A DNA stretch of 64,000 nucleotides from Robiginitalea sp. SC105 (GTDB taxonomy: Bacteria; Bacteroidota; Bacteroidia; Flavobacteriales; Flavobacteriaceae), in the NCBI RefSeq assembly GCF_014243345.1, contig NZ_JACLZF010000002.1:682001-746000 (forward strand), read 5' to 3'. This document shows positions 1-64,000 of the stretch, piece after piece. Each line of letters opens with the position of its first letter. The first letter of the stretch is position 1. A model generated the notes under the pieces. It was given only the letters and a program-made list of their open reading frames with translations. It did not search any database and was not told where the DNA came from. A program made the position numbers and the translations under genes.

Positions 1-2
1 AA

Positions 3-1121
3 AAGGACTACGGAGATGACATGACCGCTGAGAATGAATTGCGTGGGATTCCACTCATAAGCGATGGCGCTAATCTCGGAAATGGCAACTTTTACTTCTT
101 ACCACCTATGGTGCCTAGTCCAACAACCAGTGGGATATTTGACGCGGATCAAAGTCCGGAGGTAAGGATTATTGTATTGGATAATGGGGTTCCCACAGAG
201 ACTCCTCTGGCAACGTTTGATCTTAATAGCGGGCTGGTCGTGAGCCTGGAGGAGGAACATTACCGTGTTAATTGGAGTTTACGCGATTATGAGCTTGACC
301 CGCAGGTAACCTATCGAATCGAAATACAGGTTTCAAATTTAGTCCTTGGATTTGCGGATGTGGATATAGTAGCTAATGGAAGTGAACTTAAGAATGTAGA
401 CACCAATGAATATATCCCATTAACGGATAACCGTACGCTATCAATAAAGTTTCGCATTGAGGAAGGTGCATTAGCCAACAGTATTAATGAACTACATCGT
501 TTGGCCTGGTACCCCTTTAATGGGAACGCAGATGATGAATCAGGCTATGGAAACCACGGAACTGTCTTCGGGGCGGCACTTGCCACGGATCGGTTTGGAT
601 TTTCCAATAGCGCCTATTCATTTGATGGAATGGATGACTTCATCCAAGTGCCGTCAGCTTCTCAGAATCTTTTTACGAGTAGTGATTGGACTGTTTCCGT
701 TTGGTTTTTGAGTACAACGACAGAGGAGGCAGTGATTTGGAATAAACGCAATACAAGTAGTTGCGGTTCCGCCTCTGGTCCAACAACAGGTTTTGCGCAG
801 ACCAATTTGGCCAATGGAAACACATTTACAGGATTCGCGAGATCATCCGGGGAATACAGGCTTTATTCTCAAGGTTCGGTCAGTGACGGATTATGGAACA
901 ATGGCGTAATGGTTCGTGAGGGAAATACGCTCTCATTGTATCTAAACGGAAATTTGGAGCAAACCATGACAATTGCTGCTGGTGCAGATTTTACGACCAC
1001 TCTGGATTTGTTCATAGGCAAGACAATCTATTGCAGTGGGGAACACTTTGAAGGAAAGATCGATGACTTTGCCATCTATGATGTGGCATTGACGCCAGAT
1101 TTGATCAATCAAATCCTGTAA
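3..1121 (+). CDS. LamG-domain protein, 5' end cut by window edge
   Basis: The frame is open to the first bases of the window with no stop, and the first ATG (base 21) gives no signal peptide, so this is most likely the C-terminal part of a longer secreted protein. From about residue 163 (counted from the ATG at 21) to the end it matches the concanavalin-A-like LamG/jellyroll fold: LAWYPFNGNADDESGYGNHG, then the hallmark AYSFDGMDDFIQVP, a WTVSVWF strand, and a terminal GKIDDFAIYDVALT strand. LamG domains bind glycans or proteins and are common on secreted flavobacterial proteins. The first 160 residues are not recognised. No T9SS-type C-terminal sorting domain is seen; the protein ends right after the LamG fold. 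It is followed at once by a strong terminator, so it is the last gene of its transcript. Confidence 0.8.
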   Translation, partial: KDYGDDMTAENELRGIPLISDGANLGNGNFYFLPPMVPSPTTSGIFDADQSPEVRIIVLDNGVPTETPLATFDLNSGLVVSLEEEHYRVNWSLRDYELDPQVTYRIEIQVSNLVLGFADVDIVANGSELKNVDTNEYIPLTDNRTLSIKFRIEEGALANSINELHRLAWYPFNGNADDESGYGNHGTVFGAALATDRFGFSNSAYSFDGMDDFIQVPSASQNLFTSSDWTVSVWFLSTTTEEAVIWNKRNTSSCGSASGPTTGFAQTNLANGNTFTGFARSSGEYRLYSQGSVSDGLWNNGVMVREGNTLSLYLNGNLEQTMTIAAGADFTTTLDLFIGKTIYCSGEHFEGKIDDFAIYDVALTPDLINQIL

Positions 1122-1142
1122 GGATCAATTAGAGAGAATAAG

Positions 1143-1168
1143 AAGCCGGCAAATTGCCGGCTTTTTTA
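1143..1168 (+). terminator. Rho-independent terminator after the LamG gene
   Basis: A perfect 8-bp stem AAGCCGGC / GCCGGCTT with a 5-nt loop is followed by a run of T. It begins 21 bases past the LamG stop codon. Confidence 0.9.
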
Positions 1169-1525
1169 TAGTAATTGGAAGTACACGCCACGCCGAGTAA
1201 AAGAAAGAACATAGCATTAATAATCATTTTTTTACATTTCCTCTGAAGTCCGGGCAGGTTAAGATGAACTCTGTTGTTAATGTACGGATAGACAGAATTT
1301 AATATCCATAATTGGACCTTTAGCCTTGCCTTTTTACCATTCATGCGAAATACAATACGCTTTATCATACTCTGTAAACTATATACGGATAATATGCTTA
1401 TCTTCTCTATCGTAGAACGCTAATATCTCAAAATAAATCGCTGGTTTAGAAGTGGTTTCAATTTTGGATATAAATCCAGTAACATTACAGTCTGCATTAA
1501 AAATTGTCACTCTAAATTTTTTATC

Positions 1526-2278
1526 ATGAAGAGAATTACAATTTCAATTTTGTCAATTTTTGGAATTCTCGCTAGTTGTAGCGATTCTGTATCCGACGAC
1601 TTTAAAGAAGTAAATGGTAACGTTGAGAACCGTAGACTACAGTCTATTTCTGCTATATCCGCAGGATATCCTGATGACGATAAATTCTTTTTGTTCACCT
1701 ATGATAGTAAGGACAGACTTACCTCATTTACTGATGGAGAAGAAACAGCTTTACTTCTTTACCAGGATGATAAACTCAGTAATCTTGCTGACTCCTATGG
1801 CAGTATTAGTGTGGAAGAATTATATGCTTCTCCTTACGACGCCTATAATACGGGACAAGTAGAGGAGTATGACAATAATGGTAATCCTAGGCTGCTTTCC
1901 TTTTTAGAAACCTATTATGATTACAATTTGGGCACTGACGTTCAGGAGCAATATACCTTAGAGATCTCTTATGACAATAAACCCAATCCATTCTATTTCA
2001 CCCTAGAATCAGCAGGCTTAATAGATGTTTTAGATCGTATACAGTTAGACTTTGGTATTCCACCGCAGCCGCAAGAATTGATTAGGGCTCGCTTGCTATT
2101 CCCTCTGAACAACCCTTCCCAATTGGTGTATAAAAATGAGGCAGGAGAAATTGTCTTCACCGTAAATGTGGATTACAATTATGATGGCGACTATCCTGTA
2201 TCAGCTTCGGTTATAGCCTTGTCTCCTCAAGAAGGTGGTTCGCGAAGTATTTCCATCACATTCCAATACGCCGATTAA
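1526..2278 (+). CDS. hypothetical lipoprotein, 250 aa
   Basis: The N-terminus MKRITISILSIFGILASCSD is a short lipoprotein signal with the lipobox LASC, so the mature protein is expected to be lipid-anchored. The body has aromatic, YD-like strands (FTYDSKDRLTSFTDG, EYDNNGNPRLLSF, ISYDNKPNPFYF) that resemble the beta-rich wall proteins of Bacteroidota in the DUF4595-like class, but I do not recognise a named domain with confidence. The gene stands alone: about 400 bases precede it after a terminator, and 466 bases of A+T-rich sequence follow. Function unknown; probably a cell-surface or periplasmic protein carried by the island. Confidence 0.75.
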   Translation: MKRITISILSIFGILASCSDSVSDDFKEVNGNVENRRLQSISAISAGYPDDDKFFLFTYDSKDRLTSFTDGEETALLLYQDDKLSNLADSYGSISVEELYASPYDAYNTGQVEEYDNNGNPRLLSFLETYYDYNLGTDVQEQYTLEISYDNKPNPFYFTLESAGLIDVLDRIQLDFGIPPQPQELIRARLLFPLNNPSQLVYKNEAGEIVFTVNVDYNYDGDYPVSASVIALSPQEGGSRSISITFQYAD

Positions 2279-2744
2279 ACTATAAAATCACTTAAAAGCC
2301 GAAGATCATATTTTCCGTCTTCAAAATGATCTATAATAATAAGATTGAAGATTTACACTCGTTACAAGATCGGCGATTAACTGCTATTGTTTATTGCTCA
2401 AATTTTTTGCCAAAGTATCGTTTCAAACGTATTTTTTGTGTAACCAATTAGTGAATTAAAATCGATCTGCTTTCATGGTTGGGAATTATTCTTAGGCCTT
2501 AAATGGGCAAAAAGCAACTCTTCTAATTATTTCATTAAGCCATTTCAGAACTCTTTTTTTATTGTTTCCCACTTAGGGATAGGTAATCAAGATTTAAATT
2601 CCTAAAAGAATAATTCATTGATAAATTAATAGTTACCGATTACAAAAGTTCTTTTGTAACTAACTGATTATTATCATATCTTATCCATTCCCACGGCCTT
2701 ACTTTTAGAATATACCCCCATTTCCTACTTTAAAACTATCCAGG
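2279..2744. other. gene-free A+T-rich interval
   Basis: No convincing coding frame, RNA gene or strong terminator is visible. A short imperfect inverted repeat (GAAGA ... TCTTC) lies around 2306-2327 but has no clear T run. The promoter of the next lipoprotein gene should be here, but I cannot point to a good TTTG/TAnnTTTG pair. Confidence 0.5.
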
Positions 2745-5700
2745 ATGAAGAAGCGATTCTTTCTTCTCGTTCTTGTTTTTCTTGTCACCCCCACTATATA
2801 TTGGGGATGTACCAAGGAAGCCGATCCGGAGACATTTACTCTAACGATAAGTATTTCCCCCAAAGAAGGCGGATCAACTAGTCCATCCTCAGGCACCTTC
2901 GAGGAGGACAAACAAATAACCATATCAGCCATACCGGCTGATGGATTTAATTTTCACCGTTGGTCTGGGGATGTTACGAGTACCTCTAATCCGTTGGAGC
3001 TAACTTTAACTAAGGATACTGAACTTACCGCAGAGTTTCTTGCTGAGGATTTGGACGCAGATGGGGTTGCCAATGACCAAGATGAATGTCCCAATACCCA
3101 GCCTGGAGAAGATGTGGATGATAATGGATGTTCTCTATCGCAGGTTGACACCGATGGCGATGGGATAAGCGATGATACTGATTTATGCATTAATACTACT
3201 CCGGGAGCAGAAGTGGATCAAAATGGGTGTCCTATCCCATCTCCAATTTACTTGGACCAAAATGGTGTTACCATCAAATCCTACGATTGGGCAGAAGTTG
3301 GTCAGCAAGGGGTAATTGATGGGGTAGTCTATACCATAGTAGATGAAGTTATGCTGCGAGAAATGATCGAAAATGGGGAGGATGTCACAAGGCTTTGTAC
3401 TACTAAAGTCACAAATATGCGGGAGTTATTTCTTGATTTAACTTCATTTGATCAACCTATAGGAAGTTGGGACGTTAGTAATGTGACAAGTATGAACGCA
3501 ATGTTTTTGGGAGCACAATCATTTAATCAGCCTATTGGAGATTGGGATGTTGGTAGTGTAACTAACATGGTAGCTATGTTTGGTTCTGCTCTTTCATTTA
3601 ATCAACCTATTGGAAATTGGAATATGAGTAAGGTTACTGACATAACTTCGATGTTTAGCCTTGCCATCTCCTTTAACCAACCGATTGGTGGTTGGGATGT
3701 GAGTAATGTTACTTCAATGAGTGCCATGTTTAATGAGGCACACTCCTTTAATCAGGATTTAAGCAATTGGGATGTTAGTAATGTTTATCATATGGGGAGT
3801 ATGTTTGATGGTGCCAACTCATTTAATCAACCCATTGGAAATTGGAATGTTAGTAATGTGACAAGTATGAATGCCATGTTTTTGGGCGCTGAATCATTTA
3901 ATCAACCTATCGGTAATTGGAACGTAAGTGGTGTAACTGATATGTCATTAATGTTCGAAAGTTCCAACTTCAATCAGCCTTTGGGAGAATGGGATGTCAG
4001 TAACGTGACCAATATGAATTATATGTTCGAGGTAACTACCTCATTTAATCAGCCTCTTGAGAACTGGGACGTCAGTAATGTTGAAAGCATGTTAGGAATG
4101 TTTGGGAGCGCCGGTTCATTTAATCAAGATTTAGGTAATTGGAATGTTGCCCAAGTCATTAATTGCTCACTTTTTGCTGAAAACACGCCTCAGTGGATAC
4201 AGCCTAAACCAATTTTCACAAATTGTGATCCTGGTTCTGAGTATGATTCCGACGAAGATGGAGTGAATGACAATGTGGATCAGTGTCCAAGTACACCTGT
4301 AGGAGAAACTGTAGACTCCAGTGGATGTTCAAATGGTCAAAAAGATTCTGATGGGGATGGTATAAACGATGATATTGACCAGTGTCCCAATACTCCTAGT
4401 GGACAGGGTGTTGATTCTCTGGGATGCGCATCTTCTCAGCAGGATACAGATGGAGATGGAGTGACTGATAATGTTGACCAATGTCCTGGAACGCCTACAA
4501 ATGAAGTGGCCGATTCAGTAGGATGTTCAGGTAGTCAGAAAGACTCAGATAATGATGGAATTGCTGATGATATCGACCTATGTCCGAATTCACCAACAGT
4601 TGAGACTGTTGACGAGAATGGTTGTTCCGTCAGTCAGAAGGACTCTGATGGTGATGGGGTTTCAGATGATCTTGATAATTGTTCAAATACTCCTCAAGGT
4701 GAAATTGTAGATTCCAATGGTTGTTCGGATAGCCAAAAGGACTCGGATGGAGATGGAATAAATAATGACATTGATCTTTGCAATGACACCCCAATAGGGG
4801 AAGAAGTAGACTCTAATGGATGCTCTCTAACCTCCCAAACTTTTGTGCCGGATGATAATTTTGAAAAATATTTGATTGATTCTGGTTATGATGACGTGAT
4901 GAATAATTATGTGAAGACTTCTGAGATCCGGTATGTCACTCTACTTTACCTTAGGGGTTTAAATATCCATGATTTAACTGGAATTGAAGATTTTGAAAAT
5001 CTAACTACCCTTGAAGTTCGGAATAATAACCTTACCAAATTGGATGTCTCTCAAAATCGATTCCTTGAAACTTTAGATTGCAATGATAACAACTTATCTG
5101 AATTACAATTAGGTACAAATGGTAGTTTAACCACACTTAACTGTGTTAGAAATCAACTGACACAACTAGATGTAAGCAAGACAATTTATTTGGAATCTTT
5201 AAACTTTGCCGATAATCAAATATCATCAATCGACCTGAGTAATAATGTCTCCTTGGTACAGCTGAGAATCGACAAGAACAACTTGACAAATATTGATGTA
5301 AGCAGAAATGTAAATTTAAATACCCTGAGTTGTAGTGAAAATAACCTGACTAATATTGATGTTAGTAACAATCAATTATTGGAGCAGTTCGTTTGTGGTC
5401 AAAATCAGATTACTTCAATAAATGTTAGCAACAATCCAAATTTGGTCCTATTATATTGTGAAAAAAATCAACTAACCAGCATTGATGTTAGTTCAAATAT
5501 TAATTTGCAAGGGGTTGATTGTTCGGATAATTTAATTACAAGTGCTGATTTTAGTAGCCTTTCTTCTTTAGGTCATCTTTATATTCAAAACAATCAACTT
5601 ACCAGCTTGAATATTAATAATAATAATAATACTAATCTCGCTCTATTTAGCGCCTACAACAATCCTTTGTTAAGATGTATTCAGGTAGATGATCTTTTTT

Positions 5701-5774
5701 ATGCCTTATCCCAAGATAAACTCCAGTGGATTATTGATGATACATCTAGTTATTCTGAGGATTGTGGATCCTAA
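2745..5774 (+). CDS. BspA-like surface lipoprotein with TSP3, DUF285 and leucine-rich repeats
   Basis: This 1009-residue protein begins with the signal MKKRFFLLVLVFLVTP and the lipobox YWGC. Order of domains: a divergent InlB B-repeat-like module (about residues 30-98, ending TELTAEF); two thrombospondin type 3 calcium-binding repeats (about 102-163, DxDGDGxxDxxDxCP); about ten DUF285 repeats of the form FNQPIGNWDVSNVTSM (about 220-480); six more TSP3 repeats (about 500-695); then an LRR block with LDVSxNxxLxxLxCxxN periodicity (about 720-985). BspA/DUF285 and LRR proteins typically mediate adhesion or ligand binding at the surface. The Asp-rich repeats should bind calcium and act as a stiff spacer. 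No T9SS C-terminal domain is seen. It lies 80 bases upstream of a shorter relative with the same modules, so the two were probably acquired together. Confidence 0.88.
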   Translation: MKKRFFLLVLVFLVTPTIYWGCTKEADPETFTLTISISPKEGGSTSPSSGTFEEDKQITISAIPADGFNFHRWSGDVTSTSNPLELTLTKDTELTAEFLAEDLDADGVANDQDECPNTQPGEDVDDNGCSLSQVDTDGDGISDDTDLCINTTPGAEVDQNGCPIPSPIYLDQNGVTIKSYDWAEVGQQGVIDGVVYTIVDEVMLREMIENGEDVTRLCTTKVTNMRELFLDLTSFDQPIGSWDVSNVTSMNAMFLGAQSFNQPIGDWDVGSVTNMVAMFGSALSFNQPIGNWNMSKVTDITSMFSLAISFNQPIGGWDVSNVTSMSAMFNEAHSFNQDLSNWDVSNVYHMGSMFDGANSFNQPIGNWNVSNVTSMNAMFLGAESFNQPIGNWNVSGVTDMSLMFESSNFNQPLGEWDVSNVTNMNYMFEVTTSFNQPLENWDVSNVESMLGMFGSAGSFNQDLGNWNVAQVINCSLFAENTPQWIQPKPIFTNCDPGSEYDSDEDGVNDNVDQCPSTPVGETVDSSGCSNGQKDSDGDGINDDIDQCPNTPSGQGVDSLGCASSQQDTDGDGVTDNVDQCPGTPTNEVADSVGCSGSQKDSDNDGIADDIDLCPNSPTVETVDENGCSVSQKDSDGDGVSDDLDNCSNTPQGEIVDSNGCSDSQKDSDGDGINNDIDLCNDTPIGEEVDSNGCSLTSQTFVPDDNFEKYLIDSGYDDVMNNYVKTSEIRYVTLLYLRGLNIHDLTGIEDFENLTTLEVRNNNLTKLDVSQNRFLETLDCNDNNLSELQLGTNGSLTTLNCVRNQLTQLDVSKTIYLESLNFADNQISSIDLSNNVSLVQLRIDKNNLTNIDVSRNVNLNTLSCSENNLTNIDVSNNQLLEQFVCGQNQITSINVSNNPNLVLLYCEKNQLTSIDVSSNINLQGVDCSDNLITSADFSSLSSLGHLYIQNNQLTSLNINNNNNTNLALFSAYNNPLLRCIQVDDLFYALSQDKLQWIIDDTSSYSEDCGS

Positions 5775-5854
5775 TGAAATAAGGTGTCTATTGTTTCGTT
5801 CTTAAATAACAAAGCGCAACTATCATAAAGAGCATTATACATACACCCTTAATA

Positions 5855-8089
5855 TTGATAAGGTTCCGGTTGGTATTAATGGCCTTGGGAATCTTAGCCA
5901 CAGCAGGCTGCAGCAAGGATTCTGACGAACCCACAACTAATTCAAACACTCCTGATAATAGCCAGTCCTTTGAGATTTCCGGATCTGTATCTAAAGGAAG
6001 TTTCGTTGCAGGTTCATCTTTAACCTTTTTTGAACTTGACGACGAACTGAAGCAAACAGGAAGGAGTTTTACTTCCAATATTGAAGACGACCTTGGGAAT
6101 TATGAACTAAGTGCAACAGGGGTTTCACAGCCCTATACTCGAGTAACAGGAGAAGGCTTTTATTGGAACGAAGTTTCAAATGAAAATACTCAAAATCGTA
6201 TATCGCTTGTTGCTTTATCAAAGTTTAATAGCTCAATAAATGTTAATATACTAACGCATTTAGAAGCTGATAGGGTGAGATATTTATATACAGAGGAAGG
6301 ATTAACTTTTGATCAGGCCAAGGAACAGGCCTTGAATGAAATTTTAGCTGCATTCGATATAACCCCGTCAATTAGACTCAAAAATGCAGAAGAATTTTCA
6401 TTTAGTAAAGGGGATGAGACTAGCAAGATACTTTTAGTTCTTTCAGCTGTAATACAAGGAAATAGAACTGTTAGTGAAGTTTCTGTTTTGCTCAGTGAGC
6501 TTTCCTTAGAGTTTAAAAATAACGGCAATATTGAAGATGTAGATTTGATTGCTGAATTAGCCAGCGATTTGCAAATCCTTGACATGGATATACTCATTCG
6601 CAATGTGCTTAATAAGTACTCTCAGGCGTATCCAGAATTAACAGAGGAATCATTCAGAAGTAATTACCTGGATAGTATAAGGAAACCAAATGGAAAGTTC
6701 TTAGTCGACTTGGATTTCGACGGAGTGACTGATGATATTGATCAATGTCTAGATACTGAGGAAGGTACTGAAGTAAATTCTCTTGGTTGTGCGGATTCAC
6801 AATTGGATACAGATAATGATGGGGTTGCAGATGATCTTGATCTTTGTCCCAACACTAGTGAAGGTGATCCGGTAAATGCAGATGGCTGTGCAACAAACCA
6901 ACTTGATACTGATGGAGATGGAGTTGTGGATTCTCTCGATCAGTGCCCTGAAACGACTGAAGGACTTGAAGTCAATGAATTGGGATGTGCAGCTAATGAA
7001 AGGGATACAGATAATGATGGGGTTGCAGATGATCTTGATCTTTGTCCCAACACTAGTGAAGGTGATCCGGTAAATGCAGATGGCTGTGCAACAAACCAAC
7101 TTGATACTGATGGAGATGGAGTTGTGGATTCTCTCGATCAGTGCCCTGAAACGACTGAAGGACTTGAAGTCAATGAATTGGGATGTGCAGCTAATGAAAG
7201 GGATACAGATAATGATGGGGTGTTGGATTCAAATGATCAATGTCCCAATACGGATCCTGGAAAAGAAGTGAATCTGGAAGGCTGTGCACTTAATCAGCTC
7301 GACTCTGACCAGGATGGTGTTAATAATGAAGTAGATGTCTGTCCAAACACCCCACAAGGTGAAACTGTTGGTGCCTTGGGATGTAAGGACTTTATTTTTA
7401 TTGATGCAAATGGTATAACTGTAAAGGCGAGTCAGAATGCAGTAGTTGGGGACAGGAAAGTCCTAAACGGAAAGGAATATATTGTTGTTGACAGGCCTAT
7501 GTTAGTCGCGATGATCAATTCTGGTGAGGATGTTTCAGTAGCCGTAACAACACTGATAAACAATATGGGTGAGCTATTTGCAGACAATTCGAATTTCAAT
7601 CAAGATATCTCCAGCTGGGACGTTTCGAATGTGACAGATATGCATTTAATGTTCTATAGGGCGTCATCTTTTAATCAGCCAATAGGTATTTGGGATACTT
7701 CGAATGTCACCTCTCTTTGGGCCATATTTGCGTCAGCCTCATCCTTTAATCAGCCAGTAAATAATTGGGATACTTCCAAAGCACGATCGATGGAGGCAAT
7801 TTTTGGACAAGCAACGTCCTTCAATCAACCTCTAGACAATTGGGACTTATCTTCTGCTGTTGATATGATTGCTATGTTCTCTGGAGCGTCTTCATTTAAT
7901 CAGGATATTTCCAGCTGGGATGTTTCAAACATAACTGACATGCAGCAGATGTTTATTGGAGCTACCGCATTCAATCAAGATCTTAGTAGCTGGAACGTAA
8001 CCAACGTGACTACCTGTAATACATTTAGTGATAATACTCCAAATTGGATTTTACCCAAACCAAATTTCATTAACTGCAATCCCAATTAG
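5855..8089 (+). CDS. BspA-like lipoprotein with TSP3 and DUF285 repeats
   Basis: A 744-residue relative of the preceding gene. The start is taken as TTG at 5855: it gives a proper lipoprotein signal (MIRFRLVLMALGILATAGC, lipobox TAGC), while the internal ATG at 5879 would remove the basic n-region, and an in-frame stop at 5807 with no ATG between excludes longer forms. Residues about 40-285 form an unassigned globular region with helices. TSP3 repeats follow (about 290-505), including an exact 66-residue duplication, then a DUF285 block (about 545-735, FNQDISSWDVSNVTDM) close in sequence to the upstream protein. There is no LRR block. Probable role: calcium-stabilised surface adhesin or binding protein. 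Regulation is not visible; it may be cotranscribed with the gene 80 bases upstream. Confidence 0.85.
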   Translation: MIRFRLVLMALGILATAGCSKDSDEPTTNSNTPDNSQSFEISGSVSKGSFVAGSSLTFFELDDELKQTGRSFTSNIEDDLGNYELSATGVSQPYTRVTGEGFYWNEVSNENTQNRISLVALSKFNSSINVNILTHLEADRVRYLYTEEGLTFDQAKEQALNEILAAFDITPSIRLKNAEEFSFSKGDETSKILLVLSAVIQGNRTVSEVSVLLSELSLEFKNNGNIEDVDLIAELASDLQILDMDILIRNVLNKYSQAYPELTEESFRSNYLDSIRKPNGKFLVDLDFDGVTDDIDQCLDTEEGTEVNSLGCADSQLDTDNDGVADDLDLCPNTSEGDPVNADGCATNQLDTDGDGVVDSLDQCPETTEGLEVNELGCAANERDTDNDGVADDLDLCPNTSEGDPVNADGCATNQLDTDGDGVVDSLDQCPETTEGLEVNELGCAANERDTDNDGVLDSNDQCPNTDPGKEVNLEGCALNQLDSDQDGVNNEVDVCPNTPQGETVGALGCKDFIFIDANGITVKASQNAVVGDRKVLNGKEYIVVDRPMLVAMINSGEDVSVAVTTLINNMGELFADNSNFNQDISSWDVSNVTDMHLMFYRASSFNQPIGIWDTSNVTSLWAIFASASSFNQPVNNWDTSKARSMEAIFGQATSFNQPLDNWDLSSAVDMIAMFSGASSFNQDISSWDVSNITDMQQMFIGATAFNQDLSSWNVTNVTTCNTFSDNTPNWILPKPNFINCNPN
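6805..7200 (+). repeat. exact tandem duplication, 2 x 198 bp, inside the TSP3 region
   Basis: Bases 6805-7002 and 7003-7200 read identically, and the first ~20 bases of a third unit (GGATACAGATAATGATGGGG) follow at 7201 before divergence. The unit is a multiple of three (66 codons, about two TSP3 repeats), so copy change keeps the frame. Confidence 0.95.
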
Positions 8090-8511
8090 TTTTAAATTGA
8101 GAGAAATGAGATCCTATGTTTACCATAGGCCCAATTGCCGCTTTGCGCTACTAAGCAGTTTAATATTGACATTCACAGAAAGGATTATTACACAATATTG
8201 GAAAGCAGCTTAAATCAAGCTATTACCCTAGCATCCATTTATATACTAGGATTCTATGCCTTTCGCCAACAGGTTATTTCCTTAATTGATTCGAGTTATT
8301 TTTCATATCTGCTTACAAAATCCTCCTTTTGTTAATCGTCCGATCATAGTAATGCTTAGAAATTCATGTTATAACTGACCTAAAAGAGTTGGTCTTTGAT
8401 GGAATGATTCAACGAAAACCATAAAAATCCTATGGTTTCTATATAGAGCCTTAACGGCCATTTTTGGTATATTCTGAATTCACAATGTTCCCTCCCTTAA
8501 AGACTATCAAA
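8090..8511. other. gene-free A+T-rich interval
   Basis: Only short frames without recognisable features occur here. An 8-bp inverted repeat, AAACCATA / TATGGTTT (8416-8423 and 8431-8438), could be a weak terminator or operator, though the T run after it is poor. Confidence 0.5.
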
Positions 8512-9561
8512 ATGGCTTTAAAAGTATCTACCTGGAACATTGAACATGCCTCTGAACTTTTGGATGACAACCCTTCGAGCAATATAACGGATCGTATCAG
8601 GCGAATAGAGGAAACTATTACGGAAATAGATCCAGATATATTACTTATTGTGGAAGGGCCAAAAGGGGAGAAGGCGATCTCTGATTTCTGCCATGTAGTT
8701 TTAAATGATCAATGGGTACCGGTATTGCTTAAAGGCACTAATGATGCATTGGGGGATCTGGATCGGGACTATGGCCATGATATGCGCGGAACGCAGTGGA
8801 TGTGGTTTGTGGTAAAGCCAGGGATACTTTCCAAGTGCCGCATTCAACCGGCAAGTGTCTGGCGCTCTTTTATCGGAGATTCAACCTGGAGCGTTAATTA
8901 TTGGGGGCAAATACAGGCTGAGGATCATGACCATTATAGAATGCCGCAGGTCCTTATCTATGATATGGGAGGAGGTCATGAAATGGAACTCATAGGGGTT
9001 CATTTAAAGTCCAAAATCAATCGGGAAAGCATAACCCGCGATGCACAGGGGAATCTCACAGGAGCGTACCTGGAAACAGCTTTAAAGGCTCGAGTCAAGT
9101 TGGCAACAGAAGCTCGGAATATCCGCAACTATATTGATGTCAAATTCAATCAATTACCCAATCCAGGAATTATTGTTTTAGGGGATTGCAATGATGGACC
9201 TGGCAATGATTTATTTGAATACCAGTACCTATTCTTTGATCTGATTCAGAATCTCCAAGGAGAAGTTTTATTAGCGGAGCGCTATTTCAATCATGCACTT
9301 TTTGACTTCCCGGGAGATCTAAGGTGGACAGCTAAGTTTAGGAATCCAATAAAAGAAATTCCGACCTCCCAGAATCCGTTATTACTGGATCACATTTTAA
9401 TGAGTCAGCCACTCTGTAATGGAAGCCTTCCCTTGAAAGTAAATGCTGGCAATGGTTCGGTAGAACACCAGGCTTTTGAAAGGGCAAATGCAGGTTCAAA
9501 CAGTAGTACAAGGTCGAGCGATCATAGGCCTGTTTCGTGTACTTTAAATACCAACCACTAA
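8512..9561 (+). CDS. endonuclease/exonuclease/phosphatase-family protein
   Basis: The fold is shown by STWNIEHAS at the N-terminus, the metal-ligand glutamate in LLIVEGPKG (about residue 47), a GVHLKSK strand, GDCNDGPG (about 224) and the terminal catalytic SSDHRPVS (about 335). These are the conserved points of the EEP superfamily of Mg-dependent phosphodiesterases (DNase I, exonuclease III, sphingomyelinase types). I chose ATG 8512 because the EEP fold begins at once after it; TTG 8464 or ATG 8485 would add a tail without family features. There is no signal peptide, so a cytoplasmic nuclease or phosphatase is likely. About 200 bases separate it from the AAA_13 ATPase gene downstream. Substrate is unknown; an island-encoded nuclease beside a possible defence gene is suggestive only. 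Confidence 0.82.
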   Translation: MALKVSTWNIEHASELLDDNPSSNITDRIRRIEETITEIDPDILLIVEGPKGEKAISDFCHVVLNDQWVPVLLKGTNDALGDLDRDYGHDMRGTQWMWFVVKPGILSKCRIQPASVWRSFIGDSTWSVNYWGQIQAEDHDHYRMPQVLIYDMGGGHEMELIGVHLKSKINRESITRDAQGNLTGAYLETALKARVKLATEARNIRNYIDVKFNQLPNPGIIVLGDCNDGPGNDLFEYQYLFFDLIQNLQGEVLLAERYFNHALFDFPGDLRWTAKFRNPIKEIPTSQNPLLLDHILMSQPLCNGSLPLKVNAGNGSVEHQAFERANAGSNSSTRSSDHRPVSCTLNTNH

Positions 9562-9758
9562 GATTCCTGCCCTACCTTTTGAGATGTTACGATTGGGAAG
9601 CAGTGAAAAGCTAATTTTTAGTGAATTGTGATATTACCCTAACATTTCCAGAACCTTTTATAGTCTTAATTATTTTGCAGACCTACTTTAAACACACCTT
9701 TTACATAAAAACACTGGTAGATAAACAACTAAGATTCATTTTTAGCATTTAACGAAGG

Positions 9759-12134
9759 ATGATTACTAAGATCAAGCACTTAAGAAATTTAGCGGTTTTC
9801 AGAAGCTTTGACTGGGATTCGGAAGTTAGAGATAAAGGTAATAATGTGGTCCTTTTCAAAAAGGTCAATATTATTTATGGACGAAACTATTCCGGTAAGA
9901 CAACGTTGTCAAGAGTGATTAGAGCTTTAGAAATAGGAAAAATCTCAGATAAGTTCGATGACCCTGAGTGCTGTATTTGTATTGAAGGAAGTCGAGATGT
10001 TCAGGAATCAGATTTTGAAGACCACAATAAAGTAATTAGAGTTTTTAATGAGGATTTCATTGAGGACAATCTCAAGTTCATTGTCAACCCTGATGAGAAT
10101 ATTGAACCATTTGCAATATTAGGTGGGGATAACACAACAATTGAAAAGAAGATATCTGATTTCAAGGAAAAGCTTGGTTCCAATGAAGATGGTAAAGAAA
10201 CCGGAATTTATAAGGAACTTAAATCCTTAGACACAATATATCAAGCAGCAAAAAAAAGTTTTGAAGGCGCTCAATCTAGTTTAAAAAGTCAACTTAGCTC
10301 CAAGGCAACTAGTAGACCAAATGGAATAAAATACCAGTCCGATAAATTTGGCGATCAAAATTATAATATCACAAAACTTAATTCGGATATCGAAGTCGTT
10401 AAAAAAGTTGGTTTTTCACCAATAACGGATAATGAAAAGATGCAATTTGAAGGAGTACTTAAAGAGCAATCCAAAGACACTATTTCAGAATTAAGTGAAT
10501 TGACACTAAGTTTTCCAAATTTTAAGAATAAAACCAAGGAAATTGTTACTCGGGAAATTAGTCAATCTGACAAAATTCAAAGTCTAGTCAAGAACGCTGT
10601 ATTGAACAGATGGGTTAAAGAAGGAAAAGATCTTCATCAGGACAAACTGGAAACCTGTTCTTTCTGTGACAACAAAATAAGTGAGAATAGATGGAAGGAA
10701 TTGGATAAACATTTTGATGAAGAGTCAGATTATTTAGAAAATGATATTAATCAACTACTAAATGAACTGGAAGCAGAAAAAGAATTGATTTCATTGGCAA
10801 GTCTTATAAGTAAAAATGCTTTTTACTCAAGATTTCACGACGAGATTGATAGTCTTTCTGAGAAGTATAAATCTATATTAAAAAACTATGAGGAATCCCT
10901 AATTTCTTTAGAAACACAACTTCAACAAAGGAGAAAAGATATACTTAACGTCCAATCATTTAACTCAGTAAATGATTATTCATCAGAATTGGAAAAGATA
11001 AGATCAAAATATGATGAAGTAAGAATTTTGTCCAATGATTTTTCTAAAAACCTTAAGGAGGAGAAAGAAAAGGCTATGGATAGTCTAAGACTACAGGAGA
11101 TATATGATTTTATTCAAGATATAAAATATGATGAACAGATATCAAATATTTCTGACTTACATGCTAAAGTGAATTCTGCAGAACAATTTAAGAATGAAAA
11201 AGCAAAAGAAATAGATGAATTATTAGATCAAGTTTCAGCATTACAAAGAGAATTAAAAGATGAAAGTAAGGGAGCAGAACTAGTAAATAAATATCTAAAT
11301 GATTATTTCGGCCATAGTTTCCTCTCACTCAAGGCAATTGAATTTGATGAAGAGGATACAGGGAATAAAAAGTATCGTTTTGAAATCCACCGTGAGAATA
11401 AGAAAGCATTTCATTTGAGCGAAGGAGAGAAAAGTTTAATTGCGATATGTTATTTCATGGCAAAACTTCAAGATGTTGATACAAAGACGAAAAATCCAAT
11501 TATTTGGATCGATGATCCCATATCGAGCCTTGATAGTAACCACATTTTTTTTATTTATACATTAATCAATACCCAAATTTTCAAAGATCAAGATTTTGAA
11601 CAATTATTCGTTTCAACACATAATCTAAACTTTCTTAAATACCTCAAGAGACTTCCTGGAGCTTTGAATAAATCACAATCCAAATATCTAATAATAGAGA
11701 GAAATGATAGTACTTCGACAATTTCTGAGATGCCAAAATACATCAAGGATTATGTAACAGAATTTAATTACTTATTTAATCAAATTCTGGTTTGTTCTAA
11801 AATGGAATCTGTTAATGATGAAAACTATACGGCTTTCTACAATTTTGGGAACAATGCAAGAAAATTTTTAGAAATTTATTTGTACTACAAGTACCCTGAT
11901 TCTTCTGACGATATTGAAAAAATGAGAAAATTCTTTGGTGATAAAGATATTCCTACTGTCCTAATAAATAGAATAAATAACGAGTATTCTCATCTAACTG
12001 GAATATTCGAAAGAGGGGCTTCTGTGGTAGAAGTCCCAGAGATGAATAGAGCAGCAAAGTTAATTATCGAAAAAGTGAGTGAGGACGAAGATCAATATTC
12101 CGCATTACTTAGAAGTGTTGGGATACAAGATTAA
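9759..12134 (+). CDS. AAA_13 (RloC/PrrC-like) ATPase, possible anticodon nuclease
   Basis: A 791-residue ABC-type ATPase of the AAA_13 class. Visible motifs: Walker A GRNYSGKTT (41-49), the family-typical RVFNEDFIEDNLKF, a long coiled coil interrupted by a CSFC zinc-hook motif (about 300-303), the ABC signature LSEGEKS (about 551), Walker B IIWIDDPISSLD (about 580) and an H-loop VSTHN (about 620). The C-terminal segment has R-x3-E (ARKFLE, about 701-705) and a histidine about 40 residues on (EYSHL, about 745), the same order as the Arg-Glu-His triad of the PrrC/RloC tRNA anticodon nucleases. RloC proteins combine exactly an SMC/Rad50-like zinc-hook ATPase with this nuclease. The assignment to AAA_13 is firm; the nuclease activity is inferred. 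Its gene is very A+T-rich and lies in the island next to a DUF4160/HTH pair. Confidence 0.8.
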   Translation: MITKIKHLRNLAVFRSFDWDSEVRDKGNNVVLFKKVNIIYGRNYSGKTTLSRVIRALEIGKISDKFDDPECCICIEGSRDVQESDFEDHNKVIRVFNEDFIEDNLKFIVNPDENIEPFAILGGDNTTIEKKISDFKEKLGSNEDGKETGIYKELKSLDTIYQAAKKSFEGAQSSLKSQLSSKATSRPNGIKYQSDKFGDQNYNITKLNSDIEVVKKVGFSPITDNEKMQFEGVLKEQSKDTISELSELTLSFPNFKNKTKEIVTREISQSDKIQSLVKNAVLNRWVKEGKDLHQDKLETCSFCDNKISENRWKELDKHFDEESDYLENDINQLLNELEAEKELISLASLISKNAFYSRFHDEIDSLSEKYKSILKNYEESLISLETQLQQRRKDILNVQSFNSVNDYSSELEKIRSKYDEVRILSNDFSKNLKEEKEKAMDSLRLQEIYDFIQDIKYDEQISNISDLHAKVNSAEQFKNEKAKEIDELLDQVSALQRELKDESKGAELVNKYLNDYFGHSFLSLKAIEFDEEDTGNKKYRFEIHRENKKAFHLSEGEKSLIAICYFMAKLQDVDTKTKNPIIWIDDPISSLDSNHIFFIYTLINTQIFKDQDFEQLFVSTHNLNFLKYLKRLPGALNKSQSKYLIIERNDSTSTISEMPKYIKDYVTEFNYLFNQILVCSKMESVNDENYTAFYNFGNNARKFLEIYLYYKYPDSSDDIEKMRKFFGDKDIPTVLINRINNEYSHLTGIFERGASVVEVPEMNRAAKLIIEKVSEDEDQYSALLRSVGIQD

Positions 12135-12371
12135 AAGGACATACTTACCAATTAATACTTGAGTGGAATGAAGTTTCAAGGCATGCACAATTGTTTTAAC
12201 ATATTAAATTCTATTTTGATTGAAGATATGATTGAAAAGGACTACCTATCCATGGTCGAATACTGAGAAAACATAATATTGATCAAAGATTTTTAAGAAA
12301 TAATGCTGCCCAATATAGGAGTAAGTTAATTATTTATAAAAAATGTCGTTTAATTAAACAACTTTATTATA
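12135..12371. other. 237-base interval before the DUF4160 gene
   Basis: No coding frame or strong hairpin is recognised. It should hold the promoter of the DUF4160/HTH pair and possibly that regulator's operator. Confidence 0.45.
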
Positions 12372-12623
12372 TTGCCTACGTTACATATAGAGAATGGAAT
12401 TAAAGTTGAATGTTTTTCTGGTGATCACCCGCCACCACATGTTCATGTTTCTTATGGAGAACATGAAGACCTGATTATTATTAATTCGGCAGATATTTAC
12501 GAGGGTGATTTGCCTATTAGAAAAAGGAAATTAGCCATTGCGTATGTGGCGGAGAACAAGGAATTTCTTTTAAGAACATTTCTTTTCTTAAATCCTCAAC
12601 TCGCAAGAAATGAGAACAAATAA
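12372..12623 (+). CDS. DUF4160 family protein
   Basis: This 83-residue protein shows the DUF4160 hallmark near its N-terminus, FSGDHPPPHVHVSYGEHED, with two closely spaced histidines, followed by LPIRKRKLAIAYV. The start is TTG at 12372, which yields MPTLHIENGIKV and matches the family's usual MPxI beginning; no better ATG exists upstream. The gene overlaps the next one by 14 bases, so the two are translationally coupled. DUF4160 genes are commonly paired with DUF2442 genes, an arrangement often suspected of being toxin-antitoxin-like, though the biochemistry is not established. Function unknown. Confidence 0.85.
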   Translation: MPTLHIENGIKVECFSGDHPPPHVHVSYGEHEDLIIINSADIYEGDLPIRKRKLAIAYVAENKEFLLRTFLFLNPQLARNENK

Positions 12624-13521
12624 TAGAATATTGAAGATTACGGAAGTTAAATTCCCGAAGATTTACTTCATATCTAATAATGGAGATTATCGGGTAATTG
12701 ACATTAAAAAACTTTTCAAAAAAATAGAACTCAGAGAAGGCGATTTTGGTTATAGCATCCTTGTGGATAAGGATATGTTTAATTCTGTTGAATTGATAGA
12801 TAAATCTTTAGCATGGAAGAATGTATCGCAAAAAATGGAATTACCTAATGGCGAATTCATTGACTTGTACTTTCATTTAGATCCTATAGTTACTATTCAA
12901 AACTCAGAATTTGATTCAAATCCAACCAATTTTTTAAACTATGGAAAATCTATCAAACAAATAAGACGGCATCTAGTAAAAATATCTCAAGAAGAGCTGG
13001 GAGAAAAGATAGGAACGGATAAACAATACATTTCAAAAGTAGAAAATCACAAAACGGATTTAGAGCTTAAAACTCTTCGAAAAATCTATGAAATAGGTCT
13101 CGACAAAAAAGTCTGTATTGCTCATTATGATACACAAGATGTTCTGAAATCATTTGCTAACTCTATTCTTGAATATAAATTCTTGGAATGGGCAGACGAA
13201 AAAAAATTAGATTTAAAACTGATTGAAGGTATTGGAGATCAAATCAAAGACTTTCTGATTGAGAATGAGATAAAATCAAATGAAGATTTATCCAAGATTG
13301 AATTAGAAAAATTGATTGAATTAATTTCTAGTAAACATTCATTATCTTTTTACCATCATCCTTATACATGGCCAATCCAGGCAAAATTAATTATGAATTC
13401 CGATTGGGTAACTTTGATTAGTTTACAGAAATCAATATCAAAAAGTCACCTATCTAATTATTCTAAAATAGAAAAGTTAGCAAGGGAAGAAATAGATGGT
13501 GATTTGTATCAAATTCATTGA
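12610..13521 (+). CDS. DUF2442-HTH (XRE) fusion protein
   Basis: Residues 1 to about 95 resemble DUF2442 (KITEVKFPKIYFISNNGDYR ... MELPNGEFIDLYFHLDPI). Residues about 114-165 form a Cro/C1-type helix-turn-helix with SQEELGEKIGTDKQYISKVE. The remaining ~130 residues include a helix-hairpin-helix-like stretch (LIEGIGDQIKDFLIENEIK) and a segment I cannot assign (SFYHHPYTWPIQAKLIMNSD). It overlaps the DUF4160 gene by 14 bases. Most DUF2442 partners are small single-domain proteins, some with an HTH, so the extra C-terminal domain is unusual. By analogy with XRE antitoxins it may repress its own operon; that is inference. It is the last cargo gene before the integrase scrap. Confidence 0.75.
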   Translation: MRTNNRILKITEVKFPKIYFISNNGDYRVIDIKKLFKKIELREGDFGYSILVDKDMFNSVELIDKSLAWKNVSQKMELPNGEFIDLYFHLDPIVTIQNSEFDSNPTNFLNYGKSIKQIRRHLVKISQEELGEKIGTDKQYISKVENHKTDLELKTLRKIYEIGLDKKVCIAHYDTQDVLKSFANSILEYKFLEWADEKKLDLKLIEGIGDQIKDFLIENEIKSNEDLSKIELEKLIELISSKHSLSFYHHPYTWPIQAKLIMNSDWVTLISLQKSISKSHLSNYSKIEKLAREEIDGDLYQIH

Positions 13522-13553
13522 TCTCGGCCCAAATATATTTAAGAAGACGATCT

Positions 13554-13690
13554 TTAAATTGGAATATTGTCTAATTTTTTTAAAATACTTTTCTTCTCCT
13601 CACAAATCCTTCTTTGAACTATCTTTCCGTAGTATTCCTGAGTGATTTTAATGCTGGAATGCCCAAGCAGCTCACTGACAACCAAATATT
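13554..13690 (-). pseudogene. C-terminal remnant of a tyrosine integrase
   Basis: On the minus strand this codes for VVSELLGHSSIKITQEYYGK, nearly identical to the terminal LLGHSSIKITQEYYGK of the intact integrase 0.8 kb away, with the catalytic tyrosine region kept. Upstream of about 13690 the frame no longer resembles an integrase, so only about 45 C-terminal residues survive. The 64-codon frame up to 13748 begins with unrelated sequence. It is best read as the tail of an older integrase cut away when another element entered. Confidence 0.85.
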
Positions 13691-13821
13691 TCCCTGTCTT
13701 GAAAGGAGCAACAACCAACCTCAGCCATGCTCCGCTTCTTCCGCACATTACGCCGCCGCCTCCTAACTGAAAACTGGCTAATTCATCAAGAAAAGGGCAT
13801 TCGAGTAACTTATCCTGCTGT

Positions 13822-14196
13822 TTAGTTGTAATCAGAAATAAAATCCACGAACCCCCACCATAAGCCTACTACGGGCAATCCCACAACGAGTAGGGTTGCC
13901 CAGTTAGAAGCCCGCTTATTCTTAAGAAATACGCTGGTTTCAGGCCCATTATCTATTAAGGTCTTGACCCGCTGCCCCGATTTCTTTTGAAAGCCATAAT
14001 AACTGCCATCTTCTTCTACGATTTGCTCAAATTCAAAATCAACACCAAGCTCATTTACGACCTTGCTTTTCGATCCAGCATCTACGGCTTTATTCAGCGA
14101 TACAGGAGTTTTGTGGTAAACCACACAACTCTGAAAAAGGATCAGTGCGGTCATTAGGAGGGCACAAATTCTAAGGTTCTTTGATATTGGATTCAT
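13822..14196 (-). CDS. small lipoprotein, 124 aa
   Basis: The start is set at the ATG at 14196 because it gives MNPISKNLRICALLMTALIL followed by the lipobox FQSC; the longer frame to 14280 adds a stretch without signal character. The mature protein starts CVVYHKTPVSLNKAVDAGSK, a small Bacteroidota lipoprotein type in which a VYHKTPVSL motif is followed by a beta strand region (FEFEQIVEEDGSYYGFQKK) and a hydrophobic C-terminal stretch (WATLLVVGLPVVGLWWGFVD) that may be a second membrane anchor. No function is known to me. It lies between the integrase scrap and the intact integrase, on the same strand, 163 bases downstream of the latter. Confidence 0.72.
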   Translation of the reverse strand: MNPISKNLRICALLMTALILFQSCVVYHKTPVSLNKAVDAGSKSKVVNELGVDFEFEQIVEEDGSYYGFQKKSGQRVKTLIDNGPETSVFLKNKRASNWATLLVVGLPVVGLWWGFVDFISDYN

Positions 14197-14359
14197 GTTG
14201 CTGGTTTTTGTTAAAGGAAAGATAGATAGGAGACAGCTTTTAGGTGTCCGGTATTTTGAGGGAAGCAAATTTTCGGACATACAGCCCTGGAATCAGTGCT
14301 ATTTAGACACTAATTGATTAGGAAATCAGATCGTTTGCCGAGTAGTGGGAAAGAATATG

Positions 14360-15565
14360 TTATAGTATCTTGGAAATCCTTTTCATTTCATCACTTATCC
14401 GCTTTTGAACAATTTTCCCATAGTACTCCTGGGTAATCTTAATGCTGGAATGTCCCAACAATTCGCTCACTATTTCCATCGGCACATCATTATTTAAAAG
14501 CACTGTAGACGCAAATGTTTTGCGTGCCGTATGATGGGTAATTCGCTTTTTAATCCCAAGTATTCCTGCAATCTCCTTCAGATACGAATTAATCTTTTGA
14601 TTGCTCATTTGAGGTAACAAGTACTCCGATTCTGAATCATAAAACTGAATAAGTTCCTTGGCTTTGGGAAGCAACGGTAAAGAAATCAATTTACCCGTTT
14701 TGGACCGTTTTAATTTGATCCACTCTGCGCCATCGAACCCCAATTGAATATGCTCCCTTTTTAAAGCCTTCATTTCATTATAGGCCAATCCAGTATAACA
14801 GCAGAAAATGAAGAGGTTCTTTACGGTTTGAAGACGGGGCTGGGAAAAGGAGTGCTTCTCAAAAAGTTGAAGCTCCTCTTTAGTGAGAAATACAACCTCC
14901 TTCTTAACCCTTCTGGGTTTATAGAGAATGAAAGGATCTGATGGGAGTAGCTGTTCCGCGTAAGCCTCTCTGATAGGCCTTCTAAGGCGTTGTATGCATT
15001 TATTGATGGTGACCTGGTCCTGGCTTCTTTGTGTCTTTAAGAAGTACTCAAAATCCTTTACGAACTGCAGTGTAATATCAGTGAGTAAATAATCCTGTTT
15101 TTTGAACTTCCATTTAATAAAATCAGCTGTGTAGTCCCGTACGTATTGATATTTGATCCAGGTGGCCTCTTGAATTTCAATGCCGATCAGCTTCTTCAGT
15201 TTACTCAGAAATGCATTGAAATAAGCTATTAGGTATTGTTCTTCTTTAGGGGCTTCCTTACCCAAATAATCCCGGAATATATCATCAACAGTGAAAGCCT
15301 CATCCTCAAGTCTAAGCTTTAGATAACTGGACTTTATTCTGGTTCGGATGATTTCTAATTGAGCGTTAACTTGAATGTTCTGCTTTTTTGATTCAATCGC
15401 AACTTGATTTTTTGATGACCATTCGCTTGGATCTATGAATTCGCCTGTTGCGAATTGCTTGCGTTTGCCCAAAAAGGTGATTCTGCAATAAATGGCACAA
15501 ACACCTTTTTTGTTGATTCTTGCTTTAATCAGATAGAATAGAATTGAAATTCCTTTTTGATGCAT
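14360..15565 (-). CDS. tyrosine-type site-specific integrase
   Basis: This 401-residue protein is a typical Bacteroidota phage/CTn integrase: an N-terminal arm-binding region (ARINKKGVCAIYCRITFLGK), a SAM-like core-binding domain (about 100-215), and a catalytic domain with CCYTGLAYNEM (in place of the usual TGLR box), the lysine strand KRSKTGKLISLPL, HHTARKTFAS (about 344-353), LLGHSSIKIT and the nucleophile in EYYGK (about 381-382). It cuts and rejoins DNA at att sites to integrate and excise the island. It is transcribed away from the tRNA-Lys gene whose 3' end lies 229 bases upstream, with clusters of short direct repeats in between that could be its arm sites. No frameshift or missing residue is seen, so it may be active. 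Confidence 0.93.
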   Translation of the reverse strand: MHQKGISILFYLIKARINKKGVCAIYCRITFLGKRKQFATGEFIDPSEWSSKNQVAIESKKQNIQVNAQLEIIRTRIKSSYLKLRLEDEAFTVDDIFRDYLGKEAPKEEQYLIAYFNAFLSKLKKLIGIEIQEATWIKYQYVRDYTADFIKWKFKKQDYLLTDITLQFVKDFEYFLKTQRSQDQVTINKCIQRLRRPIREAYAEQLLPSDPFILYKPRRVKKEVVFLTKEELQLFEKHSFSQPRLQTVKNLFIFCCYTGLAYNEMKALKREHIQLGFDGAEWIKLKRSKTGKLISLPLLPKAKELIQFYDSESEYLLPQMSNQKINSYLKEIAGILGIKKRITHHTARKTFASTVLLNNDVPMEIVSELLGHSSIKITQEYYGKIVQKRISDEMKRISKIL

Positions 15566-15615
15566 GACAATTGATTTTGGTTAAACGATTGACACACAAC
15601 CCGGACTTAAAAATT

Positions 15616-15661
15616 GCATACCTAATTAAAGGGATGGTATACCTAATTGCATACCTATTTT
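15616..15661. repeat. three 12-bp direct repeats upstream of the integrase
   Basis: Copies at 15616-15627 (GCATACCTAATT), 15637-15648 (GTATACCTAATT) and 15649-15660 (GCATACCTATTT), the latter two abutting. They sit between the integrase start and the tRNA, where arm-type integrase or excisionase sites are expected. Confidence 0.6.
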
Positions 15662-15670
15662 GCTCTAAAA

Positions 15671-15744
15671 AGTTGACAAGTTGACGGCGAGCTGAAAATG
15701 CAGTTAATGCAGGCAATGCACTTATAATGCTGTTATGCAATGCA
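15671..15744. repeat. cluster of AATGCA and AGTTGAC short direct repeats
   Basis: AGTTGAC occurs twice (15671 and 15680). AATGCA occurs at 15697, 15706, 15715 and 15739, with a variant AATGCT at 15726, at 9- to 13-base spacing. This regular array next to the tRNA 3' end is another candidate for recombinase or accessory-factor binding. Confidence 0.55.
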
Positions 15745-15793
15745 TTAAACCAAAAAATCCAGCCACAACGAAGCGACTGGATTTGCTTGATTG

Positions 15794-15866
15794 TGACTTG
15801 GCTGGGGCTCGAACCCAGGACCCTCTCCTTAAAAGGGAGATGCTCTACCAACTGAGCTACCAAGTC
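15794..15866 (-). tRNA. tRNA-Lys (anticodon UUU)
   Basis: The minus strand folds as a full cloverleaf: acceptor GACTTGG / CCAAGTC, D stem GCTC / GAGC, anticodon stem TCTCC / GGAGA with loop CTTTTAA (anticodon TTT), T stem CTGGG / CCCAG with loop TTCGAGC, discriminator A; no encoded CCA. The 3' end faces the island integrase, and the sequence is intact, so the insertion restored the gene. Confidence 0.95.
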
Positions 15867-16031
15867 ATTATTTCAAAAAATGAACCGCCTGTGAAGCGGT
15901 TTTGGGCTGCAAATATAATATCTATTATTCATTTTTCAAGTGAATGGGGAAAGAATTTCGGGTTTGCCCGAAAAGCCGGATATTTGGGATTTCATTGGGG
16001 CCATGGGGCCAAAAGATATACGAAGCAAGGC

Positions 16032-16547
16032 ATGCGGATTGCACTGGTAGGATACATGGGCAGCGGGAAATCGACGGTAGGTCGGCTCCTGGCGGAACGG
16101 CTCGGGGTCCCCTTCACGGACCTGGACGATTATATCGTATCCAGGCTTGGGAAGTCCATCCCTGAAGTCTTTGCCGAAAAAGGGGAGATCTATTTCAGAC
16201 AGCAGGAACACCGGCTGTTGAAGGAATGGCTGCAGTCCGGGGAATCCGGTGTACTCGCTGTCGGCGGGGGCACACCTTGTTATGCGGGGAATATGGAGTT
16301 GTTGCTGGCCCAGGCCGATGCGGTCTGCTACCTGCAGGTGGCTGTTCCGGAACTGGCCCGCAGGTTGCGCAAGGGGCAGGAAAGCCGCCCGCTGATTGCC
16401 CACCTGGACCCTTCGGAGTTGCCGGACTTTATCGGGAAGCACCTGTTTGAACGGGCACCTTTTTATGCGCAGGCCATGCATGTGTTGCCGGCCGGTACGA
16501 TGGCCCCGGAAGAGTTGGTGGACCGCATCCTGGAGGTAGTTGCCTGA
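16032..16547 (+). CDS. aroK: shikimate kinase
   Basis: Phosphorylates shikimate to shikimate-3-phosphate in aromatic amino acid synthesis. The P-loop is LVGYMGSGKST near the N-terminus; other family points are DLDDYI (shikimate-binding Asp region), FRQQEHRLL, VGGGTPCY and a lid region with RPLI. The length of 171 residues is normal. The start is ATG 16032; the open frame continues upstream through the tRNA gene, so a longer product is not credible. It is the first core gene after the island junction and is convergent with the PRTase gene. Confidence 0.95.
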   Translation: MRIALVGYMGSGKSTVGRLLAERLGVPFTDLDDYIVSRLGKSIPEVFAEKGEIYFRQQEHRLLKEWLQSGESGVLAVGGGTPCYAGNMELLLAQADAVCYLQVAVPELARRLRKGQESRPLIAHLDPSELPDFIGKHLFERAPFYAQAMHVLPAGTMAPEELVDRILEVVA

Positions 16548-16677
16548 TATAGGATTCATCTTTCCAGGGCGATGCTTTATTCTGGCGGGCAGGCCCCGGG
16601 GCTTTGTTCAAGTCCCAGGGTAATCCATTTTATCAAATGGGCCGTGACCTATGGCAATCCGGAATTTGAACGGTGTT

Positions 16678-17175
16678 TTAGTCTAAAAATACCCCGTGCT
16701 TGCGGGGGGTGAAATCCACCCGAACGTGCATCTGCAGGGAGGTGGAAAGGGAAAGCCCCTTGAAGTCTGCTTTGACGGGGTACCGCTTGTGGTTGCGGTT
16801 GATCAGTACCGCCGTTTTCAGCTGGCGGGTCGGGGTTTTCAGGAAGTGGTGCACCCCGTAGATCAGCGTGCTGCCCGAATTGAGCACGTCGTCGACGAGT
16901 ACAACGGAACGGTTTTCGTATTCCTCCGGTTTCAGGGAAGTGGAGACGCCGCTTTTAAGCGGGTCGGACTTGTCCATCCGCACCTTGCAAAGCAGGATTT
17001 CAGCCCCGGTAATCTCCTCGAGTACGGCCTTGAGCTTTTTGGCAAATTCCAGCCCGCCCCCTTCGATACCGGCCAGGACGATCTGTTTTTCCTCCACGTT
17101 GCTCTCGTAGATCTGGTAGGCGATCCGCCGGATTTTGTGGCGGATTTGTTCGTGGGAGAGGATCTGGTTTTCCAT
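16678..17175 (-). CDS. phosphoribosyltransferase-family protein
   Basis: A 165-residue type I PRTase. The PRPP-binding loop is VVLVDDVLNSGSTL (about 91-104), preceded by an IEGGG turn (about 37-41) that suits the pyrophosphate loop. The set is closest to PyrR/uracil-PRTase-like proteins, but I cannot tell the base specificity. It is the last of three minus-strand genes (S4 protein, methyltransferase, PRTase); 8 bases separate it from the methyltransferase gene, so they are probably one transcript. Cytoplasmic. Confidence 0.85.
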   Translation of the reverse strand: MENQILSHEQIRHKIRRIAYQIYESNVEEKQIVLAGIEGGGLEFAKKLKAVLEEITGAEILLCKVRMDKSDPLKSGVSTSLKPEEYENRSVVLVDDVLNSGSTLIYGVHHFLKTPTRQLKTAVLINRNHKRYPVKADFKGLSLSTSLQMHVRVDFTPRKHGVFLD

Positions 17176-17183
17176 GGGCCGGG

Positions 17184-17768
17184 CTATTTCTTCTCAAAGA
17201 TAAAAAAGAGTTCGCTTCCGGCACGGGGCGGAATGGAATTCCGTGCACGCTCCAGTTTGCGGATTCGGAACAAGGGAGAGAACAATTCCCGGTATTCGGC
17301 TTCCGACCCGCCGAACGGGGGGCCGTCATTGGTCAGCGGAAAGTCGAAAAGCAATCCCACCAGTTTCCCACCCGGGGCCAGCAGCCCGTGCATGGCCGAG
17401 GAGTAATCGGGTCGCCGCCCCGGGGGCAGGGCACAGAAAAAGGTGTGTTCGAGGACCAGGTCAAAGGGGCCGCCGTCATAGTCGAAAAAATCCGATTGCA
17501 CCAGGGAGGCCTCCGGGAGTTCCGGCAGGCGCTGGTGTAAGTCCTGCAGCGGTTGCTTGGCCAGGTCCAGGACAGTCAGGTTCCGGAAGCCCGATCGGTA
17601 GGCGTATTCCGCCTCGTAGCCCCTCCCGGACCCGGGGACCAGGATGCGGATTTCCTTGTCGGTGAGCCCGTCCATGTAGGCTGCCAGGGGAGGGGTGACC
17701 CCCCCGAGGTCCCAGCGGGTAGTGCCTTCCCGGTACCGATTCTCCCAGAATTCCCTACTCAGGCTCAT
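17184..17768 (-). CDS. SAM-dependent methyltransferase, TPMT family
   Basis: The N-terminal WENRYREGTTRWDLGGVTPP is the diagnostic start of the thiopurine-methyltransferase-like family. The SAM-binding motif I is ILVPGSGRGYEAEYA, with LTVLDLA for the acidic ribose-binding end of strand 2 and FDLVLEHTFFCAL for motif IV. At 194 residues it is full length. The natural substrate of bacterial members is usually unknown (sulfur, selenium or halide acceptors have been described). It overlaps the upstream S4 gene by 14 bases, implying translational coupling. Confidence 0.88.
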   Translation of the reverse strand: MSLSREFWENRYREGTTRWDLGGVTPPLAAYMDGLTDKEIRILVPGSGRGYEAEYAYRSGFRNLTVLDLAKQPLQDLHQRLPELPEASLVQSDFFDYDGGPFDLVLEHTFFCALPPGRRPDYSSAMHGLLAPGGKLVGLLFDFPLTNDGPPFGGSEAEYRELFSPLFRIRKLERARNSIPPRAGSELFFIFEKK

Positions 17769-18126
17769 CCAGGTAGTCTTCCAGGTCCCGGCGATCCTTT
17801 TTGGTAGGGCGTCCGGTTCCTTTTTGGCGGTAGTATTCCTTGGAGGCCCGGATGAGTTTGTGCTGCTCCAGGTCCTCCGCCGGGGTGGTGTCCTGCCGGT
17901 AGATGTCCACCCATTTGGCCCCGACCCGCTGGGGCGGGGTATCCAGTACCGTCAGCTGCATGTCCAGCTGGTTTTTCCGGACAGTGATCTTATCGGCCGG
18001 GAGCACCTCCCGGGAGGGTTTGCAAACCTCGCCATTGATCCGTACCTGGCCCTTTCGGCAAGCCTCCGTGGCCTTGTTGCGCGTCTTGTAATATCGGGTG
18101 CACCATAGGTATTTGTCGATGCGCAT
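17755..18126 (-). CDS. S4 RNA-binding domain protein, Hsp15-like
   Basis: MRIDKYLWCTRYYKTRNKAT followed by VRINGEVCKPSREV is an S4 domain as in HslR (Hsp15), which recognises stalled 50S subunits carrying peptidyl-tRNA. The C-terminal 45 residues are charged (TGRPTKKDRRDLEDYLDE), again as in the HslR type. At 123 residues it is of family length. It heads a minus-strand group with the methyltransferase and PRTase genes and is divergent from the FKBP lipoprotein across about 75 bases, which must hold both promoters. Confidence 0.88.
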   Translation of the reverse strand: MRIDKYLWCTRYYKTRNKATEACRKGQVRINGEVCKPSREVLPADKITVRKNQLDMQLTVLDTPPQRVGAKWVDIYRQDTTPAEDLEQHKLIRASKEYYRQKGTGRPTKKDRRDLEDYLDEPE

Positions 18127-18201
18127 GGTTGAAATTCTTTGTTAAGGTTCCCGGCAAAAATAGGGGAAAATTGTATCTTGCGGGCTTTAAGAAAAGTGGC
18201 T

Positions 18202-19182
18202 ATGACCTGGAAAAGATACGGACTTTGCCTGCTGGCGGCAGCGGGAATTTTCGGATGCAGCAACGATGATGACGGCGGGATTGTAAGGGTCCCCCCCAGG
18301 ACCCTGGCCGAGGTTTTGCCCGAGGACCAGGCGGCCATACAGGAATTCCTGCAGACGCATTTCTACAATTACGAGGAATTTGCCTCGCCTCCCGCGGGAT
18401 TCAACTACCGGATCGTGATCGACACCATCGCCGGGGACAATGCGGACAAGGAACCGCTCAGCACGCAGGTATCCAGCCAGCAGATTACCGTCTTTGCCAG
18501 CGAATTCGGCCTCGAGGATGAAGAAGAGGTGGTCCATACCTTTTATTATCTGGAAGCCGTGGTAGGAGGGGAGCCGGTCGATCCGGTGGTCCCTACTGTA
18601 GCGGACTCCGTTTTGGTCACCTACGAGGGGAGCCTCCTCAACGGGGACACCTTCGACGGTAGTTTTGTGGAACCGGTCTGGTTTGACCTGGCGGGTTTGC
18701 AGGGCCCCCTTTCCGGTGCCCGGGGGTTCGCAGAAGCCATGCCTTTTCTCAAGGCAGCAACAGATATAACGGCTAACCCGGATGGGACCCTTTCCGCCGA
18801 TAATGCCGGGGTGGGATTGATGATCCTGCCTTCGGGCCTCGGGTTCTTCAACAACGCCGCCGGGGAAATACCTTCCTACAGCCCGCTTGTTTTCAGTGTG
18901 CGGTTATTTGCCGTGGAGCGTACGGACCACGACGGGGATGGTATTCCCTCCATTGACGAGGACCTGGATGGTGACGGCTACCTCTACAACGACAATACGG
19001 ACGAAGAGTCGGAGCGCAGTGCATTTGGCACGCTGCTCCGGTCCAACTTCCTGGATGCGGACGACGACGGGGACGGTACGCCCACCCGGGAGGAAATCGT
19101 CATCAACGGGGACGGCACGATAACCTTCCCGGACTCCAACAACAACGGCATCCCGGATTACCTGGACCCGGATACCAATTAA
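18202..19182 (+). CDS. FKBP-type peptidyl-prolyl isomerase lipoprotein with calcium-binding tail
   Basis: The start is ATG 18202, giving the signal MTWKRYGLCLLAAAGIFGC with lipobox IFGC; a longer frame to 18139 has no signal quality. After an N-terminal helical part comes an FKBP domain (VADSVLVTYEGSLLNGDTFD ... GFAEAMPFLKA ... LMILPSGLGF ... PLVFSVRLFAVE), which would catalyse proline isomerisation in exported proteins. The last ~80 residues contain Asp-rich calcium loops (HDGDGIPSIDEDLDGDGYL, DADDDGDGTPTREE) of the TSP3/EF-hand-like type. FKBP lipoproteins are frequent in flavobacteria, some linked to gliding (GldI); the Asp-rich extension is less usual. A terminator follows 38 bases after the stop. 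Confidence 0.85.
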   Translation: MTWKRYGLCLLAAAGIFGCSNDDDGGIVRVPPRTLAEVLPEDQAAIQEFLQTHFYNYEEFASPPAGFNYRIVIDTIAGDNADKEPLSTQVSSQQITVFASEFGLEDEEEVVHTFYYLEAVVGGEPVDPVVPTVADSVLVTYEGSLLNGDTFDGSFVEPVWFDLAGLQGPLSGARGFAEAMPFLKAATDITANPDGTLSADNAGVGLMILPSGLGFFNNAAGEIPSYSPLVFSVRLFAVERTDHDGDGIPSIDEDLDGDGYLYNDNTDEESERSAFGTLLRSNFLDADDDGDGTPTREEIVINGDGTITFPDSNNNGIPDYLDPDTN

Positions 19183-19220
19183 TGCTGGGAAGCATACCGC
19201 ATCAGGACATATAAACGAAA

Positions 19221-19247
19221 AATCCCCGCATCAGCGGGGATTTTCTT
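19221..19247 (+). terminator. Rho-independent terminator after the FKBP gene
   Basis: A perfect 9-bp stem AATCCCCGC / GCGGGGATT with loop ATCA is followed by TTCTTTT. Confidence 0.9.
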
Positions 19248-19309
19248 TTGTGTTTGTGGCCGGGAATGCATGGCCGGAAGCGGTAATTGCCTCCGGATGA
19301 TTATCCCGT

Positions 19310-19879
19310 CTACAGCTTCACCGACAGTCCCAGGATAAACTGGCTGGGCCGCGTATCGAGGCGCTGGTCGGGCAGGTTGACAAATTCCGCCTCGTTGCTG
19401 CTCAACCCCCGCTCGTAGCGCAGGTCAATGCCGATATTCCCCAGGTCTACCCCGGCCCCGATATGCAGGCCAATGGTGAAATCGTTTTCCACGTCCCCGA
19501 GGGTGATCTGGTCAAAATCCGTGTTGAGGATGTACTGCAGGTCCGGGCCCGCAAATACCTTGGCGATGCCCAGGATGCGTACGCCCACCAGCAGGGGCAG
19601 GTCCAGCTTGCTCATGTCAAAGTCGGCCCCGTCGTATTCGGATTTGGTCTTCGTATAGATCAACTCCGGCCGGAAAAACCACTTGTCGCCAATTTGCCCG
19701 AAGACTCCCAGGTGGTATCCCATCTTGGTGTCCGAGTTGAGGTCGGGGGCAGAATCGAATTTGTAATCGCCGTTGGAGTTGAAGTTCAACCCGGCCTTGA
19801 TTCCAAACCCGGGATCTTTCTGTGAAAAGGCTGCCAGGCTGAAAAAGGCCAGCAGGCAGCAAAGCAATGTGCGTTTCAT
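19310..19879 (-). CDS. PorT-like outer-membrane beta-barrel protein
   Basis: Signal peptide MKRTLLCCLLAFFSLAAFSQ with cleavage after AFS is likely. The mature part alternates hydrophobic strands and turns: FGIKAGLNFNSNGDYKF, GYHLGVFGQIGDKWFFRPEL, LDLPLLVGVRIL, FTIGLHIGAGVDLGNIGIDL, and the terminal SQFILGLSVKL ending in a strand with aromatic/hydrophobic character. This pattern matches the small porin-family barrels (OMP_b-brl/PorT type) of Bacteroidota. At 189 residues an eight-stranded barrel is expected. Single-gene unit; substrate unknown. Confidence 0.82.
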   Translation of the reverse strand: MKRTLLCCLLAFFSLAAFSQKDPGFGIKAGLNFNSNGDYKFDSAPDLNSDTKMGYHLGVFGQIGDKWFFRPELIYTKTKSEYDGADFDMSKLDLPLLVGVRILGIAKVFAGPDLQYILNTDFDQITLGDVENDFTIGLHIGAGVDLGNIGIDLRYERGLSSNEAEFVNLPDQRLDTRPSQFILGLSVKL

Positions 19880-19959
19880 AAGGTGTTCGTTTTTATGGCG
19901 TGAAATCTGGTTTCCGGTTTCCCGCCGGTTTCCCGGACAGGAGCAAAAAGGATACCAAA

Positions 19960-20919
19960 TTATCCCGCCTTGCGTTCTAAAACCTTAAGAACGGCCTTTT
20001 CCACTGCTTTATTGTTAATGCCGTATTTCTCCATCAGGTCCTCGGGCGTACCGCTCTCCCCGAAGGTATCCTGGACGGCCACGAATTCCTGGGGTACCGG
20101 GTATCTGCGGGCCAGCAGGCCGGATACGCTTTCCCCAAGGCCCCCGAGGTAATTGTGTTCCTCCGCCGTGACCACGCAACCCGTCTTGGCCACGGAGGCC
20201 AGGATGGCTTCCTCATCCAGGGGCTTGATGGTGTGGATGTCTATAACGTCTGCGGTGATCCCCTGTTGATGGAGCCTTTCGGCGGCCTGCAGGGATTCCC
20301 ATACGAGGTGGCCGGTGGCGATGATGGTCACATCCGAGCCTTCCTGCAGCTGCACTGCTTTCCCGATTTCAAAGGATTGGTCCACCGGGGTGAAGTTGGC
20401 TACCTTCGGCCGGCCAAAGCGCAGGTAAACCGGGCCTTCGTATTCGGCGATGGCCAGGGTGGCCGCCTTGGTCTGGTTAAAATCGCAGGGGTTGATCACC
20501 ACCATGCCCGGCAGCATTTTCATGAGCCCGAGGTCTTCGAGGATCTGGTGGGTGGCCCCGTCCTCCCCAAGGGTAATGCCCGCGTGGGAGGCGCATATCT
20601 TTACGTTTTTGCCGGAGTAGGCAATGGACTGGCGTATCTGGTCGTATACCCTCCCGGTGGCGAAGTTGGCGAAGGTGCTGGCAAAGGGGATGTACCCGCC
20701 AATGGTCAGGCCGGCGGCGATTCCCATCATATTGGCCTCTGCAATCCCGGTCTGGAAGAACCGCTCTGGGTTTTCCTCGATAAAGGTTTCAATCTTGAGC
20801 GAACCGACCAGGTCGGCGCAGAGGGACACCACCCTGGGGTTGGTGCGACCGAGTTCGGTCATTCCCGCGCCAAAGCCGCTTCGTGTATCCTGTTTTCCTT
20901 GATCCGTATATGTTTTCAT
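19960..20919 (-). CDS. transketolase, C-terminal subunit
   Basis: The 319-residue protein holds the pyrimidine-binding and C-terminal domains of transketolase: RSGFGAGMTELGRTNPRVVS, the FFQTGIAEANMMGIAAGLT stretch with the TPP-activating glutamate, ASHAGITLGEDGATHQ, and a C-terminal domain with VVTAEEHNYLGGLGE. The start is ATG 20919; a longer frame to 20991 runs into the end of the partner gene. With the gene upstream it makes the two-subunit transketolase found in many Bacteroidota, acting in the non-oxidative pentose phosphate pathway. The two genes are 16 bases apart on the same strand. Confidence 0.92.
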   Translation of the reverse strand: MKTYTDQGKQDTRSGFGAGMTELGRTNPRVVSLCADLVGSLKIETFIEENPERFFQTGIAEANMMGIAAGLTIGGYIPFASTFANFATGRVYDQIRQSIAYSGKNVKICASHAGITLGEDGATHQILEDLGLMKMLPGMVVINPCDFNQTKAATLAIAEYEGPVYLRFGRPKVANFTPVDQSFEIGKAVQLQEGSDVTIIATGHLVWESLQAAERLHQQGITADVIDIHTIKPLDEEAILASVAKTGCVVTAEEHNYLGGLGESVSGLLARRYPVPQEFVAVQDTFGESGTPEDLMEKYGINNKAVEKAVLKVLERKAG

Positions 20920-20935
20920 CTGCGGTGGGTTGCGG

Positions 20936-21781
20936 TTAGTAATCGCCCAGTGTTTCCGGGTTCTGGGCCAGGGCATTGGCCAGTTGTTCATCGTTCGGGG
21001 CTTTTCCGTGCCAGGCGTGGGTGTGCATCATGAAGTCCACTCCGTGGCCCATGACCGTGTCCATGACAATGGCAACAGGTTTGCCCTTGCCGGTGCGGGA
21101 TTTCGCTTCTTTCAGCGCCCCGATAACGGCCTTCAGGTCGTTCCCGTCTTCCAGTTCCAGGACGTCCCAGCCGAAGGTGGCCAGTTTGGCCCCCACATTG
21201 CCCAGGGCCATGACTTCTTCAGTGGGGCCGTCGATCTGCTGCCCGTTCCGGTCGATGGTGGAGATGAGGTTGTCCACCCCCTTGCTGCCCGCATACATGA
21301 TGGCTTCCCAGTTCTGGCCCTCCTGCAGTTCCCCGTCCCCGTGCAGGCTGAAGACGAGGTGCGGGTCCTTGTTCAGTTTTTTAGCAAGGGCGGCACCGAT
21401 GGCCACCGACATCCCCTGCCCAAGGGAACCGGATGCGACGCGGACGCCGGGCAGCCCCTCATGGGTCGTCGGGTGGCCCTGCAGGCGCGAATTGATCATG
21501 CGGAAGGTGCTGAGTTCTTCCAGGGGGAAGTAGCCCTTGCGCGCCAGGATACTGTACCAGACCGGCGATATGTGACCGTTGGAGAGGAAGAAAAGGTCTT
21601 CCCCCTTCCCGTCCATGTCAAATCCGTCCTTGAGTTCCATGATTTCGTTGTAGAGGGCCACGAAAAATTCCGTACAGCCCAGGGAGCCCCCGGGGTGGCC
21701 GGAGTTGCACTGGTGCACCATGCGCAGGATATCCCGGCGCACCTGGGTTGCCAATGCTTCTAAATCCTTGGTTTCAGCCAT
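20936..21781 (-). CDS. transketolase, N-terminal subunit
   Basis: This 281-residue protein is the TPP pyrophosphate-binding half: CNSGHPGGSLGCTEFFVALY, SNGHISPVWYSILAR, GSLGQGMSVAIGAALA, and the TPP/Mg motif GDGELQEGQNWEA, with TIDRNGQQIDG. The start is ATG 21781, 22 bases downstream of a good TATTTTTG promoter box. It transfers two-carbon units between sugar phosphates together with the next gene. The promoter faces tgt, which is divergent. Confidence 0.92.
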   Translation of the reverse strand: MAETKDLEALATQVRRDILRMVHQCNSGHPGGSLGCTEFFVALYNEIMELKDGFDMDGKGEDLFFLSNGHISPVWYSILARKGYFPLEELSTFRMINSRLQGHPTTHEGLPGVRVASGSLGQGMSVAIGAALAKKLNKDPHLVFSLHGDGELQEGQNWEAIMYAGSKGVDNLISTIDRNGQQIDGPTEEVMALGNVGAKLATFGWDVLELEDGNDLKAVIGALKEAKSRTGKGKPVAIVMDTVMGHGVDFMMHTHAWHGKAPNDEQLANALAQNPETLGDY

Positions 21782-21802
21782 GTTGATTGGTTTTCTGAGC
21801 CC

Positions 21803-21833
21803 CAAAAATAATGGCATTCGACCGGCTAAACAA
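21803..21833 (-). promoter_or_regulatory. Bacteroidota-type promoter for the transketolase genes
   Basis: Reading the minus strand: TTG (21831-21833), 20 bases, then TATTTTTG (21803-21810), matching the TTTG / TAnnTTTG -33/-7 pattern at the right spacing and 22 bases before the ATG. Confidence 0.65.
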
Positions 21834-21969
21834 CTTCTTTTGCCATTACTTATGAACGGGAAGAACAAACAGGCCGATCCGTTTGGGACCCTATCCGGAA
21901 CTTTATTTTTTTATTAAGGCCGAATGCGGGAGGGGTTGTGTATTTTTGGCCCCAGATAACGAGCAGCCA

Positions 21970-23100
21970 GTGGCATTCACACTCGAACATACCGACCCCG
22001 GCAGCAAAGCCCGGGCAGGGGTACTCCGCACGGCCCACGGGGATATCCGCACGCCCATTTTCATGCCGGTGGGAACCGTGGCCTCGGTCAAGGGGGTCCA
22101 CCAGCGGGAACTCCGGGACGATATCGACCCTGATGTGATCCTCGGCAACACCTACCACCTTTTCCTGAGGCCCGGCATGGACATCCTCGAGGCAGCCGGA
22201 GGGCTCCACCCATTCATGGGATGGGACCGTCCCATCCTTACCGATAGCGGGGGCTATCAGGTGTATTCCCTCTCAGGCAGCCGGAAAATCAAAGAGGAAG
22301 GGGTCAGGTTCCAGTCGCATATCGACGGGTCCCGCCACCTCTTCACCCCGGAGCGGGTCATGGAATTGCAGCGGAGCATTGGGGCGGACATCATCATGGC
22401 CTTTGACGAGTGCACGCCCTATCCCTGCGACTACCGTTATGCGCGCCGTTCCATGGAAATGACCCACCGCTGGCTGGACCGGTGCATGGCCCACCTGCAA
22501 GTGGCGCCCCCACTGTACGGGTATGAGCAGTTGTTCTTCCCGATCGTGCAGGGTTCGGTATACCGGGACCTGCGGGAGGCATCAGCCGAGTATATCGCCA
22601 ACTCGGATGCCCCTGGAAATGCCATAGGCGGGCTGTCCGTCGGGGAGCCGGCCGAGGAACTCTACGGAATGGCCGAAGTAGTCTGCGACATCCTGCCGGC
22701 TGAAAAGCCGCGCTACCTGATGGGGGTGGGGACACCCGTGAACCTGCTGGAATGCATTTCCCTGGGCGTGGACATGTTTGATTGCGTCATGCCCACCCGC
22801 AATGCGCGCAACGGCATGTTGTTCACATCTGAAGGGACCATCAACATCAAAAACAAGAAATGGGAGGCGGATTTTTCGCCCCTCGATCCCATGGGACATA
22901 CCTTTGTGGATACGGAATACACCCGGGCCTATCTGCGCCACCTTTTCGCCGCCAATGAGTATCTTGGCAAACAGATTGCCACCCTGCACAACCTGGGGTT
23001 CTACCTCTGGCTGGTCCGGGAGGCGCGCCGCCGGATCTTCGACGGGAGTTTTCCGGCCTGGAAGGACCAGATGGTGCAAAAACTGGATAAGCGCTTGTGA
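21970..23100 (+). CDS. tgt: tRNA-guanine transglycosylase (queuine tRNA-ribosyltransferase)
   Basis: Exchanges guanine 34 of GUN-anticodon tRNAs for preQ1. Visible family points: RTPIFMPVGTVASVKGV, LGNTYHLFLRPG, the catalytic-Asp segment LTDSGGYQVYSLS, IGGLSVGEP, and FDCVMPTRNARNG with the nucleophilic Asp. The start is GTG 21970, giving 376 residues, the usual length; TTG 21883 or 21946 would begin upstream of or within a TATTTTTG box at 21941-21948 that looks like the promoter. Most bacterial enzymes carry a CxCxxC-H zinc site after INIKN; here that place reads LDPMGHTFVDTEYTRAYLRH and has no cysteines, which I believe is shared with other flavobacterial homologues. One base separates its stop from the permease gene. 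Confidence 0.93.
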   Translation: MAFTLEHTDPGSKARAGVLRTAHGDIRTPIFMPVGTVASVKGVHQRELRDDIDPDVILGNTYHLFLRPGMDILEAAGGLHPFMGWDRPILTDSGGYQVYSLSGSRKIKEEGVRFQSHIDGSRHLFTPERVMELQRSIGADIIMAFDECTPYPCDYRYARRSMEMTHRWLDRCMAHLQVAPPLYGYEQLFFPIVQGSVYRDLREASAEYIANSDAPGNAIGGLSVGEPAEELYGMAEVVCDILPAEKPRYLMGVGTPVNLLECISLGVDMFDCVMPTRNARNGMLFTSEGTINIKNKKWEADFSPLDPMGHTFVDTEYTRAYLRHLFAANEYLGKQIATLHNLGFYLWLVREARRRIFDGSFPAWKDQMVQKLDKRL

Positions 23101-23101
23101 T

Positions 23102-24184
23102 ATGCTGACGATCATCGACCGGTACATCCTGAAGAAATACCTGTCCACTTTCGGGCTGATGCTGCTGCTGTTTGTCCCTATCGGCATCATGCTGAACCTG
23201 GCCGAACAGATCGGCAAGATGATCGACAACGAGGCCCCCCTGGTGGAAATACTCATCTATTACGGGAATTTCACCATCTATATCGGCAGCCTGCTCTTCC
23301 CGATCTTCCTGTTTTTATCCATTATATTCTTTACCTCTAAAATGGCCAACAACACGGAAATCGTGGCCATCCTCAGTTCAGGGGTATCCTTCCGGCGGTT
23401 CCTGAGGCCCTACTGGATCGGCGCCAGCATCATTGCCGTGATGATGTTCCTTATGGGGATGTTCATCGTGCCCTCGGCCAGCAAAGGCTTCAACGAATTC
23501 AAGTTCAAGTACCTGAAAAAGGGCACAAAGGACCGGGTGACGAGCAACATCTTCAACCAGCTGGGCGACGGGGATTATATCTATGTCAGCAGTTTTGACC
23601 CGGCCCGGCAGATTGGCTACAACTTTACCTACGAGCACTTCGGGGAGGACGGGGAGCTGGAATACAAGATTTCCTCGGCCAACATCCGCTGGCTGGAGGA
23701 AGACAGCCTCTATCGCCTCACCAGCTATACGCGCCGCAACCTCCGGGGGGCCACCGAACAGGTTGAGACCAAGCGCCGCCTGGATACTTTGTTTACCTTC
23801 CAGATCGACGACCTCACCCCGGTTTCCTATATCGCCGAGACCAAAAACCTCTTCGAACTCAACGAATTCATCCGCGACCAGAAACGCAAAGGCGCCTCCA
23901 ATGTAAACACCTATGTGATGGTGAAATACAAGCGGTGGGCACTGCCCGTCACGGCCTTTGTGCTGACCATTATCGGCGTGGCCGTATCCTCCATCAAGCG
24001 GCGGGGCGGGATGGGGGTCAACCTGGCCTTCGGGATCGGGGTGGCCTTTATCTACATTTTCATGGATAAGGTTTTTGGCACCCTCGCCGAGCAATCCGGA
24101 TTCCCGCCCCTTCTGGCGGTTGTGATCCCCAACGTTTTCTTCGGCATCCTCGGCTACTACATGCTGCAGCAGGCCAAGCGCTGA
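23102..24184 (+). CDS. LptF/LptG-family permease
   Basis: This 360-residue membrane protein starts MLTIIDRYILKKYLSTFGLM, the typical opening of LptF/G, with three N-terminal membrane segments (FGLMLLLFVPIGIML, YIGSLLFPIFLFLSIIFF, IGASIIAVMMFLMGMFIV), a periplasmic beta-jellyroll-like middle (about 125-260), and three C-terminal segments (LPVTAFVLTIIGVAVSS onward). The family forms the inner-membrane part of the LPS transporter LptB2FG. ATG 23102 lies one base past the tgt stop, so the two genes are cotranscribed, a pairing common in Bacteroidota. I cannot tell LptF from LptG. Confidence 0.9.
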   Translation: MLTIIDRYILKKYLSTFGLMLLLFVPIGIMLNLAEQIGKMIDNEAPLVEILIYYGNFTIYIGSLLFPIFLFLSIIFFTSKMANNTEIVAILSSGVSFRRFLRPYWIGASIIAVMMFLMGMFIVPSASKGFNEFKFKYLKKGTKDRVTSNIFNQLGDGDYIYVSSFDPARQIGYNFTYEHFGEDGELEYKISSANIRWLEEDSLYRLTSYTRRNLRGATEQVETKRRLDTLFTFQIDDLTPVSYIAETKNLFELNEFIRDQKRKGASNVNTYVMVKYKRWALPVTAFVLTIIGVAVSSIKRRGGMGVNLAFGIGVAFIYIFMDKVFGTLAEQSGFPPLLAVVIPNVFFGILGYYMLQQAKR

Positions 24185-24266
24185 AGCCGTTGCGATCGTG
24201 CCCGTCAGTACCCGGTACTGGAAAAGGGGCCGGATTCAAACCTCTCGGCAGCGGCCCCGCACTTCC

Positions 24267-24297
24267 TGTGCAGTTTGATGAATATCATTTATCTTTG
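24267..24297 (+). promoter_or_regulatory. probable promoter of accA
   Basis: TATCTTTG (24290-24297) is a perfect -7 box; TGTG (24267-24270), 19 bases upstream, is a one-mismatch -33 element. The ATG follows 29 bases later. Confidence 0.55.
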
Positions 24298-24326
24298 CCC
24301 CGGTTAACCCCCTAACGGAACACTTC

Positions 24327-25280
24327 ATGGAATACCTGGATTTTGAACTCCCGATCAAAGAACTCGAAGAGCAACTGGAGAAGTGCCAGATCATTGGTGA
24401 GGAAAGCGATGTCGACGTCACCGAGACCTGCAAGCAAATCGAAAAAAAGCTCGATGAGACCCGGAAGGAGATCTTCAAAAACCTCAGCCCCTGGCAGCGG
24501 GTGCAGCTTTCCCGCCACCCGAACCGCCCCTACACCATGGACTACATCAAGGCCATTTGCGGGGACACCTTCCTGGAGCTCCACGGGGACCGCACCGTCA
24601 AGGACGACAAGGCGATGATCGGTGGCCTCGGCAAGATCGGGAACCAGAGTTATATGTTTATCGGACAGCAAAAGGGGTACAATACCAAAACCCGCCAGTA
24701 CCGCAACTTCGGCATGGCCAACCCGGAGGGCTACCGGAAGGCGCTCCGCCTGATGAAATCGGCCGAGAAATTCGGCCTGCCGGTCGTTTCCTTTATCGAT
24801 ACCCCTGGGGCATACCCCGGCATCGAGGCAGAGGAACGCGGGCAGGGGGAGGCCATAGCCCGGAACATCCTGGAGATGACCCGCCTGAAGGTCCCCATCA
24901 TCGTGGTGATCATCGGGGAAGGGGCTTCGGGAGGCGCCCTGGGCATCGGGGTCGGAGACCGCGTGCTCATGCTTGAAAACACGTGGTATTCGGTAATTTC
25001 ACCTGAATCCTGCTCGTCCATCCTATGGCGCAGCTGGGAATATAAGGAGCAGGCGGCTGCCGCCCTGAAACTTACGGCTGCGGATATGAAGCGCCTCAAG
25101 CTCATCGACGAGATCGTGAAGGAGCCTGCCGGGGGTGCCCACAGCAACCGGGAGAAGACCTTTGAAATCGTCAGCAACAAGATTGCAAAGCAATATCAGG
25201 AGCTCAAAAAGTTATCACCAAAAGCGCTGGTCGATTCCCGCATGGACAAATACAGCTCCATGGGTGTTTTCAAGGGCTAG
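24327..25280 (+). CDS. accA: acetyl-CoA carboxylase carboxyltransferase subunit alpha
   Basis: The 317-residue subunit that, with AccD, moves the carboxyl group from biotin to acetyl-CoA for fatty acid synthesis. Conserved stretches: [37 protein letters not shown], the oxyanion region [35 protein letters not shown], and [15 protein letters not shown]. An N-terminal coiled helix ([13 protein letters not shown]) is typical. It precedes dnaB on the same strand by 167 bases. Confidence 0.97.
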
Positions 25281-25447
25281 CAGTTGGCATCCCGCAGTTT
25301 ACGGGAAATCCTTCCTTCCGGGCTGCCGGAATTTTAGGTTATGAACAGAAAATCGTAACTTATTAACAACCTGATTGTGAACAGGCGGTGAATATCCCAA
25401 AACGGGCCGCCGGGTTAACTCAAGGTTAATTCCCTACTTTTACGCCC

Positions 25448-27004
25448 ATGGAAAAATCGAGCCCTATTGCCGGTCGCAAAATTGGAAACCCATCCATTAT
25501 TCCGCTGGAGAAGGGGAAAATACCGCCTCAAGCAGTTGATTTAGAGGAGGTTGTGCTTGGCGCCATGATGATTGACAAAAAGGGGGTGGATGAGGTAATC
25601 GATATTTTGCACCCGGATGTCTTCTATAAGGACGCCCACCGCTACATCTACGAGGCGATCTTCAAACTCTTCGAATCCTCCGAACCGGTGGATTTATTAA
25701 CCGTTTCTGCCCAGCTCAAGCAGGACGAGCGCCTGGAGCTCGCCGGGGGGGATTTTTACCTGATCAAACTCACCCAGAAAGTGGCCTCTTCGGCCCACAT
25801 CGAGTTCCATGCCCGCATCATCCTGCAGAAGTACATTCAGCGGCAGCTCATCAAGATTTCCAACGAGATCATCGAGGAGGCCTACGATGAGGCGACGGAT
25901 GTCTTTGACCTGCTGGACAATGCGGAATCACGCCTGTACGACGTCACCCAGGGCAACCTGAAGCGGTCGGCAGAAACCGCCCAGAACCTGGTGATGCAGG
26001 CCAAGAAAAAAATTGAGGAGATCTCCAACAAGGAGGGGCTCAGCGGCATCCCTTCGGGTTTTGATAAGGTGGACAGGCTCACCTCCGGGTGGCAGCCCAG
26101 CGACCTGGTGATCATCGCGGCCCGCCCGGGGATGGGAAAAACCGCCCTGACCCTTTCCATGGCCCGCAATATTGCCGTGAATTCCAACATCCCCGTGGCT
26201 TTTTTCTCCCTGGAGATGTCCTCCGTACAACTTATTACCCGCCTGATTTCCTCCGAGACCGGCCTGTCCTCCGAAAAATTGCGCACCGGCCGTCTGGAGA
26301 AACACGAATGGGAACAGCTCAACGTAAAGGTCAAGTCCCTGGAAAAGGCCCCCTTGTTTATAGACGATACCCCGTCCCTCTCCATTTTTGACCTCCGCGC
26401 CAAGGCGCGCAGGCTGGCCTCCCAGCACAAGATCCGGCTGATCGTGATCGATTACCTCCAGCTGATGACCGGCGGAGCCAGCCAGAAAGGCGGGAACAGG
26501 GAGCAGGAGATTTCTACCATTTCCCGGAATTTGAAGGCGCTGGCCAAGGAACTGGACGTGCCGGTGATTGCACTTTCCCAGCTATCCCGTGCCGTGGAGA
26601 CGAGGGGCGGCAGCAAGCGTCCCATCCTTTCCGACCTCCGGGAGTCGGGGGCCATCGAGCAGGATGCGGATATCGTGTCCTTCATCTACCGGCCCGAATA
26701 CTACAAAATTGACGAGTGGGACGACGAGGAACGCACCCCCACCCAGGGCCAGGCCGAGTTCATTGTGGCCAAGCACCGGAACGGTGGCCTCGATAATATT
26801 AGGTTAAAGTTCATTGCGCAACTGGGTAAATTTGATAATTTGGATGACTTTGATTCTCCATTCGAGTTTCAATCCAAGATGAATGCCGAGGGGGAGAACC
26901 CGTTCCAGGCCAAAGAATTCCCGAGCGCCGACCAGGCTTTTGGCAGTTCCATGAACGATCCTTCCCAGGGCAGACACCCGGAAGATGATGACGTACCTTT
27001 TTGA
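25448..27004 (+). CDS. dnaB: replicative DNA helicase
   Basis: The 518-residue hexameric fork helicase. An N-terminal DnaB domain (PPQAVDLEEVVLGAMMIDKK) is followed by the RecA-like ATPase with Walker A AARPGMGKTALTL, FSLEMSSVQLI, Walker B IRLIVIDYLQLM and the ALSQLSRAVETR / LSDLRESGAIEQDAD motifs. The C-terminal tail is acidic. No intein interrupts it. Its last 20 bases overlap the start of the following gene, which is the usual neighbour in flavobacteria. Confidence 0.97.
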   Translation: MEKSSPIAGRKIGNPSIIPLEKGKIPPQAVDLEEVVLGAMMIDKKGVDEVIDILHPDVFYKDAHRYIYEAIFKLFESSEPVDLLTVSAQLKQDERLELAGGDFYLIKLTQKVASSAHIEFHARIILQKYIQRQLIKISNEIIEEAYDEATDVFDLLDNAESRLYDVTQGNLKRSAETAQNLVMQAKKKIEEISNKEGLSGIPSGFDKVDRLTSGWQPSDLVIIAARPGMGKTALTLSMARNIAVNSNIPVAFFSLEMSSVQLITRLISSETGLSSEKLRTGRLEKHEWEQLNVKVKSLEKAPLFIDDTPSLSIFDLRAKARRLASQHKIRLIVIDYLQLMTGGASQKGGNREQEISTISRNLKALAKELDVPVIALSQLSRAVETRGGSKRPILSDLRESGAIEQDADIVSFIYRPEYYKIDEWDDEERTPTQGQAEFIVAKHRNGGLDNIRLKFIAQLGKFDNLDDFDSPFEFQSKMNAEGENPFQAKEFPSADQAFGSSMNDPSQGRHPEDDDVPF

Positions 27005-28298
27005 TAGCTTTTCCCTTTTAAGAATCCCCGAACGAATCAAGCGACCCGTGCTTTTGCTGGTCTTCCTGCTCAGCAGCGTGGCGGCCAGTGCCTCCATGAT
27101 CCTGCTGCCCATGGATGCCAACAGCCAGGAAAACCACCTGAAGGCCTACGGCATCACCTACTGGGTGCTCAGCAAGCAACAGAAGGTGCAGTGGCTGCTC
27201 AATTACCGGGGCGGTTCCTTCCTGTTGCCGGACGGGGAGCCCATCCGCAACGAATGCCGGATCCGCGGGGTGTCCTTTGAGGTGCTCAGCGATGCCCAGG
27301 CCCAGGAAATTTTGGACGGGATTGCAAGCCCTTCCCAGAACCAGGAAGCCGTGATCCTTGAGAAGGCTCCGAAGATTGCCGTGTATTCCCCCAAGGACAA
27401 CCCGCCCTGGGACGACGCGGTTACCATGGTGCTGACCTATGCGGAAATCCCCTATGTAACGGTGTACGACCAGGAGGTACTGGAGGACAAGTTGCCCCTG
27501 TACGACTGGCTCCACCTGCACCACGAAGACTTCACCGGGCAGTACGGCAAGTTTTATGGGGCCTACCGGGCTGCCCCCTGGTATATCGAAGGCAAGCGGG
27601 AGGCCGAGACCCTGGCCCGGAAGCTCGGGTACGAAAAGGTATCCGAAGAGAAGGGGGCCGTGGCCCTGAAAATCCGCAACTACGTGATTGGCGGTGGATT
27701 TATGTTTGCCATGTGCTCCGCCACCGACAGCTTTGACATTGCCCTGGCAGCCCAGGGCGTGGACATCTGCGAGCCCATGTTTGACGGGGACCCGTCCGAG
27801 CCCAACTACCAGGAAAAACTCGATTTCGGGAATACCTTTGCCTTTTCGGGCTTTACCCTGGAGCGCAACCCGCTGCGCTACGAATTCTCGTCCATCGACA
27901 TGACCAGCAAACGGGAGAATATCCCCAGGGACTCGGACTATTTTTCCCTGATGGATTTCTCGGCCAAGTGGGACCCCGTCCCCACGATGCTCTGCCAGAA
28001 CCATACGGCACTGGTCAAGGGCTTTATGGGGCAGACCACTTCCTTTACGCGTTCGCAGGTAAAACCTACCGTGCTGGTGCTGGGGGAGAACCGGTTGAAT
28101 GGTGAAGCCCGGTATATCCACGGGATCAAGGGCCGCGGTTTTTTCACCTTCTACGGGGGGCACGATCCGGAGGATTACCAGCACCGTGTCGGGGATCCCA
28201 AAACCGAGCTGGAACTTCACCCGAATTCCCCGGGCTACCGGCTGATCCTCAACAACGTATTGTTTCCGGCCGCCCGGAAAAAGAAGCAAAAGACCTGA
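26985..28298 (+). CDS. conserved Bacteroidota protein, sometimes labelled asparagine synthetase B
   Basis: This 437-residue protein has a hydrophobic N-terminal segment (RPVLLLVFLLSSVAASASMI) that suits a signal peptide or anchor, then ILLPMDANSQENHLKAYGI, a predicted alpha/beta part (about 120-260, WLHLHHEDFTGQYGKFYGAY) and VIGGGFMFAMCSATDSFDIA, which looks like a glutamine-amidotransferase-type nucleophile elbow with cysteine. It lacks the N-terminal catalytic Cys and the ATP-pyrophosphatase SGG-x-DS motif of real AsnB, so that name is misleading. It overlaps dnaB by 20 bases and is probably exported. Function unknown; possibly a class-I-amidotransferase-like fold protein. Confidence 0.75.
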   Translation: MMTYLFDSFSLLRIPERIKRPVLLLVFLLSSVAASASMILLPMDANSQENHLKAYGITYWVLSKQQKVQWLLNYRGGSFLLPDGEPIRNECRIRGVSFEVLSDAQAQEILDGIASPSQNQEAVILEKAPKIAVYSPKDNPPWDDAVTMVLTYAEIPYVTVYDQEVLEDKLPLYDWLHLHHEDFTGQYGKFYGAYRAAPWYIEGKREAETLARKLGYEKVSEEKGAVALKIRNYVIGGGFMFAMCSATDSFDIALAAQGVDICEPMFDGDPSEPNYQEKLDFGNTFAFSGFTLERNPLRYEFSSIDMTSKRENIPRDSDYFSLMDFSAKWDPVPTMLCQNHTALVKGFMGQTTSFTRSQVKPTVLVLGENRLNGEARYIHGIKGRGFFTFYGGHDPEDYQHRVGDPKTELELHPNSPGYRLILNNVLFPAARKKKQKT

Positions 28299-28355
28299 AA
28301 CAGCTGGCCTGAAACGGCAAACCCGAAGCGGCCTGCGGGTCCCGCTACCGGCCCC

Positions 28356-29156
28356 TCAGAGCTGGCGCGCCAGTTTTTCAAGAATTTTTTCTACCCCCTG
28401 TTCCGAATTGCTGCCGGTGCGGAAGCGCGCTTTGGCCAGGACATTCGGGTGGGAATTGGCCATGGCAAAACTGAACTCCGATAGCTCCAGCATCTCCAGA
28501 TCGTTATTGTAATCCCCGAAGACCATGAGCTGGTCCGAGGTAATGCCGGCATCCCGCATGACCCGGGAGAGAGCAAAACCCTTGTGGGCATCCGGGTGGG
28601 ATACATCCACCCAGTTGGAACCCGACACCTTTACCTGCAGTTCCGATTCCAGGTCCTGCATCGGGGGGTAGATAAATTTCTCGGAACTCTCAAAATGGTA
28701 GATGGCGACTTTGAGGGCCGGGTCCTCCACGGTTTCCAGGCGGTCCACAACCGAAAACTCCGAATAGTACTCCCCGAGAACGCGCAGGAATGCCTCCGAA
28801 TTTCCTCGCACATAGGCGTTGTTGGCCGCACAGAGTACCGGATGGGCATTTTCGATCCTCATCGCCCGGGCCATGATTTCCTGCAGGCGTTCACCGGGCA
28901 GGGGGGTGCTGAGCAACGTCTGGTCGCCTTCCCGCACCAGTGCCCCGTTTTCGGCGATGAATAAAATATCGTCCGCAATCCGCTCCAGCTTGTCGACCAT
29001 GCTGTTGTACTGACGCCCGCTGGCGGCTACAAAGCGGATCCCCTTGCCCCGGAGCTCATGGAACAGTTCAAAAAATCGATCGCTTACCCGGTGGTCGGGG
29101 TCGAGAAGCGTCCCGTCCATGTCGGTAACCACCATGCGTATGTTGCGTAAGTCCAT
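28356..29156 (-). CDS. Cof-type HAD hydrolase
   Basis: The HAD motif I is VVTDMDGTLLDPD with the nucleophile and acid Asp at residues 12 and 14; VAASGRQYNSM provides motif II, and MVFGDYNNDLEML the metal-binding motif IV. The cap between them is of the C2 type seen in Cof/YidA sugar-phosphate phosphatases. The start is the ATG at 29156; the longer frame to 29177 is unlikely. A TACCTTTG box lies about 20 bases upstream (29175-29182 on the minus strand). Substrate not predictable. Confidence 0.9.
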   Translation of the reverse strand: MDLRNIRMVVTDMDGTLLDPDHRVSDRFFELFHELRGKGIRFVAASGRQYNSMVDKLERIADDILFIAENGALVREGDQTLLSTPLPGERLQEIMARAMRIENAHPVLCAANNAYVRGNSEAFLRVLGEYYSEFSVVDRLETVEDPALKVAIYHFESSEKFIYPPMQDLESELQVKVSGSNWVDVSHPDAHKGFALSRVMRDAGITSDQLMVFGDYNNDLEMLELSEFSFAMANSHPNVLAKARFRTGSNSEQGVEKILEKLARQL

Positions 29157-29275
29157 TGGGCCGGATTTAAGGTGCAAAGGTATTTGTTATATCCGGAATT
29201 CGGGTATGCGCATGCCGGTTTCCTGTAAGCCACCAGGCAGATGGGCAAGCCGGCTAAGGGAAATTCGACCCGCAG

Positions 29276-30088
29276 CTATTCCCCGTCCCGGAGGAATCGG
29301 ATAGAGGTGGTGAGAAATGCCGCTGTTGGATCCGAACCTATGGCCAGGTGCCCGGTGTCCGGGACAATCCATAATTGCGAATGGGGCAGGTGCCTGTGGA
29401 GCCGGAAGGCCGGTTCCACCCCGACGACTTCATCCCGGTCGCCCTGAACGATCAGGCACCGCGCCTGAATTTGGGCTACTTCCTCATCGCTCAGATCGAT
29501 TTGGTAGTCCAGGTGCGGGTTGAATAAGGCGCGAATCTGGCCTTCGCCCCTCGGGTGATTCCGCTTGAGTTCTTCCACGAAGGCTGCTGGCAGGTCCTCA
29601 TAGGTAAAGGCGGCTTGGACATCGGCGTTCTCCGATCCATTATAGGCCTGGGATACACCGATAAGGACCATAGCCTCCACAGCAGTGTCCCGGAGGTGGG
29701 CCAGTTCCAAAAGGGCGAGCCCCCCATAACTCAATCCGATCGCCCGGACAGGGCCTAATTCCAGCAATTTCAGGAAGGCATCCAGGTCCCGGGCGGTTTT
29801 CTGAATCGAGAAATCATCTCCCAACCCGCCGCTCCTGCCATGCCCAGGGAGGTCGAGGACATACACTCTGAAGTGTTCCTCCAATGCCGGAATATACGGG
29901 CGCCAGAATCTGGAGGACTGGGTCCACCCGTGCAGGAGCAGCAAAGGCGCTCCCTCCCCGTAAACTTCAAAGTGTATAGGCAGGTCGTTGACCTGCAGGG
30001 TTTGGGAGGCATCCCGGGAAAATTCCTGTAAAAAACCGGAAGTTGTTACCACGGTGAGTATTAGGATCTTCAAATGGATGGACTTCAT
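29276..30088 (-). CDS. alpha/beta hydrolase, probably exported
   Basis: A hydrophobic N-terminus (MKSIHLKILILTVVTTSGFL) precedes an alpha/beta hydrolase fold: oxyanion strand LLLLHGWTQSSRFW, LDLPGHGRSGG, nucleophile elbow GLSYGG (Ser about 120), acid in VQGDRDEVVG, and catalytic His in PDTGHLAIG. Length 270. It is most similar in pattern to esterase/peroxidase-like members; no substrate can be assigned. It lies 119 bases from the HAD gene on the same strand and downstream of a terminator that ends the hydroxylase transcript. Confidence 0.88.
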   Translation of the reverse strand: MKSIHLKILILTVVTTSGFLQEFSRDASQTLQVNDLPIHFEVYGEGAPLLLLHGWTQSSRFWRPYIPALEEHFRVYVLDLPGHGRSGGLGDDFSIQKTARDLDAFLKLLELGPVRAIGLSYGGLALLELAHLRDTAVEAMVLIGVSQAYNGSENADVQAAFTYEDLPAAFVEELKRNHPRGEGQIRALFNPHLDYQIDLSDEEVAQIQARCLIVQGDRDEVVGVEPAFRLHRHLPHSQLWIVPDTGHLAIGSDPTAAFLTTSIRFLRDGE

Positions 30089-30100
30089 ACCTCAATGTAC

Positions 30101-30130
30101 ATTAAAAATCGGGGAGGAGTCCTCCCCGAT
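30101..30130 (-). terminator. terminator after the hydroxylase gene
   Basis: An 11-bp inverted repeat ATCGGGGAGGA / TCCTCCCCGAT (30108-30130) is followed on the minus strand by TTTTT. Confidence 0.8.
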
Positions 30131-30207
30131 GATTTATCGGCCGGATTGGTCGTGGATTCCGCCACCCCACCCAAACCAAATCAGGTAGCGGAATCTGTCA
30201 GTACGTA

Positions 30208-30984
30208 TCATTTTTCAGGTCTGGAAATATCCCGAAAAAGCAACATATCCTTTATTTTGGCCGAAGCCCCGTGATAGAAGCCCGTTTCGTGCTCATATCC
30301 CTTTGGGTTTTTGAAGGTTCCGAACAGGATATCATACAGGGTGATGCCCGCATAATTATAAGCGTGGATCCCCTTGGCATGGTGTACGGTATGGGCTTCC
30401 GGGCGCTGGATGAAGTAACCAACCCATCTCGGCGTGCGGATGTTGCTGTGCTGGAAGATGGTCAGAAAGGTAGTTGCCAGTATAATCAGGGAGGTGGCCT
30501 CAGGGGTAAAACCGGCCACCAGGACCAGGCAGATACTGCTTACGGCTACCCATCCGGCCATATCAAGGGGGCTGAAGTAAAACGCCCCGTAACTATCCAA
30601 CCGTTCCGCACTGTGATGCATCTGGTGCATACTTTTCCACAGGAAGTCACTGTTGTGCATGGTGCGGTGCCAAACGTACTCCCCCAATTCGTACAGCATC
30701 ACACCAACAAAGGCCCCTCCCAACGTACCGAGTCCGGTCAGGTCGAATAGTTGATATTCTGCAAAGAATCCATCCCATACAAAAGGCAGGTAGGAGGAGA
30801 GGAAAAAGAAAAGTACAAAGGCGCTGATCCCGCGCAGTTTCCAAAATTTTACATGGGGAAGTTTCCTTGCGGGCCTAACTGCCTCCCAAAGCATCAACCC
30901 TCCATAAATCGCAAAGACGAAATAGGATATGGGGTTGAAAATCAACTCGTAAGGCGAGGGTAATTGTGAAATGAACTGTTCCAT
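30208..30984 (-). CDS. sterol desaturase / fatty acid hydroxylase family membrane protein
   Basis: A 258-residue integral membrane di-iron oxygenase. The histidine clusters are present and ordered: HRTMH, HQMHH and HTVHH, with additional His in the C-terminal loop. Hydrophobic segments at about 15-35, 52-70, 85-105 and 150-170 give the usual four-helix membrane arrangement. The family hydroxylates or desaturates lipids such as fatty acids, sterols or carotenoids. It is divergent from a TetR-type regulator over a 123-base region that carries a paired inverted repeat, so the regulator very probably controls it. Confidence 0.9.
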   Translation of the reverse strand: MEQFISQLPSPYELIFNPISYFVFAIYGGLMLWEAVRPARKLPHVKFWKLRGISAFVLFFFLSSYLPFVWDGFFAEYQLFDLTGLGTLGGAFVGVMLYELGEYVWHRTMHNSDFLWKSMHQMHHSAERLDSYGAFYFSPLDMAGWVAVSSICLVLVAGFTPEATSLIILATTFLTIFQHSNIRTPRWVGYFIQRPEAHTVHHAKGIHAYNYAGITLYDILFGTFKNPKGYEHETGFYHGASAKIKDMLLFRDISRPEK

Positions 30985-31032
30985 TTTTAAAAATTTTATT
31001 TGATTGATGAATAACAGCTATCTGTTAGTTAT

Positions 31033-31086
31033 ACAGACTAGTTGGTGCAAATATAAAATAATTTTTAATTGTACCAACTAGTTTGT
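31033..31086. promoter_or_regulatory. paired TetR-type operator in the divergent hydroxylase/TetR region
   Basis: Two 16-base arms, 31033-31048 (ACAGACTAGTTGGTGC) and 31071-31086 (GTACCAACTAGTTTGT), are inverted copies of each other matching at 14 of 16 positions, each centred on the palindrome ACTAGT. The right arm lies 22 bases before the regulator's ATG; a TATCTTTA box (31096-31103) is adjacent. Confidence 0.7.
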
Positions 31087-31107
31087 TTAAATTTTTATCT
31101 TTACACC

Positions 31108-31725
31108 ATGCCAAGAGATGGAAAACCAACACGAGACAAGATTCTGGCCGAGTCCAAAGCGCTGGTATTTGAATACGGCTTTTCGGGAACCAGTATCGAT
31201 CAGATCCTGGAGCGTACCGGGATCACCAAAGGAGCTTTCTTTTACCATTTTAAAACCAAGAATGCCCTGGCCAAGGCGCTAATTGATGTGTTTGCAGAGG
31301 AGGATATTCACCACATGAACCTGGCGCTGGAAAAAACTGCGGCCCTTAGGGAAGATCCCAAGGTGCGTTTGTTGCAATTTATCCAGGAGTTTATCGACAT
31401 GATGTCCGGGCAAGGTGAACCCTATAGTTGCCTGTATGCCTCATATCTCTACGAGCCCCAGCAATTCGACAAGGAAACCCTGGACACGATACGGGATACC
31501 ATCCTGACCTGGCGTACCACCATGAATAAGCTGATCACCGAGGTGCTTGAGAAATACGACACCACCTCACAAGTTGACCTCAAGTCCCTCTCCGATCATA
31601 CCTTCGTCATTTTTGAAGGGGCCTTCATCGTATCCAAAGCGCTCGCGGGACGGGACCAGACAGCGGATCACCTGACGCACCTAAAAAACTACTTTGACAT
31701 ACTTTTCACACCCAAGCAAGGGTGA
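31108..31725 (+). CDS. TetR-family transcriptional regulator
   Basis: The start is ATG 31108; the frame up to 31069 lies in the operator. The N-terminal 50 residues form the TetR helix-turn-helix (TRDKILAESKALVFEYGFSG, then GITKGAFFYHFKTKNALAKA). The C-terminal ligand domain (about 60-205) resembles the C-terminal fold of Acrr/NemR-like members (YSCLYASYLYEPQQF). It probably represses itself and the divergent hydroxylase, with a lipid-like or electrophilic effector; that is inference from layout. Confidence 0.9.
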   Translation: MPRDGKPTRDKILAESKALVFEYGFSGTSIDQILERTGITKGAFFYHFKTKNALAKALIDVFAEEDIHHMNLALEKTAALREDPKVRLLQFIQEFIDMMSGQGEPYSCLYASYLYEPQQFDKETLDTIRDTILTWRTTMNKLITEVLEKYDTTSQVDLKSLSDHTFVIFEGAFIVSKALAGRDQTADHLTHLKNYFDILFTPKQG

Positions 31726-31785
31726 TGGGTCCGGAGGCCTACCCGGCAGAATGGGTCCTACAATATCTAAAATAACCTTAAGCCG

Positions 31786-32205
31786 ATGTGGACGCAACGC
31801 GAAATAAGACTGAAGGCCCGCCCGCGCGGGTTCCACCTGATCACCTCAGAAATCCTCGATGCCCTGCCGGAAATCCATTCCGTGGAAACCGGCCTGTTGC
31901 ACCTATTTATTAAGCACACTTCGGCCAGCCTTACGGTCAATGAGAATGCGGACCCCACGGTACGGGAAGATTTTGAGCAGCACATGAACCAGATGGTGCC
32001 AGAGAATGCGCCCTACTACCGCCACACCCTGGAGGGACCGGACGACATGCCCGCCCACATCAAGGCCTCCCTGATGGGTGTCTCCGTCCACCTGCCCGTC
32101 TCGGGGGGGCGCCTCAATCTTGGGACCTGGCAGGGGATCTACCTGTGTGAGCACCGGGATGCCGCATCCGGGCGCTGGTTGGTGCTGACCCTGAGCGGGG
32201 AATGA
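31786..32205 (+). CDS. YjbQ family protein
   Basis: A 139-residue member of the YjbQ/UPF0047 fold: [19 protein letters not shown]-like segment ([20 protein letters not shown]), [20 protein letters not shown], and the terminal [13 protein letters not shown]. Some members show weak thiamine-phosphate synthase activity in complementation, but the true role is uncertain. Cytoplasmic, single gene, followed by the terminator of the opposite translation operon. Confidence 0.92.
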
Positions 32206-32250
32206 TCAACTGTCAGGGTATCTGAGGGGAATGGTCCCCCGGAAAAAGGC

Positions 32251-32281
32251 ATAAAAAAACCCCGTCGCAGGGCGACGGGGT
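32251..32281 (-). terminator. terminator of the thrS-infC-rpmI-rplT operon
   Basis: A 10-bp stem ACCCCGTCGC / GCGACGGGGT with loop AGG is followed on the minus strand by seven T. It lies 24 bases past the rplT stop. Confidence 0.9.
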
Positions 32282-32304
32282 CCGGTGAGAAAGTTTCCGT
32301 ATAT

Positions 32305-32649
32305 CTATTTTACCTTATCGACAATTGCCTTGAAGGCATCCGGGTGGTTCATGGCCAGGTCGGCCAGGACTTTCCGGTTGAGTTCGATATTGTTTGCTTT
32401 TACCCGCCCCATGAACTGGGAATAAGACATCCCATGCATGCGGGCCCCGGCGTTGATACGGGCAATCCACAGGGAGCGGAAACTGCGTTTTTTGTTGCGG
32501 CGGTCGCGGTATGCATAAAGCATCGCCTTTTCCACTGCGTTCTTGGCTACGGTCCAGACGTTCTTACGCCGGCCGAAATACCCCTTGGCCTGCTTCATCA
32601 CTTTTTTGCGGCGGGCTCTTGAGGCAACTGAATTTACTGATCTTGGCAT
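32305..32649 (-). CDS. rplT: 50S ribosomal protein L20
   Basis: The 114-residue 23S-binding assembly protein. [20 protein letters not shown] and [20 protein letters not shown] are diagnostic, as is [18 protein letters not shown]. It is the last gene of the translation operon; 91 bases separate it from rpmI. Confidence 0.98.
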
Positions 32650-32740
32650 ATTCTTTTTGTTTTTTTGTAGCAGGCGCCCCGGTTGTGCGGGGACTTTTCA
32701 GGGCCTGACTCCATGGTTAAACCGATACCTTTGCGGGATG

Positions 32741-32938
32741 TTATTTCAACCGCAGTTGTTCCTTGATGTTATCCTCGTCTGAAGGATGCACCAGCGTAGA
32801 ATGCGTAAGCTTCAGCTTGCGTTTCTTCGACTTCTTGGTCAAGATGTGGCTCTTGTAAGCGTGCTTTCTCTTGATCTTTCCGGTGCCGGTCAGCTTAAAC
32901 CGCTTCTTGGCACTGGACTTTGTCTTCATCTTGGGCAT
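32741..32938 (-). CDS. rpmI: 50S ribosomal protein L35
   Basis: The 65-residue basic protein [20 protein letters not shown] with [20 protein letters not shown] is a typical L35. It sits between infC and rplT in the conserved order, 37 bases after infC. Confidence 0.98.
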
Positions 32939-32975
32939 TGTCTCGCTTGTTACGTATTAGGGTTACTTTCTCACT

Positions 32976-33533
32976 TTATTTTTTGCCTCCCTTCGGGGCG
33001 ATGAACATGGTCATCCGCTTGCCCTCCAGTTTCGGCATTTGTTCCACCTTCCCGTAATCTTCCAGATCCTGGGCCAGGCGGAGCAACAGGATTTCTCCTT
33101 TGTCCTTGTACACGATGGAGCGGCCTTTGAAAAATACGTAGGCCTTTAATTTGGCCCCTTCCTTGAGGAATTTCTCCGCGTGCTTCTTCTTAAAATCGTA
33201 ATCGTGGTCGTCCGTATTCGGGCCGAACCGTATTTCCTTGACCACCACCTTGCTGGCTTTGGCCTTCATTGCCTTTTCGCGCTTTTTCTGCTCGTAAAGG
33301 AACTTTTTGTAATCCATGATCTTGCAGACCGGTGGATCTGCGGTAGGGGAGATTTCCACCAGGTCGAGGCCTATTTCGTCTGACTTGGCAAGGGCTTCCC
33401 GTATCGGGTATACCCCCATTTCGACATTATCTCCCACAAGGCGCACTTGAGGCGCCTTAATCTTTTCATTTATATTGTGAGGGGTCTTGTTTTCCCTCTG
33501 CGGCCTGGGCCTGAATCTTCTGCGTATTGCTAT
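32976..33533 (-). CDS. infC: translation initiation factor IF-3 (apparent AUA start)
   Basis: IF-3 binds 30S subunits and checks the start codon. The conserved body is plain: [72 protein letters not shown], and [16 protein letters not shown]. The first ordinary start codon, a GTG at 33446, would remove the N-terminal segment. Upstream in frame the sequence reads (M)[20 protein letters not shown], the expected flavobacterial N-terminus, and its first codon is ATA at 33533-33531; no ATG, GTG or TTG gives that N-terminus. A rare start fits the known AUU start and self-control of E. coli infC. The product would be 185 residues. thrS ends 27 bases upstream. Confidence 0.92.
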
Positions 33534-33559
33534 GGCTACAAATTTTAATTAAACGTAAT

Positions 33560-35500
33560 TCAAAACGACTTTAAGGTACTATTTATTTCCGCGTTTACCA
33601 AGCCGGACAGGGCTTCCACCGTAATGGACCCGAGGTCCTCGCCCCCGTGCCGGCGCACGGAAATCGTACCGTCTGCCTGTTCCTGATCCCCCACGATGAT
33701 CATAAACGGGTATTTTCCCATTTCTGCTTCCCGTATTTTCCTGCCTACGGTCTCGCTGCGGGCATCTAGGAGGGCGCGAATTTCGTGATTTTCCAGGGAA
33801 TTTAAAACTTTTTGGGCATATTTTTCATGCTTTTCACTGACTGGCAGAACGATAGCCTGCTGGGGCGTGAGCCAGAGCGGGAAATTCCCTCCCGTATGCT
33901 CCAGGAGCAGGGCCACAAAGCGCTCCATACTGCCAAACGGGGCCCGGTGGATCATGACCGGCCGGTGCAGTTCGTTGTCGCTCCCCTTATAGGTCAGGTC
34001 AAAGCGCTCCGGCAAAGTGTAATCTACCTGTATGGTTCCCAATTGCCATTGGCGCCCCAGGGCATCCTTGATCATGAAGTCCAGTTTTGGCCCGTAAAAT
34101 GCGGCTTCCCCCGGTTCGATGACAAAGTCCAGGCCTTTCTCGGTAGCTGCGTTGATGATGGCTGCTTCCGCCTTTTCCCAATTTGCCGTATCCCCGATAT
34201 ATTTATCCGGGTTTTCAGGGTCGCGGATAGATACCTGGGCGGTAAATTTATCGAAGCCCAGGGATCCCAGGACATAGAGCGTCAGGTCAATGACATTCAT
34301 GAACTCGGATTCTACCTGGTCATGGGTGCAAAAGATGTGCGCATCGTCCTGGGTAAAGCCCCTGACCCGGGTCAGGCCGTGGAGCTCCCCGCTTTGTTCG
34401 TACCGGTAGACCGTACCGAATTCCGCATAGCGCTTGGGCAATTCCCGGTAGGAGAAGGGGGTGGCCCGGTAAATCTCGCAATGGTGCGGGCAATTCATGG
34501 GTTTGAGCAGGAATTCTTCGTCCTCCCTGGGGGTATGGATGGGCTGGAAGCTGTCCTCGCCATATTTTGCATAATGCCCGGAGGTGACGTAGAGTTCCTT
34601 CTGCCCGATGTGGGGGGTGACCACCATTTCGTATCCCGCTTTTTTCTGGGCTTTTTTAAGGAATTGCTCCAGGCGCTCCCTCAGGGCAGCCCCCTTGGGC
34701 AGCCAGAGCGGCAGCCCCTGGCCGACTTTTTGGGAAAAGGTAAAGAGTTCCAGTTCCTTGCCGAGCTTGCGGTGGTCCCGCTTTTTGGCTTCCTCAAGCA
34801 TTTCCAGGTATTCGGTCAGCTCCTTTTGTTTCGGAAAGGAAATACCGTATACCCGGGTGAGTTGCGGCCGGTTCTCATCTCCCCTCCAGTAGGCGCCGGC
34901 AACGCTGAGTACCTTGAAGGCCTTGATCAGGCCTGTATTCGGGATGTGGCCACCCCGGCACAGGTCCGTAAAGGTATCGTGGTCGCAAAAGGTGATGTCC
35001 CCGTCCTCCAGGTTTTCGATAAGCTCCACCTTATAGGGGTTGCCTTCTTTTTCGTAATAGCCGAGGGCGTCTTTTTTGGAAACCTCCCGCATGCGGAAAT
35101 CGTGTTTCCCCCGTGCAATTTCAAGGGCCTTTTTCTCAATGGCCAGAAAATCCTTTTCGGACAGGGTGTGCTCCCCGAAATCCACATCGTAGTAAAATCC
35201 GCTGTCGATGGCCGGGCCGATGGTCAGCTTGATACCCGGGTAGAGTTCTTCCAGGGCCTGCGCCAGCACGTGGGAAGAAGAGTGCCAGAAGGCCTTTTTG
35301 CCTTCTTCGTCGCTCCAGGTGTAGAGGATCAGTTTCCCGTCGGTTTCCAGGGGGGTGGAAGCCTCTACCTTCCGGTTGTTGAATCGGGCGCTGATCACGT
35401 TCCTGGCAAGCCCTTCACTGATGCCGCGGGCTACGTCCAGGGGGGTGGATCCCTTGGGATATTCGACGGTCTTGCCGTCCGGGAGCGTAATTTCTATCAT
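33560..35500 (-). CDS. thrS: threonyl-tRNA synthetase
   Basis: Charges tRNA-Thr. Domain order: TGS (MIEITLPDGKTVEYPKGSTP), editing domain with HSSSHVLAQALEELYPG and the C-terminal CRGGH, class II catalytic core with motif 2 FGTVYRYEQSGELHGLTRVR, zinc ligands around KPMNCPHHCEIY, and an anticodon-binding domain ending in VRRHGGEDLGSITV. The start is ATG 35500 (646 residues), chosen over 35524, which would overlap the promoter box. First gene of the translation operon. Confidence 0.96.
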   Translation of the reverse strand: MIEITLPDGKTVEYPKGSTPLDVARGISEGLARNVISARFNNRKVEASTPLETDGKLILYTWSDEEGKKAFWHSSSHVLAQALEELYPGIKLTIGPAIDSGFYYDVDFGEHTLSEKDFLAIEKKALEIARGKHDFRMREVSKKDALGYYEKEGNPYKVELIENLEDGDITFCDHDTFTDLCRGGHIPNTGLIKAFKVLSVAGAYWRGDENRPQLTRVYGISFPKQKELTEYLEMLEEAKKRDHRKLGKELELFTFSQKVGQGLPLWLPKGAALRERLEQFLKKAQKKAGYEMVVTPHIGQKELYVTSGHYAKYGEDSFQPIHTPREDEEFLLKPMNCPHHCEIYRATPFSYRELPKRYAEFGTVYRYEQSGELHGLTRVRGFTQDDAHIFCTHDQVESEFMNVIDLTLYVLGSLGFDKFTAQVSIRDPENPDKYIGDTANWEKAEAAIINAATEKGLDFVIEPGEAAFYGPKLDFMIKDALGRQWQLGTIQVDYTLPERFDLTYKGSDNELHRPVMIHRAPFGSMERFVALLLEHTGGNFPLWLTPQQAIVLPVSEKHEKYAQKVLNSLENHEIRALLDARSETVGRKIREAEMGKYPFMIIVGDQEQADGTISVRRHGGEDLGSITVEALSGLVNAEINSTLKSF

Positions 35501-35521
35501 ATCGCTGGTACTCTGAGAGCG

Positions 35522-35552
35522 CAAAGATACTACCTGCCGGGCTACTGGGCAA
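35522..35552 (-). promoter_or_regulatory. promoter of the thrS operon
   Basis: On the minus strand TTG (35550-35552), 20 bases, then TATCTTTG (35522-35529), a good -33/-7 pair, 21 bases before the thrS ATG. It supports the choice of start. Confidence 0.65.
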
Positions 35553-35581
35553 CCAACGGCGGGGACCGCCGGGGTCTCCCC

Positions 35582-35809
35582 CTATTTTTTAGAGCCGAAC
35601 AGGGCGTCAAGGAGGGTTTTGATACTGTAGAAGCCCATGGCCACGGCCCCGATCGCCAGGATGGCTCCGAATACCAGCACGGGGATATAGAAGGGGTGGT
35701 CTTCGTTTTTGAAGGCCTGGTAGAGCACAACCGGGCCCGCAAACATCAGGCCCAGGGTGTAAACCAGCCGTTGCAGGCCTTTGATCAGAAGCTTTTTATC
35801 CGTTGCCAT
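35582..35809 (-). CDS. DUF6095-type small membrane protein
   Basis: A 75-residue protein with two membrane segments (TLGLMFAGPVVLYQAF and YIPVLVFGAILAIGAVAMGF), opening MATDKKLLIKGLQRLVYTLG. This is a small family restricted to flavobacteria as far as I know (DUF6095); function unknown. It lies upstream of thrS on the same strand with its own spacing, divergent from the glycerate kinase gene. Confidence 0.78.
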   Translation of the reverse strand: MATDKKLLIKGLQRLVYTLGLMFAGPVVLYQAFKNEDHPFYIPVLVFGAILAIGAVAMGFYSIKTLLDALFGSKK

Positions 35810-35883
35810 TGCCGGGTTTTCAAGGGGATTCGGCGGTAAAAATAACCAGAATAGTTATATTCCGGTTACCGATCCTCCCAAAT

Positions 35884-37023
35884 ATGAAGCTGGTCCTGAT
35901 ACCCGATAAATTCAAAGGCTCCCTGAGCGCCGAATCCGTATGCGATGCCATTGCCGGTGGGGTGAGGCAGTCCTGCCCGGCTGCAATCTTCAAGCGGTTT
36001 GCCGCCTCTGACGGGGGGGATGGCTTCCTGTCTGCCGTCCGGGCTACACGGGAGGTAGCCACGCGGACCGTGGCCACCTCCGACCCCCTGGGCCGGGAGA
36101 TTACCGCCGAATACCTTTACGACGGTAAGTCCGGCGAGGCCTTCGTCGAGATGGCGCTCGCTTCCGGGATGGTACTCCTTGCGGAATCGGAAAGGGATCC
36201 CCTTGCCACCTCCACCCGGGGTACCGGCCGCCTCATCCGGGCTGCGCTCGATCAGGGGGCACGCACGATCTACGTGGGCCTGGGCGGGAGTGCCACCACC
36301 GACGCGGGGATGGGGATTGCCTCTGAGTTCGGTTATGAATTCCGGGACAGCAGCGGCGAGTTGCTGGAACCGGTTGGCAAAAACCTGGAACGGGTGGCCC
36401 GGATAATCGCACCTGAACAGGTTCTTCCCGAGGGGTCCGCAGTGGTGGCCATCAACGACGTTTCCAATCCCCTGTGGGGGGAACAGGGCGCTGCCCATGT
36501 CTATGCCCCCCAGAAGGGGGCCACGCCCGAAGCGGTGGCCCGCCTGGATCGGGGGCTTCGCCACCTGGATCGCCGGGTGGCCGATGAGTTGGGTATTTCG
36601 GCAGGGGAGGAGGCCGGTGCCGGGGCGGCAGGGGGCACGGCCTTTGGTCTGCAGGTATTCCTCGGGGCGCGGTTTATGGGGGGGACGGACTTTGTGTTCC
36701 GCCTCAACGGCATCCGGGATTATTTAAAAGGGGAAACGGTCGACTACCTGGTTACGGGCGAGGGGCGGATCGATTCCCAGAGCCTTCAGGGCAAACTCAT
36801 CCAGGGGGTAACCGACCTGGGGCGCCGGCATGGCATCCCCGTAATTGCCGTTTGCGGGAGTTGTACCGCCGACCGGGAAGCCCTCGCCCGGGCGGGCCTG
36901 ACTGCGGTGATCGAGGCTGCCGATCCAGCCCGCAGCCTGGAGTGGAACATGGCAAATGCCTATGACCTGGTGCAGGAAGCCATGGCGGGTTATTTCAGGG
37001 AAAATCCCCCTAGCGGATCGTGA
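35884..37023 (+). CDS. glycerate kinase (GarK type)
   Basis: Phosphorylates glycerate to 2- or 3-phosphoglycerate. The start ATG 35884 gives MKLVLIPDKFKGSLSAESVC, the standard N-terminus. Other points: FKRFAASDGGDGFLSAV, IYVGLGGSATTDAGMGIA, NDVSNPLWGEQGAAHVYAPQ, and VTGEGRIDSQSLQGKL. Length 379 is normal. It converges with the DUF4249 gene and overlaps its end by 14 bases. Confidence 0.95.
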   Translation: MKLVLIPDKFKGSLSAESVCDAIAGGVRQSCPAAIFKRFAASDGGDGFLSAVRATREVATRTVATSDPLGREITAEYLYDGKSGEAFVEMALASGMVLLAESERDPLATSTRGTGRLIRAALDQGARTIYVGLGGSATTDAGMGIASEFGYEFRDSSGELLEPVGKNLERVARIIAPEQVLPEGSAVVAINDVSNPLWGEQGAAHVYAPQKGATPEAVARLDRGLRHLDRRVADELGISAGEEAGAGAAGGTAFGLQVFLGARFMGGTDFVFRLNGIRDYLKGETVDYLVTGEGRIDSQSLQGKLIQGVTDLGRRHGIPVIAVCGSCTADREALARAGLTAVIEAADPARSLEWNMANAYDLVQEAMAGYFRENPPSGS

Positions 37024-37930
37024 TGGTGCGGACGCGTTCCTGGACCACGGCAAAATAGCCCAGGGGAAAGGTATCGGGCCGGTCCGTGTTGTCGAAGCGG
37101 TCCCGGTTATCGATGTCCGTCGCGTCCACCAGGTTGCCCCTTACGGTGGCTGCGGGTGTCTGGAAGGGGCCTTCAAGGGCGCTCTGTTCTATGAGCAGGT
37201 CCATGTAATTGTAAAATTGCTGGTCGGCCCCCATGATGCTCACCCGAAGCTCTGTCCCTTCCGGGATCGGGTCCTCGTAGAAATAGGAGAACTGGAAGAA
37301 CTGCCCGCGGTAGAACGTATCCTCCGTAACCAGGTATTCCGCCGAACCAAAGTCGAAGAGGTAAAAGTTGTCCACCCGGGCCGGATCCGTAAAGGAGACG
37401 ATCAGCTCGGTTTCGTCCCCTTCCTGCAACGTGCGCCTGCCCTGAACCAGAAAGTCGATCTGCACCACCGGCTGATACCAGGTCTCGGCCACGTACTGCC
37501 GCCCTTTATGGCGGATCTGCAGGATGAACTGTACCTCCTCATTCAGGAAAACAGTAGGGATGCGCTGGTCGGAGGTCGCATCCGGGTCAGGGATATACAC
37601 GCCTGTACCGGGCGCCTCCTCGGCCAGGCTGGAGTTGAAAGATTCAATCAGGGTTTCCCCGTCAAAACGGTTGACGGTGATGATTGCGGCTTCCGCATCG
37701 GTGACCGGGCGTTCCCCGAAAAATCCGGCCGTCTCCGACAGCTGGATTCGGACGGGCACAAAGGGTTCTGACGCATCCACCCGCAACAGGCCGCCCACTA
37801 CGAGTCGGGGGGGCTCCTGCGGGGTCTCCACCTCCACCACCTCCTCGCACGCTCCCAGAAGCAGGAGGCCCAGGACAGGGAGCAGCAGAAAGGCCGGCAA
37901 ATAAATCGCTATTTGGGAAGATTTGCGCAT
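37010..37930 (-). CDS. DUF4249 lipoprotein (copy 2)
   Basis: Signal and lipobox are clear (MRKSSQIAIYLPAFLLLPVL, then LLGAC followed by EEVVEVETPQEPPRLVV). ATG 37930 is preferred to the TTG at 37939 and begins one base past the upstream stop. The body of about 280 residues matches the neighbouring DUF4249 copy throughout (GLLRVD, TAGFFGE, GADQQFYNYMDLL, GNLVDATDIDN). DUF4249 proteins accompany TonB-dependent receptors and are presumed surface or periplasmic partners; function is not established. It overlaps the convergent glycerate kinase gene. Confidence 0.88.
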   Translation of the reverse strand: MRKSSQIAIYLPAFLLLPVLGLLLLGACEEVVEVETPQEPPRLVVGGLLRVDASEPFVPVRIQLSETAGFFGERPVTDAEAAIITVNRFDGETLIESFNSSLAEEAPGTGVYIPDPDATSDQRIPTVFLNEEVQFILQIRHKGRQYVAETWYQPVVQIDFLVQGRRTLQEGDETELIVSFTDPARVDNFYLFDFGSAEYLVTEDTFYRGQFFQFSYFYEDPIPEGTELRVSIMGADQQFYNYMDLLIEQSALEGPFQTPAATVRGNLVDATDIDNRDRFDNTDRPDTFPLGYFAVVQERVRTITIR

Positions 37931-37931
37931 G

Positions 37932-38852
37932 TCATTCAAGGATCAGGCTGGCTGTGAATTCCTGAACTATGGCAAAGTACCCCAGTGCAAAAACCCCGGG
38001 CTGGCCCGTGTTGTCGAACTGTTCGATATTATCGATCCCGGTGACGTCAAAGACATTCCCCCGGACCGTGGCTACCGGTGTCTGGAAGGGGTTGTTGAGC
38101 CCCTCGGTCTGTTGGACGAGCAGGTTCATATAATTGAAGAACTGCTGGTCGGCCCCCAGCAGGGCAATGTCCAGCTCGGTCCCGGGCGGGAAGCCCTGGT
38201 CGTAGAAATAGGAGAAAGAAAAGGCCTGCCCCTTGTAGAAGGTGTCCTCCGTGGGCAGGAATTCCCCGAACCCAAAATCGAACACATAATAATCGTCCCG
38301 GTCTGCAGCGTCGGTGTAGCTGACGATCACCTCGGTTTCATCTTCTTCAAAGAGGGTCTTATCGCCCTGGGTAACCGCATCAATGGGAACTGCGGGTACA
38401 TAACGGGTCTGGGCCGCATACCTGCGGCCCTGCCAGGCAATGACCAGGGTGTAGAGGATGTCGTTTTCCACCACTGTGTCCACACGAAGCCGCTGGTCGG
38501 AATCGAAACTCGGATCCGGGAAATAAATACCGCTCCCCGGGTCGAGTTCGGTCAGGGCTTTGGTGCCCGTACTTACCGGGATGCCATCTTCCATTATCTG
38601 GAGGATGATGATCACTTCTGCCCCGCTGGCCGGTTGCACCTCATCAAAAAAGCCGGCCGTTTGCGTGAGCCGGATCTCGACGGGTACAAACTCCTGGGTC
38701 GTATCCACGCGGAGCAGGCCCTCCACCACGAGCCGCGGGTCCTCCACCGGGGTTTCCACCTCGATGACTTCCTCGCAGGCCGCCAGTGCCAGCAATAAGC
38801 CGGCCGCCAGTGCGGGTAAAAAGAAGGCAAAGATGTGTCGGGTCTTTTTCAT
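37932..38852 (-). CDS. DUF4249 lipoprotein (copy 1)
   Basis: The start ATG 38852 gives MKKTRHIFAFFLPALAAGLL and a lipobox ALAAC followed by EEVIEVETPVEDPRLVVEGL. It is a tandem paralogue of the next gene, with the same conserved blocks (PGSGIYFPDP, GADQQFFNYMNLLVQQ, GNVFDVTGIDN). ATG lies two bases inside the TonB receptor's stop region, so receptor, copy 1 and copy 2 form one operon. The duplication probably broadened or doubled the partner role. Mature protein expected to be lipid-anchored. Confidence 0.88.
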   Translation of the reverse strand: MKKTRHIFAFFLPALAAGLLLALAACEEVIEVETPVEDPRLVVEGLLRVDTTQEFVPVEIRLTQTAGFFDEVQPASGAEVIIILQIMEDGIPVSTGTKALTELDPGSGIYFPDPSFDSDQRLRVDTVVENDILYTLVIAWQGRRYAAQTRYVPAVPIDAVTQGDKTLFEEDETEVIVSYTDAADRDDYYVFDFGFGEFLPTEDTFYKGQAFSFSYFYDQGFPPGTELDIALLGADQQFFNYMNLLVQQTEGLNNPFQTPVATVRGNVFDVTGIDNIEQFDNTGQPGVFALGYFAIVQEFTASLILE

Positions 38853-38853
38853 T

Positions 38854-41262
38854 TCAGAAGCTGAAGTTATAGGTAACCGAGGGGACAATGCCGAAAATGG
38901 AGGTACGTACGGCCTCGTTCCGGCCGGTATCCTGGTTCTGGCGGAAATTGATCGAAGCGGCGTTCATGCGGTTGTAGACATTGTATACGCTGAAGATCCA
39001 TTCCCCCCGGACTTTCTTCTCCCGGGAGCGGCGCGGCCGCAGGGTTGCCGAAATATCCAGGCGGTGGTATGCAGGCAGGCGTTCCTGGTTTCTCAGCCCA
39101 TAATAGGGGACCACCAGGCCCTCGAATTCGAACTGCCCCACGGGATAGTTGGTCGGTTGTCCGGTCTGGAAGATGAAATTGGAATTCAGGCTCCACCGGT
39201 CGTCGATCTCGTAACTGCCGAAAATGGCCAGGTCGTGCCGTTTGTCGTATGGCGTGTTGTACCACTCGCCAAAATTGATGCCGGGTTCCTGAACCGTTCG
39301 CCCGGTCCCGGTTACCGTTTGCCTGCCGGGAGTGCGCTGCTCCGATTTGGCCAGGGTATAGGCAATCCAGCCGGTCAGGGCACCGGTATTTTTCCGGAGC
39401 AGGACTTCCCATCCGTAGGCCCTGGCCTCCCCGTTGAGGATGACCTGTTCGATGGCGTTGTTTGCGATCAGGTTGGCCCCGTCTATATAGTCAATCCGGT
39501 TCTGGACTTCCTTGTAGAAGACTTCTGTTTCCAGGCTGTAGTCCCGGTCCGCGATGTTCCGGAAGTAGCCCAGGGCGTATTGGTCCACGAGCTGCGGGCG
39601 CGTATAGGGGCCGCTGGGGGTCCAGACATCCAGGGGGGTGGGGGAGCTGGTATTGGACAACAGGTGGAGGTACTGGGCCATCCGCGTATAACTGGCCTTC
39701 ACGGAACTGTTTTCCCCCAGTACGTAGGCCAGAGATACCCTGGGCTCCAGGTTCAGGAACTTGTCCAGGGTTTCCAGGCGGTCTGTGCTCAGGGTATCGA
39801 TGGGGGTCGCCTCCTGGTAGACCAGACTGAATTCGTCGAATGCCACCGGGTTGTCATTTTCGTACACGTAGAACTCGTCCTGCCCCAGGCGGTTGAACTG
39901 GCTTATCCGAAGCCCGTACCCGAGGCTCAACCTGGAGGAGATGTCGTGGGAAACATCCACATACAAGGCATTTTCGTTGGCGTATTTTTTGGTCAGCTGC
40001 TCTTCCACAATACCCGATTCTGGGCTGTTGGGCGATATTTTCCCCGGATTGAAGACATAATAGGTGTTGTGCAGGCCGTAGTTGATCTGTAACCCGTCCC
40101 TCAGGTAATGCTTCAGGTCGTATTTCAGGTTGAAATTCCGGATCCCCGAATCCCATTCAAACCCGACAAAATCGAGCTCCAGTCCGTAATAGTAGTCGGA
40201 ATAGATCAGGGACAGGTTCGAGAACAGCTTGTCCGAAAACAGGTGGTTCCACCGGAAATTGACCACGGCGTTGCCATAGGTGTTCACAAACAGGTCGTTG
40301 ATGCTGAAGAGGTCGCGGCCAAAGTAGCCGGACAGGTACAGGCTGTTCCGGTCGTCCACCCGGTAATTCAGTTTGGTGTTCAGATCGTAGAAATAGGCCT
40401 TGTTGTCTATGTCCAACAGGGGGAGGAACAGGTGGGCATAGGAGGCACGTCCCCCGGCGAGGAAGGCGGCACGGTCCTTCACAATGGGTCCTTCGGCCAG
40501 CAGCCGGCTCGCCACCGCCCCAATGCCACCGTTCATGTGGAATTCCCGGCTGTTCCCCTCCTTCTGGTAGATTTCCAGTACGGAGGAAACCCTGCCGCCG
40601 TAACGGGCGGGTATCCCCCCCTTGTAGAGTTTGATATCCTTGATGGCGTCCGGGTTAAAAACGGAAAAGAAACCGAAAAGGTGGGAGGAGTTAAAAATAG
40701 TGGCCTCGTCGAGCAGGATGAGGTTCTGGTCGGCCGCACCGCCCCGTACGTTGAATCCAGAGGAGGATTCCCCGGCATTGGTGACCCCTGGCAGCAGCAG
40801 GATGGATTTGATTACATCAGCTTCCCCGAGCACCACGGGGATCTGCTTGATCGTCTCGGTCTTGAGGGTGGCAACGCTCATCTGGGGACGCCGGATGTCC
40901 AGTTGTTCCGCCTGCTCGGTAACCACCACCTCGTCCAGTTGTTCCGCTTCCTCCGCCATGTTGAAATCCAGGCGGCGGTCCGTGGTCAGGTCAACCGTTT
41001 GCCGGATATCGCTGAAGCCGAGGTAACGGATAACGATGTCGTAGGTCCCGGCCGGCAGCGTTAGGGAGTAGAACCCGTATTCGTTGGTGGTTGCCCCGGT
41101 CCTTAAATCGGGGACCAGGATGCTCACCCCGATAAGGCTCTCATTGGATCCGGCATCTGAAATGGTGCCGCTCAGGGTATAGCGCTGCTCCTGGGCAAGG
41201 AGGGGGGATGCAGCCAGCAGTATAAGGAGGCAGGCCGGCAGGAACCGGTAGGGAAAACGCAT
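38854..41262 (-). CDS. TonB-dependent outer-membrane receptor
   Basis: The start ATG 41262 yields the signal MRFPYRFLPACLLILLAASP with cleavage after LLA. Then: carboxypeptidase-D regulatory-like domain (about 28-105, TLSGTISDAGSNESLIGVSI), a plug with SVATLKTETIKQIPVVLGEA and GFNVRGGAADQNLILLDEAT, and a barrel to the end (VPSVTYNFSF, a typical terminal strand with final Phe). The 802-residue size and lack of SusC-type extension fit the subgroup that pairs with DUF4249 rather than SusD. Substrate unknown. Confidence 0.93.
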   Translation of the reverse strand: MRFPYRFLPACLLILLAASPLLAQEQRYTLSGTISDAGSNESLIGVSILVPDLRTGATTNEYGFYSLTLPAGTYDIVIRYLGFSDIRQTVDLTTDRRLDFNMAEEAEQLDEVVVTEQAEQLDIRRPQMSVATLKTETIKQIPVVLGEADVIKSILLLPGVTNAGESSSGFNVRGGAADQNLILLDEATIFNSSHLFGFFSVFNPDAIKDIKLYKGGIPARYGGRVSSVLEIYQKEGNSREFHMNGGIGAVASRLLAEGPIVKDRAAFLAGGRASYAHLFLPLLDIDNKAYFYDLNTKLNYRVDDRNSLYLSGYFGRDLFSINDLFVNTYGNAVVNFRWNHLFSDKLFSNLSLIYSDYYYGLELDFVGFEWDSGIRNFNLKYDLKHYLRDGLQINYGLHNTYYVFNPGKISPNSPESGIVEEQLTKKYANENALYVDVSHDISSRLSLGYGLRISQFNRLGQDEFYVYENDNPVAFDEFSLVYQEATPIDTLSTDRLETLDKFLNLEPRVSLAYVLGENSSVKASYTRMAQYLHLLSNTSSPTPLDVWTPSGPYTRPQLVDQYALGYFRNIADRDYSLETEVFYKEVQNRIDYIDGANLIANNAIEQVILNGEARAYGWEVLLRKNTGALTGWIAYTLAKSEQRTPGRQTVTGTGRTVQEPGINFGEWYNTPYDKRHDLAIFGSYEIDDRWSLNSNFIFQTGQPTNYPVGQFEFEGLVVPYYGLRNQERLPAYHRLDISATLRPRRSREKKVRGEWIFSVYNVYNRMNAASINFRQNQDTGRNEAVRTSIFGIVPSVTYNFSF

Positions 41263-41347
41263 GCAATTTCTTTTGCCTAAAAATAGGTAAAAAATGGATG
41301 CGGGCCCATTTGCCGGAAGTACCTGCAGTCGGGTTGTGCCGATAGCC

Positions 41348-43567
41348 TCAGAGCTTTTCCAGGATGGTGTTGAAGGTAGCGCTCGGCCGCATGGCACGGC
41401 TTACTTTTGCGGGATCCGGACGGTAGTAGCCCCCGATATCCTGGGGAAGCCCCTGGGCATCCAGTAATTCCTGCAGGATGTCCGCCGATTTGGATTCCAG
41501 GTCCTTAGAAATACTTTTGAAGGCTGCTGCCAGGTCCGCATCCTGGTCCTGGGAGGCGATCGCATTCGCCCAGTAACGCGCCAGGTAGTAATGGCTGCCC
41601 CGGGTATCCAGTTCGTTCACCTTGCGGGAAGGCGACCGGTTTTCCTCCAGGAATTTTTCCGTGGCTTCGTCCAGGGTGCGCCCCAGGATACTGGCCCGGG
41701 GACTCTTGTTTTTCTGCCCGTAATGCTCCAGGGACACGGCCAGGGCCATGAATTCGCCCAGGGAGTCCCAGCGAAGGTGGCCTTCCTCCAGGAATTGCTC
41801 CACGTGCTTGGGGGCCGAACCCCCGGCACCCGTTTCAAAGAGCCCCCCGCCGTTCATCAACGGCACGATGGAGAGCATCTTGGCGCTGGTGCCCACCTCC
41901 AGGATCGGAAAGAGGTCCGTCAGGTAGTCGCGCAGCACATTGCCCGTTACCGAGATGGTATCCTTCCCTTCCCGGATCCGGTCCAGGGTATAGTGGGTTG
42001 CTTCAACAGGCGACATAATCCGGATGTCCAGTTCATCCATGGTCTTTTCGGGCAGATACGCATGGACCTTTTTAGTGAGTTCCCGGTCGTGGGCACGCTC
42101 GGGATCCAGCCAGAAAACCGCAGGGGTACCGGAAAGCCGGGCCCGCTCAACGGCGAGCTCCACCCAGTTGCGCACCGGCAGGTCCTTGACCTGACACATC
42201 CGCCAGATGTCGCCCGCCTGCACGGGGTGCGCCAGCAACACCTTCCCGCTGGCCTGGTCCACCACCTGTACCGTACCGGTGCCGGCAATTTCAAAAGTCT
42301 TGTCGTGGGAGCCGTACTCCTCTGCTTTTTGGGCCATCAGGCCTACGTTGGGCACGGTTCCCATGGTCCGGGGGTCCAGCGCCCCGTTTTTTTTGCAGTC
42401 TTCTATGGTCGCCTGGTAGACCCCCGCATAGCTGCTGTCCGGTATCACGGCCTTGGTGTCCTGTGGCTTGCCCTGGGCGTTCCACATCTGTCCGGAGTTC
42501 CGGATCATGGCTGGCATGGAGGCATCGATGATCACATCGCTGGGGACGTGCAGGTTGGTGATCCCCTTGTCGGAGTTTACCATGGCCAGGGCCGGTCCCT
42601 TCTCCATGGCAGCCCCTATGGCTTCGCGGATGGCCGCCGCCTTTTCCTCCGGGAGTTTTCCGAGGTCGTCCAGCAGGCTCTCCAGGCCGTCGTTCGCGTC
42701 AATGCCCAGGGATTCGAACGTATCCCCAAACCGGTCAAATACCTCTTTGAAGTACGTGTGCAGGACGTGTCCGAAGATAATCGGGTCGGAGACCTTCATC
42801 ATGGTGGCTTTCAGGTGCACCGAAAAAAGCACCCCTTTTTCCCTCGCGCTCGCAACCTGTTCGTCCAGGAACCTCAGAAGGGCCGCTTTTTCCATGACGG
42901 TGGCATCCACGATTTCCCCGTCCAGGGTGGAAATATCTTCTTTCAAAACCCGTTTGTCCCCGTTGGCCCCAACCCATTCAATCCGAAGTTTGGTCCCCTT
43001 TTCCAGGGTGACGGATTTCTCGTTGGACTTGAAATCCCCGGAGGACATGGTGGCCACATGGCTTTTGGAGTCGGCGCTCCAGGCGCCCATCGTATGCGGG
43101 TTCTTCCGGGCAAAGTTCTTTACCGGACGCGGTGCACGCCGGTCCGAGTTTCCTTCCCGCAGGACCGGGTTCACGGCACTCCCCTTGATCTTGTCGTAGC
43201 GCCCCTTGATATCGCGGGCTTCCGGGGTGGTTGCCTCTGCCGGGTAATCCGGGATGGCATATCCGTGGCGCTGCAGTTCGGTGATTGCATCTTCCAGCTG
43301 GGGGATGGATGCGCTGATGTTTGGCAGTTTGATGATATTGGCTTCCGGTTTTTTGGCCAGGTTCCCCAGGAATTCGAGGTCGTTCGGGATGCGCTGGGCC
43401 TCGGTCAGGAAATCCGGGAAGGCAGCCAGGATGCGACCGGCAAGGGAGATGTCCTTGGTGGCTACTTCGATCCCGGCGGTACGGGCAAATGACTGTACGA
43501 TAGGGAGAAAGGATGCGGTTGCCAGGGCCGGAGCCTCGTCGGTCTTGGTATAATGGATGGTCGCCAT
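41348..43567 (-). CDS. icd: NADP-dependent isocitrate dehydrogenase, monomeric type
   Basis: The 739-residue monomeric (IDH-II) enzyme oxidises isocitrate to 2-oxoglutarate. Diagnostic stretches: [40 protein letters not shown] (substrate and Mg binding), [40 protein letters not shown], and [29 protein letters not shown] box on the minus strand (43594-43601) with TTTG upstream lies 26 bases before the ATG. Single gene, downstream of the RNA gene at 43.7-44.1 kb. Confidence 0.97.
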
Positions 43568-43689
43568 GAATTTTCGATCTTTTTTAAGCGGAGCAAATAT
43601 ACAATTTTAAGCGGGCAAAGACAGCCCCGCTCTGGGGAATGTCCCCGGGGGCCCTGTGAGGAAGTGAAGGCGGGCCGGTTATATAAATA

Positions 43690-44086
43690 ACAAAAGCCAT
43701 ATCATCGTAACGGGTACAGTGATATGGCTTTTTAAAACAGCTTGCAACTTTCTCTGTCAGGCTTGAAGCCTTCCAAGGCAACGCGGGGTTGCCGTTGAGC
43801 TGTTTGACGTTTGCAACGACATCCGGGGCTTATTTCTAAAACAAGGTCCGTTGGCCGTTACTTTTTTGTTGCTTAGTCCTTTTGACTTACAGGGCAAACC
43901 TGGGTTTTCCATGTAACGCATAAGTCCCCACCGACTCCGGAAGCTACAGCCTCCTTAGAGCGGCTCACCTTTGAGCCTTCAGGCATACCTGCCTTCCGAA
44001 CTTCAGGTTAATCAACAATACAAAGAACGCTGGCTTCGCAATGACCTTTCGCCGTTGCCATGGACTGGCAACTTCTACTAGATCAC
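43690..44086 (-). ncRNA. unassigned structured RNA, about 390 nt
   Basis: The 638-base gap between two minus-strand genes holds its own promoter (TTTG, 20 bases, TATATTTA) and, about 390 bases on, a strong terminator hairpin. Between them are many stable stems: GTTGCCA / TGGCAAC, GGCTC / GAGCC, GGAGGCT / AGCTTCC, GGCAAC / GTTGCC, GGCTT / AAGCC and AAACAGCT / AGCTGTTT closing the 3' domain. I find no RNase P signature (GAGGAAAGTCC), no tmRNA tag or tRNA-like end, and no SRP Alu or tetraloop motif. The limits are estimates from promoter and terminator. An alternative reading is an mRNA for a 51-codon frame at 43757-43912. Confidence 0.65.
43691..43735 (-). terminator. terminator of the structured RNA
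   Basis: The inverted repeat AAAAGCCATATCA / TGATATGGCTTTT forms a 13-bp stem with a 16-base loop. T-rich sequence follows on both strands, so it may act in both directions. Confidence 0.75.
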
Positions 44087-44090
44087 AGAA

Positions 44091-44122
44091 TAAATATAGG
44101 TCGAAACCCTCTCATTTCCAAA
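44091..44122 (-). promoter_or_regulatory. promoter of the structured RNA
   Basis: On the minus strand TTTG (44119-44122), 20 bases, then TATATTTA (44091-44098): a near-perfect -33/-7 pair pointing into the RNA. Confidence 0.65.
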
Positions 44123-44205
44123 AAATTAACACTTTAAAAAATTTACACGTTATAAACGTTAGATATTAACAATTGTTGATATCCAAAAGAGGTAGAGAGA
44201 GGTGG

Positions 44206-45495
44206 CTACGGAAGCTTGCCCGGGCTGTTGCGGTCTTCCCTCCTGAGTTGTCGCTGGATCTTGCGGATGGCGGATTCGATGGACTTGTCCGGCTCTATGA
44301 TATTATATTCGCCCCAGAAGCCCGGGTCGGCAAACCCAAGGGCTTCATCGCTCAGGATAATGGAGGTTTTCACCCGCTCCCGATTCCTCGGCATACCCGC
44401 TTCATTGAGTTCCCAATCGGTAACGGCCATCTCACAGCTCAGGCTGAAGACCGAATTGAAAAGCTTCCGGTCCCAGTCTATCTTGAATTCGAGCAGGGCA
44501 TTGCTGTATCCGTAATACCATCGTCCGTCTTTCTCCCGGTAGTCCACCCGGTAGGCTACCTCGGTGGGATACACCCTGGCATTGGCAGGTTTCCGCCTTA
44601 CAAACATGCGGCTGGCCATATCCTGGTCTGTAATGTTTAAAGAGAAGATGGCGCTGGTCAGGACCTTCTTTTCCCCGTCGATAAAGAGCCGGCCCCGGTA
44701 CAGGGGTTCTGCCACATCCTTTTTTTGTTCAAAACCGATTACGAAGATCAGCCGGTCGTCTATCCGCGTATTCCGTTCAAAATAGAAATTGTAATCATCT
44801 ATATAGTCCTCTGAAAAGATGTATTCCGGATATTTCATGATATCGACAAACAGCGCGTTGAAGGGACCCCCCTGCAATTTCAGGGCGACCGTGTCGAGTT
44901 TGTCGTAATCAGTGCTCTTGCGGGCCTTGTACAATTCCATGGCATCCTGGCGGGGAGACATATAGGGGGTTTTGTAAATGGTGACCACCGCTTCGGAAAG
45001 GGAGACATTGCGCCTGCGCTTCCGGATGGTTTCCCGGTAGAAGGCCGTCATCTTCGTGGGGTTGTTAAAATAGTTGTCCCCCACTTTGCGAAGGGTTTCC
45101 TTGACCAGGGTGGTCGCATCCCGGGGTACCACCACATCTACCTCGGGCAGGGAGGTCACCGACACCTCGAGCAGCAATTCATTGTCCTCCGGACTGAATT
45201 GCAGCAGGGGAACCTGCCGGCTCTTATACCCCAGGAAGGAGATTTCCACCATGGCATCGGTGACCGATTCGGGCACCTTCAACAGGAATCCGCCTTCCGA
45301 ATTGGTAACCGTACTGATATTGTACTGGTCGAGGGTGAGGGTTGCAAAAACGAGCGGATCGTTGGTTTCCGCGTCCAGGACCTGTCCCCTGTACTGCCTG
45401 AAACCGGCTTCGTCCCCCTGGGCTTCCTGGCTCAGCAGGGGCAGTGCCATCGATAAACAAATGCCCAGTAAAATGGGGAGCCTTAAAATTTTCAT
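44206..45495 (-). CDS. carboxypeptidase-regulatory-like domain protein, exported
   Basis: The start ATG 45495 gives the signal MKILRLPILLGICLSMALPL with cleavage near LLSQ. Residues about 33-115 form a CarboxypepD_reg-like beta sandwich (YRGQVLDAETNDPLVFATLT ... GYKSRQVPL). The remaining 300 residues (AFYRETIRKRRRNVSLSEAV, YIFSEDYIDDYNFYFERN, VAYRVDYREKDGRWYYGY) are a Bacteroidota-type outer-membrane-associated domain I cannot name surely. No barrel terminal strand is seen; the tail is basic. Probably periplasmic. It lies upstream of the RNA gene on the same strand. Confidence 0.78.
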   Translation of the reverse strand: MKILRLPILLGICLSMALPLLSQEAQGDEAGFRQYRGQVLDAETNDPLVFATLTLDQYNISTVTNSEGGFLLKVPESVTDAMVEISFLGYKSRQVPLLQFSPEDNELLLEVSVTSLPEVDVVVPRDATTLVKETLRKVGDNYFNNPTKMTAFYRETIRKRRRNVSLSEAVVTIYKTPYMSPRQDAMELYKARKSTDYDKLDTVALKLQGGPFNALFVDIMKYPEYIFSEDYIDDYNFYFERNTRIDDRLIFVIGFEQKKDVAEPLYRGRLFIDGEKKVLTSAIFSLNITDQDMASRMFVRRKPANARVYPTEVAYRVDYREKDGRWYYGYSNALLEFKIDWDRKLFNSVFSLSCEMAVTDWELNEAGMPRNRERVKTSIILSDEALGFADPGFWGEYNIIEPDKSIESAIRKIQRQLRREDRNSPGKLP

Positions 45496-45651
45496 GGGAT
45501 GCAATTATTATAAAAGTCTTTTTTCTTACGCTGGCGACCCCCGGGACCGGTTTTTACCCTTGGCCCGGAATGCCTATCCAAGTTACCATTTTCCGGCCAT
45601 ATCCGGAAGCCAAAGATTTCTTAACTTATCCGGAATTCAAACTACCTCCCG

Positions 45652-47007
45652 ATGGAAAAACGCACCTTCCTGAAACGCATGGGGCAGCTGGCTGCAGCCT
45701 CTCCCTTTTTGATGCACCCGGGGGCAACAGCGGCCCGTTCCCTGGATGCGACCGCCCACGAAGTTGGCCCGGCATTTCCTTCCGGTACCGGAGTCCACCC
45801 CCCAAAGCCTTTCGTGACGGGGTCCCGCTCCGGGTCCCCGGCTGCCCTGCGCGGGCTGCAGGGCAACGAGCTCTGGGAACGGGTACGCGCCGACTACGAA
45901 CTCAAGGAGGGATACATCAACCTGGAGAGCGGTTATTACAATATTATCCCCCGCCCAACCCTGGAGGCCTTCCTGGAAAAGGTCCGCATGGTCAACCGGG
46001 AGGGAGCCTATTACATGCGTACCGTCCAATGGGAGAACAAGGCCCGTATAGCTGCCCGCCTGGCCGGATTGCTGGGCTGCGGGGCCGATGAGCTGATCCT
46101 GACGCGCAACACCACCGAATCCCTGGACATGATCATCGGGGGTTATCCCTGGAAGGCCGGGGATGAGGCCGTTTACGCCGAACAGGACTACGGGGCCATG
46201 CAAATGCAGTTTGGGCAGGTGGCCGCCCGCTTCGGTGTCGTAAACCGGGTGGTGTCGCTTCCTTTGCACCCGGCCTCCGATGCCGAAATCGTCAACCTCT
46301 ATGAATCGGCCATTACCCCACGGACCCGGTTGCTGATGGTATGCCACATGGTCAATATCACCGGGCAGATCCTGCCGATCCGGAAAATATGCGAGATGGC
46401 CCACAGCCACGGTGTGGAAGTACTGGTCGACGGGGCCCATTGCGTGGGGCACTTCCCGGTGGATATCCCAGCGCTGGATTGCGATTATTACGGTTCCAGC
46501 CTGCACAAATGGCTGGCGGCCCCACTCGGGGCAGGCATGTTATATGTCCGGAAAGAACACATCCCCAGGATCTGGCCGTTGCTGGCCGAACACCACCGGG
46601 AACCGACCGACATCGGCAGGCTGAACCATACGGGGACCCACCCGGTACACACCGACCTGGCCATCGATGCGGCCCTGGATTATCTCGAGGCACTGGGCCT
46701 TGAGCGAAAATCGGATAGGCTCCGCCATTTGCAGCGCTCCTGGACCGAGCCCCTCCGGGGTGTGAAAGGCGTCCGCATCAATACCCCGGAGGAACCCAGG
46801 CGAAGTTGTGCCATCGCCAATGTGGGGGTCGACCACCTGACCCCTGCCGGGCTGGCAGACGTCCTGTTCGATGAATTCGGCATCTATACGGTAGCCATCG
46901 ATGGGGCGGGGGTCCGGGGTTGCCGCATAACCCCCAACGTCTTCAATACGGAGGCGGAAATGGAACACCTTGTAGAGGCAATCACCACCCTGGCTGCACG
47001 CGGCTGA
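45652..47007 (+). CDS. exported class V aminotransferase-fold enzyme
   Basis: A PLP enzyme of the isopenicillin-N-epimerase/cysteine-desulfurase fold: LTRNTTESLDMIIGGYPW, VDGAHCVGHFPVDIPALDCD with the PLP-contacting Asp, and the Schiff-base lysine in YYGSSLHKWLAAPLGAGMLY. The N-terminus EKRTFLKRMGQLAAASPFLM is a Tat-like signal with KR in place of RR, so export of the folded cofactor-bound enzyme is plausible. The substrate is unknown. It is followed after 130 bases by DoxX and a Tat-exported oxidoreductase on the same strand. Confidence 0.85.
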   Translation: MEKRTFLKRMGQLAAASPFLMHPGATAARSLDATAHEVGPAFPSGTGVHPPKPFVTGSRSGSPAALRGLQGNELWERVRADYELKEGYINLESGYYNIIPRPTLEAFLEKVRMVNREGAYYMRTVQWENKARIAARLAGLLGCGADELILTRNTTESLDMIIGGYPWKAGDEAVYAEQDYGAMQMQFGQVAARFGVVNRVVSLPLHPASDAEIVNLYESAITPRTRLLMVCHMVNITGQILPIRKICEMAHSHGVEVLVDGAHCVGHFPVDIPALDCDYYGSSLHKWLAAPLGAGMLYVRKEHIPRIWPLLAEHHREPTDIGRLNHTGTHPVHTDLAIDAALDYLEALGLERKSDRLRHLQRSWTEPLRGVKGVRINTPEEPRRSCAIANVGVDHLTPAGLADVLFDEFGIYTVAIDGAGVRGCRITPNVFNTEAEMEHLVEAITTLAARG

Positions 47008-47137
47008 CCCTCGGGGTTCCCAATCCCTTAAAACCTGACACCTGTCATAGTTTTGGACCGTAACGAGGGGTAGATTTGTAGATCGGACCCCTTCCGGACC
47101 GCTGTAAAACCGACTATTCACTTAAACCCTTTCCATT

Positions 47138-47626
47138 ATGTCGCATCTTCAAATGAACCGGAGGCTGGGCGGCGCACTCGTCCTCCTGCGGATTTTAATT
47201 GGCTGGCATTTCCTCTATGAGGGGATCGTCAAGCTTTACAACCCGGACTGGACCAGTTTCGGGTACCTGGCATCCGCCCAGGGGCCGTTTAAGGAGGTTT
47301 TTGCCTCCCTGGCTTCGGATTCCTTGCTGCCCTGGGTAGACACGCTGAACTGGCTGGCCCTGGTCTTTGTAGGGATCACTTTGATACTCGGGATTTTCGA
47401 GAAAGCCGGGGCCATTGCCGGGATGGGACTGCTCGCCCTGTATTATCTGGCGCATCCCTCCCTGCCGGGTCTGACACAGTTAAACACGGAGGGCAGCTAC
47501 TGGCTGGTCAATAAAAACCTGATTGAACTTGCGGCTTGCTGGATCCTGTTCCTGCAGCCCACGGGCCAGCTTTTTGGCCTGAACCGGGTATTTGTAAAAA
47601 CCACTTCTAAAACCGAATTATCATGA
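47138..47626 (+). CDS. DoxX-family membrane protein
   Basis: A 162-residue protein with four membrane segments (LVLLRILIGWHFLYEGIVKL, LNWLALVFVGITLILGIF, AGAIAGMGLLALYYLA, LIELAACWILFL). The N-terminal LLRILIGWHFLYEGIVKL is the DoxX hallmark. DoxX proteins are quinone-linked or redox-partner membrane proteins in several systems. It overlaps the next gene by the ATGA four-base junction, so it is coupled to the oxidoreductase and may be its membrane partner. A TAGATTTG box lies at 47071-47078. Confidence 0.88.
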   Translation: MSHLQMNRRLGGALVLLRILIGWHFLYEGIVKLYNPDWTSFGYLASAQGPFKEVFASLASDSLLPWVDTLNWLALVFVGITLILGIFEKAGAIAGMGLLALYYLAHPSLPGLTQLNTEGSYWLVNKNLIELAACWILFLQPTGQLFGLNRVFVKTTSKTELS

Positions 47627-49257
47627 GCTGGACACGCAGAGAAGCCTTGTTGGGGCTGGGGGGCATCCCCATCCTTGGTGCCGTATGGTGGGCAGGTGCC
47701 GCCGGGACCGTGGGTAAAAAACGGGCGCGAAACGCGATCCTGGAAACCCTGAATATTCAACCCAGCCTTCCCGCCGCCGTACAGGGGATCGGCGGAGAAC
47801 CTGTAAAACTGGGTATTATCGGCTTTGGCATACGGGGCGAACAGCTGTGCCGGTCCCTCGGCTATGCCACCGACGAATGGATTGCGGCAATGGAGGAAGA
47901 AGCTGCACTGGCCAGGGAGGAAGGCAGGCCCTTTACCGCCCTGGAGGATTTTCACAACCAGGAGCCGCTCAATATCCGGATTGTCGGGGTTTGCGATATT
48001 TTCGACGTCCGGGCGGAAAAAGCGATCCGGTCGTTCTCCGATGAGGAGGTCAGGGTAAAACGCTACGCTACCCATCAGGAGATGATTGCCAGCGGGGAAG
48101 TGGAGGCGGTAGTCATTGCGACCCCGGACCACTGGCACGCGCCCATGGCGATGGAAGCCCTCAGGAACAATGTCCATGTGTACGTGGAAAAACCCATGAC
48201 CCATACCCTCTCGGAGACCTATGAGCTCCGGGAGGTAGCCCGGAATTCCCGGGCCGTCCTCCAGGTAGGGCACCAACACCGGCAGACCCTGAGCTTTAAG
48301 ACGGCACGGGATATAGTGGATAAAGGGATCCTCGGACACGTTTCCCTGATTACGACCAATACCAACCGGAACGACGATAATGGCGCCTGGAATTACGACA
48401 TCCATCCCGACGCCAGCCCGGATACGATTGATTGGTCCCAATTCCTGGGCAACGCCCCGGAAATCCCATTCAACAAAAATCACTTCTTCCGCTGGAGGAA
48501 ATGGTGGGCATATGGATCCGGGCTTTCCGGCGACCTGCTCACCCATGATTACGACCGCCTTAACTGTGTGCTGGGCATGGGTATTCCCTCCTCGGTCATG
48601 GCTTCCGGCGGGATCTATACCCACCGGGACGGTCGCAATGTGCCGGATGTTTTCCAGGCCAATATGGAATTCCCGGATTTCAACACACGGGGCAGCCAAC
48701 CCTCGGGCAAGGCCAAAGGGATGACTTTCGTATACAGCGCCACGCTCGGCAACGGGTTGAGCCGGCCTACCATGCTCATGGGCCACGACGGGAGCATGGA
48801 GTTGGGGAACCAGCTGACCGTCTGGCCGGACGGCAGGTCCACCCGGTATGCAGAGATGCTGGAATCGGGCAAGATGGAGCCTCAGTCCCCCATTTACCAT
48901 TATAACCCTGCAGCTACAGCCCTTGACGGGGTCTCCTCGGCTACTTCCCAGTATTTTGCGGACAAGGGCCTGATGTGGACGTATATTGACGGCAAACGTG
49001 TGGATTCCACCTTCCTGCATATGCGCGAGTGGCTGAGTGCCATCCGCAACGGGGGAGAAGTAAGCTGTGGCATTCAGGAGGGCTTCGAAGAGGCAATTTC
49101 GGCCCATATGGCCGGGCTCTCCTGGAAACTCGGACGCCGGATCGAATGGGACCGGGAAGCCCAACGGGTGGTCCCCATCGAAGGGGTGGACCTGGATGCT
49201 GCCCTGTGCTACAGTCCCCCGGGAATCGGGCAGTTTGCCCCGGACCTGGTGGGATAA
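47623..49257 (+). CDS. Tat-exported Gfo/Idh/MocA-family oxidoreductase
   Basis: The N-terminus MSWTRREALLGLGGIPILGA is a twin-arginine signal. After a linker comes a Rossmann fold (VKLGIIGFGIRGEQLCRSLG) with VVIATPDHWHAPMAMEAL and the family motif YVEKPMTHTLSE, then VGHQHRQ and a C-terminal substrate domain with GDLLTHDYDRLNC. The 544 residues are longer than cytoplasmic members. The family oxidises or isomerises sugars and related polyols with tightly bound NAD(P). Export by Tat would carry the folded cofactor-bound enzyme to the periplasm. A terminator follows. Confidence 0.92.
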   Translation: MSWTRREALLGLGGIPILGAVWWAGAAGTVGKKRARNAILETLNIQPSLPAAVQGIGGEPVKLGIIGFGIRGEQLCRSLGYATDEWIAAMEEEAALAREEGRPFTALEDFHNQEPLNIRIVGVCDIFDVRAEKAIRSFSDEEVRVKRYATHQEMIASGEVEAVVIATPDHWHAPMAMEALRNNVHVYVEKPMTHTLSETYELREVARNSRAVLQVGHQHRQTLSFKTARDIVDKGILGHVSLITTNTNRNDDNGAWNYDIHPDASPDTIDWSQFLGNAPEIPFNKNHFFRWRKWWAYGSGLSGDLLTHDYDRLNCVLGMGIPSSVMASGGIYTHRDGRNVPDVFQANMEFPDFNTRGSQPSGKAKGMTFVYSATLGNGLSRPTMLMGHDGSMELGNQLTVWPDGRSTRYAEMLESGKMEPQSPIYHYNPAATALDGVSSATSQYFADKGLMWTYIDGKRVDSTFLHMREWLSAIRNGGEVSCGIQEGFEEAISAHMAGLSWKLGRRIEWDREAQRVVPIEGVDLDAALCYSPPGIGQFAPDLVG

Positions 49258-49265
49258 AACAGAAA

Positions 49266-49291
49266 AACCGGCCCTCGGGCCGGTTTTTTTT
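49266..49291. terminator. bidirectional terminator between the oxidoreductase and peptidase genes
   Basis: A 9-bp stem AACCGGCCC / GGGCCGGTT with a 2-base loop is followed by a run of T on the plus strand and TTTTT on the minus strand, serving both convergent genes. Confidence 0.88.
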
Positions 49292-49297
49292 AGGTTC

Positions 49298-51766
49298 TTA
49301 GTTGAGCATGAAAAGTGCATTGGCGAAGAACAGCTTGCCATTCTCCCAGAACCCGCGGAATAGCGGGTTGTCCACAAAATACACCACCTGTCCGCGTCCG
49401 TGGTTTTCCACGCCGAACACCAGGCTGTTCGGGATTTGTTTCAGGGCTTCGCTTCCTGCAAAGCCCGCGGAAGGAACCGGTTTGTCCTGCAGGTAGGCTA
49501 CATTGCCGGAATCCAGGAGTTCATAGGCGTCACTGCCCAGTTTCAGGCTGAAATACGAATCGCCATATCCAAAGGCCATGGGGTGGGTGGGGTCGACGCG
49601 GGTCCGGAAGATCGCCCCGGTTATTGCACTGCGGATACGTTCCCGTTGACCCGACTCGTAGGACAGGGGTTCCTCAGTGTCTTCTTCGTCATTCACGGAT
49701 GCATTTTCCTTACGGCTGATGGAGAACCCGCTGTCCCCGCCCATGGCATCCAGGGCATTGCCCATCGCGATGAGCCGGCCGCCTGCGGCCACCCATTCCT
49801 TCAGCGATTTTACCCGGCTTTCTGTCAGGAAACGCCTGTATCCGCGCCCGTCCGGAAGCACCAGTACGTCATAAGTGCTCAGGTCCACCCGGTCAAAATA
49901 GTCTGTATCCACCACCGTGAGGGGGTAATTCAGTTGCTGTTCAAAAAAGTGCCAGATCTCGCCAAAGGAAAGCGTGGAAGTGGGCTCGCCCGACAGCACG
50001 GCGACCCGTGCCTTCCGGATAACATCCACATAACCCGACCCGAAGTCCTTGCCGGATTCCACCATCCCGGTGGATACCGGGGTCAGGTGTTTGTTGTGCC
50101 GGTTGCGGACCGATTCAAGGGTATTCTGAAACCCGGGCAAATGCTGGTTATCCCCCGCCGTGATGATCAGGGTGCCTGCCCCCCAATTGTTTCCCTCGAT
50201 GCGGAAGGGCTTCGAGGCGCGGCGCACCCGGATGCCTTCACCCACGAGGTCCGCCAGGAAACGCGCGTCCTTCATGCTGTCCCAGTCCGTGAGGTAGGCG
50301 TAGGATTTTGCGGCCTGGATCGTCCGGGGGGCTTCCCCGGGCATCGATGCCTCCCCGGATGGGACCAGGGATTCGGAGGCGATGGCCTCCAGGCCGTAGG
50401 CATAGGGGAGGGACCAGGCCGTAATGTCGTAGGTGAGCGAATCGCTCAGGCGCGCATCGGGCTCAAAGAGGACCTTGACCAGGGTGCCTTTGGGCTGGTT
50501 GGTGGAAACCACCAGGGCATTCTGCCCTGTCCGCATGCTGCCGGTCCCGCCCGATAGATAATCGTAGCCGCGTACCGTACCCCCGCTGGCAAAGCCGGAG
50601 CGGATCCGGTGTGCCTCCAGCAGGGTGCGGAGGGCCTGTATCTTATCCGCGTCCCCCTTCAGTACATAGCTCTTATAGGTGAAATCTCCGGGTTCGCTGT
50701 AGAACTTGCGGAATTCCCGGCTCAGGGTTTCCGCATTGGCGGAAGCGACTTCCACTGTGGAAAGGCCGGTGGTAAGGTGGTGGTCAATCCGGTCCCTGAG
50801 GGTCAGGGTATCCCCGATGGAAGTGCGGATCCCGAGGCCGGCCCGGCCACTGCCCCCCTGTTCATAGGTCATCCCGACAGCCCCGTTATAGGTCGGGTAG
50901 GTATCCCCGTAACTCGGGTAGAACAGGTCAAATACTTCCCGGGTGAAGTAGAACCACCCGTTGGCGTCGAAGTATTTTGCGTGGTTGCGGCCAATGGTCT
51001 CCTGGAAGCTCCGCTGGAAATCGGTGATCACTTCGTGGTACGGTTCTGCGGCCGGTGCAAAATAATAGGGGGAATCCACCCCCTGTTCGTGGAAGTCCAC
51101 ATGCACATGGGGCATCCAGAGGTTATAGGCCGCCAGCCGTTCCCGGCTCTCCTTCTGAGTGAGCCAGGCCCAGTCCCGGTTGAGGTCAAACATGTAATGG
51201 TTGCTCCTTCCGCTCAGCCAGCCCTCGTGGTGTTCCTTGCTGTTCGGGTCGGCCTGGTAGGGCGTGTTTTTAAACTGGTTGTACCAGTTGACATACCGGT
51301 CGCGCCCGTCCGGGTTGATACAGGGGTCCAGGATGACCACGGTGTTTTCCAGGTAGCTGTTCCGCGAAGTCAGCAGTTCGTAAAGCGTCTGCATGGAAGC
51401 CTCAGTACTCACGCTTTCATTACCGTGCACGTTGTAGCTCAGCCAAACGATGGCCGGTCCCCCGGATCCACCGCCTTCCAGCGCAGCCAGGTGGTTTTCC
51501 CGGATCTCCGCGAGCTGCTGCATGTTGGCAGCCGACGATACGGTGGCCGTTACCAGGGGCCTGCGTTCATTGGTCTCCCCGTACTGGCTGAGGGTTACCT
51601 CCCCGCTGCGGGTTGCGGCTACATACCGGAAATAATCCATTACCCGGTGATGGCGGGTAAACTGGGTTCCCAGTTCATAGCCGAGGAATTCGGACGGCGA
51701 TTGCAGGTCCTGGGCTCCGGCGGGCAACGCCAGGAGGAACAAAGCCATGAGGATAAAATGCTTCAT
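49298..51766 (-). CDS. secreted M14-family zinc carboxypeptidase
   Basis: Signal MKHFILMALFLLALPAGAQD with cleavage after GAQ. The M14 zinc site is present: NVHGNES (His 114, Glu 117) and HVHVDFHEQG with His 226; NPDGRDRYVN and LNRDWAW are further family points. The 822-residue length includes about 400 C-terminal residues with a glutamine-amidotransferase-like segment (TYDVLVLPDGRGYRRFLTES, then GGRLIAMGNALDAMGG). This build is common in Bacteroidota M14 proteins. It would trim peptides outside the cytoplasm. No sorting tag is seen. Confidence 0.93.
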   Translation of the reverse strand: MKHFILMALFLLALPAGAQDLQSPSEFLGYELGTQFTRHHRVMDYFRYVAATRSGEVTLSQYGETNERRPLVTATVSSAANMQQLAEIRENHLAALEGGGSGGPAIVWLSYNVHGNESVSTEASMQTLYELLTSRNSYLENTVVILDPCINPDGRDRYVNWYNQFKNTPYQADPNSKEHHEGWLSGRSNHYMFDLNRDWAWLTQKESRERLAAYNLWMPHVHVDFHEQGVDSPYYFAPAAEPYHEVITDFQRSFQETIGRNHAKYFDANGWFYFTREVFDLFYPSYGDTYPTYNGAVGMTYEQGGSGRAGLGIRTSIGDTLTLRDRIDHHLTTGLSTVEVASANAETLSREFRKFYSEPGDFTYKSYVLKGDADKIQALRTLLEAHRIRSGFASGGTVRGYDYLSGGTGSMRTGQNALVVSTNQPKGTLVKVLFEPDARLSDSLTYDITAWSLPYAYGLEAIASESLVPSGEASMPGEAPRTIQAAKSYAYLTDWDSMKDARFLADLVGEGIRVRRASKPFRIEGNNWGAGTLIITAGDNQHLPGFQNTLESVRNRHNKHLTPVSTGMVESGKDFGSGYVDVIRKARVAVLSGEPTSTLSFGEIWHFFEQQLNYPLTVVDTDYFDRVDLSTYDVLVLPDGRGYRRFLTESRVKSLKEWVAAGGRLIAMGNALDAMGGDSGFSISRKENASVNDEEDTEEPLSYESGQRERIRSAITGAIFRTRVDPTHPMAFGYGDSYFSLKLGSDAYELLDSGNVAYLQDKPVPSAGFAGSEALKQIPNSLVFGVENHGRGQVVYFVDNPLFRGFWENGKLFFANALFMLN

Positions 51767-51929
51767 AGGGATGGGTTTGGCCCCGGTTTTTCCGGGTGCC
51801 CAAATCTAAGGAATCTTCCCCAAATCCTCCTAGTCCCCCATTGTGGTTTCCGGCGGAGTCGGCTGGTTTTTTGCCAGCCGGGCCGGGGATTCTTAACGAA
51901 TTTTTAGGAATTCCAATACCCGTGAACCG

Positions 51930-51937
51930 TATCTTTG
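51930..51937 (+). promoter_or_regulatory. -7 promoter box of bshC
   Basis: TATCTTTG lies 18 bases before the ATG at 51956. The -33 element is poor. It overlaps a TTG at 51935 and so argues against that codon as the start. Confidence 0.5.
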
Positions 51938-51955
51938 AGTCCGACAAACCAACTC

Positions 51956-53563
51956 ATGCGCAAGGAAGGCATCCCCTTTAAAGATACGGGCTTCTTCTCG
52001 GGACTCATCAATGACTACCTGGAGGCATCCCCGGGCCTGGAGCCATTTTACGGACGGTACCCCGGATTGCCCTCATTCCGTGAACAGCTCCTGGAAAAAC
52101 TGGATGCCTACCCGGAAGACCACCGGCGCATCCTGTGCGATGTGCTGGAAGAGCAATACCGTGGGATGGAACTTTCCAAAGCCACCCGCGGCCACCTGGG
52201 TGCCCTTGCCGATTCGGCAACCGTAACCGTGGTGACGGGTCACCAGCTGAACCTCTTTACCGGACCGCTTTATTTTCACTACAAGATCGCAAGCACCATT
52301 GCGCTTTGCCGGCAATTGCAGGCTGCCTACCCAGACCATATCTTCGTCCCCGTCTACTGGATGGCCACAGAGGACCACGATTTTGAGGAGATCAACCACT
52401 TTAATTTCAAGGGAAAGGAATTTCGGTGGAACCGGGAATCCGGGGGCCCCGTTGGCCGGATGGCGACAGACGGCCTGGAGGAGCTCGCCGGGCAGTTTGC
52501 CCAGGACCTCGGGCCGGGGCAGTATGCGCGGGAACTCAGGGAATTATTCGAATCGGCCTACCTGGAGCAGCCCAGTCTGGCCGCGGCAACGCGCTTTCTG
52601 GTCAACCGGCTTTTCGGTCGGGAAGGCCTGGTCATCCTGGATGCGGACGACCCCCGCCTGAAAGCCCTTTTTGTGCCCCAAATGGAAAAGGACCTGTTTG
52701 AGGGCCTCGCCCACCGCTGCGTATCCGGGACTACACAGCAACTCCAGGCAGTGAAGGACGCCTATCCGGTGCAGGTGAACCCCAGGGAAATCAACCTGTT
52801 TTACATGGAGGACGGCCTGCGGGAAAGGATCGTGGAGGAGGAGGGGACCTACGGGGTCCTTGGCACGAACCTGCGGTTCAGCCGGGAGGAGCTGGAAGAG
52901 GAACTGCATACTCATCCGGGGCGGTTCTCGCCCAATGTCATTACCCGGCCCCTGTACCAGGAGGTGATCCTTCCCAATATCGGCTATATAGGCGGGGGAG
53001 GGGAAATCGCCTACTGGCTGGAACTCCGGGCCTATTTCAAGGCCGCAGGAATCCCCTTTCCGATACTCATGTTGCGGAATTCCGCCCTGCTTTTGTCGGA
53101 GAAACAGGCAGACAAGGCGGCGAAGCTGGGGGTGACCCTCCCGGAACTGTTCCTGGAGGAGCACGAGTTGATCAACCGGAAGATCCGGCAGATTTCGGAC
53201 ATCGATATCGATTTCAGCCCGCAGCGGGAGCACCTCAAAAAACAATTCCGCGATTTGTACGGGTTGGCCGAAAAGACGGACCCGTCCTTCCTGGGGGCGG
53301 TCAAGGCCCAGGAAGTAAAACAGCTCAAGGGTCTGGACCACCTGGAAAAACGCCTTTTGAAGGCCCAGAAACGCAAACTCCGTGACCACGTCAACCGGTT
53401 GACTGCCCTCAAAGGAGCATTGTTCCCGAATGGCAACCTGCAGGAGCGGACCCGGAATTTTTCGGACTTCTACATGGAACTGGGCAACCGGTGGGTCCCT
53501 TCCCTCCTCGACGCCTTTGAACCCCTCGAACCCGATTTCACAGTACTGATTTATCGTCCCTGA
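51956..53563 (+). CDS. bshC: bacillithiol biosynthesis cysteine-adding enzyme
   Basis: Adds cysteine to GlcN-malate in bacillithiol synthesis. Diagnostic segments: VVTGHQLNLFTGPLYFHYKI, VPVYWMATEDHDFEEINHFN, FSPNVITRPLYQEVILPNIG, YIGGGGEIAYWLELRAYF and PILMLRNSALLL. A long coiled helix lies at about 420-500. Start at ATG 51956 (535 residues, family length). Presence of bshC implies a bacillithiol-like thiol, as known in many Bacteroidota. 48 bases separate it from the decarboxylase gene. Confidence 0.96.
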   Translation: MRKEGIPFKDTGFFSGLINDYLEASPGLEPFYGRYPGLPSFREQLLEKLDAYPEDHRRILCDVLEEQYRGMELSKATRGHLGALADSATVTVVTGHQLNLFTGPLYFHYKIASTIALCRQLQAAYPDHIFVPVYWMATEDHDFEEINHFNFKGKEFRWNRESGGPVGRMATDGLEELAGQFAQDLGPGQYARELRELFESAYLEQPSLAAATRFLVNRLFGREGLVILDADDPRLKALFVPQMEKDLFEGLAHRCVSGTTQQLQAVKDAYPVQVNPREINLFYMEDGLRERIVEEEGTYGVLGTNLRFSREELEEELHTHPGRFSPNVITRPLYQEVILPNIGYIGGGGEIAYWLELRAYFKAAGIPFPILMLRNSALLLSEKQADKAAKLGVTLPELFLEEHELINRKIRQISDIDIDFSPQREHLKKQFRDLYGLAEKTDPSFLGAVKAQEVKQLKGLDHLEKRLLKAQKRKLRDHVNRLTALKGALFPNGNLQERTRNFSDFYMELGNRWVPSLLDAFEPLEPDFTVLIYRP

Positions 53564-53611
53564 GGCACCGGCTGAGAAACCGGGAACCCTATCTTTGCCA
53601 AAAACCGTTTT

Positions 53612-54985
53612 ATGCATACGCTGGATATCGATACGGTCGAAATGACCCTGGACGTCATGAAATTTGCGATCAACCGGATCACCGTCCGGGATCCTGAACT
53701 GGGGATCCCGCGCAAGGAAGAGGACCTCCGGAAGCTGGTGGGGGAGACGGTGACCGAAAAGGGCATCGGGGGGGAACAGGCATTCAAGCTGTTCCGGGAC
53801 GTGCTGGTCAAGGCCACAGTTCCCATTGACCACCCGCGCCACCTGGCCTTTGTCCCAGCCGCACCCACCCGCGCCGCCATCATGTTCGACCTGGTGACAT
53901 CCGCATCCTCTATTCACGGGGCCTACTGGATGGAAGGAGCCGGGGGGATCTTTTGCGAAAACCGGGCCATGGACTGGCTGGTTTCCCTCACCGGCCTGCC
54001 GGAAGGCGCCTTTGGTGTCTTTACCAGCGGGGGGACGGCAGCCAACCTGTCGGCCATGGTCACCGCCCGGGAAGTCTGGCGCGATGGCGGGGGGACGCGC
54101 AGCGGGAAGGGCATTGTCATGGCCTCCATCGGGGCACACAGCTCCATCAAGGCCATGGCCAAGGTCATCGACGCCGAGGTCTGCCTGGTGGACACAGAAG
54201 ACCGGATGAGCGGGGAGGCCCTGGACGCAGCCATTTCGGGCCTATCCGAATCGGAACGCGGACGGCTTTTCGGGGTCGTGGCAACCGGGGGCACTACCAA
54301 TGCGGGGATCGTGGACGACCTGGAAGGGATTGCAGGGGTTTGCAAGAAGCGGGGCCTGTGGTTCCATGTGGATGCTGCCTACGGGGGCGGTGCACTGGCA
54401 GCGGATTCGGTTCGCCACCTCTTCAAGGGCATTGAATCGGCCGACAGTGTGACCATTGACCCGCATAAATGGCTGTTTACGCCATACGACTGCGGGGCAG
54501 TCATTTACCGGCACCCGGAACAGGCGCGGAAAGTGCACTCCCAGGAGGGATCCTACCTGGATATATTCAAGGACGAGGGTGCCCGGGGGTTTAATCCGGC
54601 CGACTACCAGATCCAACTCACCCGTCGCCTGCGGGGGCTGCCCCTGTGGTTTTCCCTGGCGACCCACGGTACGGATAAGTACAAAGAGGCGGTGGAAGAA
54701 GGTATCCGGCTGGCGGTGCGGGCCGGGGAACTCATCCGGGAGTACCCCGGGCTGGAGCTCGTCCGGGAGCCGAGCCTGTCGTGCGTTTTGTTCCGGCGCG
54801 AGGGATGGGAGCCACAGGACTACTACGAATGGACCTACCGGAACCACCGCGCAGGGATTTCCCTGGTCACCCCGACCAAATGGCGGGGGGTTGGGGGGGT
54901 GGAGACCGTACTCCGCTTTTGCTTTATCAACCCGGACACCACGGAGGAGGACATCCGGATCATCCTGGATACGCTAGGGGACTAG
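53612..54985 (+). CDS. pyridoxal-dependent decarboxylase family protein
   Basis: A 457-residue fold-type-I PLP enzyme of the group II (aromatic amino acid / glutamate) decarboxylase family: FVPAAPTRAAIMFDLVTSAS, GVFTSGGTAANLSAM, WFHVDAAYGGGAL with the PLP Asp, and SVTIDPHKWLFTPYDCG with the Schiff-base lysine. The substrate cannot be told by eye. A TATCTTTG box (53589-53596) lies 15 bases before the start, so it has its own promoter besides bshC readthrough. It converges with, and overlaps by 12 bases, the PNPOx-like gene, itself possibly B6-related. Confidence 0.9.
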   Translation: MHTLDIDTVEMTLDVMKFAINRITVRDPELGIPRKEEDLRKLVGETVTEKGIGGEQAFKLFRDVLVKATVPIDHPRHLAFVPAAPTRAAIMFDLVTSASSIHGAYWMEGAGGIFCENRAMDWLVSLTGLPEGAFGVFTSGGTAANLSAMVTAREVWRDGGGTRSGKGIVMASIGAHSSIKAMAKVIDAEVCLVDTEDRMSGEALDAAISGLSESERGRLFGVVATGGTTNAGIVDDLEGIAGVCKKRGLWFHVDAAYGGGALAADSVRHLFKGIESADSVTIDPHKWLFTPYDCGAVIYRHPEQARKVHSQEGSYLDIFKDEGARGFNPADYQIQLTRRLRGLPLWFSLATHGTDKYKEAVEEGIRLAVRAGELIREYPGLELVREPSLSCVLFRREGWEPQDYYEWTYRNHRAGISLVTPTKWRGVGGVETVLRFCFINPDTTEEDIRIILDTLGD

Positions 54986-55522
54986 GAATTCACTCCGCCA
55001 GTTGTCGGCGTCCTTGGAAAACCGCACCCGGATATGGTTCGGGCGCTTCAGTTGCAGGTACTCGATGCGGAAGGGGTGTACATTGATCACCGTGAAAAAA
55101 TCATCCCGTTCCACGTATTCGAGCTGGTCCGGCCCTTTTATCTCCGTCCCGGGGGTCTGGCTGACGGTGTAGTCCTTCCTGGATTCCGGTTTGATCCCGG
55201 ACCAGTGCCTTGCCAGGGTCCCTCCGTCCCTTTCCTTCATCGCAATCCCCTCCATACGCAGTTGCAACAATTTCTCCGGATGGTAAAAAAGCAGGCTTAC
55301 CTTGTTGTTCTCCTTGATGTGCAGCATCTTTTTGGAGCGGGAATCCGTGTAGAAAATAAGTTGAACCTCCTCCGGGTCGAACTCCCGGATGACGACCGTA
55401 CGGAGTCGGGGGACCTGCTCCAGGCCGACCGTCGCCAGGGTGGCATACCGGAAAGGATGGTCAGATTCACGGGTCCCGGCCAGGAGTTCCGCAGTAATTT
55501 TATTCCAGTACCGTTCGGTCAT
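54974..55522 (-). CDS. pyridoxamine 5'-phosphate oxidase-like flavoprotein
   Basis: A 182-residue split-barrel FMN-binding protein: FRYATLATVGLEQVPRLRTV, the FMN contact stretch FYTDSRSKKMLHIKENNKVS, and LLFYHPEKLLQLRMEGIA. The C-terminal dimerisation part is shorter than in PdxH and lacks its usual ending, so it is PNPOx-like rather than surely PdxH. It is divergent from guaA across 520 bases. Confidence 0.87.
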   Translation of the reverse strand: MTERYWNKITAELLAGTRESDHPFRYATLATVGLEQVPRLRTVVIREFDPEEVQLIFYTDSRSKKMLHIKENNKVSLLFYHPEKLLQLRMEGIAMKERDGGTLARHWSGIKPESRKDYTVSQTPGTEIKGPDQLEYVERDDFFTVINVHPFRIEYLQLKRPNHIRVRFSKDADNWRSEFLVP

Positions 55523-56010
55523 GACAGGAGGATTTTACTTAAAATTAAAAAAAATTCGGGAGGGAGGTAGGGTATTGTTCCCTTTGGTTGTTATATAATC
55601 AAAGTTGCTATGAAAAAGGAGTCAATTGCCTCCCGCTGCAACAAGCTGCAGCGGGGGTAATTTCCTCAGCGAAATGCAATTTTGAATTAGCATATTTTGT
55701 GTCATAATTAGTTCATGTGTTTAGGTTGGTTTTGTCCCGGGAGACCGGGAGAACGAAAACCCCGGCGGATTCCGCCGGGGTTTTTCGTTTCCGGGTCCCG
55801 GAGGTGCCGGGAATGGCCGCCGAATCCCGTCAAAACGAACCAAAATCATTTTGTAGGAAAAGGTTTAATTGTATTTAAACCAGATAATTATGTAATTTAA
55901 ATGATAGTGTTGGTTTAAATGTATACTTTTCTGCGTTTTAACGCCCTTTCTACCCGCCGGGCTGCTGTGCCTGTCGATAACCTTGGGAAAACTCTCCGGT
56001 AAAAACCCCG
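55523..56010. other. intergenic region with two strong hairpins, possible small RNA
   Basis: Between divergent genes lie a long stem-loop (55618-55667: arms with CCCGCTGCA / TGCAGCGGG and further pairing, followed by T5 on the minus strand), a 16-codon frame inside it (55610-55660), a short CCCGG-GAGA-CCGGG hairpin (55735-55748) and the terminator at 55756-55785. Terminators that belong to no flanking gene suggest a small independent transcript. Confidence 0.45.
55756..55785 (+). terminator. orphan terminator upstream of guaA
   Basis: A perfect 14-bp stem AAAACCCCGGCGGA / TCCGCCGGGGTTTT with a T run. No annotated plus-strand gene ends before it. Confidence 0.85.
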
Positions 56011-56039
56011 TTGCACCTTGTGGGTTTTTGCTATTTTTG
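56011..56039 (+). promoter_or_regulatory. promoter of guaA
   Basis: TTG (56011-56013), 18 bases, TATTTTTG (56032-56039). The ATG lies three bases later, so the transcript would be leaderless or nearly so. Confidence 0.65.
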
Positions 56040-56042
56040 CCC

Positions 56043-57572
56043 ATGCAAAATAACGTTCTCATCCTCGATTTCGGTTCCCAGTATACCCAGCTTATCGCAA
56101 GGCGGGTGCGCGAACTGAATATCTTCTGCGAAATCAAACCCTACAACAAACTGCCCGGGGACCTCTCTCCCTACAAGGCGGTAATCCTTTCGGGTTCCCC
56201 GTTCTCGACCCGTGCGGAAGACGCTCCCCATCCGGACCTGAGCCGGATCAAAGGGCATAAACCCATCCTGGCCATTTGTTACGGAGCCCAGTACATTGCC
56301 CATTTCAACGGCGGCAATGTGGCACCGTCCAATACCCGGGAGTACGGCCGGGCCAAACTGGCCCACGTGGCACTGGACCCATTCCTGAAGGAGGTGCCGC
56401 GGAACAGTCAGGTGTGGATGAGCCACAGCGATACGATACAGGAGCTGCCGGAAGGGGCGGAGCTGCTCGCGAGCACCCACGACGTGCCCAACGCAGCCTA
56501 CAAGATCGCCTCGGAAAAGATATACGGGATACAATTCCACCCCGAGGTATACCACACCACTGCCGGGAGCATCATCCTCAAGAATTTCCTGGTGGATATT
56601 GCCGGCCTGGAGCAGAGCTGGACGCCGGCCGCCTTCGTGGAGACCACCGTCAACGAACTGCGGGAGAAAATCGGGACCGAAAAGGTGATCCTCGGCCTTT
56701 CCGGGGGGGTGGATTCCACCGTGGCAGCCGTGCTCCTGCACAAAGCGATCGGGAAGCACCTGCACTGTATTTTTGTCAACAATGGCCTGCTGCGAAAAAA
56801 CGAATTTGAGGAAGTCCTCCACCAATATGAGGACATGGGGCTCAACATCAAGGGTGTGGACGCTTCGGCACGCTTTTTGGATGCCCTCAAAGGGGAATCG
56901 GACCCGGAGGCCAAACGCAAAATCATCGGCCGCGTCTTTATCGAGGTGTTCGACGACGAGGCCCACCTGGTGGAAGATGCCAGGTGGCTCGGTCAGGGTA
57001 CCATCTACCCCGATGTCATCGAATCGGTATCCGCCACTGGTGGGCCGTCGGCAACGATCAAAAGCCACCACAACGTGGGCGGGCTGCCGGACTTTATGAA
57101 ATTGAAAGTGGTGGAACCCTTAAAGATGCTGTTCAAGGACGAGGTGCGCCGCGTGGGTGCCAGCCTTGGCATCCCGGGGGAACGCCTCGGCCGCCACCCC
57201 TTCCCGGGCCCCGGCCTGGCCATTCGGATCCTCGGCGACATCACCCGGGAGAAGGTTGCGATCCTGCAGGAGGTAGACCATATTTTTATCAGCGGGCTCC
57301 GCGAATGGGGGCTGTATGACAAGATCTGGCAGGCGGGCGCCATGCTGCTTCCGGTGAACAGCGTCGGGGTAATGGGGGACGAACGCACTTATGAAAAATG
57401 CGTAGCTTTACGGGCAGTGGAAAGCACCGACGGGATGACGGCCGACTGGGTCAATTTGCCGTACGAATTTCTGCAGAAGACCTCAAATGACATTATCAAT
57501 AAGGTGCCCGGGGTAAATCGGGTGGTGTACGACATCAGTTCCAAACCCCCGGCGACCATAGAATGGGAATAA
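56043..57572 (+). CDS. guaA: GMP synthase (glutamine-hydrolysing)
   Basis: Converts XMP to GMP. The class I amidotransferase domain has [16 protein letters not shown] (nucleophile Cys) and [11 protein letters not shown]; the ATP-pyrophosphatase domain has [20 protein letters not shown]; the C-terminal dimer domain includes [15 protein letters not shown]. Start ATG 56043 (509 residues), since codons upstream to 55983 fall within the promoter. One base separates it from the LysM gene. Confidence 0.97.
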
Positions 57573-57573
57573 C

Positions 57574-59721
57574 ATGAACGTTGTCTTAAAGTACCTGCTG
57601 CTGCTGCTATGCTGCCTGGCCATCGGATGCAAGGCCAAGGCACAGCAATTCAGTACCCACGCCGTGAAACGGGGGGAAACCCTCTATTCCATAGCGAGTG
57701 AATACCAGGTAAGCCCCCAGGACCTGCTCAAATACAACAAGGAGGTGGACCCGGACGGTTCCCTGCGCCCGAATACGATCCTGGTCATCCCCTCATCGGG
57801 CAACAACACCCTGGCCAACCGCCCTGCCGTGGGTAGTGCCCAGGACTCTACGGCCAGGGCACCCCAGGTAACTTTCCTCACCCACAGGGTCCGCCGAAAG
57901 GAAACCTTGTTCAGCATCACCCAGCGTTACAGGGTAAGCGAGGAAGAACTCAAACGATACAATCCGGACCTCTATTCCCGGTCCCTTCAAAAGGGCATGG
58001 TCCTGAGGGTTCCCCGATTCTCGGAAGCCTACCGGGAAGCCGAGGAACTCGAGGAATTACTAGATACCTATATGGTGCAACCCAAGGAAACGCGCTGGAG
58101 CATCGCCCATAAATTCGGCATCACCATCGACAGCCTGCTGCAACTCAACCCCGAATTGCCCAGCAGTACCAGCTACCTGGCAGAGGGGCAGGAGTTGCGG
58201 GTACCCAGGCTGGCAGGTTCCGGGATCGAGGAGCAGGAATCCGAGGTTTACCGGTCTTATACGGTGCCGCCCAAAAAAACGCTCTACAGCCTGAGCCAGG
58301 AATTCGGCATCAGCCGGGAAGAGATCATCCGGCTCAACCCGGAAATCCTGGAGCGGGGCAACCTGCAGGAGGGTATGCGGTTGCGCCTGCCGGAAAAGAA
58401 AGCGGACACCAGCGCCGTGAATGCCTCGAATTTTATTTTTTATGAGGTAAAGCCCAAACAAACGGAATTTTCCCTGACCCGGAAACTCGGAATCGGCTGG
58501 CCCGAACTCCGCGCCCTGAACCCGGACCTGGCCACCGGCCTGAAAGCCGGGATGGTGCTGAAGTTGCCCAGGGACCGGGCCGAAGGCCTGGAAGTAAAGA
58601 ATGCCCTGGTGCTGGACGAATTCAACCTGAGGGACAGCATCAATACGGCTAACCGGCCCCGGCTGCTCGTCCTTTTTCCCTTCCGCCTGGACCGCCTGGA
58701 CCTGCAGGACGAGGAAAAAACCCGGGAACGCATCCGCAACAACAATGCACTCAAATACAGCCTGGGCCTCTATTCCGGCCTGCTGGTAGCCCTGGACTCG
58801 GTGGCGGACATGGGGATCTCCGTGGACGTCAGGACCTTCGATACCCAGTTGAGCGCCGACCGGGTCCGGAACATGCTCCTGAGTGAAGACCTGGGCAATG
58901 TCAGTGCCATTATCGGCCCGCTGGAGCCGCGCTCCATTCAGGAAGTGGCAGCCCGCGCATCCGACCTGGGCGTACCGGTGATCGCCCCGGTGCCCATCAA
59001 CGAGGATTTCCCGCTCCAGAATATCTTTTACACCTATACCGACGAGGCAGAACTCCGCCGCCGCATGCTGGGCTATATGAAACAGCAGGTCACGGACCAG
59101 AATATCCTGATCATCTCCGACCAGGCGAACCGGGAGGTCGAGTCCCAGATCCTGCAGGCCTTCCCCGGGGCTGAACTGGTGCCGCTCAAGGAGGAGGAAA
59201 AAAACGTTTCCCTTGACCGGGAGGCCTTCATGGAGGCCCTTTCGCAAGAGAAGGAGAACTGGGTATTTGTGGAGACGAACGATTTCAAGATAGCTTCCAG
59301 CGTGAGTTCCATCCTGAATTCCGCCAATACGGAGGAAACCCGCGTGCGGATGTTTAGCACGAACCGCAGCAGGGCCTTTGAAAACGAGGTGATATCGGCC
59401 ACCCACCTCTCCAACCTGAAATTCACCTTCCCCTCCGTCTACCGGTCGGCAGCAACTTCGTCCTTTACGCGCCGCTACCGCCAGCGTTTCGGCGGGGAAC
59501 CTGACCGGTATGCGGTACGGGGCTTTGACCTGGGGATGGACCTCCTCCTGCGGCTGGCCTACAAGCTCGACCTGTTTGAAGCAGCCGACCAGATCGGGGC
59601 TACCCGATACACCGGAAATACGTTCAATTACATCAAAAAACTGCAGTCCGGGTATTTCAACACCGCCTCTTACATCCTGATGTACGACGGGCTGCGCATT
59701 GTGGAAATACAGGGACCATGA
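57574..59721 (+). CDS. LysM-repeat protein with periplasmic-binding-like domain
   Basis: The N-terminus MNVVLKYLLLLLCCLAIGCK carries a lipobox-like AIGC but could also be cut after KAQ. Five LysM modules follow (about 28-72, 103-146, 165-212, 229-275, 289-332), each with a form of VKRGETLYSIASEYQVSPQD. From about residue 360 to the end it has a type I periplasmic-binding fold of the LivK/AmiC kind (RLLVLFPFRLDRLD, VSAIIGPLEPRSIQEVAARA, ILIISDQANREVESQILQAF). LysM binds peptidoglycan, so this is probably a wall-anchored sensor or scaffold. It starts one base after guaA and overlaps the OsmC gene by four bases. Confidence 0.87.
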   Translation: MNVVLKYLLLLLCCLAIGCKAKAQQFSTHAVKRGETLYSIASEYQVSPQDLLKYNKEVDPDGSLRPNTILVIPSSGNNTLANRPAVGSAQDSTARAPQVTFLTHRVRRKETLFSITQRYRVSEEELKRYNPDLYSRSLQKGMVLRVPRFSEAYREAEELEELLDTYMVQPKETRWSIAHKFGITIDSLLQLNPELPSSTSYLAEGQELRVPRLAGSGIEEQESEVYRSYTVPPKKTLYSLSQEFGISREEIIRLNPEILERGNLQEGMRLRLPEKKADTSAVNASNFIFYEVKPKQTEFSLTRKLGIGWPELRALNPDLATGLKAGMVLKLPRDRAEGLEVKNALVLDEFNLRDSINTANRPRLLVLFPFRLDRLDLQDEEKTRERIRNNNALKYSLGLYSGLLVALDSVADMGISVDVRTFDTQLSADRVRNMLLSEDLGNVSAIIGPLEPRSIQEVAARASDLGVPVIAPVPINEDFPLQNIFYTYTDEAELRRRMLGYMKQQVTDQNILIISDQANREVESQILQAFPGAELVPLKEEEKNVSLDREAFMEALSQEKENWVFVETNDFKIASSVSSILNSANTEETRVRMFSTNRSRAFENEVISATHLSNLKFTFPSVYRSAATSSFTRRYRQRFGGEPDRYAVRGFDLGMDLLLRLAYKLDLFEAADQIGATRYTGNTFNYIKKLQSGYFNTASYILMYDGLRIVEIQGP

Positions 59722-60122
59722 CATCAAAAGTAGTTTACAAGGGTGATTTGCGCACCGAATGCACTCACCTGCGTTCGGGCAGTACCTACCTGACAGACGC
59801 CCCCATAGACAACCACGGCAAGGGGGAGGCCTTCAGCCCCACGGATACGGTTGCTACCGGGCTCGCCAACTGCATGCTCACAGTCATGGGTATCAAGGCC
59901 CGGGACCTGGAAGTGGCCCTGGAAGGAGCCACTGCCGAAGTGACCAAGCACATGAGTGCAGCCCCCAGGCGGATCTCCCGCATCGACCTCGATGTGTACC
60001 TGCCCGGGGAGGTTTCCGCCAAAGACCGGAAGATCCTGGAACGCACCGGGATGACCTGTCCGGTAATGTTGAGCCTGCACGAAGACATCGAAAAGAATAT
60101 CCGTTTTTTTTGGACTATGTAA
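59718..60122 (+). CDS. OsmC-family protein
   Basis: A 134-residue OsmC/Ohr-fold protein with the two redox cysteines in ATGLANCMLTVMGI and GMTCPVMLSLH. These proteins reduce organic hydroperoxides with thiol partners. The ATG overlaps the LysM stop (ATGA). It is one of a four-gene group with guaA, LysM and the DUF922 gene. Confidence 0.92.
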   Translation: MTSKVVYKGDLRTECTHLRSGSTYLTDAPIDNHGKGEAFSPTDTVATGLANCMLTVMGIKARDLEVALEGATAEVTKHMSAAPRRISRIDLDVYLPGEVSAKDRKILERTGMTCPVMLSLHEDIEKNIRFFWTM

Positions 60123-60655
60123 GGAGGGTTATCGGCTTGATTTTTCTGGGGATTTGCCCGCTGGCCCTTACCCAGGAAACGGCTCCCATCCGCTGGGAGC
60201 CCGATAGCCGGCTGGCCTGGTCCGATTTCAGGGCCGAGCCTCCCCAAAGCCGCCGGGTGGCCGCAACTACCGCCAGCGGCATCAGTTACAATTATAAGGC
60301 CCTGGGTTCCCAGGGCGGGTATTCCCTTGATTTTGAGGTAAGCACTTTTTTCTATCCCGATAAATCCTGGTACCATCCGGAGCTCTGCGACCAGGTGGTG
60401 CTCAGCCACGAGCAGTTGCATTTTGACATCTCCGAATTATTCGCCCGGAAATTCCGTGGCCGCTTACGAGGGGGAATATTCACGGAGAATGTTAAGGCAG
60501 AGGTCCGCCGGATCTTTACAGAGGTCAACCGGGAATTGTCGGATTTCCAGAACCGCTACGACGCGGAAACGGATTATTCCCGGAACCGTGCCGCGCAGCA
60601 GCAATGGAATGAGGCGGTCGCAGCCCTCCTGGCCGAACCGGAGCACCCCGAATGA
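60110..60655 (+). CDS. DUF922-type putative exported protease-like protein
   Basis: The start is uncertain: TTG 60110, overlapping the OsmC end by 13 bases, gives a signal peptide MDYVRRVIGLIFLGICPLAL cut near ALTQ; a TTG at 60137 would shorten the n-region; no ATG lies nearby in frame. The body has WEPDSRLAWSDFRAEPPQS, and VVLSHEQLHFDISELFARKF with an HExxH zinc-protease-like motif, matching DUF922 proteins. Activity is not shown for the family as far as I know. 181 residues. Confidence 0.78.
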   Translation: MDYVRRVIGLIFLGICPLALTQETAPIRWEPDSRLAWSDFRAEPPQSRRVAATTASGISYNYKALGSQGGYSLDFEVSTFFYPDKSWYHPELCDQVVLSHEQLHFDISELFARKFRGRLRGGIFTENVKAEVRRIFTEVNRELSDFQNRYDAETDYSRNRAAQQQWNEAVAALLAEPEHPE

Positions 60656-60785
60656 CGGGCACGGGGTCGATTTGTGTATGTTCCGAGCAACATGACGGAC
60701 CCTTACAGCCAGCCTGAAGAGCTCCCGGCCGCCTGACGAGTTCCCCCTGGCATGGCCGGCTCCGGGCAGCCTGACAATTCCCCGG

Positions 60786-61655
60786 TCAGATATCGCAGAT
60801 ACCGATGCCCTGTTTCAGGGCGGCGATCTTGTCCTCCCAGGTAGGGATGAATTCCTGGGCCACATGTCCGGTGAAGCCGGTAGCGGCAATGGCGCGCATG
60901 ATGGCCGGGTAATTGAGTTCCTGGGTTTCATCGATCTCATGCCGTCCCGGGTTGCCCCCGGTATGGTAGTGACCGAAATAGGGGTGGTACTCCCGGATAT
61001 TGCGGATGACGTCCCCTTCCATGATCTGCATGTGGTAGATGTCGTAGAGCAGCTTGAAGTGGTCGCTGCCCAGGCGGCGGCACAGTTCCACGCCCCAAAG
61101 CGTATTGTCGCACATATAGTCCTTGTGGTCGACCTTGGAATTGAGCAGTTCCATCTGGAGGACCACCCCGTATTTTTCGGCCGTGGGCAGGATCCTGCTG
61201 AGGCCTTCCACGCAATGCTGCAAACCTACCAAATCGTTCATGCCGTTGCGGTTGCCGCTGAAACAGATGAGGTTGGTATAACCGGCCTCAGCGATCAGGG
61301 GGATCTTTTCATTGTAGTCCGCCACCAGTTCGTCGTGCAGCCTCGGATCGTTCCAGCCCTCGACAATCCCCTTGCCGGCACCCCAGCACATAGCTGCGTG
61401 GATGCCGTGCTTTTTCAACAGCGGGAAATCCTCGGGCCCCACCAGGTCGATCGCCCCGATCCCAAGCTCAGCAATGTTCCCCAGGAAGGTGTCCAGGGGG
61501 ATGCTGCCGTAGCACCAGTAGCAGACGCTGTGGTTGATGGTGCCCTTCGGGGGTGCGTCCTGTGGTGTTTCCCGGGCGGCGGCGTTTCGTCCCAGGGGCG
61601 TAAAGAGTGCTGCGGAGGCCGCTGCACTGCGGCCGATGAATTTTCTGCGTTCCAT
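60786..61655 (-). CDS. Tat-exported hydroxypyruvate isomerase-like TIM-barrel protein
   Basis: MERRKFIGRSAAASAALFTP is a twin-arginine signal. The mature part is an AP-endonuclease-2/xylose-isomerase-like TIM barrel: GIGAIDLVGPEDFPLLKKHG, NLICFSGNRNGM, LQMELLNSKVDHKDYM, LLYDIYHMQIMEGDVI and HYHTGGNPGRHEID, with the metal ligands Glu, Asp and His in the expected places. It is close to hydroxypyruvate isomerase (Hyi) in pattern; the exported location suggests a sugar-related task. It lies alone between convergent and divergent neighbours. Confidence 0.88.
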   Translation of the reverse strand: MERRKFIGRSAAASAALFTPLGRNAAARETPQDAPPKGTINHSVCYWCYGSIPLDTFLGNIAELGIGAIDLVGPEDFPLLKKHGIHAAMCWGAGKGIVEGWNDPRLHDELVADYNEKIPLIAEAGYTNLICFSGNRNGMNDLVGLQHCVEGLSRILPTAEKYGVVLQMELLNSKVDHKDYMCDNTLWGVELCRRLGSDHFKLLYDIYHMQIMEGDVIRNIREYHPYFGHYHTGGNPGRHEIDETQELNYPAIMRAIAATGFTGHVAQEFIPTWEDKIAALKQGIGICDI

Positions 61656-61758
61656 GAGGTCTGGATTTCTTTTTGATCTGGATTTCTTAATGGCCCGGAG
61701 ATTTTCCCATTCAGGGAACCGGCTATTTAAAGATAGTATATTTGTCCAAACTCAGGGT

Positions 61759-62004
61759 ATGGAAGTTTCTTTGCCAAAGGGGGAACAACTCATTGAACTC
61801 GCCAATTACCGCATGCCTTTTGGCAAGTACAAGGGGCGGCTGCTGTCCGAATTGCCCTTGCCCTACCTGGTTTGGTTCCGCCAGAAAGGCTTTCCGCCGG
61901 GAAAACTGGGCCGGAACCTGGAGGTGGTCCACGGCATCAAGGAGAACGGGCTGGAGGGGTTGCTGTACCGGATCCGGAAAGAATTTCCCCGGGATTCTCC
62001 CTGA
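61759..62004 (+). CDS. DUF3820 family protein
   Basis: An 81-residue protein with the DUF3820 core ANYRMPFGKYKGRLLSELPL, PYLVWFRQKGFPPGKLG. The start is ATG 61759, 14 bases past a TATATTTG box (61737-61744); longer frames to 61534 run over the divergent gene. Cytoplasmic; function unknown. Followed by pyrG after 49 bases, which has its own TAACTTTG box (62022-62029). Confidence 0.87.
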   Translation: MEVSLPKGEQLIELANYRMPFGKYKGRLLSELPLPYLVWFRQKGFPPGKLGRNLEVVHGIKENGLEGLLYRIRKEFPRDSP

Positions 62005-62017
62005 TTTCCTCCGGTAA

Positions 62018-63691
<1,674 letters not shown>

Positions 63692-63773
63692 ACATCCCAA
63701 TTGGCCGTATATTTGCACCCCGCAAGTCCAATCTTTGGGCGGCGCGGGAGCCAGGTCCTGTTAAAACGATTAC

Positions 63774-64000
63774 ATGGAAGAAAAAAAGCTGGATATCAAT
63801 TCCATTATTGGATTCGTACTCATTTTCGGAATCCTCATTTTCTGGTTTTATACCAACCAGCCGAGTCCCGAGGAAGTGGAAGCCCAGAGACAGGCGACCG
63901 AGCAAGTGCAGGACTCCGTAGGCCAGGCCGAAGCCAGCCAGCCCACCCCGCCGCCTGCCGACCCGGTCCTTGACCTGAACGACTCCGTGGCGCGGGAGGC
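63774..64000 (+). CDS. yidC: membrane protein insertase YidC, 3' end cut by window edge
   Basis: The visible 75 codons begin MEEKKLDINSIIGFVLIFGI, the N-terminal membrane segment of Bacteroidota YidC, and then enter a charged, Gln/Pro-rich periplasmic linker (EEVEAQRQATEQVQDSVGQ). The conserved insertase domain lies beyond the window. A TATATTTG box (63708-63715) lies between pyrG and this ATG, so it has its own promoter. Confidence 0.9.
   Translation, partial: MEEKKLDINSIIGFVLIFGILIFWFYTNQPSPEEVEAQRQATEQVQDSVGQAEASQPTPPPADPVLDLNDSVARE

Follow-up and report, generated by a model that had tools for sequence, protein, structure and literature searches.

A putative stand-alone structured RNA gene of about 400 nt beside icd in many Flavobacteriaceae

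Few bacterial RNAs near 400 nt have a covarying global fold, and some of these, such as RNase P and tmRNA, are central machines. OLE, GOLLD, and ROOL are likewise long structured RNAs; their families are in Rfam, and Rfam scans of the RNA described here gave no match to them. OLE occurs mostly in Bacillota, and its function is called unestablished in the available portions of two papers (PMC12286853, PMC12054373). The 6S-Flavo RNA (RF01685) is also a structured RNA of the Flavobacteriaceae, but has 108 positions, lies at another locus of the same genome and has no match here. The Rfp RNAs of Flavobacterium psychrophilum are independent transcripts from the same bacterial family, some of them structured, and deletion of one, the structured sRNA Rfp18, lowers the mRNAs of two metalloproteases, according to the accessible part of the report (PMC9723704). 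They differ from the present case in that six icd loci of a sister genus, g147, which is probably Flavobacterium, lack the RNA; identity with some Rfp is not excluded. The riboswitch candidates icd and icd-II, described in the available excerpt of PMC8632094 as proteobacterial three-stem junctions adjoining icd, resemble the RNA in lying upstream of that gene, but the RNA here is about 400 nt long and ends ahead of icd’s own -7 box. Finally, the L19-Flavobacteria ribosomal leader (RF03130) is an rplS-linked element of the same neighborhood, although it spans 29 positions and was found upstream of rplS (four loci), while the RNA lies downstream of it. No description of the RNA was found in the literature covered, including the available passages of PMC9723704, PMC8632094, and PMC5069720; most subscription papers, and supplements, were not covered and an earlier mention is possible.

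The window, i.e., the whole stretch of 64,000 nt of Robiginitalea sp. SC105 that was analyzed, likely contains at 44087–43690 a stand-alone ncRNA gene, retained at a single position in many Flavobacteriaceae, with its own promoter and terminator, and with a product that is inferred to have a pseudoknotted fold and to act in trans. The features of the locus are as follows.

41348–43567, minus strand: icd, encoding a monomeric isocitrate dehydrogenase (PF03971, domain match).
43685–43732, minus strand: terminator hairpin P6 with a T-rich tail, from the fold and from pairing of its arm in homologues.
43690–44087, minus strand: RNA gene of about 400 nt, from the promoter and terminator positions, 46 distinct homologous sequences (own included) and covariation.
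44091–44122, minus strand: promoter read from sequence, with the -33 TTTG at 44122–44119 and the -7 box TATATTTA at 44098–44091.
44140–44177, minus strand: upstream element of about 38 bp, AACAATTGTTAATA and then GTTTATAA and TGTAAATT, forming an array of GTTNATAA-like boxes.
44206–45504, minus strand: cpd, encoding a protein with a CarboxypepD_reg-like domain (PF13715, domain match).

The original prediction had placed an RNA at 43690–44122, bracketed by a good -33/-7 promoter and a 13-bp terminator hairpin in an otherwise gene-free 638 bases. These features were indeed there, but 44122 belongs to the promoter, and a transcript start near 44087 is inferred instead from the -7 box. TTTG and TATATTTA were located on the minus strand, 20 bases apart, and presumably form a promoter of the Bacteroidetes type; a sigma-70-type scan also placed two overlapping minus-strand sites in the promoter region. 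The -33/-7 pattern, in a loose form, recurred in 40 of the 46 homologous sequences, and one of the six misses (L077) had been read on the wrong strand. The hairpin pairs 43732–43715 with 43709–43692 in a stem of 17 bp that contains the unbroken 13-bp arm, followed by GTTATTT. The coding-free gap, from 44205 to 43568 between cpd and icd, was 638 bases, as claimed. By BLASTN, the RNA was present as a single copy in its own genome and had no match in phage and plasmid records. No viral contig with the strict terminator pattern was found, and a pattern scan over 41 genomes returned one match, without a positive control.

A simple terminator scan found no terminator in this region; it may have missed the hairpin owing to a loop limit of 8. 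Across 54 sequences, 99.3% of the cells in the 13-bp arm were paired, with six of the 13 pairs invariant and three more varying on one side only. The stem is thus conserved letter for letter, beyond what would be expected of a plain terminator, which suggests a further role. Possession of a promoter and terminator of its own, taken here as a criterion of a stand-alone structured ncRNA, is fulfilled as judged by sequence alone.

Comparison of the regions beside icd in other Flavobacteriaceae, as had been proposed for checking the prediction, yielded the homologues. Of 60 genomes searched by BLASTN, 11 (own included) had matches, in some cases in the terminator palindrome only. Ten sequences of the 3′ domain were used to build a covariance model (R1), which at E ≤ 0.01 had matches in 211 of 299 genomes of Flavobacteriaceae, counting its own. 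Matches exceeded 60 bits in 42 genomes and were weaker in the remainder; with the weak ones included, the matched genomes cover 175 of 236 sampled genera. Cultured, named hosts include strains of Zobellia, Maribacter, and Robiginitalea. Gene order was resolved at 48 of 50 loci (L003 and L028 were not) and, after removal of four repeats, rplS or cpd lay upstream at all 44 distinct loci and icd downstream at 43, all on one strand. Twenty further hits, hand-picked rather than random, scored 35.5–55.7 bits in 18 cases and 74 and 83.5 bits in the other two; rplS or cpd adjoined all 20, and icd was within the fetched stretch in 18. The weaker family matches that were checked sit in synteny and are therefore real, the others being unchecked. 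One locus (L029, 2903–3188) carries a short form in which most of the 5′ part and the middle part are missing, and which retains the upstream element, the P5 domain and the terminator.

Beyond the family, model R2 matched 25 of 246 genomes of the order and 20 of 247 of the phylum, own included in each. None of icd, rplS, and cpd was found in flanks of about 1.5 kb around the hits outside the family that were inspected (0/8 in the order's other families, 0/8 among more distant loci), and model hits outside the Flavobacteriaceae look like chance. One of them scored 50.6 bits, so that a weak score alone is no proof. Two loci of g147, the most heavily sampled genus in the order-level model search, were among the R2 hits; neither had icd, rplS, or cpd in flanks of that length, and they too were counted as chance.

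The region is rich in stable stems, as the original prediction had it. The minus strand of 44087–43685 folded at -143.9 kcal/mol (z -4.96), with none of 100 shuffles as good; the plus strand reached -121 kcal/mol (z -2.86), likewise unmatched in 100 shuffles. In a set of eight sequences the antisense strand, too, folded better than its shuffles, with z between -1.9 and -4.6, and in two of the eight its z was the better one. Folded by itself, the window RNA shows the main consensus helices in its minimum-energy structure, and the elements below were drawn.

44041–44086, minus strand: helix P1 (44086–44080 with 44047–44041) around a hairpin at 44075–44051, from the fold.
44019–44040, minus strand: hairpin P2 of 7 bp with the loop CCAGCGUU, from the fold and covariation.
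44026–44030, minus strand: inferred 5′ strand of a pseudoknot, GCGUU in the P2 loop, for which pairing is possible in homologues.
43866–44018, minus strand: long-range helix P3 (44018–44013 with 43871–43866) around a variable middle domain, from the fold.
43813–43861, minus strand: helix P4 with an inner hairpin, from the fold and covariation.
43807–43811, minus strand: inferred 3′ strand of the pseudoknot, AACGU, nearly invariant on comparison of homologues.
43735–43805, minus strand: three-way junction P5 with hairpins at 43793–43777 and 43776–43754, from the fold and covariation.

Covariation was assessed on several alignments. When 10 sequences were aligned with MAFFT without structure, a hand-drawn 3′-domain structure of 42 pairs had 95.9% of its cells paired, and nine pairs had double changes compared to 4.1 in shuffled alignments (0/500). 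Among 54 sequences aligned with the model (alignment A3), double changes occurred in 32 of the 42 pairs, in 188 cells against 36.5 when shuffled, and the covariation score was 0.331 compared to 0.143 for shuffles, with 0/500 as high and slid controls at 0.054–0.072. The cut for A3 (E 3.5e-10) excluded reverse-strand palindrome matches and also lost weaker true homologues. Its result leans towards structure because the aligning model holds structure. For the whole RNA, RNAalifold was applied to 36 sequences (alignment without L029, L019, L030, and the seven Robiginitalea rows) and drew 13 helices past the promoter region, including one next to P3 that consists of just one pair. Pairs that it also drew within the upstream DNA were excluded, the count leaving out any helix that starts before column 60. 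Double-change cells exceeded all 200 shuffles in 12 of the 13 helices; the exception was a nearly invariant hairpin, GCAAUC-AAU-GGUUGC, for which six of 200 shuffles were as high. This result also leans towards structure, since the structure tested had come from that very alignment. On a plain MAFFT alignment (A1), RNAalifold recovered the terminator stem only, with 17 pairs, one of them with double changes; in A1 the P5 strand of the Robiginitalea rows was one base out of register.

At the level of single helices, consensus P1 had 36 double-change cells compared to 11.5 in shuffles (36 sequences) and P2 had 12 compared to 2.7. Eight of eight consensus pairs of P3 had double changes, as did every pair of the three helices of P5 (54 sequences). 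P2 formed 7/7 pairs in 36 of the 46 sequences, 6/6 in three and 6/7 in seven; the best-paired CGT was chosen by script for this count, and the L029 entry is no genuine P2. The compensatory changes in stems that were named in advance as support for the prediction are thus strong. Compensatory base change, as a further criterion of a stand-alone structured ncRNA, is satisfied in these alignments.

The P2 loop is conserved, with 8 bases ending in RCGUU, and probably pairs with the downstream AACGU as a pseudoknot, which is inferred and not proven. In the window RNA, AACGU lies about 215 nt downstream of the P2 loop. At least five contiguous pairs between the loop and an AACGY immediately before P5 were possible in 45 of 46 sequences, at a distance of 180–246 nt (median 225, 45 sequences), although two partners in this count are probably wrong picks. 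Variation consisted of G-C for G-U in two sequences and C-G in three, with the register shifted, and the position next to the pseudoknot pairs was often mismatched. Covariation of the pseudoknot is thin because both strands are nearly invariant.

No Rfam 15 family matched the window RNA at the gathering score, and at E up to 10 only three matches appeared, with E of 0.73 or worse and far below the cut-off. Six homologous loci (L027, L037, L040, L132, L142, and L069) also gave no family at the cut-off; in L069, from Zobellia, the highest-scoring match below threshold on the RNA strand was SurA, with 21.2 bits of the 100 needed (E 0.003). A known family recognized by Infernal would have refuted the prediction, and none was obtained at the cut-off. 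The original prediction had noted, as far as could be checked by eye, a lack of the signatures of RNase P, tmRNA, SRP, and known riboswitches. Together with the strong covariation this supports a large, stand-alone structured RNA, and the bounded locus as a whole was confirmed by promoter, terminator, gap, fold, homologues and covariation. Within what was covered, both the RNA class and its fold are new, and the RNA is absent from the Rfam 15 copy searched; large orphan RNAs are already known as such, and no new function has been shown.

Homologues, synteny, covariation, promoter, terminator and independence from icd are established by sequence, while transcription, the pseudoknot, action in trans, a regulator and a protein partner are inferred, there being no expression data. 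On this basis, transcription would begin at the RNA’s own promoter, which a protein bound to the upstream box array probably switches, and would stop at the RNA’s own terminator, giving a transcript of about 400 nt. This transcript would fold into P1, P2, the long-range P3 round the variable middle, P4, the three-way P5 and the terminator stem, and the P2 loop would probably pair with the AACGU before P5, compacting the molecule. Thus folded, it may act in trans, the likeliest roles being a structured regulator or the core of an RNA–protein particle.

Particle core or regulator is favored over a plain antisense RNA because the global fold is kept more than any long unpaired stretch. A trans-acting antisense RNA nevertheless remains possible, if rather doubtful: short unpaired segments, e.g., the AAGAAA linker between P3 and P4, would pair with mRNAs, and the large fold would mainly protect the RNA. 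Conserved unpaired stretches such as this linker do exist, and a promoter and intrinsic terminator of its own, by sequence, are as in known sRNAs. On the other side, a length of about 400 nt together with roughly a dozen conserved helices and a likely pseudoknot would, in our judgment, be unusual for sRNAs of the antisense type. Rfp18 of F. psychrophilum provides a precedent for the antisense reading, as far as the accessible part of the source goes (PMC9723704).

The upstream element is conserved among 46 sequences, with the consensus TATgAACAATTGTTaAtAac....GTT.AtAa..TGTtgATT. We infer that the box array is the binding site of a regulator protein. Its repeated GTTNATAA resembles the DnaA box consensus. 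A bolder form of the particle-core reading, which we regard as improbable, is that a new class of large pseudoknotted RNA forms the core of a family-wide RNA–protein particle, with DnaA-type boxes coupling its transcription to replication or growth; if it were true, the sister genus without the RNA would be a natural knockout.

It is very unlikely that the locus is primarily a DNA element of replication control, with the array as a DnaA-binding site and the RNA secondary. Apart from the likeness of the GTTNATAA repeats to the DnaA box, such an element would account for an array that is seemingly more conserved than the promoter, and for the exact 14-mer AACAATTGTTRATA, which was present in four of six genomes searched and, in those four, solely at this locus. 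One-mismatch copies of AACAATTGTTRATA elsewhere were about as common as those of a reversed control. Against it, the RNA helices covary, which is not required of a DNA site, and in G002, a relative with a complete genome, GC skew (taken from 20 samples and afterwards over 360 kb) had its minimum near 0.78–0.86 Mb, compared to 1.975 Mb for the RNA. An origin of replication at the RNA locus is likewise rejected by GC skew, in this one complete relative. An AT-rich gap near 792 kb of G002 contains TTATCAACG and TTATCGACA, so that a DnaA-like reading of the boxes is still possible, although unproven.

Related boxes were also seen before other genes. A related inverted pair, TGTTGATAAC..GTTTATCAACA (L162, about 1093–1130; G002, about 581.09 kb), lies directly before a gene other than the RNA, which we take to encode a DUF3078 protein. 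In two Bacteroidota MAGs (L021, 3240–3867; L023, 770–1290), the box array precedes other stretches of about 500 bases that both contain GAAGCTACGGC and have terminator-like hairpins at their end; nothing in them was above the Rfam cut-off, and they may represent another orphan RNA that shares this control. In two Bacteroidales MAGs (L038, 2804–2836; L043, 5329–5361), the array stands before a protein gene whose sequence is similar in the two.

A cis-acting leader or attenuator of icd is largely refuted and keeps only a slim chance. The position of icd, which starts about 86–282 bases past the hairpin on the same strand at the loci for which a distance is given, would suit a leader. However, TTGTATATTTGC (43604–43593, minus strand) includes a -7 box belonging to icd itself, and TAnnTTTGC occurred at most 60 bases before icd at 11 of 11 loci, so that the gene is preceded first by a terminator and next by a -7 box of its own. 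Moreover, the RNA and icd occur without each other. In g147, the icd protein was found in 27 of 31 genomes and rplS adjoins icd at four of six loci, yet even with E up to 10 allowed, the RNA model matched none of these six icd loci but did match the two control loci; the RNA is therefore dispensable there. The L19 protein of one g147 member differs at four of 94 residues from PDB chain 7jil_P, which we take to be Flavobacterium johnsoniae, and by inference this large sister genus is probably Flavobacterium. Conversely, in L087 the RNA follows rplS with no adjoining icd, showing that it is not an icd leader. Transcription into icd and retention only with icd, the criterion for a cis-regulatory leader, was thus not fulfilled at the loci compared, as judged by sequence.

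A small protein-coding gene is thought very unlikely. The RNA contains a frame of 54 codons (43757–43921, minus strand), which by BLASTP matched the longest frames of two of six other Robiginitalea sequences directly, a third being linked through one of those two, and 16 of the 46 longest frames matched another, in groups of two to four and in some cases between genera. On the other hand, the longest frames ranged from 6 to 100 codons with none common to the 46 sequences, and conservation tracks base pairs (no codon-substitution test); the 54-codon frame is probably a by-product of RNA conservation. Weakest is a derived housekeeping RNA (RNase P, tmRNA, or 6S), suggested by a bounded, structured RNA close in size to RNase P and tmRNA but refuted for the present set, since the RNA matches none of them and covariance models placed each elsewhere in the genome, with the sole match to RNase P class A (RF00010) at C2:811788–812112 (183 bits), the sole match to tmRNA (RF00023) over the cut-off at C2:260488–260884 (148 bits; six weaker ones likewise elsewhere) and one match to 6S-Flavo at C2:584701–584807 (108 bits).

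Elsewhere in the window, positions 1–16000 had a G+C content of roughly 0.32–0.40, compared to about 0.5–0.6 in the remainder. The shift occurs near a tRNA gene (15794–15866, minus strand), and this part of the window looks like an integrated island.
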